The notes below the pieces were generated by a model. It was not told the origin of the DNA. It saw only the letters and a program-made list of their open reading frames with translations, and made no database searches. From assembly GCF_035917275.1 (NCBI RefSeq), contig NZ_CP108511.1, forward strand, positions 1-41,090: a stretch of DNA of 41,090 bases, in the 5' to 3' direction. Below, piece after piece: positions 1 to 41,090 of the stretch (positions are counted from its first letter, which is position 1; each line of letters starts with the position of its first letter). Both the position numbers and the translations under genes were made by a program. This stretch comes from Streptomyces sp. NBC_01237 (GTDB lineage: Bacteria; Actinomycetota; Actinomycetes; Streptomycetales; Streptomycetaceae).

Positions 1-235
1 GTTCCATAGCGCTGCGCGCTATGCCAGTGATCCACGCTGCGCTTCGCTCCGCGTGATCGAGGAGCGCTCCGCGCTCCTCGGCGCCGGCTTCGCCTGCGCG
101 GGCCCTTCGCTTCGCTCTTGGCCCTGAATGGAAGGGCTGGTCCCTTCGCTTCGCTTCGGGATTGGGAGGCCGCGAAGCGGTCCGTCAAGGGCCGTCCGCT
201 TCGCTTCCGGGCCTTCCCCCGCTGTCTCGGGTGCT
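1..235. other. Left telomere: tandem hairpins
   Basis: This is a run of foldback palindromes typical of Streptomyces linear replicon ends. CATAGCGC at 5-12 pairs with GCGCTATG at 16-23 around loop TGC. An imperfect GATC(C)ACGC/GCGTGATC pair spans 29-58. A perfect 10-bp stem at 58-67/71-80 has loop TCC, and CCGC/GCGG at 170-180 has loop GAA. Read on the bottom strand, which would be the 3' overhang here, the first loops are GCA and GGA, the GNA type known from these telomeres. The extreme end is not the archetypal start CCCGCGGAGCGGG. No credible gene lies here. Confidence 0.85.
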
Positions 236-243
236 TCATTCTG

Positions 244-325
244 AGGGGTAGCTGAACTCTGGAATGAACATGCATCCCCTCCAGATGATGCATGTACCTT
301 TGGCGGAACCGCCCTATACCCCTGG
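244..325 (+). repeat. Subterminal inverted repeat, left copy
   Basis: This stretch matches the reverse complement of 40727-40807 with scattered mismatches. Shared blocks include GGGGTAGCT, AACTCTGGA, ATGATGCATGTACCTTTGG and CCTGG. The copies lie at similar distances from their ends (244 and 284 bp), so the two termini share ancestry below the hairpins. It also contains GATGATGCATG, a partial palindrome around an AT-rich core. No gene is assigned. Confidence 0.8.
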
Positions 326-1184
326 GGGACCACGAGGGTTGCACACATCCCTTTTCGTTGCTGCGAAATTCAGCAGCCCGCCCCCGGCACCCGCAGACCG
401 CTGCCTCGCGCGTAGGTCTACGGGGTAGCGGATGCGTTGGGTGCGGCTTACTTATATATGGCGTTCGGTAATGATCTGCCGCCCCTCGGCCCGGAAGGGC
501 GCCGAGTGCCGCGTTTCCGCAGGTCAAAGCCCCGCGTCCCGCCATATCCCGCTGGGCAACCGGGCCAAGGTTATCCACAGGGGCGTAAATGATCTTGTGG
601 AGTCGCAGGTCAGGGCGCTACGCGCGTTCGGTAGTCGTGTGCCGCCCCTGCTGGAGCGTATCGGTCCATTTCGGATTCGTAGTACTGGTTATCCACAGAG
701 GGCAACCTAAGATAAATCGAACACCCGTTCACCCCGGCAGGTGATTACCGAATCAAGTGGCCCGCGCTCTTTCGGCACGGTAGCCCTGAGGGCGCACAGG
801 AAGGGCGGGCCGGAGCCAGTGACGCGCCTTTGGTCGCGGGGCGCAGGGGAACGCCCCAGAAGGGCGCGCAGGTGCCTTCCTGAGGCTGCGGCTGCTACTG
901 CGCCCATCCGGAGGGTGCGGTCGGCACTCAGACAGCCTCCGGCATGCGATCCGGCACCCTGCACTCTGGTGCCTTCACGGCCTGGTCCTCGCGCACGAAA
1001 GCCGCCGCGGGTGGCACCCGGAGCAGTCGGCGCCGGGGCGGCACGGCGAACCAGAGGGCGGCACTCGCGGGTTCGCCGGGTGGCACCGGAACGGAACGGA
1101 AAACACGCCCCGGCATGCCGAATTGCCCGCGCCCGAGGGGCGCGAGCTGAATTCGGCAATTCAATTCAGAAAAGCGAGATCAAT
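326..1184. other. Left subtelomeric noncoding region, possible origin
   Basis: No convincing gene is seen; open frames on both strands are arginine- and proline-rich shadows of high-GC DNA. TTATCCACA occurs at 571-579 and 689-697, matching the DnaA-box consensus. From 870 to 1090, GGCAC occurs six times (923, 953, 1013, 1040, 1060, 1082), and GGTGCCTTC occurs at 871 and 968. An AT-rich patch with CAATTCA repeats lies near 1150-1192. Together with the adjacent zinc-ribbon/winged-helix gene this could be a replication origin, but that is inference. Confidence 0.35.
1117..1157 (-). terminator. Stem-loop terminator after the 1185-2138 gene
   Basis: GCCGAATT (1117-1124) pairs with AATTCGGC (1150-1157), and inside it GCGCCC (1129-1134) pairs with GGGCGC (1138-1143). 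It lies 28 bp beyond the stop codon of the minus-strand gene, as expected of an intrinsic terminator, but there is no clear T tract. Confidence 0.5.
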
Positions 1185-2138
1185 TCAAAATGCGGGGGTC
1201 AATGCGCGTGCACAACTGTCGCACATGATGCCCTCCGGCATCCGGGCATCGTCGTGCGGTCGCTCGCAGGTGAGGCAGAGCGCGCGCCGCCCGATCACTC
1301 CGATGACCTCGCCCATTGACGGGGTGTACGTGGACGTCGGGGGCGGCAGGAGACTGATCAGCAGTGCGTACGCGTCCGTGATGCCGTGGTGGGGACGGAT
1401 GTCCCGCCGGGCGATCATCCGCCGGAGAACATCGCGCGGATACCGCCCGTACTCCATGTGCCCCGCCACCCGGCGAATCAGCGCCCGACGGTCGGACGGC
1501 ACCACCTTGCTCCCCACCGCCCACGGCGCCACTTCCGTCAGCAGCTCGTGCGCCGCGTCCTCGAACCACCTCGCGCCGGGCAACTGCTGGCCCGCCGTCA
1601 GCAGCTCATCGAAAACGCTGTCAGACAGGAGCACGTACCGGTCCGGGCGGGACCCGCCCCACTGCCCGCCATCGGCCCGGAACGAGTCCGGCTCCCTGCG
1701 TAGAACCTTGCCCTCCTCCAGGTGGCCGACGTGCACTCCCCACGTCTTGGGCGTCATCTGGGCGTATCGGGCCAGCTCGGCGGCGGTGATCCCCCGCGTC
1801 GTCCAGTCGGCCCCCGCCAGCTCCGCAACCACGGTCAGCACGCGGCGGCACGTGTCGCACGTCAGCTTGACGGTTGCGGCCCACCGGCCCGGCGTCGTCG
1901 GCGGTGCCGGCGCAGGAACAACAGGGTGGAGCGGCGTGCGCCGGTCTACGTCGACGTTGCCATCCCGCACCATCACGGACAGGTGGACACGTTGGGTGCG
2001 CGGGGCGATTCCGACCGCGGACGCGATCATCCCGATGGTGATCTCATCGCCGCGAACGTCGGCTTCCCAGAGCTTGCGCAGGTAGTCCCATGTGTTCCGG
2101 CAGTGAGTGCAACGGGATGGCGACTTGAGGTGCTGCAT
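1185..2138 (-). CDS. Zinc-ribbon/winged-helix protein, possible replication initiator
   Basis: The product has about 317 residues. I chose the ATG at 2138 because GGAAAGGG lies just upstream; the frame stays open further upstream, but that part reads as noncoding. An N-terminal CTHC pair is followed by a winged-helix-like segment (about 25-65). A CDTC motif precedes a second winged helix (TAAELARYAQMTPKTWGVHV), and a C-terminal zinc-ribbon-like end carries CLTC and CDSC. This suggests a DNA-binding protein. It is the gene closest to the DnaA-box-like sites and repeats at 569-1090, so a role in plasmid replication is possible. I do not recognise a known Rep family, and a regulator is equally possible. 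Confidence 0.6.
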   Translation of the reverse strand: MQHLKSPSRCTHCRNTWDYLRKLWEADVRGDEITIGMIASAVGIAPRTQRVHLSVMVRDGNVDVDRRTPLHPVVPAPAPPTTPGRWAATVKLTCDTCRRVLTVVAELAGADWTTRGITAAELARYAQMTPKTWGVHVGHLEEGKVLRREPDSFRADGGQWGGSRPDRYVLLSDSVFDELLTAGQQLPGARWFEDAAHELLTEVAPWAVGSKVVPSDRRALIRRVAGHMEYGRYPRDVLRRMIARRDIRPHHGITDAYALLISLLPPPTSTYTPSMGEVIGVIGRRALCLTCERPHDDARMPEGIMCDSCARALTPAF

Positions 2139-2210
2139 TGGGCCCTTTCCGGCCCGCGTACGGGCCATGGCCCGATGCCGTGGTGGTAGAGGAGCGCTCA
2201 ACCCTCTACA

Positions 2211-2222
2211 CTCGATATCGAG
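2211..2222. promoter_or_regulatory. 12-bp palindrome upstream of the 1185-2138 gene
   Basis: CTCGATATCGAG is a perfect palindrome 73 bp upstream of the chosen start of the minus-strand gene. It could be an operator for that DNA-binding protein or a neighbour. The 2139-2344 gap holds no gene. Confidence 0.3.
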
Positions 2223-2344
2223 CCTTGCGTGGCTGCGCAGTACCCGCCTACCGGATTTCGACCCCTCACTGGTTTCGACGCCAGAGAGGGTCCGGGACGC
2301 GGGTTTTGCGCTTTCTTGGATGATCTTGCAGTGAGAGCGTACGG

Positions 2345-2629
2345 CTAGACCAGCACAGTTTGCACGCCGCCGATGGCAGCGGCTCGGCGGTGCGCGGGCA
2401 GGCGAGATACGGCGTGGTCGGCCCCGGCCAGCAGATCCAACGGCGAGATGCCGTAGTGGGCCGACAAGCGATCCAGGTCCGTGAAGGACCATGCGGCCAA
2501 CCCGGACTGCTTGCGGCTGATCTGAGCCTGGTTGAGCCGCAGACCGGCGCCGAGCGTCCGCTGATCCTCACCAGTCGCATACATCAGTGCCGCCACGGTT
2601 ACTCGTAGATGCTGCTCTGTACTGGGCAT
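2345..2629 (-). CDS. XRE-family helix-turn-helix regulator (paralogue 1)
   Basis: This 94-residue protein has a Cro/CI-type helix-turn-helix (DQRTLGAGLRLNQAQISRKQSG) followed by a conserved region with DLDRLSAHYGISPLDLLAG. The start ATG at 2629 sits nine bases after GAGGAT. It is clearly paralogous to the protein at 15423-15719: LRVTVAALM matches LRITVAALM, QISRKQSG matches QVSRKQQG, and DRLSAHYGI matches DRLCAHYGI. Even the start context (GCATATGCCC) is the same. It lies 114 bp downstream of the GntR gene on the same strand and may be cotranscribed with it. It is probably a transcription factor; its targets are unknown. Confidence 0.75.
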   Translation of the reverse strand: MPSTEQHLRVTVAALMYATGEDQRTLGAGLRLNQAQISRKQSGLAAWSFTDLDRLSAHYGISPLDLLAGADHAVSRLPAHRRAAAIGGVQTVLV

Positions 2630-2742
2630 ATGCGTAATCCTCATCGGGGATGCGCTGAAGGGGTGGGAGGCGCGCCGATGTAACCGAAGATCGGCTGACC
2701 GGATCTCGCGGAGCGAGCAGGAGGGCATGAGTGAGGGGCCCC

Positions 2743-3534
2743 TCATCCGGGCTGAACCGGCTCGGTAGGCCATGCTGCGCTACTGGCCCGCTTCAGCTCT
2801 GAGACCATTTCCACGCGGTCGGCCGGGATCACTCGTACGGTGACTTCGATGACTTCTTGAGTCATGGCGGACGTGCCGAGGAGCGCCATTTCGAAGACGG
2901 GCATCTCCGGGGAGATCTCCAGGAGGCGGGCTTCTTCTCGATCGGGTAGACGGGCCCGGGTGTGCTCGGTCCACGCCAGCGGGCCATGTCCCGCCTCTTC
3001 CAAACGATCGATGTACCCACCCGGACCCGTGCTCGGGTCGGCTACCTGTGGGGCATCCCGTACAGCCGTGGGGCTGATCCAGGTATCGACCAGCTGAAAC
3101 GGCACCTCCCCCTCCGGGGACGTCACGCGCCGCCGCCGCAGGGTGGGCAGGCCGGCGTCCACGCCGAGGATCTCGGCGATCCGGGCCGATGCTGGGACGT
3201 ACTCGCGGAACGGGCGTCCGTGGACCTGCCATGGCTCATCCGGCCGGGATGCCGCAGGGAAGATATAGCCGCGGTGAGGGTCGCGCGCCACGAGCAGACC
3301 CCGGGTGATCCTGCGCCGCTCGCGTGTCCAGTCGAGTACGACGATTCCAGTTCGCTTGATCGGTCGGACAAGTCCTTCCCGCTCAAGGACAGCGATGGCC
3401 TGAGAGACGACGCCGCGCCCGACACCATACGTAGTCGTCATGTCGCTGTACTTCGGCAGTGTGGCGCCGGGTGGGTACTCCCCTGTGTGGATACGTTCCC
3501 GCAGGTCACGGGCCACTTCGTCATAGCGTGCCAT
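2743..3534 (-). CDS. GntR/HutC-family transfer repressor, KorA-like
   Basis: This 263-residue protein has an N-terminal GntR winged helix (about 1-75: YDEVARDLRERIHTGEYPPG, then a recognition helix in GRGVVSQAIAVLE) and a C-terminal UTRA-type ligand domain (about 95-250) with RRRRVTSPEGEVPFQL. The start at 3534 follows GGAGGT by seven bases. GntR/HutC proteins of this kind (KorA, KorSA, TraR) repress transfer genes on Streptomyces plasmids and integrative elements. It is divergent from the transfer operon starting at 3745, with palindromic operator candidates between them, so autoregulation and tra repression are the likely roles. The effector ligand is unknown. Confidence 0.85.
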   Translation of the reverse strand: MARYDEVARDLRERIHTGEYPPGATLPKYSDMTTTYGVGRGVVSQAIAVLEREGLVRPIKRTGIVVLDWTRERRRITRGLLVARDPHRGYIFPAASRPDEPWQVHGRPFREYVPASARIAEILGVDAGLPTLRRRRVTSPEGEVPFQLVDTWISPTAVRDAPQVADPSTGPGGYIDRLEEAGHGPLAWTEHTRARLPDREEARLLEISPEMPVFEMALLGTSAMTQEVIEVTVRVIPADRVEMVSELKRASSAAWPTEPVQPG

Positions 3535-3554
3535 CGATTAGACCTCCATTCTCT

Positions 3555-3645
3555 GAGTAACGGTACTCATCCTCTCATGCCCAACAGTACCGGTACTGTT
3601 GACAACTGGGCTAGATCTGGGCAGAGTTTGAGTACCGGTACTGCT
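3555..3645. promoter_or_regulatory. Divergent operator/promoter region with three GTAC-type palindromes
   Basis: Three related sites occur: GAGTAACGGTACTC (3555-3568), the perfect 18-bp palindrome AACAGTACCGGTACTGTT (3583-3600) and GAGTACCGGTACTGC (3630-3644). The shared core is AGTACCGGTACT. They lie between the divergent GntR gene and the transfer operon, where operators of KorA-type repressors are usually found. TTGACA at 3599-3604, a perfect -35 element for the plus strand, abuts the central palindrome, although no strong -10 is obvious. Binding by the adjacent regulator would block both promoters. Confidence 0.75.
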
Positions 3646-3744
3646 CAAGCGGTCCCGGGGGTCCGACCTGCAAATGCAGCGGCCCGGCCGGGGGTGCCAC
3701 CCCGGCCGGACCTGTCGGACCAATCGACTGAGGCGAGGACCGAC

Positions 3745-4212
3745 ATGGTGATTGTGGCTGAGCAGGTGCGGGCGCGGGTGTTACGGGCGGACCTGAAGGA
3801 GAAGGCGGAGCGGTGGGAGCGCGAGGACACCGCGCGTGGCCCGGAGCCGGAGCCGGAGGCGGGTCGTCAGTCGTCAGCGGCGCGGCCGGCGGACGGTCCG
3901 GCGCGGGAACTGCTGGGCGAGTGGTTCGCGTTGCACGCGCCGATGGTGCTGCGTGTCGTGGGGCGTGCGGTGCGGCGTGAAGATGCGCACCTGGTCGAGG
4001 ACCTTGCGCAGGACGTGTGGGTCGAGGCGTGGCAGTACCTGCTTCGCGGTAACGAGGTGGCGCGTCCGGTGGGGTTGCTGGCGGTGATGGCCCGCTCCCG
4101 GGTGTCGGCGCACTACCGCTCCGCACGGGTCCGCCGGGAGTCGGCCACCGACTTCCAGGTGACCGAGCTGGCGGTTGACCGGCTGGTGTCGTGGATCGGG
4201 GCGGTGGCCTGA
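3745..4212 (+). CDS. Sigma-70 region-2-like protein heading the transfer operon
   Basis: This 155-residue protein starts at ATG 3745 after GAGGCGAGGA. Residues about 65-115 (LLGEWFALHAPMVLRVVGRAV, then LVEDLAQDVWVEAWQYL) resemble region 2 of ECF sigma factors, including the DLAQDVWVEAW helix that contacts core polymerase and the -10 element. There is no room for region 4, so it may be a truncated sigma or a sigma-like regulator. Codon 13 is TTA (3781-3783), the rare leucine codon read by the bldA tRNA in Streptomyces, which would tie expression to development. It overlaps the next gene at ATGA. Confidence 0.65.
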   Translation: MVIVAEQVRARVLRADLKEKAERWEREDTARGPEPEPEAGRQSSAARPADGPARELLGEWFALHAPMVLRVVGRAVRREDAHLVEDLAQDVWVEAWQYLLRGNEVARPVGLLAVMARSRVSAHYRSARVRRESATDFQVTELAVDRLVSWIGAVA

Positions 4213-4487
4213 TGGCGCACGGACAGATGCGCGTGCTCCTGGTCGACCGGCTCGCCGGAGCGGTGACGCGGGTGGCCCGGGTGGCGGGTCTCGCGGTGCG
4301 GCTGGCGACGGCGACCCGGATGGGTCCGACCGACCTCTACGCCGCTCTGGCGACCGCCCGGTTCATGGCGGCGCACGAGCTGATCGAGCGGACCGCCGAC
4401 GCGGTCCAGGACGACGACGAGGTGGACGTCGTCCACCTCTCCCAGCCGCTGTGGTTCGGCGGCACGACGCTCTTCGAGGAGAAGTGA
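4212..4487 (+). CDS. Small hypothetical protein in the transfer operon
   Basis: This 91-residue protein starts at ATG 4212, overlapping the previous stop by ATGA, and ends in ATGA overlap with the next gene. The N-terminal half is helical and rich in Arg, Ala and Val (LAGAVTRVARVAGLAVRLAT), and the C-terminus is acidic (DDDEVDVV). I recognise no domain. The two four-base overlaps show translational coupling, so it probably acts with its transfer-operon neighbours. Confidence 0.65.
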   Translation: MAHGQMRVLLVDRLAGAVTRVARVAGLAVRLATATRMGPTDLYAALATARFMAAHELIERTADAVQDDDEVDVVHLSQPLWFGGTTLFEEK

Positions 4488-5269
4488 TGGCGAACAGCAG
4501 CGGTTGGGTGCACGACCCGGAGGCCGGTGTCGATGTGAATCTGGGGCGCAGGCGGCCCCCGGCGGCGGCGGATGCCGACGTCTACAACTGGGCTGATGAC
4601 CTGTTCGGCGGGCCGTCGACTCCGGTCGTGCCGCCGATGCCGTCGGTTCCGCCGACCGTGCCCGCCCCGGCTCCGGCTCCGGCGGCCGGGCCGTTCGGTG
4701 GTGGTGGCGGCCGGGCCGCGAGTGCGGCCGGTGCGGCGGTCGGCGGGTTCGTCGGTGGTCTCGGCAGCACGATCATCCCGCCCGTCACGGTCAATCTGGG
4801 CGGTGGCGGTGGCGGCGGCGGTGGTGGCGGCGGCCGGGGCGGGAACGGCGGGAGTGTGGCCGGTCCCGGTGCGTCGGACGACCGGCACCAGGGCGACCGG
4901 ATGATCTACCTGATCGAGCGGATCGAGATCAAGTCCGACAAGGACATCCTGGCGATGGCCAAGGCCATCAACCACTTGGGCCGGGAGCTCCACCTGATCC
5001 TGGGGATGCGGGCCGAGGAGATCAACGGCGTCCTGTCGACGTACAAGGGCAAGTGGTACACCTTCGGCGCCTCCAGCAAGATCAAGGCCCGTCTGGTCTC
5101 CGCGCACCTGAAGGTGTCGGCGGAGGCGGCGAAGGCGCTGGGCGTCGGCGCGCTGAAGATGGCCCACGCGTTCGACCGGCATTTCGTCAAGCCGGAGCGT
5201 GAGGCCAAGGAGCGCCGGAACGGCAAGAAGGCGCAGAAGAAGAGCTTCACGATCGGGGACCAGTCATGA
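4487..5269 (+). CDS. Transfer-operon protein with Pro/Gly-rich linker
   Basis: This 260-residue protein has a short N-terminal region (NSSGWVHDPEAGVDVNLGRR). A proline- and alanine-rich stretch (about 47-70) and a glycine run (about 105-125) follow. The C-terminal basic region (about 140-260) contains MIYLIERIEIKSDKDILAMA and a Lys-rich tail. It is coupled to the TraB-like gene by ATGA overlap. The layout suggests a flexible adaptor that joins a short head to a nucleic-acid- or protein-binding C-terminus. I do not recognise a family; a partner of the TraB-like translocase is inferred from position only. Confidence 0.7.
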   Translation: MANSSGWVHDPEAGVDVNLGRRRPPAAADADVYNWADDLFGGPSTPVVPPMPSVPPTVPAPAPAPAAGPFGGGGGRAASAAGAAVGGFVGGLGSTIIPPVTVNLGGGGGGGGGGGGRGGNGGSVAGPGASDDRHQGDRMIYLIERIEIKSDKDILAMAKAINHLGRELHLILGMRAEEINGVLSTYKGKWYTFGASSKIKARLVSAHLKVSAEAAKALGVGALKMAHAFDRHFVKPEREAKERRNGKKAQKKSFTIGDQS

Positions 5270-7383
5270 GGCGCAAGGAGGCCGCCGCGGCGGCCCCGGT
5301 GAACACGGTGGGCTCGGGTCTCGCGCTGGCAGGGAAGGCGATCACCGGGTACGTCGTCGCGAAGTCGCTGCCGTACGCGGCACCGTGGATCGGGGCGGCG
5401 ACGCTCCCCCCGGCGGCGGGTCTGGCGACGAACCTGTTGTGGGGCGGCGACCCGATGTCGGCCGGTCTCGCGTCGGCCGGTCTCGCGATCGGCGGCGCGG
5501 CCCTGGCCGGCCTGACCTACAAGGCCACCCCCGGCACCAGCAAGTTCGCCCGCTACCGCCGTATCCAGGCGACCACATCGGTCGCGGCCGGGATGGGCTG
5601 GCTGACGGCGGCCACGGCAGTCGGGCCGGTCGGTCACCCCATGGTCGACCTGTGGCTGTTCGGCGGCGGTCTGTTCGCCGCCTCCTGGAATCTCCGCCAG
5701 CTGGTGCGCAACGGTGCGGCCGGTGAGGTCGAGGAGGAGGGCACCGGCGGCGGTCTGGGCAAGCTCGCTGCGGCGATCGGCTGGGAGAAGGTCCGCGTCA
5801 AGGACGCGAAGGGCAGCGGCAAGGGCACGGTCTCCGCGACGGTGGCGGTCGAGCCGGGCGGCACGATGGAGGCGGTCCAGGCGACCACCGGCCGCGTCGC
5901 CGCCGCTCTCCAGGTCCCGCCGTCCGGCGTCATCGTCACCCCGGACCCCGAGGACGCGTCCCAGGGCACGCTCTCCCTGCGCGTCGCCGACCTGCTCAAG
6001 GACGGCGTTCCGTTCGCGATGCCCCGTGCGCTGGGGCTGCTTCCCACGGAGGACATCCCGGTCGGCCTCTACGCGGACGGCGAGGTGTGGGCACTCAACC
6101 CCTTCAGCGCGGCGATCCTCCAGCACCTTCTGGTGATGGGCGTGACCGGCGCGGGCAAGTCGGAGTTCCTGCGCTCGCTGGTGGCGCATCTGGCGACCCG
6201 CCGGAAGATGTCGATCTTCCTTGTCGACCTGGCCAAGGGTCGGCAGACCGTGGGGCACATCGCGGACGGCCTGGACTGGCTGATCCAGGACGCGAAGGAG
6301 GCGAAGCGGCTGCTGCGCTCGCTCCCGGGCGCGATCAAGGCGCGCGGCGACGTCCTGGCCTCGGAGGGGCTGGACCAGTGGACCCCCGCCTCCAGCCTGA
6401 ACGCGGTCGTGGTGTGGATCGAGGAGGCGGCCGACGTCGCGGACTTCGAGGAGCTGGAAGAGATCGCCCGCAAGGCCCGCTCGGTGGGGATCTGGCTGGG
6501 TATCAGCCTCCAGCGCGCCACCTGGACCAACGTCAGCACCGACGTCCGCGCCAACCTCCAGGCCACCGTCTGCTTCGGCGTGAACGAAGCGGCCGACGCG
6601 GGGTTCTGCCTCCCGGACTCGGTGACCGGTGCCGGAGCGGTTCCCGCGTGGGGCTCGGACCGGCCCGGCTACGCCTTCTCCACCGGGATGGGCCAGCCCC
6701 AGCCCCGGTGGACCACAGAGGTCCGCTCCGGCCTGACCGACCGGCAGGTGCTCGCCGACCTGGTGACCGCCGCCGCCGTGGTCCGGGACCCGCTGGACGA
6801 GACGACCGCGACCGCGCTGGGCCAGGCATACGCCCAGCGCACCCACCGGGGCACCAACCGCCTCACCCCCGGCGTCGCCCAGGCCGTCCCCGGCGCCGTC
6901 CCCGCACAGGCCCCCGCCCCCGCCGCCATCCCGGCACAGGCACCTGCCCACGACCAGGAGACCGACGACATGGCCGAGGACATGACCGCCCAGAAGGCCG
7001 CCGCCGTCGCCGAACTCCAGGAGGCGTACGACGAGGTGATGGGCGCGATCCCCGCCGACCCGGAGCCCACCGCCGACTACGCCTCGCTGCGCCTGGAGGA
7101 CGACGTCCCCGACCCGGACCCCGACTCGGACATGGAGTTCGAGGCCCCCACCCCCGTCTCGAAGGAAGAGGCCCGGCACATCCTCTACATCGAGATCGAC
7201 GGCTGGGTGCGCTCCGGCCGCCTGGAGTTCGAGCCTGCGGACCTGATCCCCGCCACCACGGCCGCCGGCCGCAAGCGCCCCTGGATGCAGGGCGAACTCA
7301 AAAAATTGGTCGAGACGGGACTCATCCACCGCGACTCCCACGGCTCGTACTCCATCGTCGCGTCCCCGCTCCAGCCCGCATAG
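5266..7383 (+). CDS. FtsK/SpoIIIE-type DNA translocase, TraB-like
   Basis: This 705-residue protein has hydrophobic segments near the N-terminus (about 15-130). Walker A GVTGAGKS lies at about 292-299 and a Walker B-like strand VVVWIEEAAD at about 380-390. A C-terminal winged-helix-like part (about 635-700) resembles the gamma domain of FtsK, which reads DNA sequence. Streptomyces TraB proteins have this plan: they form membrane hexamers that move double-stranded plasmid DNA between hyphae, recognising short clt repeats. A KorA-like regulator upstream and clustered repeats immediately downstream support this role. The linker at about 540-565 is Ala/Pro-rich. The ATPase is intact by eye. Confidence 0.8.
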   Translation: MRRKEAAAAAPVNTVGSGLALAGKAITGYVVAKSLPYAAPWIGAATLPPAAGLATNLLWGGDPMSAGLASAGLAIGGAALAGLTYKATPGTSKFARYRRIQATTSVAAGMGWLTAATAVGPVGHPMVDLWLFGGGLFAASWNLRQLVRNGAAGEVEEEGTGGGLGKLAAAIGWEKVRVKDAKGSGKGTVSATVAVEPGGTMEAVQATTGRVAAALQVPPSGVIVTPDPEDASQGTLSLRVADLLKDGVPFAMPRALGLLPTEDIPVGLYADGEVWALNPFSAAILQHLLVMGVTGAGKSEFLRSLVAHLATRRKMSIFLVDLAKGRQTVGHIADGLDWLIQDAKEAKRLLRSLPGAIKARGDVLASEGLDQWTPASSLNAVVVWIEEAADVADFEELEEIARKARSVGIWLGISLQRATWTNVSTDVRANLQATVCFGVNEAADAGFCLPDSVTGAGAVPAWGSDRPGYAFSTGMGQPQPRWTTEVRSGLTDRQVLADLVTAAAVVRDPLDETTATALGQAYAQRTHRGTNRLTPGVAQAVPGAVPAQAPAPAAIPAQAPAHDQETDDMAEDMTAQKAAAVAELQEAYDEVMGAIPADPEPTADYASLRLEDDVPDPDPDSDMEFEAPTPVSKEEARHILYIEIDGWVRSGRLEFEPADLIPATTAAGRKRPWMQGELKKLVETGLIHRDSHGSYSIVASPLQPA

Positions 7384-7388
7384 CCGTC

Positions 7389-7543
7389 ACGGACTGTGAC
7401 GGTCTGACAGTCACAGTCGGGCCTGACTTCTGACAGTCAGGCCCGCCGGGGCCTATAGGGAAGTCACGGTTTTCCCACGTGAAAGGCCCTGACATCGCTC
7501 TCTGACTGTCAAAAACCCCCTCTGACATTCCGCCTGACAGTTA
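7389..7543. repeat. TGACAGT repeat cluster, candidate clt locus
   Basis: Copies or variants of CTGACAGTCA occur at 7404-7413, 7430-7439, 7489-7495 (CTGACAT), 7502-7511 (CTGACTGTCA, inverted form), 7522-7528 (CTGACAT) and 7534-7541 (CTGACAGT). The first sits inside a perfect hairpin, GACTGTGAC (7392-7400) with GTCACAGTC (7410-7418). In Streptomyces plasmids the clt transfer locus is a set of short direct repeats next to traB, read by the TraB winged helix. Position and repetition fit; the motif differs from the known GACCCGGA type. An operator or terminator role is the alternative. Confidence 0.5.
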
Positions 7544-7563
7544 CTCAAAGTGATCGAGGAAAC

Positions 7564-7749
7564 GTGTTCAAAGGAAGCGCCGAAGAGCTGCGCCGCATGG
7601 AGCGCGAAGCGGCCGACCTGGCCGTCGAGGTGGCCCGGCTGCTCACCCGGATCGAGGTCCTGACCGGTGAGGGGACCGTGCGCGGCACGGTCGCCGGACC
7701 CGGGTTCGAGATCCGCCGTACCGGCACCAAGTGGACCGTACGGACCTGA
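7564..7749 (+). CDS. Small helical protein
   Basis: This 61-residue protein starts at GTG 7564, four bases after CGAGGA. The first half is a charged helix (EELRRMEREAADLAVEVARLL) and the end is a small strand-rich tail (FEIRRTGTKWTVRT). No family is recognised. It is followed at 12 bp by the membrane-protein gene and probably shares its transcript. Small proteins in this place on Streptomyces plasmids are often spread (Spd) functions, but nothing in the sequence proves it. Confidence 0.6.
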   Translation: MFKGSAEELRRMEREAADLAVEVARLLTRIEVLTGEGTVRGTVAGPGFEIRRTGTKWTVRT

Positions 7750-7761
7750 GGAGACGACGAC

Positions 7762-8259
7762 ATGAACCAGCAGAACCCCATCGCCCAACCCCCGGCCCCG
7801 TCGTACGCCGTGCCCGCCCCGGCTCCGCTCGCCGGTCCCGTGCAGCTGCACGGCGAGCGCCGCCAGGAGCACCAGGACGTCATCGTGTGGGTGCCGGACG
7901 GCTACGGGCGGATGGTGCCCGTCAGCCGGTCGCAGGCTGACGCGATGCTCGCGATGGTGCCCGCGACCCGCCCCCGCGACCTGTCCCCCCAGCCGCTCCT
8001 GGACCCCCGCGCCCAGACCGTTCTCGCGGCCGGCCTCGGGACCGGAGCCGCGGCGGCCGGTGTCGGCTACGGGCTCGGCCAGGCCCTCGCGCCGGTCGTC
8101 GCGGTCGCCTCCAGCGGCGGCCTGTGGGCGATCGCGCTGGTCGTCGTGTTCGCCGCCGCCGCCCGCCGCAGCCCCTCCCACACCACCTACACCACCCACA
8201 ACCACGTCTCGGCCCGCTGGGGCGGCAAGGCCACCACCAGCACACGAAACGGCAGGTGA
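7762..8259 (+). CDS. Membrane protein, possible spread protein
   Basis: This 165-residue protein has a Pro/Ala-rich N-terminus, then a polar part (VIVWVPDGYGRMVPVSR). Two predicted membrane segments follow (TVLAAGLGTGAAAAGVGYGLG, about 86-106, and GLWAIALVVVFAAAA, about 120-134), and a Thr/Ser/Arg-rich cytoplasmic tail ends the protein. The start at 7762 follows GAGGAG. Position after the TraB-like gene and the small membrane-anchored form suit Spd proteins, which help plasmids spread inside recipient mycelium. The family is not recognised for certain. Confidence 0.65.
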   Translation: MNQQNPIAQPPAPSYAVPAPAPLAGPVQLHGERRQEHQDVIVWVPDGYGRMVPVSRSQADAMLAMVPATRPRDLSPQPLLDPRAQTVLAAGLGTGAAAAGVGYGLGQALAPVVAVASSGGLWAIALVVVFAAAARRSPSHTTYTTHNHVSARWGGKATTSTRNGR

Positions 8260-8265
8260 GAGGAC

Positions 8266-8622
8266 GTGACGCGCTACCAGGGCACGCTGCCGACCGCGCT
8301 CCTGCGCGACGACGTGATCCGCCCCACCGAGTACACCCGCTGGGCCCACGCCCACACCCGGTTCGCCCGCCGGGAGAAGGACGCCGCGATCCTCCAGAAC
8401 CTGCTGGAGACGATCCCCCACCAGGGCCTGCGCACCCCGATCGTCCTCGGTGTCAGCGACCGGCACGGCGACGTGTACGTGGCCGACGGACACCACCGCG
8501 CCGTCGCCCTCCGGGTCCTGCGCGCCCCGCGCTTCCCGTTCCACTGGTACTGGATCAAGAACGTCGGCGTCCGCATCGAGGACCGGCCCTTCCCCTACTA
8601 CCTCCTGGAAGAGCGCCGCTGA
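8266..8622 (+). CDS. Stand-alone ParB/sulfiredoxin-fold protein
   Basis: This 118-residue protein starts at GTG 8266 after GAGAGGA. It contains the core of the ParB N-terminal fold: GLRTPIVLGV, then VYVADGHHRAVALRVL, with the DGHHR motif matching the DGxHR signature of ParB/Srx nucleotide-binding domains. It lacks the ParB DNA-binding helix-turn-helix and dimer domain, so it is not the main partition protein. Such stand-alone domains can act as nucleases or CTP/ATP-binding proteins. It sits in the TraB/Spd operon; its role there is unknown. Confidence 0.7.
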   Translation: MTRYQGTLPTALLRDDVIRPTEYTRWAHAHTRFARREKDAAILQNLLETIPHQGLRTPIVLGVSDRHGDVYVADGHHRAVALRVLRAPRFPFHWYWIKNVGVRIEDRPFPYYLLEERR

Positions 8623-8638
8623 CGGCTGCCCGTCCACC

Positions 8639-8660
8639 CCGCGCGGCCGGTGCCGCGCGG
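8639..8660. terminator. Intergenic stem-loop
   Basis: CCGCGCGGC (8639-8647) pairs perfectly with GCCGCGCGG (8652-8660) around a four-base loop. It lies 16 bp after the 8266-8622 gene and 53 bp before the next start. It may be a weak terminator or an mRNA-processing element within the operon. Confidence 0.4.
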
Positions 8661-8713
8661 AGCGGGCGGGGAGCCGGAAAGCCCGCTCCAGCCCACGTTC
8701 AGGAAGGCCAGAC

Positions 8714-8929
8714 ATGGCAGCCAGCCGTCACCACCGTACCGACCAGACCCCCGACCAGATCCGCCAGGACATCAAGAACGACATCGCGGCCAGCCGCCGC
8801 GAACAGCGCGAGCTTCAGGCCGCCGGGAACCACCGTGCGGGCGAGGCCATGCGGCAGGAGACCGACCGGTTCGTGGATGAACTCAGCGACCTCAACGCCG
8901 GGCGCTGGACGCCCCAGCACGCCGCCTGA
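8714..8929 (+). CDS. Small charged helical protein
   Basis: This 71-residue protein begins at ATG 8714 after AGGAAGG. It is almost wholly charged helix (PDQIRQDIKNDIAASRREQR, then GEAMRQETDRFVDELSDL). No family is recognised. The sequence after its stop (CTGACGGCTGCCCG) repeats that after the previous gene (8621 and 8926), suggesting that the two gene ends arose from each other or share a processing signal. Confidence 0.6.
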   Translation: MAASRHHRTDQTPDQIRQDIKNDIAASRREQRELQAAGNHRAGEAMRQETDRFVDELSDLNAGRWTPQHAA

Positions 8930-8978
8930 CGGCTGCCCGATCCGCCCGAGTGAGACGGGCGGTGAGGGGAGCCGTCAG
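8926..8978 (+). terminator. Nested stem-loop overlapping the stop of the 8714-8929 gene
   Basis: CTGACGGCT (8926-8934) pairs with AGCCGTCAG (8970-8978), enclosing CCGCCCG (8942-8948) with CGGGCGG (8956-8962). Both stems are perfect. It lies between two small genes and may attenuate transcription between them. Confidence 0.45.
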
Positions 8979-9012
8979 ACGACGGCCCCACATGCACACC
9001 CCTGGAGGACAC

Positions 9013-9264
9013 ATGGGCACCTACGTGATCCGACCCGGCACCTACCCCCAGCTCCCGCCCGGCCTCTACCGGTGGACGGCGGTCGTCGCCGTCGACGGCA
9101 CCGCCCGCGCCGCCGCCGTACAGGCCGTCGAGCGCTACGGCGAAACCCGCATCGAGTACGCGCAGTCGGCCATGCCGCTCGCGGCCGAGGTGCTGGCCGA
9201 CATCCGCCACGAGCCCGGCATGAGTCAGGCCGCGCTTATTCAGCTGAGGCTCCACCGCTCCTGA
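9013..9264 (+). CDS. Small hypothetical protein
   Basis: This 83-residue protein starts at ATG 9013, five bases after GGAGGAC; the ATG at 8992 has no comparable ribosome site. It is a compact alpha/beta sequence (TYVIRPGTYPQLPPGLYRWT, then AVQAVERYGETRIEYAQ). No membrane segment or known motif is seen. It belongs to the series of small genes downstream of the TraB-like gene. Confidence 0.55.
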   Translation: MGTYVIRPGTYPQLPPGLYRWTAVVAVDGTARAAAVQAVERYGETRIEYAQSAMPLAAEVLADIRHEPGMSQAALIQLRLHRS

Positions 9265-9343
9265 CCCCGCCGGGCGGCCGACTCACTGTGCAGGCGACCG
9301 GCCGCCCCGCGGGTCCCATCCCTCACGAGACAGGACCCCGATC

Positions 9344-9418
9344 ATGGCACTCCGCAAGGCCAACGAACAGTCGAAGCAGGCCGCCGAGAAGGCCGCTGCG
9401 AAGGGCGGCCGGTCATGA
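9344..9418 (+). CDS. Very short basic peptide
   Basis: A 24-residue frame runs from ATG 9344 to the TGA at 9416-9418 and encodes MALRKANEQSKQAAEKAAAK plus four residues. A purine-rich stretch (GAGACAGGA) precedes it. It overlaps the next small frame by ATGA, as coupled genes do elsewhere on this plasmid. It is Lys/Ala-rich and helical. The overlap is the main support; it could also be a leader peptide. Confidence 0.4.
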   Translation: MALRKANEQSKQAAEKAAAKGGRS

Positions 9419-9549
9419 GCAACGACGAGAAGAACGACGAGAAGCAGGCAGCCGACGCCCTCGCCCAGCAGCGCATCGCCGAGGCCACAGCAGCCGCAGA
9501 GGCCGCCGCCGCCGCCCGTGCGGCGACCGAGGCCGCCCAGCGCCGCTGA
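9415..9549 (+). CDS. Short Ala/Glu-rich helical protein
   Basis: This 44-residue frame overlaps the preceding one by ATGA and ends just before a strong terminator. The product is a single charged helix (EKNDEKQAADALAQQRIAEA) followed by an alanine-rich run. No family is recognised. Its place between a coupled start and a terminator supports real translation. Confidence 0.45.
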   Translation: MSNDEKNDEKQAADALAQQRIAEATAAAEAAAAARAATEAAQRR

Positions 9550-9560
9550 CACCCCTCACC

Positions 9561-9590
9561 GCGCCCCGGGCGGACACCCGCCCGGGGCGC
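9561..9590 (+). terminator. Terminator of the left transfer operon
   Basis: GCGCCCCGGGCGG (9561-9573) pairs perfectly with CCGCCCGGGGCGC (9578-9590) around a four-base loop, 11 bp after the last small gene. It probably ends the transcript that starts near 3745 or 7564. Confidence 0.75.
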
Positions 9591-9643
9591 CCCACCGTGA
9601 CACCCCCTCGCCGCCGCTGCGCATGCTTGGAATCCCGCAACGC

Positions 9644-9667
9644 AACTTGTAAATCAACTTGTAGTTG
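9644..9667. promoter_or_regulatory. TTGTA repeat operator, site A
   Basis: Two direct copies, AACTTGTAAATC and AACTTGTAGTTG, start at 9644 and 9656, a 12-bp period. Closely related clusters occur at 15791-15821 and 16822-16856. All three lie upstream of plus-strand genes, and one lies beside an XRE regulator gene. They are probably binding sites of a plasmid regulator. Confidence 0.55.
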
Positions 9668-9788
9668 AGTTCCAAGTGTGCAATGGTCGGTGTGCGCCCG
9701 CCGGACAACCTCCGGAGCGACGCCCCGGAGCCCGATTCGACCCGGCTCCCGGACGCTCAGAATCTCTCGACAACCCCAAGGAACCGCC

Positions 9789-10277
9789 ATGCACGCTGAC
9801 ATCACCACCCCCGAGGGCAGGGCCAAACTCGCGCAGGTCTACAACGACGCCGCCAAGATCGCGGAGGGGTGCGCCCGTCTCCGCGACCAGGACGCGGCTG
9901 CTGTGGGCATCACTCCCGAGGCGCTGGAGCGGGCGATCCTGGCGGCGCGTGAGCTTCGCTTCCGGGTCGACATCCGCAGGGAGGCGGCCCGGATCATCGC
10001 GGCCGGAGAGCAGCCGACCCCTCCCCCGGCCGACGGCGACGCCTTCGACGCCGGGCACTACGCCGCGTGCGTGGTGGACTCGCTCCGCGCCGCCGCCGTC
10101 GCGGACACCGCCGCGCAGGACGGCGAACGCGTCGCCGCCGACCCCGCGACACCCCCGACCCTCCGTCAGCAGGCCGCCGTCGCCGCCCAGTACGCCCGGC
10201 AGCACGCGCAGGAGTACCGGGCGGAGGCTCACACCTTCGGGCGAGGCGAGATCCCCGACCGCTACATGTCCACCTGA
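9789..10277 (+). CDS. Hypothetical helical protein
   Basis: This 162-residue protein starts at ATG 9789 after AAGGA. It is mostly helical (LAQVYNDAAKIAEGCARLRD, then EALERAILAARELRFRVDIRR) with an Ala-rich second half and no membrane segment. No domain is recognised. It is monocistronic, lying between the site A repeats 120 bp upstream and its own terminator, so it may be controlled by the XRE regulators. Confidence 0.65.
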   Translation: MHADITTPEGRAKLAQVYNDAAKIAEGCARLRDQDAAAVGITPEALERAILAARELRFRVDIRREAARIIAAGEQPTPPPADGDAFDAGHYAACVVDSLRAAAVADTAAQDGERVAADPATPPTLRQQAAVAAQYARQHAQEYRAEAHTFGRGEIPDRYMST

Positions 10278-10289
10278 TCTGAGACCAGT

Positions 10290-10317
10290 TCCGGGACCGG
10301 CCCCCGCCGGTCCCGGA
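10290..10317 (+). terminator. Terminator after the 9789-10277 gene
   Basis: TCCGGGACCGG (10290-10300) pairs perfectly with CCGGTCCCGGA (10307-10317) around a six-base loop, 12 bp after the stop codon. Confidence 0.75.
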
Positions 10318-10327
10318 CGCCCGAACA

Positions 10328-10390
10328 CATTTCAGGAGCCGCGCCCAGCATTTCAGGAGCCGCGTCCAGCATTTCAGGCGCGGCCCGGCA
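10328..10390 (+). repeat. Three 21-bp direct repeats (iteron-like)
   Basis: Units beginning CATTTCAGGAGCCGCG start at 10328, 10349 and 10370. The first two differ by one base over 21, and the third is diverged after CATTTCAGG. The exact two-turn spacing places proteins on one face of the helix. They lie just upstream of the DUF2637 membrane-protein gene and could be operator sites or plasmid iterons. Confidence 0.7.
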
Positions 10391-10429
10391 GTGGGGCAAA
10401 GTAGCCCCCAGGCACACACGAGGAGAGCA

Positions 10430-12316
10430 GTGACCACCATCGCAGAGGCCCAGGCCGTACGCCGGACCCCACCCCCGACCGCCCCCGACCCGACCACAAC
10501 CCCCGCTCCGGGTGAGCCCGATGACGCCGTTTCGGCGACCGCTCCGGACCTTTCGGCGGTGCCGGTCCCGGATTCGGCAGACGGCACCCCTGTTGCGGCG
10601 GAGGCGCCGCCGGTTGCGGACGGCGGAGCCAAGAAGGCGTCGAAGCGGGGAGGCGGGCGGCACCTCTGGCTGATGATCCCTCTCGCGTGCGTCGCGGTGC
10701 TGTCCGGCATGGGGGCCGCAGCGATCGGTTTCGCCTTGTCCTACGGGGCGTTGCGGTCGGCTGCTGTCGGCTGGGGGTTCGATGCGGGGTGGGAGAGCTA
10801 CGCGTTCCCGTTCGCCCTCGACGGGCTGATCATCGCCCTGTACACGATCGATCTGGTACTGGCGTGGCGGGGGATGGCGCGCCCGTGGGTTCGGATGTCG
10901 GCGCACGCACTCACCGCCGTGACGATCATCCTCAACATGGCGTCGGCCGCCGGATCGGCGCCCGGCTCACCTGGACTGGCGGACGCTCTCTGGGAGCATC
11001 CTGCGCGGCTGCTGGCTCACGCGGGGATGCCGATCGCGTACGTGCTGCTGACGGAGGCGGCGCGCTGGGCGATCGTGCGGGCTGCCCAGCTTGAGGCCGG
11101 CGCCTATGACGGCGACCGGCTCACCCTGGCCGATTGGGTGCTGCGTCTGCCGACCACGTGGAACATTTTCCGGCACGCCAAGACATGGCCGTCCACCTAC
11201 TCGGAGGCCCGCAAGCACGTCCGCGACCTGGCGGTCTACCGCATCTGGCTGGAGCACCGCGAGGAGATTGAGGATGGTCTCGCCGCGGATCGGGTGGGTG
11301 TCCTGGATCGCATGCCCGAGCTGCTGGCCCCCTACGGTGTCAGCGTCAAGGACGCCCGCGCCCTTCCGGACCTGATGCAGGAGCGGGAGCGGCAGCGCAA
11401 GGAACGCGCGGACCGGGCCGAGAAGGACCGCAAGGACCGGGTGGAGCGACAGCGCCTGGAGGACGCGCGCAGGGACGCGGTCCAGGCGCGCGAGGATGCG
11501 CGGGAGCAGCAGCGGCAGGCGCGCGAGGACGCGCACAGGGAACGCCTCGCGGTCCTGGCAGCCGAGGCGGAGGAAACCCGCCGTGCCGGTGAGTTGGCGG
11601 TGCTCCGCGCCCAGACCGCCGGGGCGACCCGGGCGGCCGAGGCCGAGGCCGAGGGGACGGGCGCGGCTGCCGAACTGGAGGCGCGGGCGGCGCTCGCTGC
11701 GGTCAAGCGGGCGGCGACGGAGGAAGAGCGCCTTGCCGCCATGGAGGAGGCCGCCGAAGAGACCGCGCGCACCGTCGAAGCGAGGGCGCGGGCCGCCGCA
11801 AGCAAGGCCGCGCTCCTCGTAAGCGAGCGCACGGCCGCCGAAGAGACCGCACGGATCGCGAAGGCGCGGGCAGGGGAGGAGTGCGCGAAGGCTGAGGAGA
11901 AGGAGGCCGAAGCGCGGGCCGCTCAGGCTGAGGCGGAGGCCGCCGAACATCTGCGCGCGGCTGCCGAAATCGCGGAGCTGGCCGCTGCAAGCGAGCGCAC
12001 CGCCGCCGAAATCGCGGAACTGGCTGCCGAAACGCGGGCGCGTGCCGCGTCCGCTGAGGCGCTGTCCGACCTGTCGCAGGTGCAGATCAAGGAAAGGGTC
12101 GTCGCGCGGCTGCTGCTGACCAATCCTCACGCGGACGGCGCCGCCATCGCGGAGCGGCTTGGCGGGGCGTCCGCTTCCACCGCCAGCACCTACCGCAAGG
12201 CTGCTGAAGGGCTCATTGCTCAGGGTTACCCGGACCACGACCCCGACCTGTCGGCCCCGTGGTTCGCGGACACCGCTGCCACGGTCATCCCCGGCCAGAC
12301 TGAGATCACCGTCTGA
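10430..12316 (+). CDS. DUF2637-type membrane protein with long coiled coil and C-terminal helix-turn-helix
   Basis: This 628-residue protein starts at GTG 10430, a few bases after GAGGAG. A Pro/Thr-rich head is followed by about four membrane segments (about 65-210) with the DUF2637 signature SYAFPFALDGLIIALYTIDL and SAHALTAVTIILNM. Residues about 300-560 form a long Arg/Glu/Ala coiled coil. A helix-turn-helix-like end follows (GAAIAERLGGASASTASTYR). DUF2637 proteins occur beside TraB genes as SpdB-like spread proteins. The coiled coil is unusually long. The layout suggests a membrane anchor that holds DNA or other Spd proteins. It ends at a strong terminator. Confidence 0.75.
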   Translation: MTTIAEAQAVRRTPPPTAPDPTTTPAPGEPDDAVSATAPDLSAVPVPDSADGTPVAAEAPPVADGGAKKASKRGGGRHLWLMIPLACVAVLSGMGAAAIGFALSYGALRSAAVGWGFDAGWESYAFPFALDGLIIALYTIDLVLAWRGMARPWVRMSAHALTAVTIILNMASAAGSAPGSPGLADALWEHPARLLAHAGMPIAYVLLTEAARWAIVRAAQLEAGAYDGDRLTLADWVLRLPTTWNIFRHAKTWPSTYSEARKHVRDLAVYRIWLEHREEIEDGLAADRVGVLDRMPELLAPYGVSVKDARALPDLMQERERQRKERADRAEKDRKDRVERQRLEDARRDAVQAREDAREQQRQAREDAHRERLAVLAAEAEETRRAGELAVLRAQTAGATRAAEAEAEGTGAAAELEARAALAAVKRAATEEERLAAMEEAAEETARTVEARARAAASKAALLVSERTAAEETARIAKARAGEECAKAEEKEAEARAAQAEAEAAEHLRAAAEIAELAAASERTAAEIAELAAETRARAASAEALSDLSQVQIKERVVARLLLTNPHADGAAIAERLGGASASTASTYRKAAEGLIAQGYPDHDPDLSAPWFADTAATVIPGQTEITV

Positions 12317-12331
12317 CCGGTCGACGGATGC

Positions 12332-12368
12332 GAGAGGCCCGGGGCGCGGCAATCGCCCCGGGCCTCTC
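12332..12368 (+). terminator. Terminator after the DUF2637 gene
   Basis: GAGAGGCCCGGGGCG (12332-12346) pairs perfectly with CGCCCCGGGCCTCTC (12354-12368), followed by TCTGTTCT. It is 15 bp after the stop codon. Confidence 0.85.
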
Positions 12369-12462
12369 TCTGTTCTACCCCGGACCGCGAGGGCGCGCGT
12401 ACCTCATAGGTCATAGGCCCGTCAGGGCGTTACCCGCCGGACGTGTCGCCCGTTGAGAGGGC

Positions 12463-12831
12463 ATGCGAAAGATCATCATCACAATGGCTGTCGGCGCCGC
12501 GCTCGCCGCGACCGTACCGGCTCACGCAAGCGGCTCCGGACAGAGCGGGCCCGTGGGTATCGGTGTCATCGGCACCGCGCTGCATGTCCGGGAGGTGCGC
12601 GCCACTCTCGACGGATGGCACGCGGGGGAGCGTGCCCGTGTCTCCCTGTGGAGGGGGGGCTCGCGGGTCAAGACCGTGACCAAGTGGAAGGACACGTCCT
12701 CGAAGCAGGCCGCAGGACTCAAGTACGAGATTGCGACGTGGCGGATCAACCGGCGGTTCCCTGACGGGTCGCAGCTGTGCGTGAACTTCCAGGGGCGTGA
12801 CCAGCGGGCATGCGCCACCATCCATAGCTGA
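12463..12831 (+). CDS. Small secreted protein
   Basis: This 122-residue protein has a clear signal peptide (MRKIIITMAVGAALAATVPAHA, likely cut after AHA). The mature part of about 100 residues has two cysteines (QLCVNF and ACATIHS) that could form a disulfide, and a basic middle (SLWRGGSRVKTVTKWK). The start follows GAGAGG. No family is recognised. It stands alone between two strong terminators, so it is a single-gene unit with an extracellular product. Confidence 0.7.
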   Translation: MRKIIITMAVGAALAATVPAHASGSGQSGPVGIGVIGTALHVREVRATLDGWHAGERARVSLWRGGSRVKTVTKWKDTSSKQAAGLKYEIATWRINRRFPDGSQLCVNFQGRDQRACATIHS

Positions 12832-12854
12832 CGGACCCCCAGCCCGACGTCAAC

Positions 12855-12889
12855 CGCATCGGCCCCGCCCTCGTGGCGGGGCCGATGCG
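12855..12889. terminator. Terminator after the secreted-protein gene
   Basis: A perfect 15-bp stem, CGCATCGGCCCCGCC (12855-12869) with 12875-12889, closes a five-base loop 24 bp after the stop codon. No T tract follows, as is usual in Streptomyces. Confidence 0.8.
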
Positions 12890-12893
12890 CGTT

Positions 12894-12917
12894 CGGTGTC
12901 GAAAATTTTCGACACCG
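12894..12917. promoter_or_regulatory. 24-bp perfect palindrome upstream of parA, possible parS or operator
   Basis: The half-site CGGTGTCGAAAA (12894-12905) is followed immediately by its exact reverse complement (12906-12917), with an AAAATTTT centre. It lies 69 bp before the ParA start. Plasmid centromeres and par-operon operators often lie here. I saw no other copy in the window. It differs from the chromosomal parS of Streptomyces (GTTTCACGTGAAAC). Confidence 0.6.
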
Positions 12918-12985
12918 TCATGCCGGCCGGACGGCGCCCCCGTGGGACGATGCTGCTGAGCCAAGCCAAAGCAGAGGAACCAGAA

Positions 12986-13927
12986 ATGCTGGTAGACGAC
13001 GAAGTGCCGCTGTTCGACCGGTCGGCACTGTCCCGTACCTACGTCTTCGGGAACGGCAAAGGAGGTGTCGGGAAGACCACGTTGACCAGCAACATAGGGG
13101 GACTTGCCGCTGAGGCCACCCCGGACGCATCCGTACTGCTGGTGGACGTGAACGGCCAGGGCAACATCGGCCGGGATCTCGGCTACCGCAAGACCGGCCG
13201 GGACGATGAGGGTGAAGCGATGTACGAGGCGCTGCGCCACGGCACCCCGCTTGTCCCCATCAAGGACGTCCGACCCGGGCTTGATGTCGTGGTCGGTGGT
13301 CGGCACGTCAGTGCTGTGCCGGACATGCTCCAGTCGACGTACCGCCTCGCTCAGCGGCGGCAGGCGCTCGCCCTCGCGATCTCCCTTGCGCCGATCGCCG
13401 GTCAGTACGACCTGATCGGCATCGACTCGGCGCCGGAGAATCCGCCCCTCCAGCAACTCGCGCTCGCTGCCGCGCGGTGGCTGATCGCTCCCACCCGGAC
13501 CGACCGCGCGTCGATCAATGACGGACTCGGCAGCATCGCGCTCCAATTCGATCTGGTGCGGCGCACGGTGAACCCGGATCTCGAACTGCTCGGTGTCGTG
13601 CTCTTCGGTAGCGGGCAGGGGTCGACGTCGATCCGCCGTCGCGCTCTCAAGTGGATCGCTGAAGAGCTGGAGACGGACGAGTCGATCGTCTTCGAGACGT
13701 TCATCCGATACGCCGAGGGTGTGGGGGTGGACGCGCGGGCGCGCGGCATGCTCGCCCACGAGTTGGAGCGGGCCGTCGCTGACAATCCGCGGTTCTGGGA
13801 CATCAAGGCGGGCCGCGCCACCAGTGACCACGTCGTGTCGGCTACCTCCGGATCGGTAGCCGAAGACCTGTCAGATCTCGCCCGCGAGGTCTTCCTCCGA
13901 GCCGCTGAATGGGACCGTGCCGCATGA
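12986..13927 (+). CDS. parA: ParA-type partition ATPase
   Basis: This 313-residue protein carries a deviant Walker A motif, GKGGVGKTT (about 24-32), and a LLVDVNGQGNIGRDL segment where most ParA proteins have DxDPQGN, so the proline is a glycine here. A Walker B-like strand follows in DLIGIDSAPENPP. I chose ATG 12986 because AGAGGA precedes it; ATG 12950 is in frame but lacks a ribosome site. There is no N-terminal helix-turn-helix, as in small type Ib ParA proteins, and expression may be controlled through the 24-bp palindrome. It overlaps the next gene by ATGA. It should drive segregation by ATP-dependent movement with its DNA-bound partner. Confidence 0.85.
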   Translation: MLVDDEVPLFDRSALSRTYVFGNGKGGVGKTTLTSNIGGLAAEATPDASVLLVDVNGQGNIGRDLGYRKTGRDDEGEAMYEALRHGTPLVPIKDVRPGLDVVVGGRHVSAVPDMLQSTYRLAQRRQALALAISLAPIAGQYDLIGIDSAPENPPLQQLALAAARWLIAPTRTDRASINDGLGSIALQFDLVRRTVNPDLELLGVVLFGSGQGSTSIRRRALKWIAEELETDESIVFETFIRYAEGVGVDARARGMLAHELERAVADNPRFWDIKAGRATSDHVVSATSGSVAEDLSDLAREVFLRAAEWDRAA

Positions 13928-14859
13928 CCACCGTTGACAGCACCGCAGCCGCCGAGTCCACGGGGGCTCTCCTGGGAACCAAGGGGCGGGCGGCGGGGCT
14001 TGCCGGGCTGATGCCGCGCCGTGACGGCCAGGCTCCGGCCGGCTCCGGAACCAGGGCCGCCGAAGTGGTGCCGCCGCCGCCCGACCCGTTCGCGCCTGCC
14101 CCGCTGGACCGGGCGGCCGTGACCGGGTCCCCGGAGGAGCGTCTCGCCATCGTGGAGCGCGCTCTCCGCGCTGCCAAGCTCACCGAAATGGAGAGCGTCC
14201 GCGCGGCCCGGGTGCGCGGACGCATCGAGGCCGGGACCGCCCTCCAGTTCTTCGTAGAGGACCAACTGCACCTGGTGGCCGGGTACACGTCGCTGGACGC
14301 GTACGCCGCCGCCGTCCTCCAGATGGACCGCAGCGCGGTGTACGAGTACATCAAGGACGCGAAGCGGCTGGTCCTGGTCGCGCCCGTCGTCAAGGCCCTG
14401 GAGCGCCCGCTCGTGCCGTCACAGGCCAAGGTCCTCGCTCCCATCGTGGAGACCCACGGAGAGGCCAGGGCGCGGGACGTGGTGACGGAAGCACTGGACA
14501 CGGGCAAGATCACCGTCGCCTCGCTGCGGGCCGCCGCGAAGAAACTCGGTCTCAACGCGACGGACGCGGAGGACGAGAAGGACGGGCCGAACGGGGAGAC
14601 CCCGAAGGCCGGTCAGCCTGACGTCCTGGACGTGATCGAGGCCGCGCTCCTGAGGCTCCGCGAGATTCGCGGAGCCCTCGACAAACCGGCCTTCCGCGCG
14701 GCATGGCTGGACGTGACGGAGACGGAGACGGAGACGGAGACGGCAGAGGGGGAAGACGGCGAGCGCCGCGCACGCCTCGCACAGCTTCGCGCCGCCGTGG
14801 CCGCCGAGGCGCGCGCCATCCTCAATGCAGCCCGCTGGGAGCCGCCGAAGACCGGCTGA
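13924..14859 (+). CDS. Partition partner protein, ParB-like but atypical
   Basis: This 311-residue protein is translationally coupled to parA by ATGA. The middle (about 75-210) is a helical DNA-binding-type region: YTSLDAYAAAVLQMDRSAVY, then VPSQAKVLAPIVETHGEAR, which resembles the helix-turn-helix part of ParB-like proteins. The usual ParB N-terminal domain with GERRxRA is absent; a Pro/Ala-rich tail of about 65 residues is in its place. A run of ETETETET (about 266-273) is encoded by the 6-bp repeat GGAGAC at 14717-14742. It is most likely the centromere-binding partner of ParA. Confidence 0.7.
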   Translation: MTTVDSTAAAESTGALLGTKGRAAGLAGLMPRRDGQAPAGSGTRAAEVVPPPPDPFAPAPLDRAAVTGSPEERLAIVERALRAAKLTEMESVRAARVRGRIEAGTALQFFVEDQLHLVAGYTSLDAYAAAVLQMDRSAVYEYIKDAKRLVLVAPVVKALERPLVPSQAKVLAPIVETHGEARARDVVTEALDTGKITVASLRAAAKKLGLNATDAEDEKDGPNGETPKAGQPDVLDVIEAALLRLREIRGALDKPAFRAAWLDVTETETETETAEGEDGERRARLAQLRAAVAAEARAILNAARWEPPKTG

Positions 14860-14876
14860 CCGTACGCAGAAGGAAG

Positions 14877-14903
14877 GGGGCCCCGCCAGCGTGGCGGGGC
14901 CCC
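14877..14903. terminator. Terminator after the partition operon
   Basis: GGGGCCCCGCC (14877-14887) pairs with GGCGGGGCCCC (14893-14903) around a five-base loop, followed by GTTCTGT. It lies between convergent genes and may serve both. Confidence 0.8.
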
Positions 14904-14925
14904 GTTCTGTGTGCGGGTTGATGTC

Positions 14926-15348
14926 TCAGCGCCCCCAGGCGTTCCGGCACAGAGCGGCCAGGGACGGAGAGGTGACTCCCTGCGCGGCCCGGCACACCGA
15001 CCGCATGCCCCCGGACGGGACCCGGGGGACACCAGGTGTCCGGGGCTGGGCGCGACGCGGAGCGGGGGCCCGGTACGTCCGGCGGGGGTAGGGGCGGGCC
15101 CGGCGGGGCGGCGCCGCCTTCGCCGGTGCCGTCCGCTTCTTCGCGGCGGCCGAGGGCGAGGCTTCGATCTTCGTCAGCTCATCGGAGTACGGCGCGGGGG
15201 CGGCGGGCGGCACGGGGACGGCCGGCGGCGCGGGTGCGGGATGGGTGGCGGGGGCGTGCTGGGGTGCGGGTGGGCTGTCCGTCGCGGGCACGGACATGCA
15301 GCCGGTCAGGAGCGCGGCGGTCACAACAGTGAAAATCAAGGGGCGCAT
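14926..15348 (-). CDS. Proline-rich lipoprotein
   Basis: This 140-residue protein has a lipoprotein signal (MRPLIFTVVTAALLTGC; lipobox LLTGC, with the lipidated Cys at 17). A long Pro/Ala-rich spacer follows (about 25-60), then a Lys/Arg/Pro-rich region (KKRTAPAKAAPPRRARPYPR). The C-terminal end has two cysteines (SVCRAA and ALCRNAWG). The ribosome site is weak. It would sit on the outer face of the membrane with a basic arm that could touch the cell wall. The family is unknown. It may be cotranscribed with the XRE gene upstream. Confidence 0.65.
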   Translation of the reverse strand: MRPLIFTVVTAALLTGCMSVPATDSPPAPQHAPATHPAPAPPAVPVPPAAPAPYSDELTKIEASPSAAAKKRTAPAKAAPPRRARPYPRRTYRAPAPRRAQPRTPGVPRVPSGGMRSVCRAAQGVTSPSLAALCRNAWGR

Positions 15349-15422
15349 GCGTCCACGGTGCCGGAGGCGCGGCGCCTCCGTCCCGTGGCGCGCTGCGCCC
15401 CACCGGTACGAGTGACGTGGTG

Positions 15423-15719
15423 TCACATCCTGATGACCTCCTGCCGTCCGGCCAGTAGTGCCGCCCGGCGGGCGGCCGGGAGCATCTGTACGGCGTGGGT
15501 CGGTCCGGCGAGCAGATCGGGCACCGGGATGCCGTAGTGCGCGCACAGCCGGTCGACGTCGGAGAGGGACCACAGGGCTTTGCCCTGCTGCTTCCTGCTG
15601 ACCTGTCCCTGGCTGACGCGGATGCCATGGCCCAGGTCGCCCTGTGTCTCGCCGCAGGCGCGCATGAGTGCGGCGACGGTGATGCGGAGTGTGTCCTCGG
15701 TGGACATGTTCTTGGGCAT
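15423..15719 (-). CDS. XRE-family helix-turn-helix regulator (paralogue 2)
   Basis: This 98-residue protein starts at ATG 15719 after GGGGA. Its Cro/CI-type helix-turn-helix (ETQGDLGHGIRVSQGQVSRKQQG) is followed by DVDRLCAHYGIPVPDLLAG. It is paralogous to the protein at 2345-2629 along its whole length. The gene is divergent from 15850, and the gap holds a TTGTA repeat cluster, so it probably regulates itself and the divergent gene. The same repeats at 9644 and 16822 suggest a wider regulon. Confidence 0.75.
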   Translation of the reverse strand: MPKNMSTEDTLRITVAALMRACGETQGDLGHGIRVSQGQVSRKQQGKALWSLSDVDRLCAHYGIPVPDLLAGPTHAVQMLPAARRAALLAGRQEVIRM

Positions 15720-15790
15720 ATGCGGGTTCCCCATTTTCTATGAGCTGGGGACATAACGGCGCCGGAGGGCGGAAGGTCACTGGCGCGATG

Positions 15791-15821
15791 TGTAAATGAC
15801 CTACAACCCAAGCTTGTAGTC
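15791..15821. promoter_or_regulatory. TTGTA repeat operator, site C, in the divergent XRE promoter
   Basis: TGTAAATGACC, an inverted element CTACAACCCA (read TGGGTTGTAG on the minus strand) and AGCTTGTAGTC follow one another. AGCTTGTA is identical to the third element of the 16822-16856 cluster. It lies 28 bp before the plus-strand start at 15850 and 71 bp before the XRE start. Confidence 0.55.
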
Positions 15822-15849
15822 CGCGTGTGGCCGTGCCATCCTCGGTCCC

Positions 15850-16131
15850 ATGACGACCACTCCCCTTGCGGCCCTGCGCGCCAAATCCGAGAAGTCCGAG
15901 AAGCGGGCCGCCGAGGACAAGGCCGCTCTCCTCGCCGCCGCCGTCGCCGAGGCGATCACCTCGACCCGGTTCGGGCACCTCTCCGCCGTCGCCCGTGAAT
16001 CCGGCATCACGAGTCAGTACCTGCGCACCCTGGTGGAGGCTGAGCACCCCGGGTGGCTCGACCGGGCGGCGGCGCAGCGCGAGGCGGACAAGGCCAAGGC
16101 CCAGAAGGCCGGCGCGAAGCGCGCCGCCTGA
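15850..16131 (+). CDS. Small helix-turn-helix protein
   Basis: This 93-residue protein has charged helices at both ends (LRAKSEKSEKRAAEDKAALL and AQREADKAKAQKAGAKRAA). The centre, FGHLSAVARESGITSQYLRT, fits a helix-turn-helix. It is probably a DNA-binding regulator or small nucleoid-type protein. It is divergent from the XRE gene and is followed at 24 bp by the next gene, so it heads a three-gene unit ending at 16774. Confidence 0.65.
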   Translation: MTTTPLAALRAKSEKSEKRAAEDKAALLAAAVAEAITSTRFGHLSAVARESGITSQYLRTLVEAEHPGWLDRAAAQREADKAKAQKAGAKRAA

Positions 16132-16155
16132 CCGACGACGCAGGGAGACCCGGAC

Positions 16156-16458
16156 ATGAGCGCAGCACCGGCCGAGAGGCCAGAGCCGTACCGCACGCAG
16201 GCACACGCGGGACCGCGCACGATCACCCAGCTCCGCGCCGCGCTCACCGCGGCTTCGCCGGCGGACCGCGAGATTTTTGAGCAGCAGCTCGGGGGGCTCG
16301 ACCTCGATGACCCGGAGCAGTACGCGGCCCTGGTCCGCGCCTGGCGTCACCGGCTGCTCATGCGGACCCGGCCGGAGGTCCTGACCGCCGTGGCGGCGAG
16401 TGCGGATTCCTCCGCGCGCCGCTGGACGTCGGCGCAGATCCTCGGGGAGACCGGGTGA
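16156..16458 (+). CDS. DUF6247-like protein, possible antitoxin
   Basis: This 100-residue protein starts at ATG 16156 after GGGAGA. The pattern TQLRAALTAASPADREIFEQ followed by a helix ending in VRAWRHR resembles DUF6247-type actinobacterial proteins, which are often found next to small RelE-like proteins. The gene overlaps the next by four bases (GTGA), so the two are made together. An antitoxin role is suggested by this pairing, not by a diagnostic motif. Confidence 0.5.
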   Translation: MSAAPAERPEPYRTQAHAGPRTITQLRAALTAASPADREIFEQQLGGLDLDDPEQYAALVRAWRHRLLMRTRPEVLTAVAASADSSARRWTSAQILGETG

Positions 16459-16721
16459 CGTCGTGGTCCGTCGTCTACAGCGACACCGGCCGTATCTCGC
16501 TCGCCACGGCGACCGCCGAGGAGCGTACGGCGGTCGTGCAGTTCGAGAAGGGGCTCTGCGCCGACCCGCACGCGGCGGGGGAGATCTACCCTGACCGGGT
16601 TGGGGGGCTCTACACCGCGCTGCTCACGGTGGGGGGCCGTCCCGCGTGGACGAGTGTGCTCTACCGGGTGGACGACGCCGCCCGTGAGGTCCTGGTGGTG
16701 GCGCTGATCTCCGGCCCCTGA
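16455..16721 (+). CDS. Small RelE/ParE-like protein, possible toxin
   Basis: This 88-residue protein starts at GTG 16455, overlapping the previous stop. Its size and the order of elements resemble RelE/ParE-fold toxins: strand WSVVYSD, helix, YTALLTVGGR and the final strands SVLYRVDDAAREVLVVALI. The catalytic basic residues of RelE are not obvious, so it may be an inactive or different member. It ends 26 bp before a strong terminator. Confidence 0.45.
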   Translation: MTSWSVVYSDTGRISLATATAEERTAVVQFEKGLCADPHAAGEIYPDRVGGLYTALLTVGGRPAWTSVLYRVDDAAREVLVVALISGP

Positions 16722-16746
16722 CCCGCCGCCGGACGTCGCTCTCCGG

Positions 16747-16774
16747 GAGCCCCCGCCGAATCCGGCGGGGGCTC
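16747..16774 (+). terminator. Terminator after the 15850-16721 unit
   Basis: GAGCCCCCGCC (16747-16757) pairs perfectly with GGCGGGGGCTC (16764-16774), followed by TTCTGT. Confidence 0.85.
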
Positions 16775-16821
16775 TTCTGTGTGGCGGGGGGTAGGCCGAA
16801 TGGGGGAAAACTGGCAACCAA

Positions 16822-16856
16822 AGTTGTAGTTCAACTTGTAGTTCAGCTTGTAAATG
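16822..16856. promoter_or_regulatory. TTGTA repeat operator, site B
   Basis: Three tandem elements, AGTTGTAGTTC (16822), AACTTGTAGTTC (16833) and AGCTTGTAAATG (16845), repeat every 11-12 bp, one helical turn. The cluster lies 44 bp before the gene at 16900. It is the clearest of three related clusters on the plasmid and probably a regulator binding site overlapping the promoter. Confidence 0.6.
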
Positions 16857-16899
16857 TGTCACGTTGTGGTGGTCAGCAGCAACGAACGGAAGGGCCACC

Positions 16900-17748
16900 A
16901 TGAACACCACCACCGCCACCAGGAACCGCCTCTCCCTCCCGGTCTGGTTCGTCCGGGCGTACGACGCCGAGCTGGCGGAGACGCACCAGGACAGCGACGA
17001 CCCGGCGTACCGCGCGATTGCCGCCCACGTGGCGAGCGGCGCCACCACCGTCCCCGCATGGCTCGCCGGTCACCTCGCGGACCTCGCGACCCACCTGTGG
17101 GACCTCGTCGACACCGACCGCGAAGCGCCGCCCGCCACCCGCGCCGCCCGCCGCCGAGGATGCGCCGCGCTCCTCTCCCGGCTCCAGGAGCTCGGCATCA
17201 CCCCCTGGCCCCTCACCGGCCACGGGGCGCGCCCGTGGGGCACCGAGGCCGCGCACTGCCCCGACTGCGCACCGCTCGTCGGCCCCCGCGCCCCCGCCGC
17301 TGTCACCGGGCCCGCCCCCCAGACCCCGGCCGCCGAGCCCGCGACGGACGCAGAGGCGATCGTGGCCGAGCACGGCGAGCACCTGCGTCCCGGATCGGTC
17401 GTCAGCCACACCGACCGGCGCGGGATCACCTCGCGCGGCGTCGTCGTCTCCCTCTACTACCGGGCCGGAGGCCGCGCCGCCGCCGACCTCCTCCTGATCA
17501 CCGGAGAGGCAAGCGTCTTCGCCGATGCGCTCGCCCCGGTTCCGGTGCCCGAGGAGCCCGACCTCGGCGAGCAGATCGAGGGCTGGTGGCTGATCCTGGA
17601 CGCGGCCGGAACCGTCCTCACCCACACCTGCGGCACGTCGCGGCAGCAGGCCATCCGCAGGGCGCTCACGGACCCCGCCGTACGGGCCTCGCAGGCCCGT
17701 GACGGCGGTGTCGCCGCCCGGGGGCTGTGGACCGCAGACCTGCGCTGA
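16900..17748 (+). CDS. Hypothetical protein
   Basis: This 282-residue protein starts at ATG 16900 after GGAAGGG. The first 95 residues are helical (LPVWFVRAYDAELAETHQDS). A CPDC pair lies near residue 120 within a Pro/Ala-rich linker. The second half looks beta-rich (HLRPGSVVSHTDRRGITSRG), then EQIEGWWLILDAAGTVLTHT and a helix with a regular SRQQAIRRAL. No family is recognised. It is a single-gene unit between the site B repeats and a terminator, so it is probably controlled by the plasmid regulator that binds those repeats. Confidence 0.65.
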   Translation: MNTTTATRNRLSLPVWFVRAYDAELAETHQDSDDPAYRAIAAHVASGATTVPAWLAGHLADLATHLWDLVDTDREAPPATRAARRRGCAALLSRLQELGITPWPLTGHGARPWGTEAAHCPDCAPLVGPRAPAAVTGPAPQTPAAEPATDAEAIVAEHGEHLRPGSVVSHTDRRGITSRGVVVSLYYRAGGRAAADLLLITGEASVFADALAPVPVPEEPDLGEQIEGWWLILDAAGTVLTHTCGTSRQQAIRRALTDPAVRASQARDGGVAARGLWTADLR

Positions 17749-17755
17749 CAGCGAC

Positions 17756-17785
17756 CGCCCGGGGCCCCTCACAGGGCCCCGGGCG
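17756..17785. terminator. Bidirectional terminator between convergent genes
   Basis: CGCCCGGGGCCC (17756-17767) pairs perfectly with GGGCCCCGGGCG (17774-17785) around a six-base loop. It fills the gap between the 16900-17748 gene and the convergent minus-strand gene ending at 17786. Confidence 0.85.
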
Positions 17786-18301
17786 CTACTCCGGGCGCAG
17801 TGACATGTCGGTCCCGCACTGCGTGCACCCGCGTGCACCCGGCCGCGACAGTGCCGCCCGTGCCTCTCCCGCGTCGGTGGTCTCGGTGTACCGGGCATCA
17901 CGCGCCTGCCAGCAGTCGGCACGGTGGACCACGGTGCGGCGCACCGCCGAGCCGTCCGCGCGCCGCTCCGCGACGATCCGCCACCCCGGTACCGGGACGG
18001 CCGGGACAGCGGGCTGCGCCGGGGGACTGGTCCAGTCGGGCATCCGGTCCGTGACGACCGCCCCGTAATCCGCTCCGGGCACCCTGGACGCCTGCCCGGC
18101 AGGCATCCAGGAGCGGTACTCGCCCGGCGCCGCGTGCTCCTCGTCCACGGTGCGCCAGAGCACGAGACCCACCAGCAGCAGCCACCCCTGCGGCGTCTCC
18201 CGCTGCGCGTACAGCCGACCCCGCAGGGTCTGACCCTCGGGAGTCCTCACCACGACCGGCGGAGCGGCATCAGGCGTGGGGAGGGTCGGCTCGTCCGGCA
18301 T
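17786..18301 (-). CDS. Hypothetical protein with one hydrophobic segment
   Basis: This 171-residue protein has a short hydrophobic stretch near residue 40 (GWLLLVGLVLW) that could be a buried strand or a membrane segment. The C-terminal third has HRADCWQAR and CTQCGTDM, so paired cysteines may bind a metal. No family is recognised. It is followed upstream by the Cys-rich gene at 18577 on the same strand with a 27-bp gap, so the two may be cotranscribed. Confidence 0.6.
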   Translation of the reverse strand: MPDEPTLPTPDAAPPVVVRTPEGQTLRGRLYAQRETPQGWLLLVGLVLWRTVDEEHAAPGEYRSWMPAGQASRVPGADYGAVVTDRMPDWTSPPAQPAVPAVPVPGWRIVAERRADGSAVRRTVVHRADCWQARDARYTETTDAGEARAALSRPGARGCTQCGTDMSLRPE

Positions 18302-18328
18302 GCCACCACCGTAATCCGGCCCCCGGGG

Positions 18329-18577
18329 CTAGCAGCAGCTCTCCCGGGCGGTCAGGTCGGGCGGCTCCAGATCGTACGCATCCTCAGCGAGCGCGATCCC
18401 CTCGCAGTGACAGGGCTGATCGTCCGACAGATCCCGGGGGCACGCCCAGTAATGGCGCTCCGCCTGCGTCTCCGTCCCGGTGCCCGGCGCCCGGCAAGGG
18501 CAGGGATCATGCTCGGACAGGCCCCCGGGGCACGTCCAGTGGTGCCCCTCCTGGCTGTGGTCCTGGATATCGATCAC
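18329..18577 (-). CDS. Cys-rich protein with two tandem metal-binding-like repeats
   Basis: This 82-residue protein starts at GTG 18577 after GGAGGA. Two repeats align: HHWTCPGGLSEHDPCPC and RHYWACPRDLSDDQPCHC. Each has an aromatic, a Cys-Pro and a Cys-x-Cys at fixed spacing, and the protein ends in Cys-Cys. This spacing suggests two zinc-binding knuckles arising by internal duplication. No named family is recognised. Confidence 0.65.
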   Translation of the reverse strand: MIDIQDHSQEGHHWTCPGGLSEHDPCPCRAPGTGTETQAERHYWACPRDLSDDQPCHCEGIALAEDAYDLEPPDLTARESCC

Positions 18578-18962
18578 GGGTCCTCCAGTGCTCCGTGGTC
18601 CCCGGTCGGGACCGGCTCAAGGGATAACGGCTCACGCGGAGCAGGGCACGGCCGGGCACGCAGGAATACAAATCCGTGACGGGTGGGGCTGGTGGGACAT
18701 TGCGGGCCGCACTGTGGGAGTCCCGGCCGCACGTGCCCGGCCCCGGGGACACAGCAGCCCGATTCCCGGGTGTGTGTCATCGCTCTTCGATACCATGAGG
18801 ACACGGCAAGTCGCGTACGCCGTTCGCCGCCGCCGCCCAGCGCCCACGCCGCCTGGAGGCACAGTCGGCCAAGGTCTCAAGGGGCCCGCGAAGCGAGTTC
18901 TTCCGATGGCCCCGACGTACACGGTCGACGGAAGCGTGGGCACCGTCGCGTTGGAGTACGCC
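18578..18962. other. Intergenic region between divergent genes
   Basis: No convincing gene is seen in these 385 bases. GGTCCC (18598-18603) and GGGACC (18609-18614) can pair around CGGTC. CTTCGATACC near 18786-18795 could include a -10 element for the plus-strand gene at 18963. The rest looks like plain spacer. Confidence 0.4.
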
Positions 18963-19586
18963 ATGCCGAAGAACCAGAGCACCGCGAGCAGGAAGGCGCG
19001 TGCAGCCGCGCGGGAGAAGGGCCAAAAGTTCACCGCGGCCCGACGCCTCAACGAGACAACTCCCAAACCGAGCGCAGCAGTTCGGGCCTACAGCTACGTT
19101 CCCACCGGCGCGGCCGGTGACGAACACGTATGGGCCCGCCTCGCTGAGGACTGCCCCGGCTGCCCCTGCCACGCGGCACGCGTATGCGCCGATGGGCTCT
19201 GGTACCAGGCATCGCGCCCCAGGTACGCAGACGGCACGGCCTACACCGACCGGTGCCCCTGCGAGGAAACCGCCGAACCTCCCGAGCCCCGGCGGCTCAC
19301 CATCGCGTTCAACGGGGTCATCCGGACTGTCGAGGCCGAGTACCACCGGCACGGCCACCTGCGCGGAAAACTCCGCGTGCTGGGCTACCCGTTCCGGGCC
19401 GAGCCGGATGACGGCTCCGCCGCCGACCGCTGCGGCATGGTCCTTGCCCGCTCCGGGGTCATGCGGACCGCCCGCGACGATCACGGCGACACCTGGGAGG
19501 TCCGCCCCCGTGGATCTGTCGGAGGGCGCCCCGCCGCCATCACCGGATGGTGGACGGACGGCACCGGGCCGACTCGCTCGGCCTAG
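18963..19586 (+). CDS. Hypothetical protein, basic N-terminus and Cys cluster
   Basis: This 207-residue protein is placed at ATG 18963 (MPKNQSTASRKARAAAREKG), where GGAG precedes; the frame is open further upstream but reads as noncoding. The first 40 residues are a basic helix of a type common at the start of plasmid proteins in Streptomyces. Then come CPGCPC (about 67-72), CADG and CPCEE, which may bind metal. The C-terminal half is beta-rich (RRLTIAFNGVIRTVEAEYHR). No enzyme motif is recognised. It is the last gene before the second transfer module. Confidence 0.6.
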   Translation: MPKNQSTASRKARAAAREKGQKFTAARRLNETTPKPSAAVRAYSYVPTGAAGDEHVWARLAEDCPGCPCHAARVCADGLWYQASRPRYADGTAYTDRCPCEETAEPPEPRRLTIAFNGVIRTVEAEYHRHGHLRGKLRVLGYPFRAEPDDGSAADRCGMVLARSGVMRTARDDHGDTWEVRPRGSVGGRPAAITGWWTDGTGPTRSA

Positions 19587-19729
19587 GGGCGGGGATCACG
19601 CGGTGCTGCGGCCGTGGCCGGTCGGGACGACCGCGTACGTGCGGCTGGCCGCGTCCGCCCCCGGTCGGCCGGCCCGGATTCGCGCCCCCGGACCCGCTCC
19701 CCATCGGGGCCGGGGTGCGTTGACCCGGC

Positions 19730-21934
19730 ATGGAGCTGTTCACTGATCTGCCGCTGCCCGGCGGCGCCGCCGGGCTCGGCGGCGCCGCCCTGGCCCTGCT
19801 CGTGATCCTGACCGTGATGGCCAATCAGGGCGGCCCCGCTGATCACGCAAAATTCAACGCCAGCATCGAGGCCGCCGCCGGGGCCGTGGCCGCAGCGGTC
19901 GCGCGGTACGTCTCCGGCCGGGACCTGACCGGGGAGCCCCGGAGCGAGGCGACATGGTGGCACGCGGGCGCGCCGATGCCCGACGACCGCCGGTCCGAGA
20001 CCCCGGTGACCGATCTCGGATCGACGGCTCCACCCGCCGTGGAGCGCCGCGCCGCCCGTGCCGTCACCGCCCCGTTCCGCGTGCTCGGCGGCTCCCTGGC
20101 GGGGGTGTGGCGGGTGCTGCGCGCCTGGCACCGCTGGCCCCGTGCCGCACGGTCGGCGGTGCGCCTCGCGCTGCTGCCGGCCGCGTGGGGGATGTGGCGG
20201 CACCTCGACCTCATGGTCGCCGTCCTGGTGGTGCTGGCCGCCGTGGCGGCCGTGGCCGCGATCACCGGGCCGTCCGCGCTGCGCTGGTGGTCCGTCACCC
20301 CCGTGTGGAGCGACGGTCAGATCTACGGGCCGGGCATCTGGACCGCTGTGCGGCAGGTCCTCCGGATGGAGGAGACCGAGCCCCGCGCCCGATGGCTGGC
20401 CGTCCCCGACGACATGCGGGCCGACGGTGCACGCATCGTGCTGCGGCTGCCGGTGCAGTGGATCGGCGGCCCCGAAGGGGTGGCGGCGATCGAGCGGATC
20501 ATTGAGGCCCGGGTACCGGGCGAGTGGGATTCGAAATGGGCCCGGACCGACCGGGAGCATTACGCCCAGTGGACCCCGAAGCCGAGGCCGAAAAAGAAGC
20601 CGGTCCTTCCTGAATACGTCCCGTGGAGATCCACCGGAGACCCGTACGCGGTGTTCTTCGGGAAGGCGATCGAGGGAGAAGAGATTGTCGACGCGGTCAT
20701 CATGACGCAGACTGCCACGCCGCATTGGGGTGTGGCCGGGGACACCGGTTCCGGAAAGTCGACGGCGCTCTACATTCCGGTTGTGCACGCTCGTCAGAGC
20801 GGTGGTCTCGTTGACATTCTCGACACGAAGCGAAATTCCCTTCGGCAGGCCGAGGGGTTTTCGGGTGTCCGCGTGCACAAGACGGTACGCGAGTGCATCG
20901 CCGCCTTCGGTGAATTCCTCGCTTCGATGATGGCGGCAGAGGCCGCAATGGAAAAGGGCGCAGATCCCGCACTCAGGGATCAGCTCGTTCCCCGCACACT
21001 CGTGATCGATGAACTCCCCACCCTTTTCAAACTCGCCTATTGCTGGTGGCGGTACGGTCTGAAAGGGAAAGGGGCGCCGCCTTTCGCGGACTGGCTGGGA
21101 ATCATCCTTCTCCAGGGGCGTTCCTCGGATCACCGTGTCGTCATCGGCACACAGCAATTCGCCAACGCGTTTTTCGGCGGCACGATGGAGCGTGCACAGA
21201 TCGGTACCCGGATCACTGTCGGGCAGACGGACCGCGTCTCGTGGGGTGTTGCTTTCGGGCAGAGCACACCCATGCTGGGATATCCCACTGATATCAAGGG
21301 CAGGGGCGCCTACTCGGACAAAAGGAAGGCGCCCGATGCTGACCATGTGTGGGTCCGCGAAGTGCAGCCCTGCTATATCACCCCGGAAGTCCCGGACCTC
21401 CTCGCGAAATGCCCGCAGGCGCCCGCCTGGTTCGACCGGGGGGCGATGGCCCCATGGATCACCGCCGAGATCCTGGCCGAGGTGAGCGAGGCCGCCGCGG
21501 TGACCGATTTCCTCCCCGGAGGCAAGTACGGACCGCAGCGACTCACTGCTGCCACGCCTGCGGCAGGCACGGGGGAAACGGGGTGTCGTCCCAGCTCAGG
21601 ACCCGTGGCAGCAGGCAGCGTGGCAGCACCCGTGGCAGCACCCGTGGCAGCAGTCGACGAGGGCCAGGAGGACGAGGACCTGCCCGAGACGTACGGCCTG
21701 GCGGAGGCTCACGAGCGCGGCATCCTGCCGTGGGCTCCCGCCACCGTGCGGTCCTATCTCAAGCGCAGCGCGGAGCGCGGAATCGAGCGCCCGGAGGGGA
21801 TCACGGACGGTCAGAAGGTCTATTACAGCGAGGCCGAGCTGAAATCGTGGCTGGCGGCCTGGACTGCCTGGCAGGAGAAAAACGGTTCCGTGAAGACCGC
21901 CAAGGATTCCGCCGAATCGAAAACTGTTTCATAG
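19730..21934 (+). CDS. TcpA/VirD4-type coupling ATPase (FtsK-HerA family)
   Basis: This 734-residue protein has two N-terminal hydrophobic stretches (about 15-35 and 160-185). A cytoplasmic ATPase follows, with Walker A GDTGSGKST (about 337-345) and Walker B LVIDEL (about 423-428). A GTQQFANAFF segment resembles the sensor/arginine region of HerA/FtsK ATPases. A linker with three VAAP units, encoded by a 12-bp repeat at 21620-21652, leads to a C-terminal helix-turn-helix-like domain (EAHERGILPWAPATVRSYLK). Coupling proteins of this form (TcpA of pCW3, Orf21 of Tn916) deliver DNA to the secretion channel. It leads the cluster of secretion genes. Confidence 0.8.
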   Translation: MELFTDLPLPGGAAGLGGAALALLVILTVMANQGGPADHAKFNASIEAAAGAVAAAVARYVSGRDLTGEPRSEATWWHAGAPMPDDRRSETPVTDLGSTAPPAVERRAARAVTAPFRVLGGSLAGVWRVLRAWHRWPRAARSAVRLALLPAAWGMWRHLDLMVAVLVVLAAVAAVAAITGPSALRWWSVTPVWSDGQIYGPGIWTAVRQVLRMEETEPRARWLAVPDDMRADGARIVLRLPVQWIGGPEGVAAIERIIEARVPGEWDSKWARTDREHYAQWTPKPRPKKKPVLPEYVPWRSTGDPYAVFFGKAIEGEEIVDAVIMTQTATPHWGVAGDTGSGKSTALYIPVVHARQSGGLVDILDTKRNSLRQAEGFSGVRVHKTVRECIAAFGEFLASMMAAEAAMEKGADPALRDQLVPRTLVIDELPTLFKLAYCWWRYGLKGKGAPPFADWLGIILLQGRSSDHRVVIGTQQFANAFFGGTMERAQIGTRITVGQTDRVSWGVAFGQSTPMLGYPTDIKGRGAYSDKRKAPDADHVWVREVQPCYITPEVPDLLAKCPQAPAWFDRGAMAPWITAEILAEVSEAAAVTDFLPGGKYGPQRLTAATPAAGTGETGCRPSSGPVAAGSVAAPVAAPVAAVDEGQEDEDLPETYGLAEAHERGILPWAPATVRSYLKRSAERGIERPEGITDGQKVYYSEAELKSWLAAWTAWQEKNGSVKTAKDSAESKTVS

Positions 21935-22038
21935 TCGAGTCCGGTATCCCCGAAACCGTTGCCCCGTTCAATCGTTCTAAAGGTGAGCCGCGATTTGCGG
22001 ACGCCGCGCGCTATGCGCTGATTCGGGGGAGGTATCCG

Positions 22039-23070
22039 GTGCCGTCACTAGGGACGATCGCCCGGAAAATCGCTGGACTGCCGGAACCGGCGAAAGAGGA
22101 AGCGGCGCCCCCGCAGACGGGCGCCGCCGAGTGGGAAGCGGCGGGCGCACAGCTGGCCGCGCGTCAGCGCAATTCCGGCCCTCCGGCCGGCGGCCGGGCC
22201 GCTCCCTGGACGCCTGAGACCGAACCGCCCGGGACCGTGGCCGCCCGCCGTGTGGGCCGCGGTCTGGTCTGGACGGTGCTCGGCCTCGCCGTGGTCACCG
22301 GAGTCCGGTCGTGGGTCGTGCCGCCGCAGGCCAAGGCCCCGCCGCAGGCCCCCGCCGCCACGGCTCCGGCCTACCCGGACGCCGCCGCGCAGGCCGTGGC
22401 CGCGCGGGCAGCGCGGGCGTACCTCACGTGGGACGAGGACGCCCCGGAGGAGCGCGCCGCGCTCCTGGCCGCCGTCCTGCCCGCGAGCACCGACACGGCG
22501 ATGGGATGGGACGGGCACGGGCACCAGGACGTCACGGCGGTGGAGCCCGGGGCGGTGACCCCGGGCCCCGACCGCCGGGCCCGGGTGCGCGTGGACGTCC
22601 TGGTCACCGCGACCGGTCCGGGGGCGGCGGCCCGGTGGGTGGGGCTGGACGTCCCCGTGGCGGAGACGGGCGGCCGGGTCGTCGTCACCGGACCGCCCGG
22701 ACTCGTCGGTATCCCCGCCGCCGGGCCCAAGATCCCCGCACCGCCCGTACCGGAGACCGACCACGACCTCTCGCGGCGCACCGAGGGCGCGGTCCGCAGG
22801 TTCCTGGCCGCGTACGCGCACGGCGACGTCGACGCAGTCACGGCTCCCGGCGCGAAGGTGCCGCCGCTGCCCGCCGGAATCGCGCTCGCCGCCCTCGATT
22901 CCTGGGCGGTCGACGCCGGAAATGGGGACGACCGCACCGGCACCGCCCTTGTCACCTGGACTGTCGGCGGCGCCTCGCTCCAGCAGACGTACCGCGTCGT
23001 GCTGGCCCGTGTGTCCAGTGGCAATGCCGCCCGGTGGCAGGTGGCCGACCTGAAAGGCGGACAGATGTGA
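22039..23070 (+). CDS. TcpC-family secretion channel protein
   Basis: This 343-residue protein is placed at GTG 22039, six bases after GGGGGAGG; the frame is open upstream but without a start this good. A cytoplasmic Pro-rich N-terminus is followed by one membrane helix (VGRGLVWTVLGLAVVTGV, about 75-92). Two NTF2-like segments follow (AAQAVAARAARAYLTW and AVRRFLAAYAHGDVDAVTA), each a helix before beta strands. This is the layout of TcpC/Orf13, the VirB8-like channel component of Tn916 and pCW3. It lies between the coupling ATPase and the TcpE/VirB4 genes. Confidence 0.75.
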   Translation: MPSLGTIARKIAGLPEPAKEEAAPPQTGAAEWEAAGAQLAARQRNSGPPAGGRAAPWTPETEPPGTVAARRVGRGLVWTVLGLAVVTGVRSWVVPPQAKAPPQAPAATAPAYPDAAAQAVAARAARAYLTWDEDAPEERAALLAAVLPASTDTAMGWDGHGHQDVTAVEPGAVTPGPDRRARVRVDVLVTATGPGAAARWVGLDVPVAETGGRVVVTGPPGLVGIPAAGPKIPAPPVPETDHDLSRRTEGAVRRFLAAYAHGDVDAVTAPGAKVPPLPAGIALAALDSWAVDAGNGDDRTGTALVTWTVGGASLQQTYRVVLARVSSGNAARWQVADLKGGQM

Positions 23071-23139
23071 CCCCGATACGCGGCACGTCAGCAAAAAAAT
23101 GGTGGCCTCCAACATCGATCAATCAAATGGAGCTGGGAA

Positions 23140-23373
23140 ATGAATCTGGCATTGACGACGGGTTCTGAATTCAAGCAGTGGGCTTTCGTTCTCGGCGGGA
23201 ACGCCTTTGCCGTCGTCCTGATGGGACGGGCGGGAATGTTCTTCTTCAAAGAGGAATGGGGGAAGTTGATCACGTGCTTCACCGCGTCCGTTTTCGTGGG
23301 CGCGACAGTCTATTCACCCGAAACCGTTCAGGCGGTCATCGGTGCCGTCTGGTCCAAGGTGAGTGAAGCGTGA
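23140..23373 (+). CDS. Small membrane protein of the secretion cluster
   Basis: This 77-residue protein has two membrane segments (FVLGGNAFAVVLMGRAGMFF and LITCFTASVFVGATVY). The start at 23140 follows GGAG. It overlaps the next gene by four bases (GTGA). Its size and place before TcpE and VirB4 match the small TcpD- or VirB2/VirB3-like subunits of such systems. The GC content of the gene is visibly lower than that of its neighbours. Confidence 0.65.
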   Translation: MNLALTTGSEFKQWAFVLGGNAFAVVLMGRAGMFFFKEEWGKLITCFTASVFVGATVYSPETVQAVIGAVWSKVSEA

Positions 23374-23942
23374 GGACCGGACACACATACACCGACCATT
23401 TCAGTCTGGAAACCCGGCAGCATGAACTTCTTGGACTTGACCTGGGGGAGGGAGTGCCCCGCCGGATTCTCGTGCTCGGCCTCGCCCTCTATGTGGCATG
23501 GGACGGAATCCTGTTGCTCGTCTTCGGTCTGCCGTCCAAATTCACGGCCACGGCCTATCTGCTGCCCCCCGGGCTCATCGTGACCTACGGGGCGCAACCG
23601 AGCCGGAGGGCAAGCCGCCGTATCACCCTGACCTCCTGGACCCTCACCGCCCGGTACCTGGTGGTGGGGCACCGCCCCGTGATCTGCGGCGGCCGGAGGG
23701 CAGCGACCCGCGCCGAGTGGATCGGCCGGCGGGGCCGGTGGGCCCCCCGACTCACTCTGCTCACAGAGTCCTCGGTGCTCGGCCCGGCCGTGGAGCGGTG
23801 GCTCGGCCCGGACACGGACACCGCCCCGGCCGGGGCGGGCAGCGCGCTGCGGCTCGGCGCACGGCCACGGCTGTACGGACCCGATGCCGTCGTCAGGGCG
23901 CACGGCCGCAAAGCACGACGGACGCGGGGGATCGCAGCATGA
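23370..23942 (+). CDS. TcpE-family conjugation membrane protein
   Basis: This 190-residue protein starts at GTG 23370, coupled to the previous stop. After a short polar head come two membrane segments (ILVLGLALYVAWDGILLLVF and TATAYLLPPGLIVTYG). An RRASRRITLTSWTLTARYLV stretch follows, then a basic C-terminal half. Two helices then a cytoplasmic domain is the plan of TcpE (Orf17 of Tn916, PrgI-like), which is encoded directly before VirB4 in these clusters, as here. Confidence 0.7.
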   Translation: MRTGHTYTDHFSLETRQHELLGLDLGEGVPRRILVLGLALYVAWDGILLLVFGLPSKFTATAYLLPPGLIVTYGAQPSRRASRRITLTSWTLTARYLVVGHRPVICGGRRAATRAEWIGRRGRWAPRLTLLTESSVLGPAVERWLGPDTDTAPAGAGSALRLGARPRLYGPDAVVRAHGRKARRTRGIAA

Positions 23943-26476
23943 AGCTTGGACAGCGCCTCGGGACACTCCTCGGGATCGGGGGGGAGCGGTCGGCGCCGCC
24001 ACCGCAGTACGAAGCACTCGCGGACGGCCTGCTCATCACCGACAGCTACGCCGACGCCTGGTACGTGCTGGCGTCCTCGAACACCGACCTGATGAGCACC
24101 GCGGAGCGGGATGCGGAGCTGGACCAGGCGGACAGCGCGCTGGGGCGGACGCTGGCCGGGTACGACTGCCACTTGCGGGTGCTGTGGTCGCCGCTGCGGG
24201 CGGACGACTACGCGCAGGAGGCCGAGCAGATGTTCCGCTGCGGGGACTGGCAGGCGTGGGCGGACCTGCGGGTGAAGCGCCTGGAGCAGATCGGTATGGA
24301 CGCCCGGCACCTCCTGTTGGGAGTCCGTCTGACCTACCGCACCAGCACCGCCCAGCAGGCCGGACGTCGCGGTATGCGCGAAGCCCTCGGGACGGGGGCG
24401 CCCACGGTCGGAAACCGGGAACTGGCCCGGCTGTCCGGGCAGATGCGGCGCCTCGCCCGCCGTCTGGAGGCGTCGCCGTGGAAGGCGGAGCCGGCCCCGG
24501 TCGAGACGCTCGCCTGGATGATCAGCCGTGAGCAGTACCGGGCCACGCCGGTCCCCGCCGCGCAGGCCGGAATCATCAGCGGCGCGAAAGTCGCGACGCT
24601 GACCCGTGGCCGAGTCGAGCCGTACCCCGATCACCTGCGGGTGATCGGCAGCGACGGCAGTGTGGCGGCGTGGACATCGGTGCTGACCATGACCGGATTC
24701 CCGGCACAGATGCAGACGCCCGGCGGCGGCGAATGGCTCCGGGCCCTCTCCGACATCACCTACGTCCCCGAGGACCAGCTCAGCGACGCGGACGACATCG
24801 GCAGCGCCCTCCCCCAGCCCGTCTCCCCCGAGGCGTCCGTCCGGTTCAGGGTGCTGCCCAAGCGGGACGCACAGAGCAAGGCCAACACGGCGCGGAAAGT
24901 CGCGAAGGAGCAGCGAAGGTCTGCTTCCCGGCAGTCGGCCGAAGACCCCGGCCGCGAGATCGAGCAGACCGAGCACATGATGGAGGAGCTTCAGCTCACC
25001 ATGTCCCGCGACGGCGTCGACCTGGTCGAGGACCACCCGCGGATCGTGGTCACGAGCACCGTGTCCCTGGATGACCTCCGGGCCCGTACCGACGCGGTGA
25101 TCTCCCACTACGTCGGACTCAGCATCGAAGTCGGGGTGGCGGAGGACGAGCAGCGCGAACTCTGGTGCGAGGCACTGCCGGGGGACCGGCTCCGGGTGCC
25201 CGACCTCGGTCACGTCCGGGACGTGACGGGCCTCTCCGCCAGTTGGTTCTGGGGCGGTGCTCAGGTGGGTGAGGAGCGCGGCCCCATCATCGGCTACCTA
25301 ACCGGCAGCACACCCGGCACGGTGCGGCTCGACGTGACCGCCGGATCGGATCAGGGCGACGCCACCACCACGGCAGTCATCGGCCGGTCCGGGCGGGGCA
25401 AGTCCACCGCCGTGGCGATGTGCATGCTCGACGCGGCGTTTCGCGGGGCGTTCACGATGGCGCTCGACTTCAAGGGGGACCTTGGCGGCGTGGTGACCGC
25501 CGCCAGGGCGTACGGGCTGAACGCGCATCTCGTACAGGCCACGGGGAAGTACGCCGGATTCGCCGACCTGTTCCGGCTGCTGGGGGGATCGGAGGCGGCG
25601 CAGGTCGAGGTGCCCGCGCAGCTCAGCATCGCCGTGCCGCCGCACCTGCGGGCCCGGGGTGCGGAGACCCCCATCACCCGCGCGACCAATGAGGTCATCA
25701 AGCGCGGTGACCCCGCCACCTGGAAAGTGATCGAGTACCTGCGCGGCATGGAGGACGGCCTCGCCCGGGAAACCGGCGAAGCGCTGTACGAGCTGGCGGA
25801 GACCGGCCTCGGCGCTCCGTTCATGGGGCGGCCGGCCGCCGAGTCCACGCTCCTCGTCCCGGAACCGGGTGTATGGGTCGTCCAGATGCCCGGCCTCTCC
25901 CTGCCCGACGCCGCGACGCACCAGGAGCAGTGGAACCCCGCACAGCGGATCTCCGTGGCGCTCATGCACTCCATGCTGGCATTCGGCGTCACCGCCGCCG
26001 GGCGCAGAGATCTGCGCGGGCTCCCCAAGCTCCTGGCCGTCCCCGAGGTGCACGTACTCACCGCCACCCGCCAGGGAATGGCGTTTTTGTCGTACATCGC
26101 CCGAGTGGGCCGCGCCCTCGGCACACATCTGATCCTGGACACCCAAGACGCCGTGGCCCTCTCCAAAATCGTCGGCGTCGTGGAGCAGCTGCGTACCGTC
26201 GTCGGTTTCCAGCTCACCACCGAGGCGGAACAGAACGCACTGGCCGCCCTCTGCGGCCTCCCGCAGACCGATTTCGTCCGAGCCCTGATCCAGGCAATCG
26301 GCCGCCACCCCGACGGGACGATCAGGCACGGACACAGCATCATCCGGGACCCCAACTTCCGCTGCGCGACCGCCCAGTGGGACATTCCGTCGCTCGAACT
26401 GCAACAGATGCTGGACACCTCACCGAAGGCGCAGCAGCGGGCCGACACCGACAAAGAGACGGCAGGGGCAGTATGA
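23939..26476 (+). CDS. VirB4/TcpF-type secretion ATPase
   Basis: This 845-residue protein is coupled by ATGA to the TcpE-like gene. Residues about 1-250 form the N-terminal VirB4 region. Walker A GRSGRGKST lies at about 482-490, followed by MALDFKGDLGG. Near 697-706 the expected Walker B strand reads LLAVPEVHVL: the usual aspartate is a proline, while the glutamate is kept. LILDTQD follows at about 725. VirB4 ATPases power type IV secretion and DNA transfer and are the marker of such systems. The substitution may be typical of this branch or may weaken ATP hydrolysis. Confidence 0.85.
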   Translation: MKLGQRLGTLLGIGGERSAPPPQYEALADGLLITDSYADAWYVLASSNTDLMSTAERDAELDQADSALGRTLAGYDCHLRVLWSPLRADDYAQEAEQMFRCGDWQAWADLRVKRLEQIGMDARHLLLGVRLTYRTSTAQQAGRRGMREALGTGAPTVGNRELARLSGQMRRLARRLEASPWKAEPAPVETLAWMISREQYRATPVPAAQAGIISGAKVATLTRGRVEPYPDHLRVIGSDGSVAAWTSVLTMTGFPAQMQTPGGGEWLRALSDITYVPEDQLSDADDIGSALPQPVSPEASVRFRVLPKRDAQSKANTARKVAKEQRRSASRQSAEDPGREIEQTEHMMEELQLTMSRDGVDLVEDHPRIVVTSTVSLDDLRARTDAVISHYVGLSIEVGVAEDEQRELWCEALPGDRLRVPDLGHVRDVTGLSASWFWGGAQVGEERGPIIGYLTGSTPGTVRLDVTAGSDQGDATTTAVIGRSGRGKSTAVAMCMLDAAFRGAFTMALDFKGDLGGVVTAARAYGLNAHLVQATGKYAGFADLFRLLGGSEAAQVEVPAQLSIAVPPHLRARGAETPITRATNEVIKRGDPATWKVIEYLRGMEDGLARETGEALYELAETGLGAPFMGRPAAESTLLVPEPGVWVVQMPGLSLPDAATHQEQWNPAQRISVALMHSMLAFGVTAAGRRDLRGLPKLLAVPEVHVLTATRQGMAFLSYIARVGRALGTHLILDTQDAVALSKIVGVVEQLRTVVGFQLTTEAEQNALAALCGLPQTDFVRALIQAIGRHPDGTIRHGHSIIRDPNFRCATAQWDIPSLELQQMLDTSPKAQQRADTDKETAGAV

Positions 26477-27048
26477 GGCGGGCAGCACGCGCCATGATCA
26501 CAGCCGGACTCCTCACGACCGGCTGCACCACCGCCGACGACACCGCCCGTGCCCCGGAGACGGAGCCGTACGCGGTCGCCCGCACGTACCAGGAGGCCAA
26601 GACGCGGGGCGACTGGCCCACGGCATGCGCACTCACCTCCGGCCGGCTGCGCGGCGGGTCCGTCGCGGCATGCGTCGCCGCGCACGCCCCCGCCCCGGCC
26701 CCCGAACCCTCCGCGCTCCCTTCGGCCGGGGCGGAACCGCCGACCTACGCGGACGGCTCCACCCCCGCCCCCCGCCGGACCAGGACCACCGGCGGACCCG
26801 ACCGCGCCGACACCGGCCCCGTCTCCGCGTCCGGCGCGGTCGATCTACCGGCCACGGCCGAGCACCCGCCCGGCATCGGGGTGCTGATCACCTACACCGT
26901 GCAGTGGCCCGGCAAGGACCGCACCACGGCATACCGCGCGCTGCGCCTGGTCCAGGAGGGCGACGGCTGGACGGTCGACCAGCAGGCGACCGTGCACCCC
27001 GGCGACACCGGCCACGGGTCGCCCCTCCGCGCCGCACTGGGGCGCTGA
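26473..27048 (+). CDS. Lipoprotein of the secretion cluster
   Basis: This 191-residue protein overlaps the VirB4 stop by ATGA. It has a signal and lipobox (ARAMITAGLLTTGC, Cys 18). An extracytoplasmic helix follows (AVARTYQEAKTRGDWPTACAL) with two more cysteines, then a Pro/Thr-rich linker (about 75-120). The C-terminal part is beta-rich (IGVLITYTVQWPGKDRTTAY) with an NTF2-like look. It is probably a membrane-anchored periplasm-side component of the channel. Confidence 0.65.
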   Translation: MRRAARAMITAGLLTTGCTTADDTARAPETEPYAVARTYQEAKTRGDWPTACALTSGRLRGGSVAACVAAHAPAPAPEPSALPSAGAEPPTYADGSTPAPRRTRTTGGPDRADTGPVSASGAVDLPATAEHPPGIGVLITYTVQWPGKDRTTAYRALRLVQEGDGWTVDQQATVHPGDTGHGSPLRAALGR

Positions 27049-27049
27049 C

Positions 27050-29014
27050 ATGACTCACGTACCGCGTCTGCGGACCCTCGCCATTCCCCTGATGTTCGGC
27101 CTGACGACCCTTTTCGCTGCGGCCGGGCACGCTCACGCGGCCGACATCGATCCCGTGGGCACGGGCGACCTGATGCCCTCTCCCAGCGCCCCGGTACCCA
27201 AAGGCCAGGGAACGCTTTACGAAACGTATTCAAATACAAGTCTGTGGATGCTCGACTCCGATCTCGGCCTCTTCGACGCAATTGACACCATGCTGGAAAC
27301 CATTCCGGATCTCTGCATGATCCTGGTGGCTGTCATCGGCAATGCGTGCGTGGTGTGTGTGCAATGGATTTTCCAGCTCACGAGCGTGCCCGAACTCGAA
27401 GACGCCATCACGAAAAGCATCGGCGGCGCCGCGCAGGAACTGAGCGTCATTCTGTTCCCGTCCGCTCTCGCTGCCGGTGCTCTGGTCGCTTTCGCGCAGT
27501 CCAGCAAAGGGGGCGGCGGCGGGGGCGGTATCTCACAGGTGATGTGGGTGCTCGTCTCCGCCGTCGTATCCGTATCGCTCCTGAGTACCCCTCAGGCGTG
27601 GGTGTCCGGAGTCGACACGGTGCGCACTGTGGGCGCCGGGGTCACGATGCAGGCGGCGGGCGCGGGAGTGGGGGACGGGTCCGGCGAATTCCCGTTCAAA
27701 ATGGATCACCAGCCGAAATTCACGGGCGTTGGACGTGACGACACACTGCGCCGGTCCGCGGATTCTGTATGGCGCACCTACGTTGCCACTCCGTGGTGCC
27801 TGGCAGAATTCGGCAGTCTTGAAGTGTGCGAGAAATACGGAAAAGGGCTCCTCGATCAGGGAACCGACAAGGAAAAGCGCGGAGACTGGCTGGAGGACAC
27901 GGTCACGGAAGAAGCCGTAGGAAGTGCCTCCGTGGCGTGGCGTGAAGGCCACAGTCCCCTGCTCCGGGCATCGGTCATGATTCCCGCCCTGATCAGCGTC
28001 ATCATTTTCGCGTTCCTGATCATCACGCTTGCCTTTTCCTCGCTCGCGAGTCTCATCGCCGCATTGATGCTGCTGCTCTGCGGCGTATTCTTCGCCTCGC
28101 TGTGGGTCATCCCCGGGCGTCCGCGCCAATGGGGACACGCCTGGTTCGATCAACTGCTCGGCAAAGCCCTTGAGTCGGTCATCGTGACGCTTGTCCTGGG
28201 GGCCGTCCTGGCGGTGCAGACCGCATGCTCCGCGATGATGGGTGTCTACGGCTGGCTGCCGTCCACCGGGCTCACCATCGCCGCAGCCATCACCGCCCTG
28301 AGGCTCCGGGGCATCATCGCGGCGATCTTCGGCGTCGGCGGGGGATCACCCGCCGCGATCGGCGGCCTGATGTACCTCGGCTACCGCGCCATCGGCAGGG
28401 CCACCCGCCAGGCAGTCCGCAAAGAGGGGGCGGGCCCGCAGGCACCCGTCCACATCCCGACTCCCAGGCCCGGCGGCGGGGGAGGCGGCCCCTCCGGGGG
28501 CGGCCCGCTCGTGCTCGGCCCGAGCACATACCACGGGCCACCCACGTCCACCCCGCCACCGACGACCGTGACGATCACCCGCCCGCCCGGCCCCGGGAAG
28601 GGCCCCACGGCGCCCCCGCCGGGACTGCCGCCCACACCCCGGCCCTCACTCCCCACGGGCGGCGGAGCGCCCGGCGGAAGCGCTCCCGGCCCCGGTACTG
28701 CACCCCCTCCCCCGGGAGGTTCCCCCGGGGCCGGCGGTCCCCCCGGAGGAGGTGGCGGCTCCCCCCGGACTGGCGGCGATCCCCCCACCTTCCGCACGGT
28801 CCCGCCCCCGCCCCCCGCCCCAGGAACAAAGATCATCAAGGGTGAGGTAGTGAAGCCGACAGGCCCCTCCCAGAGGCAGAAGCCCCGGGTCTTCTATCCC
28901 GAAACCGGCTCGGGTCCCTCGGACCGGCCCCACCAGGACAAGCCCCGCCACAAGTCCGTTGTCCCCCGAAGCTCTCGGCCCAGCAAGCCGCGGCGCCCGT
29001 CCGAAGGAGCCTAG
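27050..29014 (+). CDS. VirB6/TrbL-type polytopic channel protein
   Basis: This 654-residue protein has a signal-like N-terminus (IPLMFGLTTLFAAAGHAHAA). At least six membrane segments lie between about 85 and 440, among them LCMILVAVIGNACVVCVQWI, VMWVLVSAVVSVSLL and ALISVIIFAFLIITLAFSSL. A long Pro/Gly-rich tail (about 465-630) carries basic residues at the end. Polytopic channel proteins with a soluble tail (VirB6, TrbL, Orf15 of Tn916) follow VirB4 in such clusters. Codon use in 27200-28150 is less GC-biased than in the flanking genes. Confidence 0.75.
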   Translation: MTHVPRLRTLAIPLMFGLTTLFAAAGHAHAADIDPVGTGDLMPSPSAPVPKGQGTLYETYSNTSLWMLDSDLGLFDAIDTMLETIPDLCMILVAVIGNACVVCVQWIFQLTSVPELEDAITKSIGGAAQELSVILFPSALAAGALVAFAQSSKGGGGGGGISQVMWVLVSAVVSVSLLSTPQAWVSGVDTVRTVGAGVTMQAAGAGVGDGSGEFPFKMDHQPKFTGVGRDDTLRRSADSVWRTYVATPWCLAEFGSLEVCEKYGKGLLDQGTDKEKRGDWLEDTVTEEAVGSASVAWREGHSPLLRASVMIPALISVIIFAFLIITLAFSSLASLIAALMLLLCGVFFASLWVIPGRPRQWGHAWFDQLLGKALESVIVTLVLGAVLAVQTACSAMMGVYGWLPSTGLTIAAAITALRLRGIIAAIFGVGGGSPAAIGGLMYLGYRAIGRATRQAVRKEGAGPQAPVHIPTPRPGGGGGGPSGGGPLVLGPSTYHGPPTSTPPPTTVTITRPPGPGKGPTAPPPGLPPTPRPSLPTGGGAPGGSAPGPGTAPPPPGGSPGAGGPPGGGGGSPRTGGDPPTFRTVPPPPPAPGTKIIKGEVVKPTGPSQRQKPRVFYPETGSGPSDRPHQDKPRHKSVVPRSSRPSKPRRPSEGA

Positions 29015-29016
29015 AC

Positions 29017-29757
29017 GTGACGGATTCGCCCGATGAGTGGCGCGAGATCCTCCGGGGCTGGGAGTACCCCGAGGACGCTCCCACCGAGTCCCGGCGCGAG
29101 CGGCGCAGGGCCAAGAAGGCCCATTACCGAGGGGCCAGCCGCCGGACCGCGCAATGGGTGCGCGAGGAGAGGCGCCGCGACCCGATCACTCCGACCGCTG
29201 CTCTCGTGATCGTGCTCCTGGTGCTCGTCATCGGCGCGGGCGCCCGGCTGCTGTGGCCGGCGGGAGATCCCGCGTCCAAGGTCGCCACGAGTACCGCCTC
29301 CGCCGACGACAAACCGGCCGGGACACCCAGCCCGGCACCGGCGCCCGAGCCGAGCCAGGACCCGGCGGCCGTCGACATGAGCGACCCCGCCGCCGTCGCG
29401 GAAGCGGCAGTCCGCCACTACCTCACCCGCAACCCGCCCGAGGACGGCGACCACACCGCAGCAGTGCGGCGCGCAGCGCCCTACATGACGCGGAGCCTGG
29501 CCATGAACCTCAGCGAGTCCGCCGACCCCGCATACGGACGGCTCGTCAGCAGGGGAGGCATCTCCACCGTGACCACTGTGGACGTCCGCCCGGCCGGGGC
29601 AGCGCTGCCCGTCGACACCCCCCTGCGGGTATGGCGCACCGCCACGGCCGACGTCTCCGTCCAGGGATACACCGACTACACCGAACACCCCACGCTGCAA
29701 GTCGAGTTGATGGCACTCGGAGCGGAGTGGCGCGTCTCCCGGATGCTGGGCCTGTAG
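29017..29757 (+). CDS. VirB8/TcpC-like membrane protein
   Basis: This 246-residue protein starts at GTG 29017 after GAAGGAG. A basic cytoplasmic N-terminus (ESRRERRRAKKAHYRGASRR) precedes one membrane helix (AALVIVLLVLVIGAGARLLW, about 60-79). A Pro/Ala-rich spacer follows, then an NTF2-like domain (AVAEAAVRHYLTRNPPEDGD onward). This is the topology of VirB8. A second protein of this fold beside the TcpC-like 22039-23070 gene suggests two different channel subunits. Confidence 0.7.
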   Translation: MTDSPDEWREILRGWEYPEDAPTESRRERRRAKKAHYRGASRRTAQWVREERRRDPITPTAALVIVLLVLVIGAGARLLWPAGDPASKVATSTASADDKPAGTPSPAPAPEPSQDPAAVDMSDPAAVAEAAVRHYLTRNPPEDGDHTAAVRRAAPYMTRSLAMNLSESADPAYGRLVSRGGISTVTTVDVRPAGAALPVDTPLRVWRTATADVSVQGYTDYTEHPTLQVELMALGAEWRVSRMLGL

Positions 29758-29759
29758 CC

Positions 29760-30950
29760 GTGGAGGGACGCGCCGCACTCCAAACCGCGACCACCGTATT
29801 CGGGCGCGCGGCCACCCTGAAGGCATCCGGAGCGGCCGCCCTGCTCTTCATCGTCTTCCTGCTGATCGTCGGCCTGATCGGAGCCAGCGGAGCAGGGCAG
29901 GCCAGCGCGGATTCCTGCGGGCGCCGGGGTTCCCCCGGCGCCGAGCTGGGCGACCTCGGCGACGACAGCGCACAGACACCCGGCGCGCAGACCCGCAAGA
30001 ATCAGAAAGAAAACGCCCTGATCATCGACTCCGTGGCGCAGACGAAAGGGCTCTCCGGACGCGCCACGCTCATTGCCTTGATGACTGCCCTTCAGGAAAG
30101 CACGCTCCTCAACCTCCCCTATGGGCACCTGGATTCCATCGGCCTCTTTCAGCAGAGGCCGTCAATGGGCTGGGGAAGCCGGAAACAGATCATGCAGCCC
30201 CGGTACGCCGCATCCATGTTCTTCTACGGAGCGGAAGACGGAGACCCCCCAGGGCTCACCGACGTTCCGGGATGGGAAACCAAAAGCGTCCGGGCGCTCA
30301 TCCTCGAAGTCCAGCGCCCGGACGTCGCAACCATTGAGCTGTATATGGGGCAGGAAAGCGCCGCCCGGGAGATTGCCCAGCACGCGGGAATCAATCTGGA
30401 CCGCACCGGCGAAGGGCATACCGCCGAAATCGATACGCCGCAAGGAAATCAAGGCCCCCCGGGCAGCAGCGGTGAATGCTACCCCGACAATGCACAAAAT
30501 CAGGGAAAGCCTGGGAATCCGTTCTATGACGGCAACTCCTCATGGCCAAAGGTAGTGAAGAACCCGCGAAGCGCGGAAGAGGCCATCGCATGGGCAAGAC
30601 GCGAATCGAGAACGGGCGGAAAAAAATGGTTCCGGCTGTGCTTGAAATTCGTAGCCATCGCCTACGGATGGAATCAATCCGGTGTCCGCTATGCAGTGGA
30701 CAACTATAAGAATATGCCTGAAGGGATGAAGCATTCTAAAGACCGGAACCCCTCACCCGGGGCGCTCATGTACTGGGAGACCGGACACCCCGCCGGACAC
30801 GTCGCCATCTATATCGGAAACGGCAAAGTGGTGAGCAACGACATTCGCCGCCCCGGATACATCGACGTAGCCGACGCAACCGAATTCGAAACGAAATGGG
30901 GCTCCACCTATCTGGGATGGGCGCCCCCATATTTCCCCAACGGCGGATAA
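29760..30950 (+). CDS. Membrane-anchored cell-wall hydrolase (lytic transglycosylase plus NlpC/CHAP)
   Basis: This 396-residue protein starts at GTG 29760. One N-terminal membrane helix (about 22-40) is followed by a lysozyme-like region with TLIALMTALQESTLLNLPYG and DSIGLFQQRPSMGWG (about 100-145), the catalytic Glu being in QES. The C-terminal domain (about 270-390) has the catalytic pattern of NlpC/P60 or CHAP peptidases: Cys in RLCLKFVAIAYGW, His in GHVAIYIGNGK. It corresponds to Orf14/TcpG, which opens peptidoglycan for the channel. The gene is less GC-biased than the plasmid average, with many AAA, GAA and AAT codons. Confidence 0.8.
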   Translation: MEGRAALQTATTVFGRAATLKASGAAALLFIVFLLIVGLIGASGAGQASADSCGRRGSPGAELGDLGDDSAQTPGAQTRKNQKENALIIDSVAQTKGLSGRATLIALMTALQESTLLNLPYGHLDSIGLFQQRPSMGWGSRKQIMQPRYAASMFFYGAEDGDPPGLTDVPGWETKSVRALILEVQRPDVATIELYMGQESAAREIAQHAGINLDRTGEGHTAEIDTPQGNQGPPGSSGECYPDNAQNQGKPGNPFYDGNSSWPKVVKNPRSAEEAIAWARRESRTGGKKWFRLCLKFVAIAYGWNQSGVRYAVDNYKNMPEGMKHSKDRNPSPGALMYWETGHPAGHVAIYIGNGKVVSNDIRRPGYIDVADATEFETKWGSTYLGWAPPYFPNGG

Positions 30951-30968
30951 CCCAGAAAGTTCAGAACC

Positions 30969-31757
30969 ATGACCCGCACAGACGTCCCGGCCACGCCCGT
31001 CTACACCATCACCGTCACATCAACCGGAACGATGGCCATCGACGGCGAAGACATCCTCACCGAGCCCGGCGCCACCCCCGAAGAGACCCGCCGCGAAGCC
31101 CTCTCCGAAGTCCGCATCAAAGCGGCCTACCTCGGCCGGCCCGTCCGGGCCCTGGTCAAGGACCTTCACTCCACCGTGCCCCTCATCGTGGATCTCGACG
31201 GCACCACGACCGTTCTCGACACCCCCCACCCCACACCACGCAAAGACCCCTTTCTCCTGGTCCTCGATGACAACGACACCCAGCTCTGCCCCATCCTCCA
31301 GCTCCCCGCCGAAGCCGCGGTGACCCCCTCCACCACTCACCACCAGGCGCTCACCGAGATTGCCGCGCACCGCGCAGCCGGTGACCCCGGCGCCGCAAGC
31401 GCCGCCGCCGACCGCATGGAAACCGAGCTGGCCGCCGAGCAGGGCCCCACCCACCCCGACACCCTCGGCGCGCTCACCGTCCGTGCCTGGCTGGCCCTCA
31501 GCGACCCCAGTACCGCCCGGACCACCGAGACCCTGGAACTGCTCCTGGAGGCCGCAGAACGCCGCCTCGCGGCCGGGGCCGAACCGCACTCGGACACCCT
31601 CCGCGCCCTCCGCAACGCCCACAGCCTCTGGCACCACATCCGCGACGACGACCCGGAGACCGCCCTCGAACTCGCTGACCGGCTACTGGAGTTGCTCCAG
31701 GACCACCCGCGACGCCGTGGCGACATCATCGACTGGGCGACCTCCCGGACTGCTTGA
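30969..31757 (+). CDS. Hypothetical protein with helical repeats
   Basis: This 262-residue protein has an N-terminal beta-rich domain (PVYTITVTSTGTMAIDGEDI, about 10-110). A helical half follows (about 120-255) with TPR-like pairs: THPDTLGALTVRAWLALSDP and HSDTLRALRNAHSLWHHIRD. The repeat of Thr/Ser-Asp-Thr-Leu suggests tandem helical units. No known family is recognised. It lies 18 bp after the hydrolase and may belong to the secretion operon as an accessory protein. Confidence 0.6.
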   Translation: MTRTDVPATPVYTITVTSTGTMAIDGEDILTEPGATPEETRREALSEVRIKAAYLGRPVRALVKDLHSTVPLIVDLDGTTTVLDTPHPTPRKDPFLLVLDDNDTQLCPILQLPAEAAVTPSTTHHQALTEIAAHRAAGDPGAASAAADRMETELAAEQGPTHPDTLGALTVRAWLALSDPSTARTTETLELLLEAAERRLAAGAEPHSDTLRALRNAHSLWHHIRDDDPETALELADRLLELLQDHPRRRGDIIDWATSRTA

Positions 31758-31778
31758 GCACAGGTCGGCACTAGACCG

Positions 31779-31832
31779 CTAATGCGAATATTAGGACCCT
31801 CCTTGCTTTCGGAATTAGGGGGGTGCTAATTT
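31779..31832 (+). promoter_or_regulatory. Promoter/operator with CTAAT/ATTAG elements
   Basis: CTAAT (31779) with ATTAG (31790) and ATTAG (31814) with CTAAT (31826) form two inverted pairs in the only AT-rich stretch here. TTGCTT (31803-31808) and TAATTT (31827-31832) are 18 bp apart and could be -35 and -10 elements with an extended TGC, 44 bp before the gene at 31876. Confidence 0.45.
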
Positions 31833-31875
31833 CGTGTTGTCCGGGGGAGCTCCCGGAACGGTCAAGGGAGATCAC

Positions 31876-33066
31876 ATGCTGCGCGTCATCAGGTCCACCC
31901 TCCAGGGACTCGACATCACCGAGGACCGCGAGGGCGAATTCGCGGACGCCGCCGAGGCCGGCGGGCTCGTCCGCGAGACCTACGCCAAGAACGAGCATGG
32001 GCAGAAGGGCATTCGAGTCGAGGTCCGGGCGTACTCCGACCCCGACGGGCAGCACCGGTTCGCCGTCCTCTACAGCAACCCCGCAGGCGTCGACTGGCAG
32101 CAGGACACCGAGGACTACGACGAGGCCCGCGCCCTGTACGAGGAGACCGTCCGCAACGAGGCGCAGGGCGCCGCTCCCGAGAGCGACGAGGACGGCCGGG
32201 AAACCCCTCTCTTCGACCACACAGACGTGCCCGGTATCGACGGGTACGAGGACGGAGCGGAGGGAGCGGGCGACGCGGAGGCGTACATGCTCGTCGCCGA
32301 GTGGACCACCGAAGAGGCCGAGAAGGCACAGCAGGTGGCCACAGCGAAGGCGCAAGACCGTCAGATCGCCTACGCCCGCGCCATCGACGCCTACGGGCGG
32401 GGCGGCCAGATCCTCCTGGCCGGCCGCGTGAGGAAGTCGACGCCGACCGTGCAGGACATCGCGGACCGGGGCCGGAAGCTCATTCGGGCACAGTTCACGG
32501 TGGACCTCTACGAGGACAACGCGGGCGGTCTGTACCTGCGGCGCCGGGGCGAGACCACCGTGTGGTCGATGGGATACGACGCGGGGCAGCTCGGTGGCCC
32601 GTTCGCGTCGGACGCAGCGGCCTGGCGTGACGGTGAGTGGGAGCCCAGCGAGAGCGACGGGCAGATCCCGGGATACGGCAGGGACACCAGCAGCCTGACC
32701 CATATCGCCACCTGGTCCACCTCGGCCGGGCTGGACCTGATGGGGGACGCCGCCGCCGGGCGTCCTGCGGCAGGAGCCGGGGGCCGCGAGTACCTGGACA
32801 TCGGCCACACCGCGGTCTGGTCCGTCGTGCGGGGCGAGTCCCCCGACGCCCGCGCCGTCGAGCCTGGCCGCGTCGGGCTCGACATCCCCAGCGTGGTCCT
32901 GGACTGGGCAGAGAAGAACGGTGTTGGCGCGGACGACACCACCTATCTCCTGGTCACCCCGTCCGATGAGGCGGGCGAGGTCATGGGCGAGCTTGACTAC
33001 ATCAGCTACCCGATGGCGGGGGCGGACATGACCACCCTCCGCGCCGCGCTGGAGGAGCTGAACTGA
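31876..33066 (+). CDS. Hypothetical acidic protein
   Basis: This 396-residue protein starts at ATG 31876 after AAGGGAG. It is acidic and appears cytoplasmic. The N-terminal part (about 1-75) is alpha/beta (LRVIRSTLQGLDITEDREGE, then GIRVEVRAYSDPDGQHRF). A charged linker with GYEDGAEGAGDAEAY follows, and later comes a beta-rich region (RKLIRAQFTVDLYEDNAGGL). The C-terminus has TTYLLVTPSDEAGEVMGELD. No family is recognised. It is a single-gene unit with its own promoter-like region and two terminators after it. Confidence 0.65.
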   Translation: MLRVIRSTLQGLDITEDREGEFADAAEAGGLVRETYAKNEHGQKGIRVEVRAYSDPDGQHRFAVLYSNPAGVDWQQDTEDYDEARALYEETVRNEAQGAAPESDEDGRETPLFDHTDVPGIDGYEDGAEGAGDAEAYMLVAEWTTEEAEKAQQVATAKAQDRQIAYARAIDAYGRGGQILLAGRVRKSTPTVQDIADRGRKLIRAQFTVDLYEDNAGGLYLRRRGETTVWSMGYDAGQLGGPFASDAAAWRDGEWEPSESDGQIPGYGRDTSSLTHIATWSTSAGLDLMGDAAAGRPAAGAGGREYLDIGHTAVWSVVRGESPDARAVEPGRVGLDIPSVVLDWAEKNGVGADDTTYLLVTPSDEAGEVMGELDYISYPMAGADMTTLRAALEELN

Positions 33067-33083
33067 GACCGCCATTCCGGAAT

Positions 33084-33110
33084 GGCCCCGCCGGTGAATC
33101 CGGCGGGGCC
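33084..33110 (+). terminator. Terminator after the 31876-33066 gene
   Basis: GGCCCCGCCGG (33084-33094) pairs perfectly with CCGGCGGGGCC (33100-33110), 18 bp after the stop codon. Confidence 0.8.
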
Positions 33111-33150
33111 GTCGTCGCTGGGGAGACGGGGCGCAGCGTCGGGCGGCGAA

Positions 33151-33195
33151 CGCAGCGTGGCCCCTGCCGGTTCGACCGGCAGGGGCCACGCTGCG
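33151..33195 (-). terminator. Strong 21-bp stem terminator between convergent genes
   Basis: A perfect 21-bp stem (33151-33171 with 33175-33195) closes a three-base loop, TCG. It lies six bases past the stop of the minus-strand Phd-like gene and faces the upstream plus-strand unit. It is the most stable hairpin in the plasmid interior. Confidence 0.85.
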
Positions 33196-33200
33196 AGGTG

Positions 33201-33827
33201 TTACAGCGCGAGGGAGTTGATTCCGTCGTACCAGCGCTTGAAAGCGGCCGCAGGGTTGTCGCTGAGCCTGAAGGCGTCGCGGACCTCGGACCAGATTTCC
33301 TTGCGCAGGGCGTCGGACTGCCGTTTGGCGTCGTCCAGGGCCTCGCGCGCTTCCTCGGACTCCGCTCCGGGGTCCGAGGTCTCCCAGTCAAGACGTGCGC
33401 TCTCGACCGTGGCCAGCGCCTCATCGATGCGCGGACGGGCAGCCTCCAGCACGGTGACGGTGCGTGTCAGGATCTCGGCCCATTCCCGGATGAGTTCTTC
33501 GTCATCGTGGGCGGCGCCGATGACGACCGATCCGACGCTCTCGTGGCTGCCGGGCTCGGACAGCGTGATCATGGTGTCCCGCTCCCCGACGCGTTCAGTG
33601 GCCAGCACCCAGCGGCTCGTGGGGTGAGGAGTGATCTCCTCATTCCACGTGGATCGCGTGATGGTCAGCGGCAGGGTTGTGGTCACGGTCGTGTCCTCCA
33701 GGGTGGTGATGCGTGCTACCGGCCGGCCGTTGCGGGTCAGGATGACGTCGGTTCCCGAGGCGTGCACTCCGGCGACGAGGTCACCCAGAATCCCGCGAGC
33801 TTTCTCGATTCCAACTTTCTTGCTCAT
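33201..33827 (-). CDS. Phd/YefM-domain protein with long C-terminal extension
   Basis: This 208-residue protein starts at ATG 33827. Residues about 1-50 match the Phd/YefM antitoxin DNA-binding fold (KARGILGDLVAGVHASGTDV, then VILTRNGRPVARI). Antitoxins of this type are about 80-90 residues; here a helical, acidic extension of about 120 residues follows (EAREALDDAKRQSDALRKEI). No toxin gene of a known family is adjacent, so this is an orphan regulator, or the partner is the unknown protein at 33884-34186. Two CCTTAAGG sites immediately upstream suggest autoregulation. Confidence 0.75.
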   Translation of the reverse strand: MSKKVGIEKARGILGDLVAGVHASGTDVILTRNGRPVARITTLEDTTVTTTLPLTITRSTWNEEITPHPTSRWVLATERVGERDTMITLSEPGSHESVGSVVIGAAHDDEELIREWAEILTRTVTVLEAARPRIDEALATVESARLDWETSDPGAESEEAREALDDAKRQSDALRKEIWSEVRDAFRLSDNPAAAFKRWYDGINSLAL

Positions 33828-33834
33828 GCCTAGG

Positions 33835-33852
33835 ACCTTAAGGACCTTAAGG
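33835..33852. promoter_or_regulatory. Tandem CCTTAAGG operator
   Basis: ACCTTAAGG occurs twice in a row (33835-33843 and 33844-33852); each copy contains the palindrome CCTTAAGG. The pair ends eight bases before the start of the Phd-like gene on the minus strand and next to CCTAGG (33829-33834). This is a classic place for antitoxin autoregulation. Confidence 0.6.
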
Positions 33853-33883
33853 TTTTGATGTCAAGTCAGATGCGGTTTCACTG

Positions 33884-34186
33884 TCATGAGGTGACAGGTT
33901 TTGCTGCGGGGCTCGGGGCCAGGAGCACGGAGGACACCCACCGTTGTGTTCGGCTGCGTGCTGCGGGGGCGAGCTTGCCGAGTGCGGCCAGGGCGGCACC
34001 GCGGGCGTACAGCTGGTACGACAGCACGCCGCCCGTCATGATCACCTCGGCGGCGGCCCGGTCCGAGGGCGACAGCTCGCTCTCGCCCAGCATCGCCGTC
34101 AGCCATCCCAGCGCGGCTACGCGGTCCCCAGAGCTCAAAGGTTTCAGCAGGTCGTACACGATTCTCATCCCGGTGATCTCGTCCAT
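33884..34186 (-). CDS. Small hypothetical helical protein
   Basis: This 100-residue protein starts at ATG 34186 or, with a purine-rich GGACGAG upstream, at ATG 34168. It is helical (YDLLKPLSSGDRVAALGWLT and AAAEVIMTGGVLSYQLYARG) with no membrane segment or known motif. It is on the same strand as, and 57 bp upstream of, the Phd-like gene, so it might be cotranscribed with it, but it does not look like a typical toxin. Confidence 0.5.
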   Translation of the reverse strand: MDEITGMRIVYDLLKPLSSGDRVAALGWLTAMLGESELSPSDRAAAEVIMTGGVLSYQLYARGAALAALGKLAPAARSRTQRWVSSVLLAPSPAAKPVTS

Positions 34187-34288
34187 GTGGCGACTAGATC
34201 AGGTCGTGTGTCGCAGTTACGTCGCACCGCAGAGGGCGTGTCGAAGTCCGGCGGTCGTGCTGGATAGGGTCGGGGCAGACCGTGCCGT

Positions 34289-34495
34289 ATGGGTGCGCGG
34301 GATAGGTCCGGGTCCCCGGAGTACGGCCAGGACCCCTGGGGCCGGTGGCGGCCCCGCTACTGGCCCCAGGACCGCCGCGGCGAGCGCGAGCAGGGCCTGA
34401 AGGCGAAGTGGCCGGTACCCGGAGTCCGCTTGCGCGGGTGGCACGGGTACCGGCCGGTCCAAAGCACACCCCGCAGGGTCGGCCTTGCCCGGTGA
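34289..34495 (+). CDS. Doubtful small Arg/Trp-rich protein
   Basis: This is a 68-residue open frame with many Arg, Trp and Pro (DPWGRWRPRYWPQDRRGERE). The ribosome site is weak, and the composition is that of GC-rich spacer, but the stretch is otherwise empty and frames of this sort do occur on such plasmids. Codon bias gives little support. Confidence 0.3.
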   Translation: MGARDRSGSPEYGQDPWGRWRPRYWPQDRRGEREQGLKAKWPVPGVRLRGWHGYRPVQSTPRRVGLAR

Positions 34496-34565
34496 GCGTA
34501 CCCGTACGCTGGACCGGTAGGAAAGCTCAGTACTCATTTGTAGAGCCGTGTTGAGGAGTCTCCCC

Positions 34566-35609
34566 GTGATCTGTGCAGGCCGCCGTCATCTCGTGCGCAC
34601 GCTCGCGGACCTGGCCGCGCAGCAGGGGATACAGCTCCAGTCCTATCTCAACGCCGCGCACCACAAATCCGCCGGCCACCCGGCGCCGGTCAGCTCGTCC
34701 GGCGCGCGGACGCTCCTGTACGACGGCGACCAGGTCGACGCGTTCCTGACCGGTGCACCGGTCCCGTCGCTGCGGTCCGAGGACGACGTCCAGGAGCACG
34801 AGGACGATGACCTCCTGGACCGCCGGGAGGCCGCCGCCGTGCTCGGTGTCGCCCCGCGTACCTGGGGCACGTACAAGCATCACCCGTTGCTGACCGAGCA
34901 CGTGACGGAGGTGGGCGGGGTGGAGCACTGGCCCAGGGGTGTCGTGCACCGCTACCGGACCGGCCGCCCCGGTAGGGCCACCGTGACCGGACGTCCGGAG
35001 GGCACCGGGGACCAGGTCCCGCGCGATCAGCTGCTGGCCCGTACCGCTCCGCTCCTCGATGCGGACCCCACGATCAGTGCGGCCACGGTCACTGCCGAGC
35101 TGGGCGTGTACACCAGCACCGCGCAGGATGCCCTGACCCGCCTCCGTGCCGACCGCATCGCCGATCTCATCGGCGCCCGACCGGAGTTGAGCCCGAAGGA
35201 AGCCGCGGTGGCCCTCGGCTACCCGGCCGGACAGGTCCGCCGTGCGACCGTCCGGGCCGAAGCCGTCCTCCGCGCCCGCGACGCCGCCCCGTACCTGGCC
35301 GCTGTCGCCGCCGCCATGCACGGCGCCGGCTGGACCACCACCACGGCCGCGCCCGACATCCAGCACCCCGCCGACGACCACGTTGTTGCCGTGCTCGCCC
35401 TCGACGCGGCCGTGGTCCCAGCGCCCGCGCTTGTCTGGGACGAGCGGCAGGGATGGCGCACCGCGACGTCCCGCCGCCACCCGCTCGGCCGTGGCGCGGC
35501 CGTACCGCCGGAAGGCAACGGCATCCGCTACCTCGCAGCGGGCACCACGCCCCCGCCCGAAGCCCTCACCGCCGCCCTCAACCTTCCCTGCGAGAGGTCA
35601 ACCGCCTAG
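34566..35609 (+). CDS. DUF6292-like protein with helix-turn-helix elements
   Basis: This 347-residue protein is placed at GTG 34566, seven bases after GAGGAG. The N-terminal part has an excisionase-like helix pair (LDRREAAAVLGVAPRTWGTY, about 85-110). The middle (about 155-230) holds further winged-helix-like units (ISAATVTAELGVYTSTAQDA, then PKEAAVALGYPAGQVRRATV). The C-terminal third (YLAAVAAAMHGAGWTTTTAA to LVWDERQGW) resembles DUF6292. It precedes tap by 75 bp in the same direction. It may be a regulator or a replication protein working with Tap and Tpg; the sequence does not decide. Confidence 0.6.
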   Translation: MICAGRRHLVRTLADLAAQQGIQLQSYLNAAHHKSAGHPAPVSSSGARTLLYDGDQVDAFLTGAPVPSLRSEDDVQEHEDDDLLDRREAAAVLGVAPRTWGTYKHHPLLTEHVTEVGGVEHWPRGVVHRYRTGRPGRATVTGRPEGTGDQVPRDQLLARTAPLLDADPTISAATVTAELGVYTSTAQDALTRLRADRIADLIGARPELSPKEAAVALGYPAGQVRRATVRAEAVLRARDAAPYLAAVAAAMHGAGWTTTTAAPDIQHPADDHVVAVLALDAAVVPAPALVWDERQGWRTATSRRHPLGRGAAVPPEGNGIRYLAAGTTPPPEALTAALNLPCERSTA

Positions 35610-35628
35610 CAGTGGCGATTCATGTGCG

Positions 35629-35664
35629 ATTGAGTGCGCGACTCAATGCGCGATCGGGTATGCT
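35629..35664 (+). promoter_or_regulatory. Inverted repeat and promoter region of tap
   Basis: ATTGAGT (35629-35635) pairs with ACTCAAT (35641-35647) around GCGCG. GCGAYT-like units recur at about 35615, 35626, 35638 and 35649. TATGCT at 35659-35664 is a good -10 element, 20 bp before the ribosome site. The N-terminal helix-turn-helix of Tap makes autoregulation here plausible. Confidence 0.5.
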
Positions 35665-35684
35665 GTCTATTGGAGGTGACCTCT

Positions 35685-37883
35685 GTGTCCACTGAGAACG
35701 AGCTGTTCAGCGCGGTCGATGCGCTGCTGGAGCAAGTCGCGCAGGACGATCTGCCGACCCCTGCGGAGCGCAAGCGTCTGCGGGAGGCGGCGGGGCTGAG
35801 TCAGGCGCAGATCGCCACGGCGCTGGACGCCCGCCGGGAGGCCGTGGGGAACTGGGAGGCCGGTCGGACCGAGCCGCGGCCGCCGAAGCGCGCCGCGTAC
35901 GCCCGGCTGCTGGAGGGCCTCGCCGCCCGCTACCCCGCCCCGGCCGCCGACGCGCCCGCCGCTGCCCCGGCCCTGGTGGTCCCCGAAGCGTTCACCGGCC
36001 CGGCCCCGGAGCCGACCCCCGCCGTGCCTGCCGCCGCTGTTCCGTCGTCCCGGCCGAAGACCGAGGCGGCAGGCACCACCAGGCCGTCGGCGACGTCGCG
36101 GCGCCCGGGTGCGAAGAAGGCGGCGGCGAAGAAGGCGGCGGCCGGCCCTGTCGACCCGCGCTTCGAGAACGGCCCTCTCGCGGTCATCGACTGCGAGGAC
36201 GGGCAGGTGTCTGCGTACTGCGTCGGCGGCCTGGTCCTGGACGTGCCCGCCAAGACGATCCCCGCCCTGATCGACTGGACGCTGACCGAGGCCCGGCTCG
36301 GGCAGGCCCGCCTGCACCGCAACGGCCGCGACGCCGACCCGATCCTCGTCCTCACCGCCGCCGCCCTGGAGCGCTTCGGCCTGCCGGTCGTCCTGTCGGA
36401 GGAGGAGCGGCACGCGAGCCGGCTGCCGGAGAGCCACAAGGTGGTCAAGCAGATCACCAGGGCCGGGCTCCAGATGAGCCAGCGCGGATTCGGCCCGTGG
36501 GCCCGCGTCTACCGCGACCCGGAAGGCTCCCGGCGTCGCTGCGTTCAGCTGTGCATCCTGCCCTGGAACGCGCTGGACGCCCGCGAGTGGGACAAGAAGG
36601 ACAACCCGCAGCTGCCGACGATGCACCCGGCCGACCTCGTCCAGTACCTCGGTCTGTACGCGGCCCGGGTGATCACGCCGCGCGGCACCACCGCGACGAC
36701 CGGCCTGGAGCTGATGACCGCGCTGCGCCCGCCGACCCGCGCGGAGAAGGACCCGGCCACCGGCGAGTTCAAGCGGGCCTTCAACGACGACGCGCTCACC
36801 CAGCTCTACCCCGTGGTGGAGTGCGAGGTCCCCGACGAACACCCGGTCCTGAAGGGGAAGTTCGCCCGGCACCACCTGCGCACCCCGGCCGAGATGCTGA
36901 TGGAGGAGCCCTACGACTGGTGCCGGCCGCTGACCGATGACGAGTGCGTGAACCCGTACCTGGTCGTCGTCGACCTCAACATGAGCTTCGCCGCGGCCGC
37001 GAACGGGCTCACGGTCGGGCTGAACGGGCCGACCCACCTGACCGGCAACCCGCAGTTCGATCCGGCGCTGCCCGGCTCGTGGCTGGTCGACCTGTCCCAC
37101 GTCGACCTGTCCCGCGTCCGGATCAACGGCCGCACCGTCGACGGCGACCGGCTGCCCTCCCCGTTCACGCCGAAGGGCGACCGCCCCACCGGCCCGGCCT
37201 GGTACGCCACCCCGACCGTCGCCTACGCGGTGGAGCTCGGCTTCGACGTCGCGCCCATCGAGGCGTACGTCCGCACCCAGACAGGCCGCTACCTCGACTC
37301 CTGGTACAAGCGACTGCGCGACGCATACGTGCACACGATGGCCGACATGGGCGTCACCACCGACCTCGGAGGCCAGGAGTTCCTCGACGCGATGGCGCGG
37401 CGCAAGCAGGTCGACCCGACCATGGGCCTGCTGGAGAACGCGATCAAGGCGACGGCGAAGGGCGCCATCGGCAAGCTGCGCCAGCGCTCCCGGGGCCAGG
37501 TGCCGTACTACGAGCCCTACCCGGCGCTGGACCGGTGGACCTGGCGCCCCGACATCCGGGCCGCTGTGCTGGCCACCCAGCGCACCGGCCTGCACCGCAA
37601 GCTGATGAAGACGGCAGCCGCCGCCGACCTGTACCCGGTCGCCATCGGCACCGACGCGATCGTCTACCCCTCGCCCGGCCCGTCCCCACTGGACGTCCTC
37701 CCGCACACCGAGGAGGGCAAGCCCGTGCCGGGCACGTTCCGGCTCGGGGTCTCGCCCGGAATGGTCAAGTGGCAGGGCACACAGACCGTCCTGTGGGCGG
37801 AGCAGCTGTTCGAGGAGCGCGGCGGCGTGGTCAACGTCTCCAACCTGATCAAGACCGACCAGAGCGCCGGAGAAGGGGAGTAA
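35685..37883 (+). CDS. tap: Telomere-associated protein Tap
   Basis: This 732-residue protein starts at GTG 35685, eight bases after GGAGG. An XRE-type helix-turn-helix (RLREAAGLSQAQIATALDAR, about 32-65) is followed by an Ala/Pro/Lys linker. A large C-terminal region follows with LAVIDCEDGQVSAYCVGGLV, VVVDLNMSFAAAANGLTVGL and PGMVKWQGTQTVLWAEQLFE. Length, the N-terminal helix-turn-helix and the adjacent tpg gene are those of Streptomyces Tap, which binds the 3' overhang of the telomere and recruits the terminal protein for end patching. No truncation is seen. The tap-tpg pair is the usual two-gene operon. Confidence 0.9.
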   Translation: MSTENELFSAVDALLEQVAQDDLPTPAERKRLREAAGLSQAQIATALDARREAVGNWEAGRTEPRPPKRAAYARLLEGLAARYPAPAADAPAAAPALVVPEAFTGPAPEPTPAVPAAAVPSSRPKTEAAGTTRPSATSRRPGAKKAAAKKAAAGPVDPRFENGPLAVIDCEDGQVSAYCVGGLVLDVPAKTIPALIDWTLTEARLGQARLHRNGRDADPILVLTAAALERFGLPVVLSEEERHASRLPESHKVVKQITRAGLQMSQRGFGPWARVYRDPEGSRRRCVQLCILPWNALDAREWDKKDNPQLPTMHPADLVQYLGLYAARVITPRGTTATTGLELMTALRPPTRAEKDPATGEFKRAFNDDALTQLYPVVECEVPDEHPVLKGKFARHHLRTPAEMLMEEPYDWCRPLTDDECVNPYLVVVDLNMSFAAAANGLTVGLNGPTHLTGNPQFDPALPGSWLVDLSHVDLSRVRINGRTVDGDRLPSPFTPKGDRPTGPAWYATPTVAYAVELGFDVAPIEAYVRTQTGRYLDSWYKRLRDAYVHTMADMGVTTDLGGQEFLDAMARRKQVDPTMGLLENAIKATAKGAIGKLRQRSRGQVPYYEPYPALDRWTWRPDIRAAVLATQRTGLHRKLMKTAAAADLYPVAIGTDAIVYPSPGPSPLDVLPHTEEGKPVPGTFRLGVSPGMVKWQGTQTVLWAEQLFEERGGVVNVSNLIKTDQSAGEGE

Positions 37884-37886
37884 CCC

Positions 37887-38444
37887 ATGGTCGACTCGCT
37901 CGGGGACAGCCTCGACCGCGCACTTGAGGGGGCGTTCACCCGCCGCATCCCGCAGAGCGCCCAAGCGCAGATGAACTACCTCGTCAAGCAGCTCAAGGGC
38001 ACCAAGGCCGCCGCCCAGGCCCTCGGGATCTCCCAGCGCACCGTGGAGCGGTACGTGACGGGCAAGCTCAAGCGGCCCCGCAAGGACCTCCGCTCCCGCA
38101 TGGAGAGCGAAGTCAAGAAGCGGTGGCAGCCGCAGATCCGCGCGAAGGCGCGGAAGAAGGCAGCGTCCACGGACGGCCTGGTCGTCTCCACCCGCGCCCG
38201 GTTCGGGTTCACCGCAGAATCGGGCACGACCGACGACGCCCGGATCCGCGACATCACCCAGGCCCTGCCGCCTGAGTTCGCCGACCAGCTGTTCACCGCA
38301 CGGGAGCAGGGCGCCACCGACCAGCAGCTCCAGCAGATTGCGGCCAACGGACTCGCGCAGATGTACTTCCGCGCCAACAACTCCCGCGCCCAAGGGCTGG
38401 GCGTGGAGTTCACCGATGTGGAGCGGCTCGACATCGAGCTGTGA
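37887..38444 (+). CDS. tpg: Telomere terminal protein Tpg
   Basis: This 185-residue protein starts at ATG 37887 after AAGGGGAG, 3 bp after tap. It has the Tpg hallmarks: AQMNYLVKQLKGTKAAAQAL and the helix-turn-helix QALGISQRTVERYVTGKLKR (about 35-62). KKRWQPQIRAKARKKA and a conserved C-terminus (EFTDVERLDIEL) follow. T114 in ESGTTDD lies at the position assigned in Streptomyces Tpg to the residue that primes DNA synthesis and stays linked to the 5' end. This length and sequence place it in the classic Tpg family, although the plasmid ends are not of the archetypal sequence. Confidence 0.92.
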   Translation: MVDSLGDSLDRALEGAFTRRIPQSAQAQMNYLVKQLKGTKAAAQALGISQRTVERYVTGKLKRPRKDLRSRMESEVKKRWQPQIRAKARKKAASTDGLVVSTRARFGFTAESGTTDDARIRDITQALPPEFADQLFTAREQGATDQQLQQIAANGLAQMYFRANNSRAQGLGVEFTDVERLDIEL

Positions 38445-38456
38445 TCACCCGCCCAC

Positions 38457-38497
38457 GGCAGGGGTCCCGAACCGGCGTGAGGTTCGGGGCCCCTGCC
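38457..38497 (+). terminator. Terminator after tap-tpg
   Basis: A 17-bp stem (38457-38473 with 38481-38497) has one G-U pair and a seven-base loop, 13 bp after the tpg stop codon. Confidence 0.85.
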
Positions 38498-38560
38498 AGA
38501 TGCTGTCGCCGGGTCAGCCGGTGGCCCGAAAGTTTCAAGATCCCCGACAGCATCAGCTAC

Positions 38561-38724
38561 TGAAGGGCGCGCAGACGTCGTGGTTGGACGGGGCGCAGCG
38601 AGGGTGTGAAGGGCGCGCAGACGTCGTGGTTGGACGGGGCGCAGCGAGGGTGTGAAGGGCGCGCAGACGTCGTGGTTGGACGGGGCGCAGCGAGGGTGTG
38701 AAGGGCGCGCAGACGTCGTGGTTG
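38561..38724 (+). repeat. 46-bp tandem repeat, three full copies and a partial
   Basis: Units start at 38561, 38607, 38653 and 38699, each beginning TGAAGGGCGCGCAGACGTCG. The first three are identical over 46 bp and the fourth stops after 26 bp. No variable spacer lies between them, so this is a minisatellite or protein-binding array and not a CRISPR. It sits between the tap-tpg terminator and the internal palindrome cluster. Confidence 0.9.
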
Positions 38725-38775
38725 AGGCCCTTCCTTGCTGGAGTCACCCCCGCCGGGCGTTGACGTGACGCCGCT

Positions 38776-39055
38776 GGTGGGGGTGATCCGCTCCGCTCCT
38801 CACCCCCACCGGGGCGCGCCGGTCCGCTCCGCTCCCCGGACCGAGCGCTCCGCGCTCTCACGCCCGAGGGTGGCGGGGCCGCCGGTCCGCTCCGCTTCCC
38901 GGCCGCGCGCTCCGCGCGCTCGACCCCGCCACCCTCCCCGCCGGGGGCGCTCCGCTTCCCACGGCGGGACCGTCCGGCCAAGCGGACCAGCGCTCCGCGC
39001 CGCCCCGAGCGCTCCGCGCTGCCGGACGATGTCACGGCCGCTGCGCGGCAGTGAC
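38776..39055. repeat. Internal telomere-like palindrome cluster
   Basis: Dense hairpins occur: an 11-bp stem 38776-38786/38800-38810, a 7-bp stem 38820-38826/38837-38843, and GAGCGC/GCGCTC 38843-38857 with loop TCC. A 13-bp stem 38866-38878/38924-38936 encloses GCGCGC/GCGCGC (38905-38919, loop TCC). AGCGC/GCGCT lies at 39008-39020, and GTCAC plus GCCGC pair with GCGGC plus GTGAC (39031-39055, loop TGC). The top-strand loops are TCC and TGC, as at the left end of the plasmid. It is 2 kb from the right end. It holds no gene and looks like a buried left-type terminus. Confidence 0.75.
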
Positions 39056-39224
39056 GGCGGCGACACGACAACGCCCGGCGGGGGTGTCTCCATATGGGTT
39101 GACCTGCGGTTTTAGGGCCAGGAACAGCCCTCGGAAGTAGGTAAGGGATGTAGTCTTTTCTTGTTGGTCGGCGGTGGCAGTCGGCCAACAGTCCAAAGCT
39201 CAAATCAACGCAAGGGGACACAAA

Positions 39225-39626
39225 GTGACTGACACTCAGCAGAGCATCCCGCTCGCCCTCCGGCTCGAAGCCGACGGCCGGTTCATGCTGATCGAGTGGC
39301 CCGCCGCAGGCACCCTCCAGGTGCTCTACACCGCGATCGGGTGCCAGACCATCACCGCCGTCGACATCAGCCCGCAGCTGACCATGTGGCTGGACGACAC
39401 CGGGGTCTACAGCGGAGCCCCGGTCAACTCGGGCGCAACGGCGCTCTACGCCGCCCACCGCCCGCAGCACCAGAACTACTACGGCACCGCCGTCATCACC
39501 GGCGGCACGGACGGGCACGGCAACAGCCTCCCGCTGACGACGGATCAGATCACCGCGATCGTGGAATTCCACTGCACCGTGGGCGACGCCAAGATCCCCA
39601 GCCAGCGCGACAACCGGGGAATCTGA
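39225..39626 (+). CDS. DUF3846-like protein
   Basis: This 133-residue protein is placed at GTG 39225 after CAAGGGGA. The pattern LQVLYTAIGCQTITAVDISP, then LTMWLDDTGVY, PVNSGATALY and YYGTAVITGG, matches the DUF3846 family of phage and plasmid proteins: an IGC turn, a DD-G pair, an N-x-A-x-LY helix and a final G-x-x-V-I-x-G strand. The function is unknown. It is followed after one base by the next gene and lies beyond the internal palindrome cluster. Confidence 0.7.
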   Translation: MTDTQQSIPLALRLEADGRFMLIEWPAAGTLQVLYTAIGCQTITAVDISPQLTMWLDDTGVYSGAPVNSGATALYAAHRPQHQNYYGTAVITGGTDGHGNSLPLTTDQITAIVEFHCTVGDAKIPSQRDNRGI

Positions 39627-39627
39627 A

Positions 39628-40161
39628 ATGGCCGACAGGTACACACTCGGCGCAGCGGACATGGAATGCCGATACCCGGTCACCCTGACCGGGAATTACA
39701 TCGGACTGGTATTCCGCTGGCACCGCGCGTGGTTCGCCATTCCCGCCGGAATTACCACTCCCGCCGGAATGCACATCGAAGTTCGTGTCTCTGCCGGAGC
39801 CATCGGCAAGGACACAGCGGCCCGGTACCTCTGCGACGAATTCGACGCCGGACGAATCGCACCCGGCCAGAAGGCCCCCGATGATTCCGTCCCGGAATCG
39901 GGACACGGCCCCGTGCCGCTGCTCCACCGCCGCATGGACAAGCCCCATAACCGCTCGGCCGCCCTGTGGGCCCGGTACCGCCTTTCTGTCCGTTCCTGGA
40001 CCGCACTCGGCGGATATCCCGGAGCAGACAATCCGTGGCTCCTGCGCTGCGATCTCTGCGGCTGGATCGGAATCAAGTACTGGTCCCACCTGAGGCCCCG
40101 CAAGGGCAATCCCCCCTCCCGCTTCCGGCACCCCGGATGCACCGGACGCACGACCGCCTGA
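39628..40161 (+). CDS. Hypothetical protein with a zinc-ribbon-like end
   Basis: This 177-residue protein starts at ATG 39628, one base after the previous stop. The N-terminal part (about 1-70) looks alpha/beta (YPVTLTGNYIGLVFRWHRAW). The C-terminal part holds CDLCGW and, later, H and C in FRHPGCTGR, which could bind zinc. Codon use is less GC-biased than that of tap and tpg. No family is recognised. Confidence 0.6.
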   Translation: MADRYTLGAADMECRYPVTLTGNYIGLVFRWHRAWFAIPAGITTPAGMHIEVRVSAGAIGKDTAARYLCDEFDAGRIAPGQKAPDDSVPESGHGPVPLLHRRMDKPHNRSAALWARYRLSVRSWTALGGYPGADNPWLLRCDLCGWIGIKYWSHLRPRKGNPPSRFRHPGCTGRTTA

Positions 40162-40231
40162 CCCTGCCCCACCACCAGCGGCCGGGGGGTGGCGCCCCCG
40201 GCCGCGCCCAAAGCGTGAAAGAAGGAAGCAC

Positions 40232-40660
40232 ATGTCAGTTCTCCTCCCCATTCCGAGTGACGACGATATGGAGCGCGCATTCGATCTCTTCGAATCGCTG
40301 CTGGAGAAGGCGGGCGACGGAATTCACACGCTCACCCTGAGCGTCCAAGGGCTCGGAGGAGCAGCCGTTAGGCAATTTCACTTTGCCCAGCGCGAAGACC
40401 ATGGATTCTTGCCGGTCATTGAAATGGGAATCCCTTTCTGTGACTTGCTGGGTGTCGCCGTAAAGGGGACAAACTCTAGCGTCATGGTTATGCGAACCTG
40501 GGGCACGGAAGACCGCGTCTGCGGATGGAAATTCCACGACGGCAAACCGAAGCCGCTCACTAAGTCCCAGCTGTTCGACGCCTACTGCTACAGCAGCGAG
40601 TCCGGGGAATACGGTGGGCCGTTGTCCGATGCGGAATACACAGACGCCCCGGACGTCTAA
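40232..40660 (+). CDS. Hypothetical protein
   Basis: This 142-residue protein starts at ATG 40232 after GAAGGAAG. It is acidic and alpha/beta (DDDMERAFDLFESLLEKAGD, then SVMVMRTWGTEDRVCGWKFH). No motif or family is recognised. It is the last gene before the right telomere, with its own terminator and a base composition lower in GC than tap and tpg. Confidence 0.6.
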   Translation: MSVLLPIPSDDDMERAFDLFESLLEKAGDGIHTLTLSVQGLGGAAVRQFHFAQREDHGFLPVIEMGIPFCDLLGVAVKGTNSSVMVMRTWGTEDRVCGWKFHDGKPKPLTKSQLFDAYCYSSESGEYGGPLSDAEYTDAPDV

Positions 40661-40673
40661 TCGGTCATGAAAG

Positions 40674-40702
40674 CAGCCCCGAACCAGTCTGGTTCGGGGC
40701 TG
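40674..40702 (+). terminator. Terminator after the last gene
   Basis: CAGCCCCGAACCA (40674-40686) pairs with TGGTTCGGGGCTG (40690-40702) around GTC, followed by the T-rich TTTCGCTTT. It is 14 bp after the stop codon. Confidence 0.9.
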
Positions 40703-40726
40703 TTTCGCTTTGGAAGGCTCCCGCGT

Positions 40727-40807
40727 CCAGGGTGTATGGGCTGATTCCACCAAAGGTACATGCATCATTTGGGGTGGATGCACCTCAGTCCAGAGTTTAG
40801 CTACCCC
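40727..40807 (-). repeat. Subterminal inverted repeat, right copy
   Basis: The reverse complement of this stretch aligns with 244-325: GGGGTAGCT, AACTCTGGA, ATGATGCATGTACCTTTGG and CCTGG are shared with scattered differences. It lies 284-364 bp from the right end. A gene is not expected here. Confidence 0.8.
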
Positions 40808-41090
40808 ACAGTTTGACGCACGCCCCGCCGCCTTTCCGCCGACCGCCCCCACCCTGTAGCCAGCTGCCCGCGCAGCGGGCTCTTGCCCCTGAAGGCGGAG
40901 CCGCAAGGGGCCAGGGTGAGGGAGCGAAGCGGATCTCACCCAACGGCAGGGCAAAGCCCTGCCGTTGGCCCTGAAGCGAAGCGGAAGGGCCACAACTCCC
41001 CCGCGAAGCGGGGGAGTTGCCCGAGGCGCAGCCTCGGGCGGTGAGCGAAGCGAGCCGCGCCGCTTGCACAGCGCGCAGCGCTGTGGGACC
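40808..41090. other. Right telomere: tandem hairpins
   Basis: From the end inward: CACAGCGC/GCGCTGTG (41067-41085, loop GCA), CCCGAGGC/GCCTCGGG (41020-41038, loop GCA), a 12-bp stem 40993-41004/41008-41019 (loop GAA), a 13-bp stem 40940-40952/40956-40968 (loop AAA) and GCCCGC/GCGGGC (40866-40880, loop GCA). These top-strand loops are those of a 3' overhang. The outermost hairpin matches that of the left end except for a compensated base pair. No gene is seen here. Confidence 0.88.

Follow-up and report, generated by a model that had tools for sequence, protein, structure and literature searches.

How is a linear plasmid transferred that carries two DNA-transfer modules and nothing recognisable as a relaxase? 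We examined this question on a 41,090-bp stretch of DNA from Streptomyces sp. NBC_01237 (the whole stretch analysed is hereafter called the window).

The window is a linear plasmid with two transfer modules

Both ends of the window form consecutive hairpins (Table 1) whose folding beat all of the 200 shuffles made per end; two internal control stretches gave z scores of 0.95 and 0.56. Positions 4-214 could be aligned, at 69% identity, to the terminus of NZ_CP109168. With these palindromic telomere-like ends and a tap-tpg pair scoring over the profile cut-offs, the window is a linear plasmid, which we read as whole, conjugative and probably protein-capped. Profile matches were obtained for both transfer modules, in agreement with the two systems on one linear plasmid that a preliminary description had proposed.

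Table 1. Features of the window, with the evidence for each
Feature	Position	Strand	Evidence
Left telomere-like end, consecutive hairpins	1..150		Fold z -4.3
GntR/UTRA (KorA/TraR-type) regulator	2743..3534	-	Pfam GntR, UTRA
TraA-like protein, start unsure	4487..5269	+	NCBIfam plasmid_TraA 27.8 bits, below cut-off 80
TraB, FtsK-type DNA translocase	5266..7383	+	NCBIfam plasmid_TraB 403.9 bits, nearly full length, below curated 800; Walker A GVTGAGKS
Candidate clt: 8 CTGAC repeats (both strands) and inverted repeats	7384..7560	+	Directly 3' of traB
DUF2637 protein, candidate spread protein	10391..12316	+	Pfam DUF2637 75.5 bits
ParA-type ATPase	12797..13927	+	Pfam AAA_31; true start probably inside ORF
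Protein after ParA, ParB-like by position	13909..14859	+	Position; no family over cut-off
TcpA-type coupling ATPase	19730..21934	+	PDB profile match 6o1w; Walker A GDTGSGKS
TcpC	21931..23070	+	Conserved part begins near 22039
Small membrane protein	23140..23373	+	Match in 5/8 other linear plasmids tabulated
TcpE-like membrane protein	23370..23942	+	Position and conservation; no profile match
VirB4/TcpF ATPase	23939..26476	+	AAA_10 71 bits (over cut-off); TcpF 37.6 bits (sub-cutoff)
Lipoprotein	26473..27048	+	Lipobox-like LTTGC in translation; conserved
VirB6-like polytopic membrane protein	27050..29014	+	CD3337/EF1877 family 46.6 bits, sub-cutoff
Membrane-anchored protein, 'VirB8-like' unproven	29017..29757	+	Conserved
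NlpC/P60 cell-wall hydrolase	29754..30950	+	Pfam NLPC_P60 24.5 bits
262-aa protein after operon	30969..31757	+	Matches in relatives (see text)
Tap	35634..37883	+	1026 bits, cut-off 600
Tpg terminal protein	37887..38444	+	280 bits, cut-off 90
Right telomere-like end, consecutive hairpins	40941..41090		Fold z -7.6

The first module comprises a GntR regulator, a TraA-like protein, TraB, a DUF2637 protein and a candidate clt. The TraB-like FtsK translocase and KorA-like regulator named in the preliminary description were both recovered: TraB reached about 30% against annotated TraBs in tblastn, and the kor-type regulator carries GntR and UTRA domains. The DUF2637 protein may correspond to Spd. The candidate clt is a newly seen part of this module. 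Its eight CTGAC repeats, a motif picked after inspection of the region, compare with 0.44 expected, a count that none of 1000 shuffles reached; a CTGAC-type cluster lies at the same place in three relatives, and a simple count of 8-mer clustering did not rank the region. Since the perfect inverted repeat within it could alternatively be a terminator and the motif was chosen post hoc, we infer a clt here as a candidate only.

The second module is a nine-gene TcpA/TcpC/VirB4/VirB6/NlpC-P60 channel, which agrees with the Tcp (MPF-FA) T4SS type in having VirB4, homologues of TcpA and TcpC by PDB profile matches, a VirB6 homologue by a sub-cutoff match, and a wall hydrolase. The top PDB match of TcpA was 6o1w ('DNA translocase coupling protein', E 1.2e-10), which we take to be TcpA of pCW3; its match to Pfam FtsK_SpoIIIE (15.1 bits) was sub-cutoff, as was that of TcpC to Pfam TpcC (18.7 bits), and TcpC also matched PDB 3ub1 ('ORF13-like protein', E 6e-6). 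We assume the name TcpE for the product preceding VirB4. Most of the cluster described earlier is supported by profiles (TcpA, TcpC, VirB4, VirB6 and the hydrolase), and the position of the lipoprotein is corrected to 26473-27048, directly after VirB4. The label 'VirB8-like' for the product preceding the hydrolase found no backing in profile searches; in the accessible literature on pCW3, it is TcpC itself that is termed a VirB8 homologue. The order of the channel genes recurs in relatives, with the exceptions of CP108548, where tcpA is split, and NZ_CP109008, where tcpA and tcpC are separated by two genes. The 262-aa protein after the operon had matches on 7 of the other 8 tabulated linear plasmids with the T4SS, and also on the circular plasmid W06.

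Search for a relaxase

The window holds 225 open reading frames of at least 70 aa in six frames. In a Pfam scan of 50 selected ORFs, which included doubtful ORFs and one in the wrong frame, no relaxase family was found at E<=1, nor were MOBT or MOBM relaxases, tyrosine-recombinase, Rep_trans or other relaxase families. Six-frame searches of the plasmid contig (C4) with PF03432, PF08751 and PF13814 gave no match; PF03432 was found in 0/21 cases (the plasmid's own genome and 20 plasmids), and PF08751 was absent from all 20 plasmids and from C4. The earlier failure to recognise a relaxase on the plasmid was reproduced by these profile and six-frame searches. No oriT-like conserved noncoding stretch beside the channel was shared with W03-W05, the DNA conserved there being coding. 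An HxHxH motif in ORF 18480-19586 was considered as a relaxase sign and set aside, as this ORF has no homologue in the tabulated plasmids.

The channel might still be a standard single-strand T4SS served by a relaxase in trans or from an unrecognised family. TrwC relaxases (PF08751) are encoded on three further contigs of this genome (C1, C2 and C3), of which C2 and C3 begin with a telomere-like stretch (judged by eye); therefore linear replicons can hold a relaxase, and one could help in trans. The pCW3 relaxase TcpM is moreover described as being of a novel type. Against this reading stand the scan of the 50 ORFs, the coding nature of the conserved flanks and the fact that, apart from the channel, no window protein matched on every one of the other eight linear plasmids tabulated (tblastn, 1e-4), which left no candidate for a hidden relaxase among the conserved proteins. 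Any plasmid relaxase would therefore have to differ among the linear plasmids, and we consider this explanation unlikely.

Joint occurrence and constraint of the two modules

Both modules occur together on two other plasmids labelled linear, those of S. globisporus NBC_01078 (NZ_CP108668.1) and NBC_01211 (CP108548.1), making three with the window. Their DNA identity to the window is about 65-88% over aligned stretches; they differ from it in that the parA region is not shared and Tap has no match, and CP108548 also lacks Tpg. Among the best 60 of 77 TraB matches and the best 60 of 225 VirB4 matches, at least three records were common, namely two plasmids and one record of 11.85 Mb. VirB4 was present in 13/392 genomes of the genus, own included, and Tpg exceeded its cut-off on 3/20 plasmids searched (W01, W03 and W04). 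Each module also occurs alone on other plasmids: the TraB module without the channel on NZ_CP109168 and pFP4, and the channel without a TraB of this kind on W03, W04, W05 and W07-W09.

In the one pair compared (window and NZ_CP108668), dN/dS was 0.35 for TraB, 0.22 for TcpA, 0.29 for VirB4, 0.19 for TcpE and 0.25 for NlpC. Because both modules co-occur on three plasmids and both show dN/dS below 1 in this pair, neither looks like a relic, which argues against the earlier suggestion that one of them might be; one relative does, however, have a split tcpA.

The channel could instead be auxiliary, with a part in adhesion, in opening the cell wall, in the export of proteins or in spreading through the mycelium, and TraB alone would move the plasmid. 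TraB has been described as independent of other T4SS subunits (PMC12857230, accessible text), it is a single CDS in CP108548, where tcpA is split, and a chromosomal cluster similar to that of SLP2 is said to serve development, its deletion leaving SLP2-derived transfer unchanged (PMC2782261, accessible text). However, the same text describes the SLP2 operon as needed for transfer; the channel genes are constrained in the pair compared, and on several plasmids the channel occurs without such a TraB. We regard an exclusive role of TraB as improbable. A division of labour between the two motors along a single route, with TcpA/T4SS acting between mycelia and TraB/DUF2637 in spread within the recipient mycelium, would accord with Spd proteins acting with TraB in intramycelial transfer (PMC12857230, accessible text), with the DUF2637 genes that neighbour the channel of pFRL3, pFRL6 and NBC_01304 and with DUF2637 matches in W07 and W09, but the channel-only plasmids W03-W05 have neither this TraB nor a DUF2637 match, and we find it quite unlikely.

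Coupling motor and plasmid topology

Among 21 plasmids with this VirB4, a TcpA-type motor was found on 12/13 linear and 0/8 circular ones, the linearity of relatives being a database label. No circular plasmid matched any of five TcpA-type queries at E<0.2; a distant motor missed there was considered, and the best value was E 0.24 (W13). In 5/8 circular plasmids and in one 'linear' record, a Replic_Relax-like protein (so called because the Replic_Relax matches on circular plasmids are below cut-off) is followed by a protein of the VirD4/TraG type, and the remaining 3/8 circular plasmids had neither motor type. The record in question, NBC_01309, is labelled linear but shows no terminal inverted repeat in its outer 4 kb. 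Terminal repeats were also looked for and not found in W04, W05, W07 and W08. The NBC_01304 motor matched the window TcpA only weakly (E 0.003; 1.8e-4), and on NZ_CP109008 (W05) there is a further TcpA-class motor, of pFRL6 type, so that a channel need not have just one motor.

These data suggest that linear plasmids drive the VirB4 channel with a motor other than that of their circular cousins; because the tree needs just 2-3 changes of coupling type, the association is only suggestive. It is compatible with the export of a capped end, Tpg standing in for the relaxase, that the preliminary description had suggested and that comes close to the published 'end first' idea. In a broader and doubtful form of this idea, which we put forward tentatively, the loading machinery of the VirB4 channel of streptomycete plasmids would change with topology: circular plasmids would use a VirD4/TraG-type coupler with its Replic_Relax-like partner, whereas on linear ones the protein-capped telomere would be taken in by an FtsK-like TcpA and the relaxase replaced by the terminal protein, and the window plasmid would combine a telomere-dependent channel with a clt-dependent TraB pump.

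Proposed mode of transfer

Gene content, telomere-like ends, the lack of a relaxase match, the joint presence and constraint of the modules and the linear/circular motor difference were computed directly. The reading that we prefer, and to which we give about an even chance, is that of a linear conjugative plasmid with a TraB/clt duplex pump and a linear-type TcpA/VirB4 channel, without a plasmid relaxase, whose substrate enters by the end. By homology, TraB would pump double-stranded DNA via the repeat cluster acting as clt, as on circular Streptomyces plasmids, and the FtsK-like TcpA-type motor would feed DNA into a VirB4/VirB6/TcpC conduit aided by the wall hydrolase, a channel presumably working without a plasmid relaxase. 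Its likeliest substrate would be duplex linear DNA with the end entering first; Tpg may be the leading (pilot) protein, and this entry of a capped end is the weakest step. The preliminary description had assumed that channels of the Tn916/pCW3 type transport single-stranded DNA, which is itself in doubt: according to a 2025 review, TcpA of pCW3 is similar to FtsK and might translocate double-stranded DNA (PMC12857230, accessible text).

With both routes in one 41-kb molecule, on separable genes and with a candidate clt, end-dependent and clt-dependent transfer could be distinguished in one strain, and the motor difference offers a genetic correlate for the end-entry model. For annotation, it matters that all 22 of the 22 plasmid records inspected are typed as non-mobilizable in PLSDB, though several carry whole transfer operons.

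Comparison with known systems

SLP2 has a Tra-like motor, and we know of no second TraB module on plasmids of the SLP2/SCP1 type. The SLP2 operon, three genes of which resemble SCO4127-4129 with the VirB4-like CmdB, is required for transfer according to the accessible text of PMC2782261; its likeness to the window channel lies in this description of VirB4-like-cluster homologues. Both SLP2 and S. mirabilis pI have published T4SS-like transfer operons, and transfer with the 'end first' is a published model (Lee et al. 2011, known from its title as cited in PMC10433428). The linear plasmids of M. avium resemble the window in having VirB4/TcpC and an NlpC-type hydrolase, with no relaxase in the accessible account, and differ in their hybrid type VII/IV system (PMC12803027).

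The tcp system of the circular plasmid pCW3 is homologous in TcpA, TcpC and TcpF. We count pSN22 and pJV1, by assumption, among the TraB/clt systems. These systems (pWTY27, pFP4) share TraB homology with the window, which differs in being linear and in having a T4SS-like channel alongside. pFP4 also has a GntR gene, and its traB is followed by diverged TGAC repeats; the tested clt of pWTY27, made up of 16 bp of the tra gene and the 159 bp next to them, with TGACACC repeats (PMC3583192, accessible text), matches the candidate clt in its position behind tra. Unlike the window, where none was found, pCW3 is described as encoding the relaxase TcpM.

A literature search outside which most subscription papers lay brought up no title that dealt with coupling proteins changing along with topology, or with the two modules sharing a linear plasmid. 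A linear plasmid that has T4SS genes but no relaxase, T4SS-like operons and the 'end first' model are thus of an already known kind; what goes beyond them is the joint presence of both modules under constraint and the difference in motor between linear and circular plasmids.

Replicon ends and replication region

Contig C4 corresponds over its whole length (positions 1-41090) to the window, one of the four contigs (C1-C4) of the 10.19-Mb genome, and is probably a complete linear Streptomyces plasmid with predicted protein-capped ends. Both ends contain consecutive hairpins whose folding far exceeded that of shuffled sequences (z of −4.3 and −7.6, compared with 0.95 and 0.56 for two internal control stretches), and profile searches identified Tap and Tpg, each exceeding its curated cut-off. 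An array of 46-bp direct repeats (three and a half copies) adjoining tpg, together with a neighboring palindrome-rich noncoding stretch that is 80% identical in the Streptomyces globisporus plasmid CP108548, forms a candidate replication origin or iterons. The best-conserved parts common to the window and a second S. globisporus plasmid, NZ_CP108668, include an HTH/DUF6292 protein (78% protein identity) and the stretch upstream of it; this protein is a possible replication initiator.

Features of the window and of related replicons
Replicon	Coordinates	Feature	Remark
Window	7384-7560	Candidate clt (predicted)	Immediately 3' of traB
Window	12797-13927	parA	Adjoins the five small genes
Window	15423-17748	Five small genes	All match plasmid W04, three also W03, none NZ_CP108668
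Window	19730-30950	Channel, nine genes	Homology to TcpA, TcpC, VirB4/TcpF, VirB6-like and NlpC/P60
Window	34252-35609	HTH/DUF6292 protein and upstream stretch	
Window	38561-38724	46-bp direct repeats	
Window	38752-39187	Palindrome-rich noncoding stretch	
CP108548.1	27862-30041	tcpA	Annotated as two ORFs, no frame open throughout
NZ_CP109008.1 (W05)	26592-28046	Second TcpA-class motor, pFRL6/pRL2-11 type	Besides its tcpA
C2 and C3	50690	TrwC relaxase match	Identical coordinates

Two transfer modules and no detectable relaxase

As the preliminary description had proposed, two DNA-transfer systems were identified on one linear plasmid, a TraB set (module A) and a nine-gene channel (module B); the label "VirB8-like" for a 246-aa protein found no support in the profile search. 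Module A comprises a GntR/UTRA regulator and a DUF2637 protein (both by Pfam), a TraA-like protein (27.8 bits, under cut-off) and TraB (403.9 bits, the match covering almost the whole protein, under the curated 800). The gene order of module B is kept in its relatives, apart from the split tcpA of CP108548, a real break or a sequencing error, and two extra genes in NZ_CP109008; the right end of that plasmid shows GT runs with poly-T and is likely to be a sequencing artefact. The region between the modules is, by its matches, a mosaic, parA having no match in W04 or NZ_CP108668.

The absence of a recognizable relaxase also held on profile search: of the 50 window ORFs examined, none matched a relaxase family with E≤1. 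The wider search covered our genome and 20 plasmid records (21 in total): PF03432 matched none, PF13814 gave only sub-cutoff matches (W06, W17 and W18), and PF08751 matched our genome alone, on C1, C2 and C3, and neither C4 nor the 20 records. Typing classified these records, NBC_01304 and NBC_01309 as non-mobilizable. Channel genes aside, none of the window's proteins had a match in every one of the other eight linear plasmids tabulated, and comparison with W03-W05 revealed no conserved noncoding DNA beside the channel, conserved DNA there being coding.

C2 (1.60 Mb) and C3 (316 kb) are 99.94% identical over their first 5,000 bases and seem to have a common left arm of about 50 kb, with indels or divergence, since ungapped base-by-base identity at 45-60 kb is only 66%; the shared arm could also be an assembly effect.

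A candidate clt behind traB

The stretch directly behind traB contains eight CTGAC motifs on both strands (0.44 expected; 0 of 1000 shuffles reached eight), a motif chosen post hoc in a region already inspected. The densest CTGAC cluster lies behind traB in all four plasmids with window-type TraB, with 8 motifs per 180 bp in the window, 10 in both NZ_CP108668 and CP108548, and 9 in NZ_CP109168, which has no channel. Clusters in pFP4, W03, W04 and W05 have at most three motifs per 180 bp; pFP4, whose TraB is 58% identical, carries at the same place a diverged stretch with 8 TGAC per 177 bp. The position behind traB resembles that in pWTY27, whose experimentally tested clt includes 16 bp of the tra gene and the adjacent 159 bp, with TGACACC and inverted repeats (PMC3583192). 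The stretch is a good candidate for clt, although it could instead be a terminator or an operator.

Selection on both modules

Across 20 gene pairs between the window and NZ_CP108668, dN/dS ranged from 0.10, where dS was saturated, to 0.72 for DUF2637 (TraB 0.35, TcpA 0.22, VirB4 0.29), rough figures because they derive from NG86, one pair and GC-rich codons. Values below 1 in both modules disfavor the earlier suggestion that one system is a relic, with the split tcpA of CP108548 as a counterpoint; both modules are most likely functional.

Plasmid topology and coupling motor

We scored 21 plasmids with window-type VirB4 for their motor: 13 linear (12 so labelled in the database, the window on the evidence of its ends) and eight circular by label. 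A TcpA-type motor was found in 12 of the 13 linear plasmids, distant in three (E to window TcpA of about 1e-11 for pFRL3 and pFRL6 and 0.003 for NBC_01304, whose motor matches that of pFRL6 at 1e-34), and in none of the circular ones: they are absent from the full set of 38 records that window TcpA matched, and across five TcpA-type queries their best E was 0.24. W05 has a second, pFRL6-type motor. Five circular plasmids encode a VirD4/TraG-type protein directly behind a Replic_Relax-like protein (W06, W12 and W17 pass the TraG-D_C cut-off; W15 and W18 were assigned by homology to those), and W13, W14 and W16 have neither motor type. The exception, NBC_01309, labelled linear, carries the VirD4 pair, and no terminal inverted repeat was found between its outer 4-kb ends. 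Fisher's test gave p = 7e-4 (12/1 linear vs 0/5 circular, the three plasmids with neither motor omitted), but the cases are far from independent because the VirB4 tree requires only two changes for TcpA and three for all three states. W06 and NBC_01309 branch with the streptomycete linear group, so that the motor difference counts as a switch.

Terminal repeats were found in the window, W01, W03 and W09, and were absent from the examined ends of W04, W05, W07 and W08 (for W08 the right-end sequence used stops 650 bases short); the comparison covered these and NBC_01309, and W02, pFRL3, pFRL6 and NBC_01304 count as linear by label. The left end of W04 resembles that of W03.

Proposed mechanism and comparison with known systems

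TraB, acting at the candidate clt, would pump duplex DNA, and TcpA and VirB4 would constitute the channel of linear plasmids, loaded by the telomere with Tpg as pilot. This loading is the least supported step, because Tpg exceeded the cut-off on only 3 of 20 other plasmids; a host-encoded Tpg could serve, however, and in our genome full-length Tpg is also encoded on C1 and C3.

The literature titles searched included no account of two modules on one linear plasmid or of a motor difference between linear and circular plasmids. "End first" transfer has reportedly been published, to judge from the title of Lee et al. 2011. Given this and the following precedents, linear plasmids that carry T4SS genes and lack a relaxase are already known. 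Co-transcribed genes of SLP2, three of them resembling a cluster with a VirB4-like protein, are needed for transfer (PMC2782261), and M. avium linear plasmids carry VirB4/TcpC without relaxase (PMC12803027), as does the window, where none was found; mycobacterial relaxase genes are biased to circular plasmids (193/235 vs 32/78 linear; PMC12803027). S. mirabilis pI, for which transfer into S. lividans was possible, encodes an AAA_10 protein and TcpC and no TraB, and the main text of the paper describing it lacks the term "relaxase" (PMC9195940).
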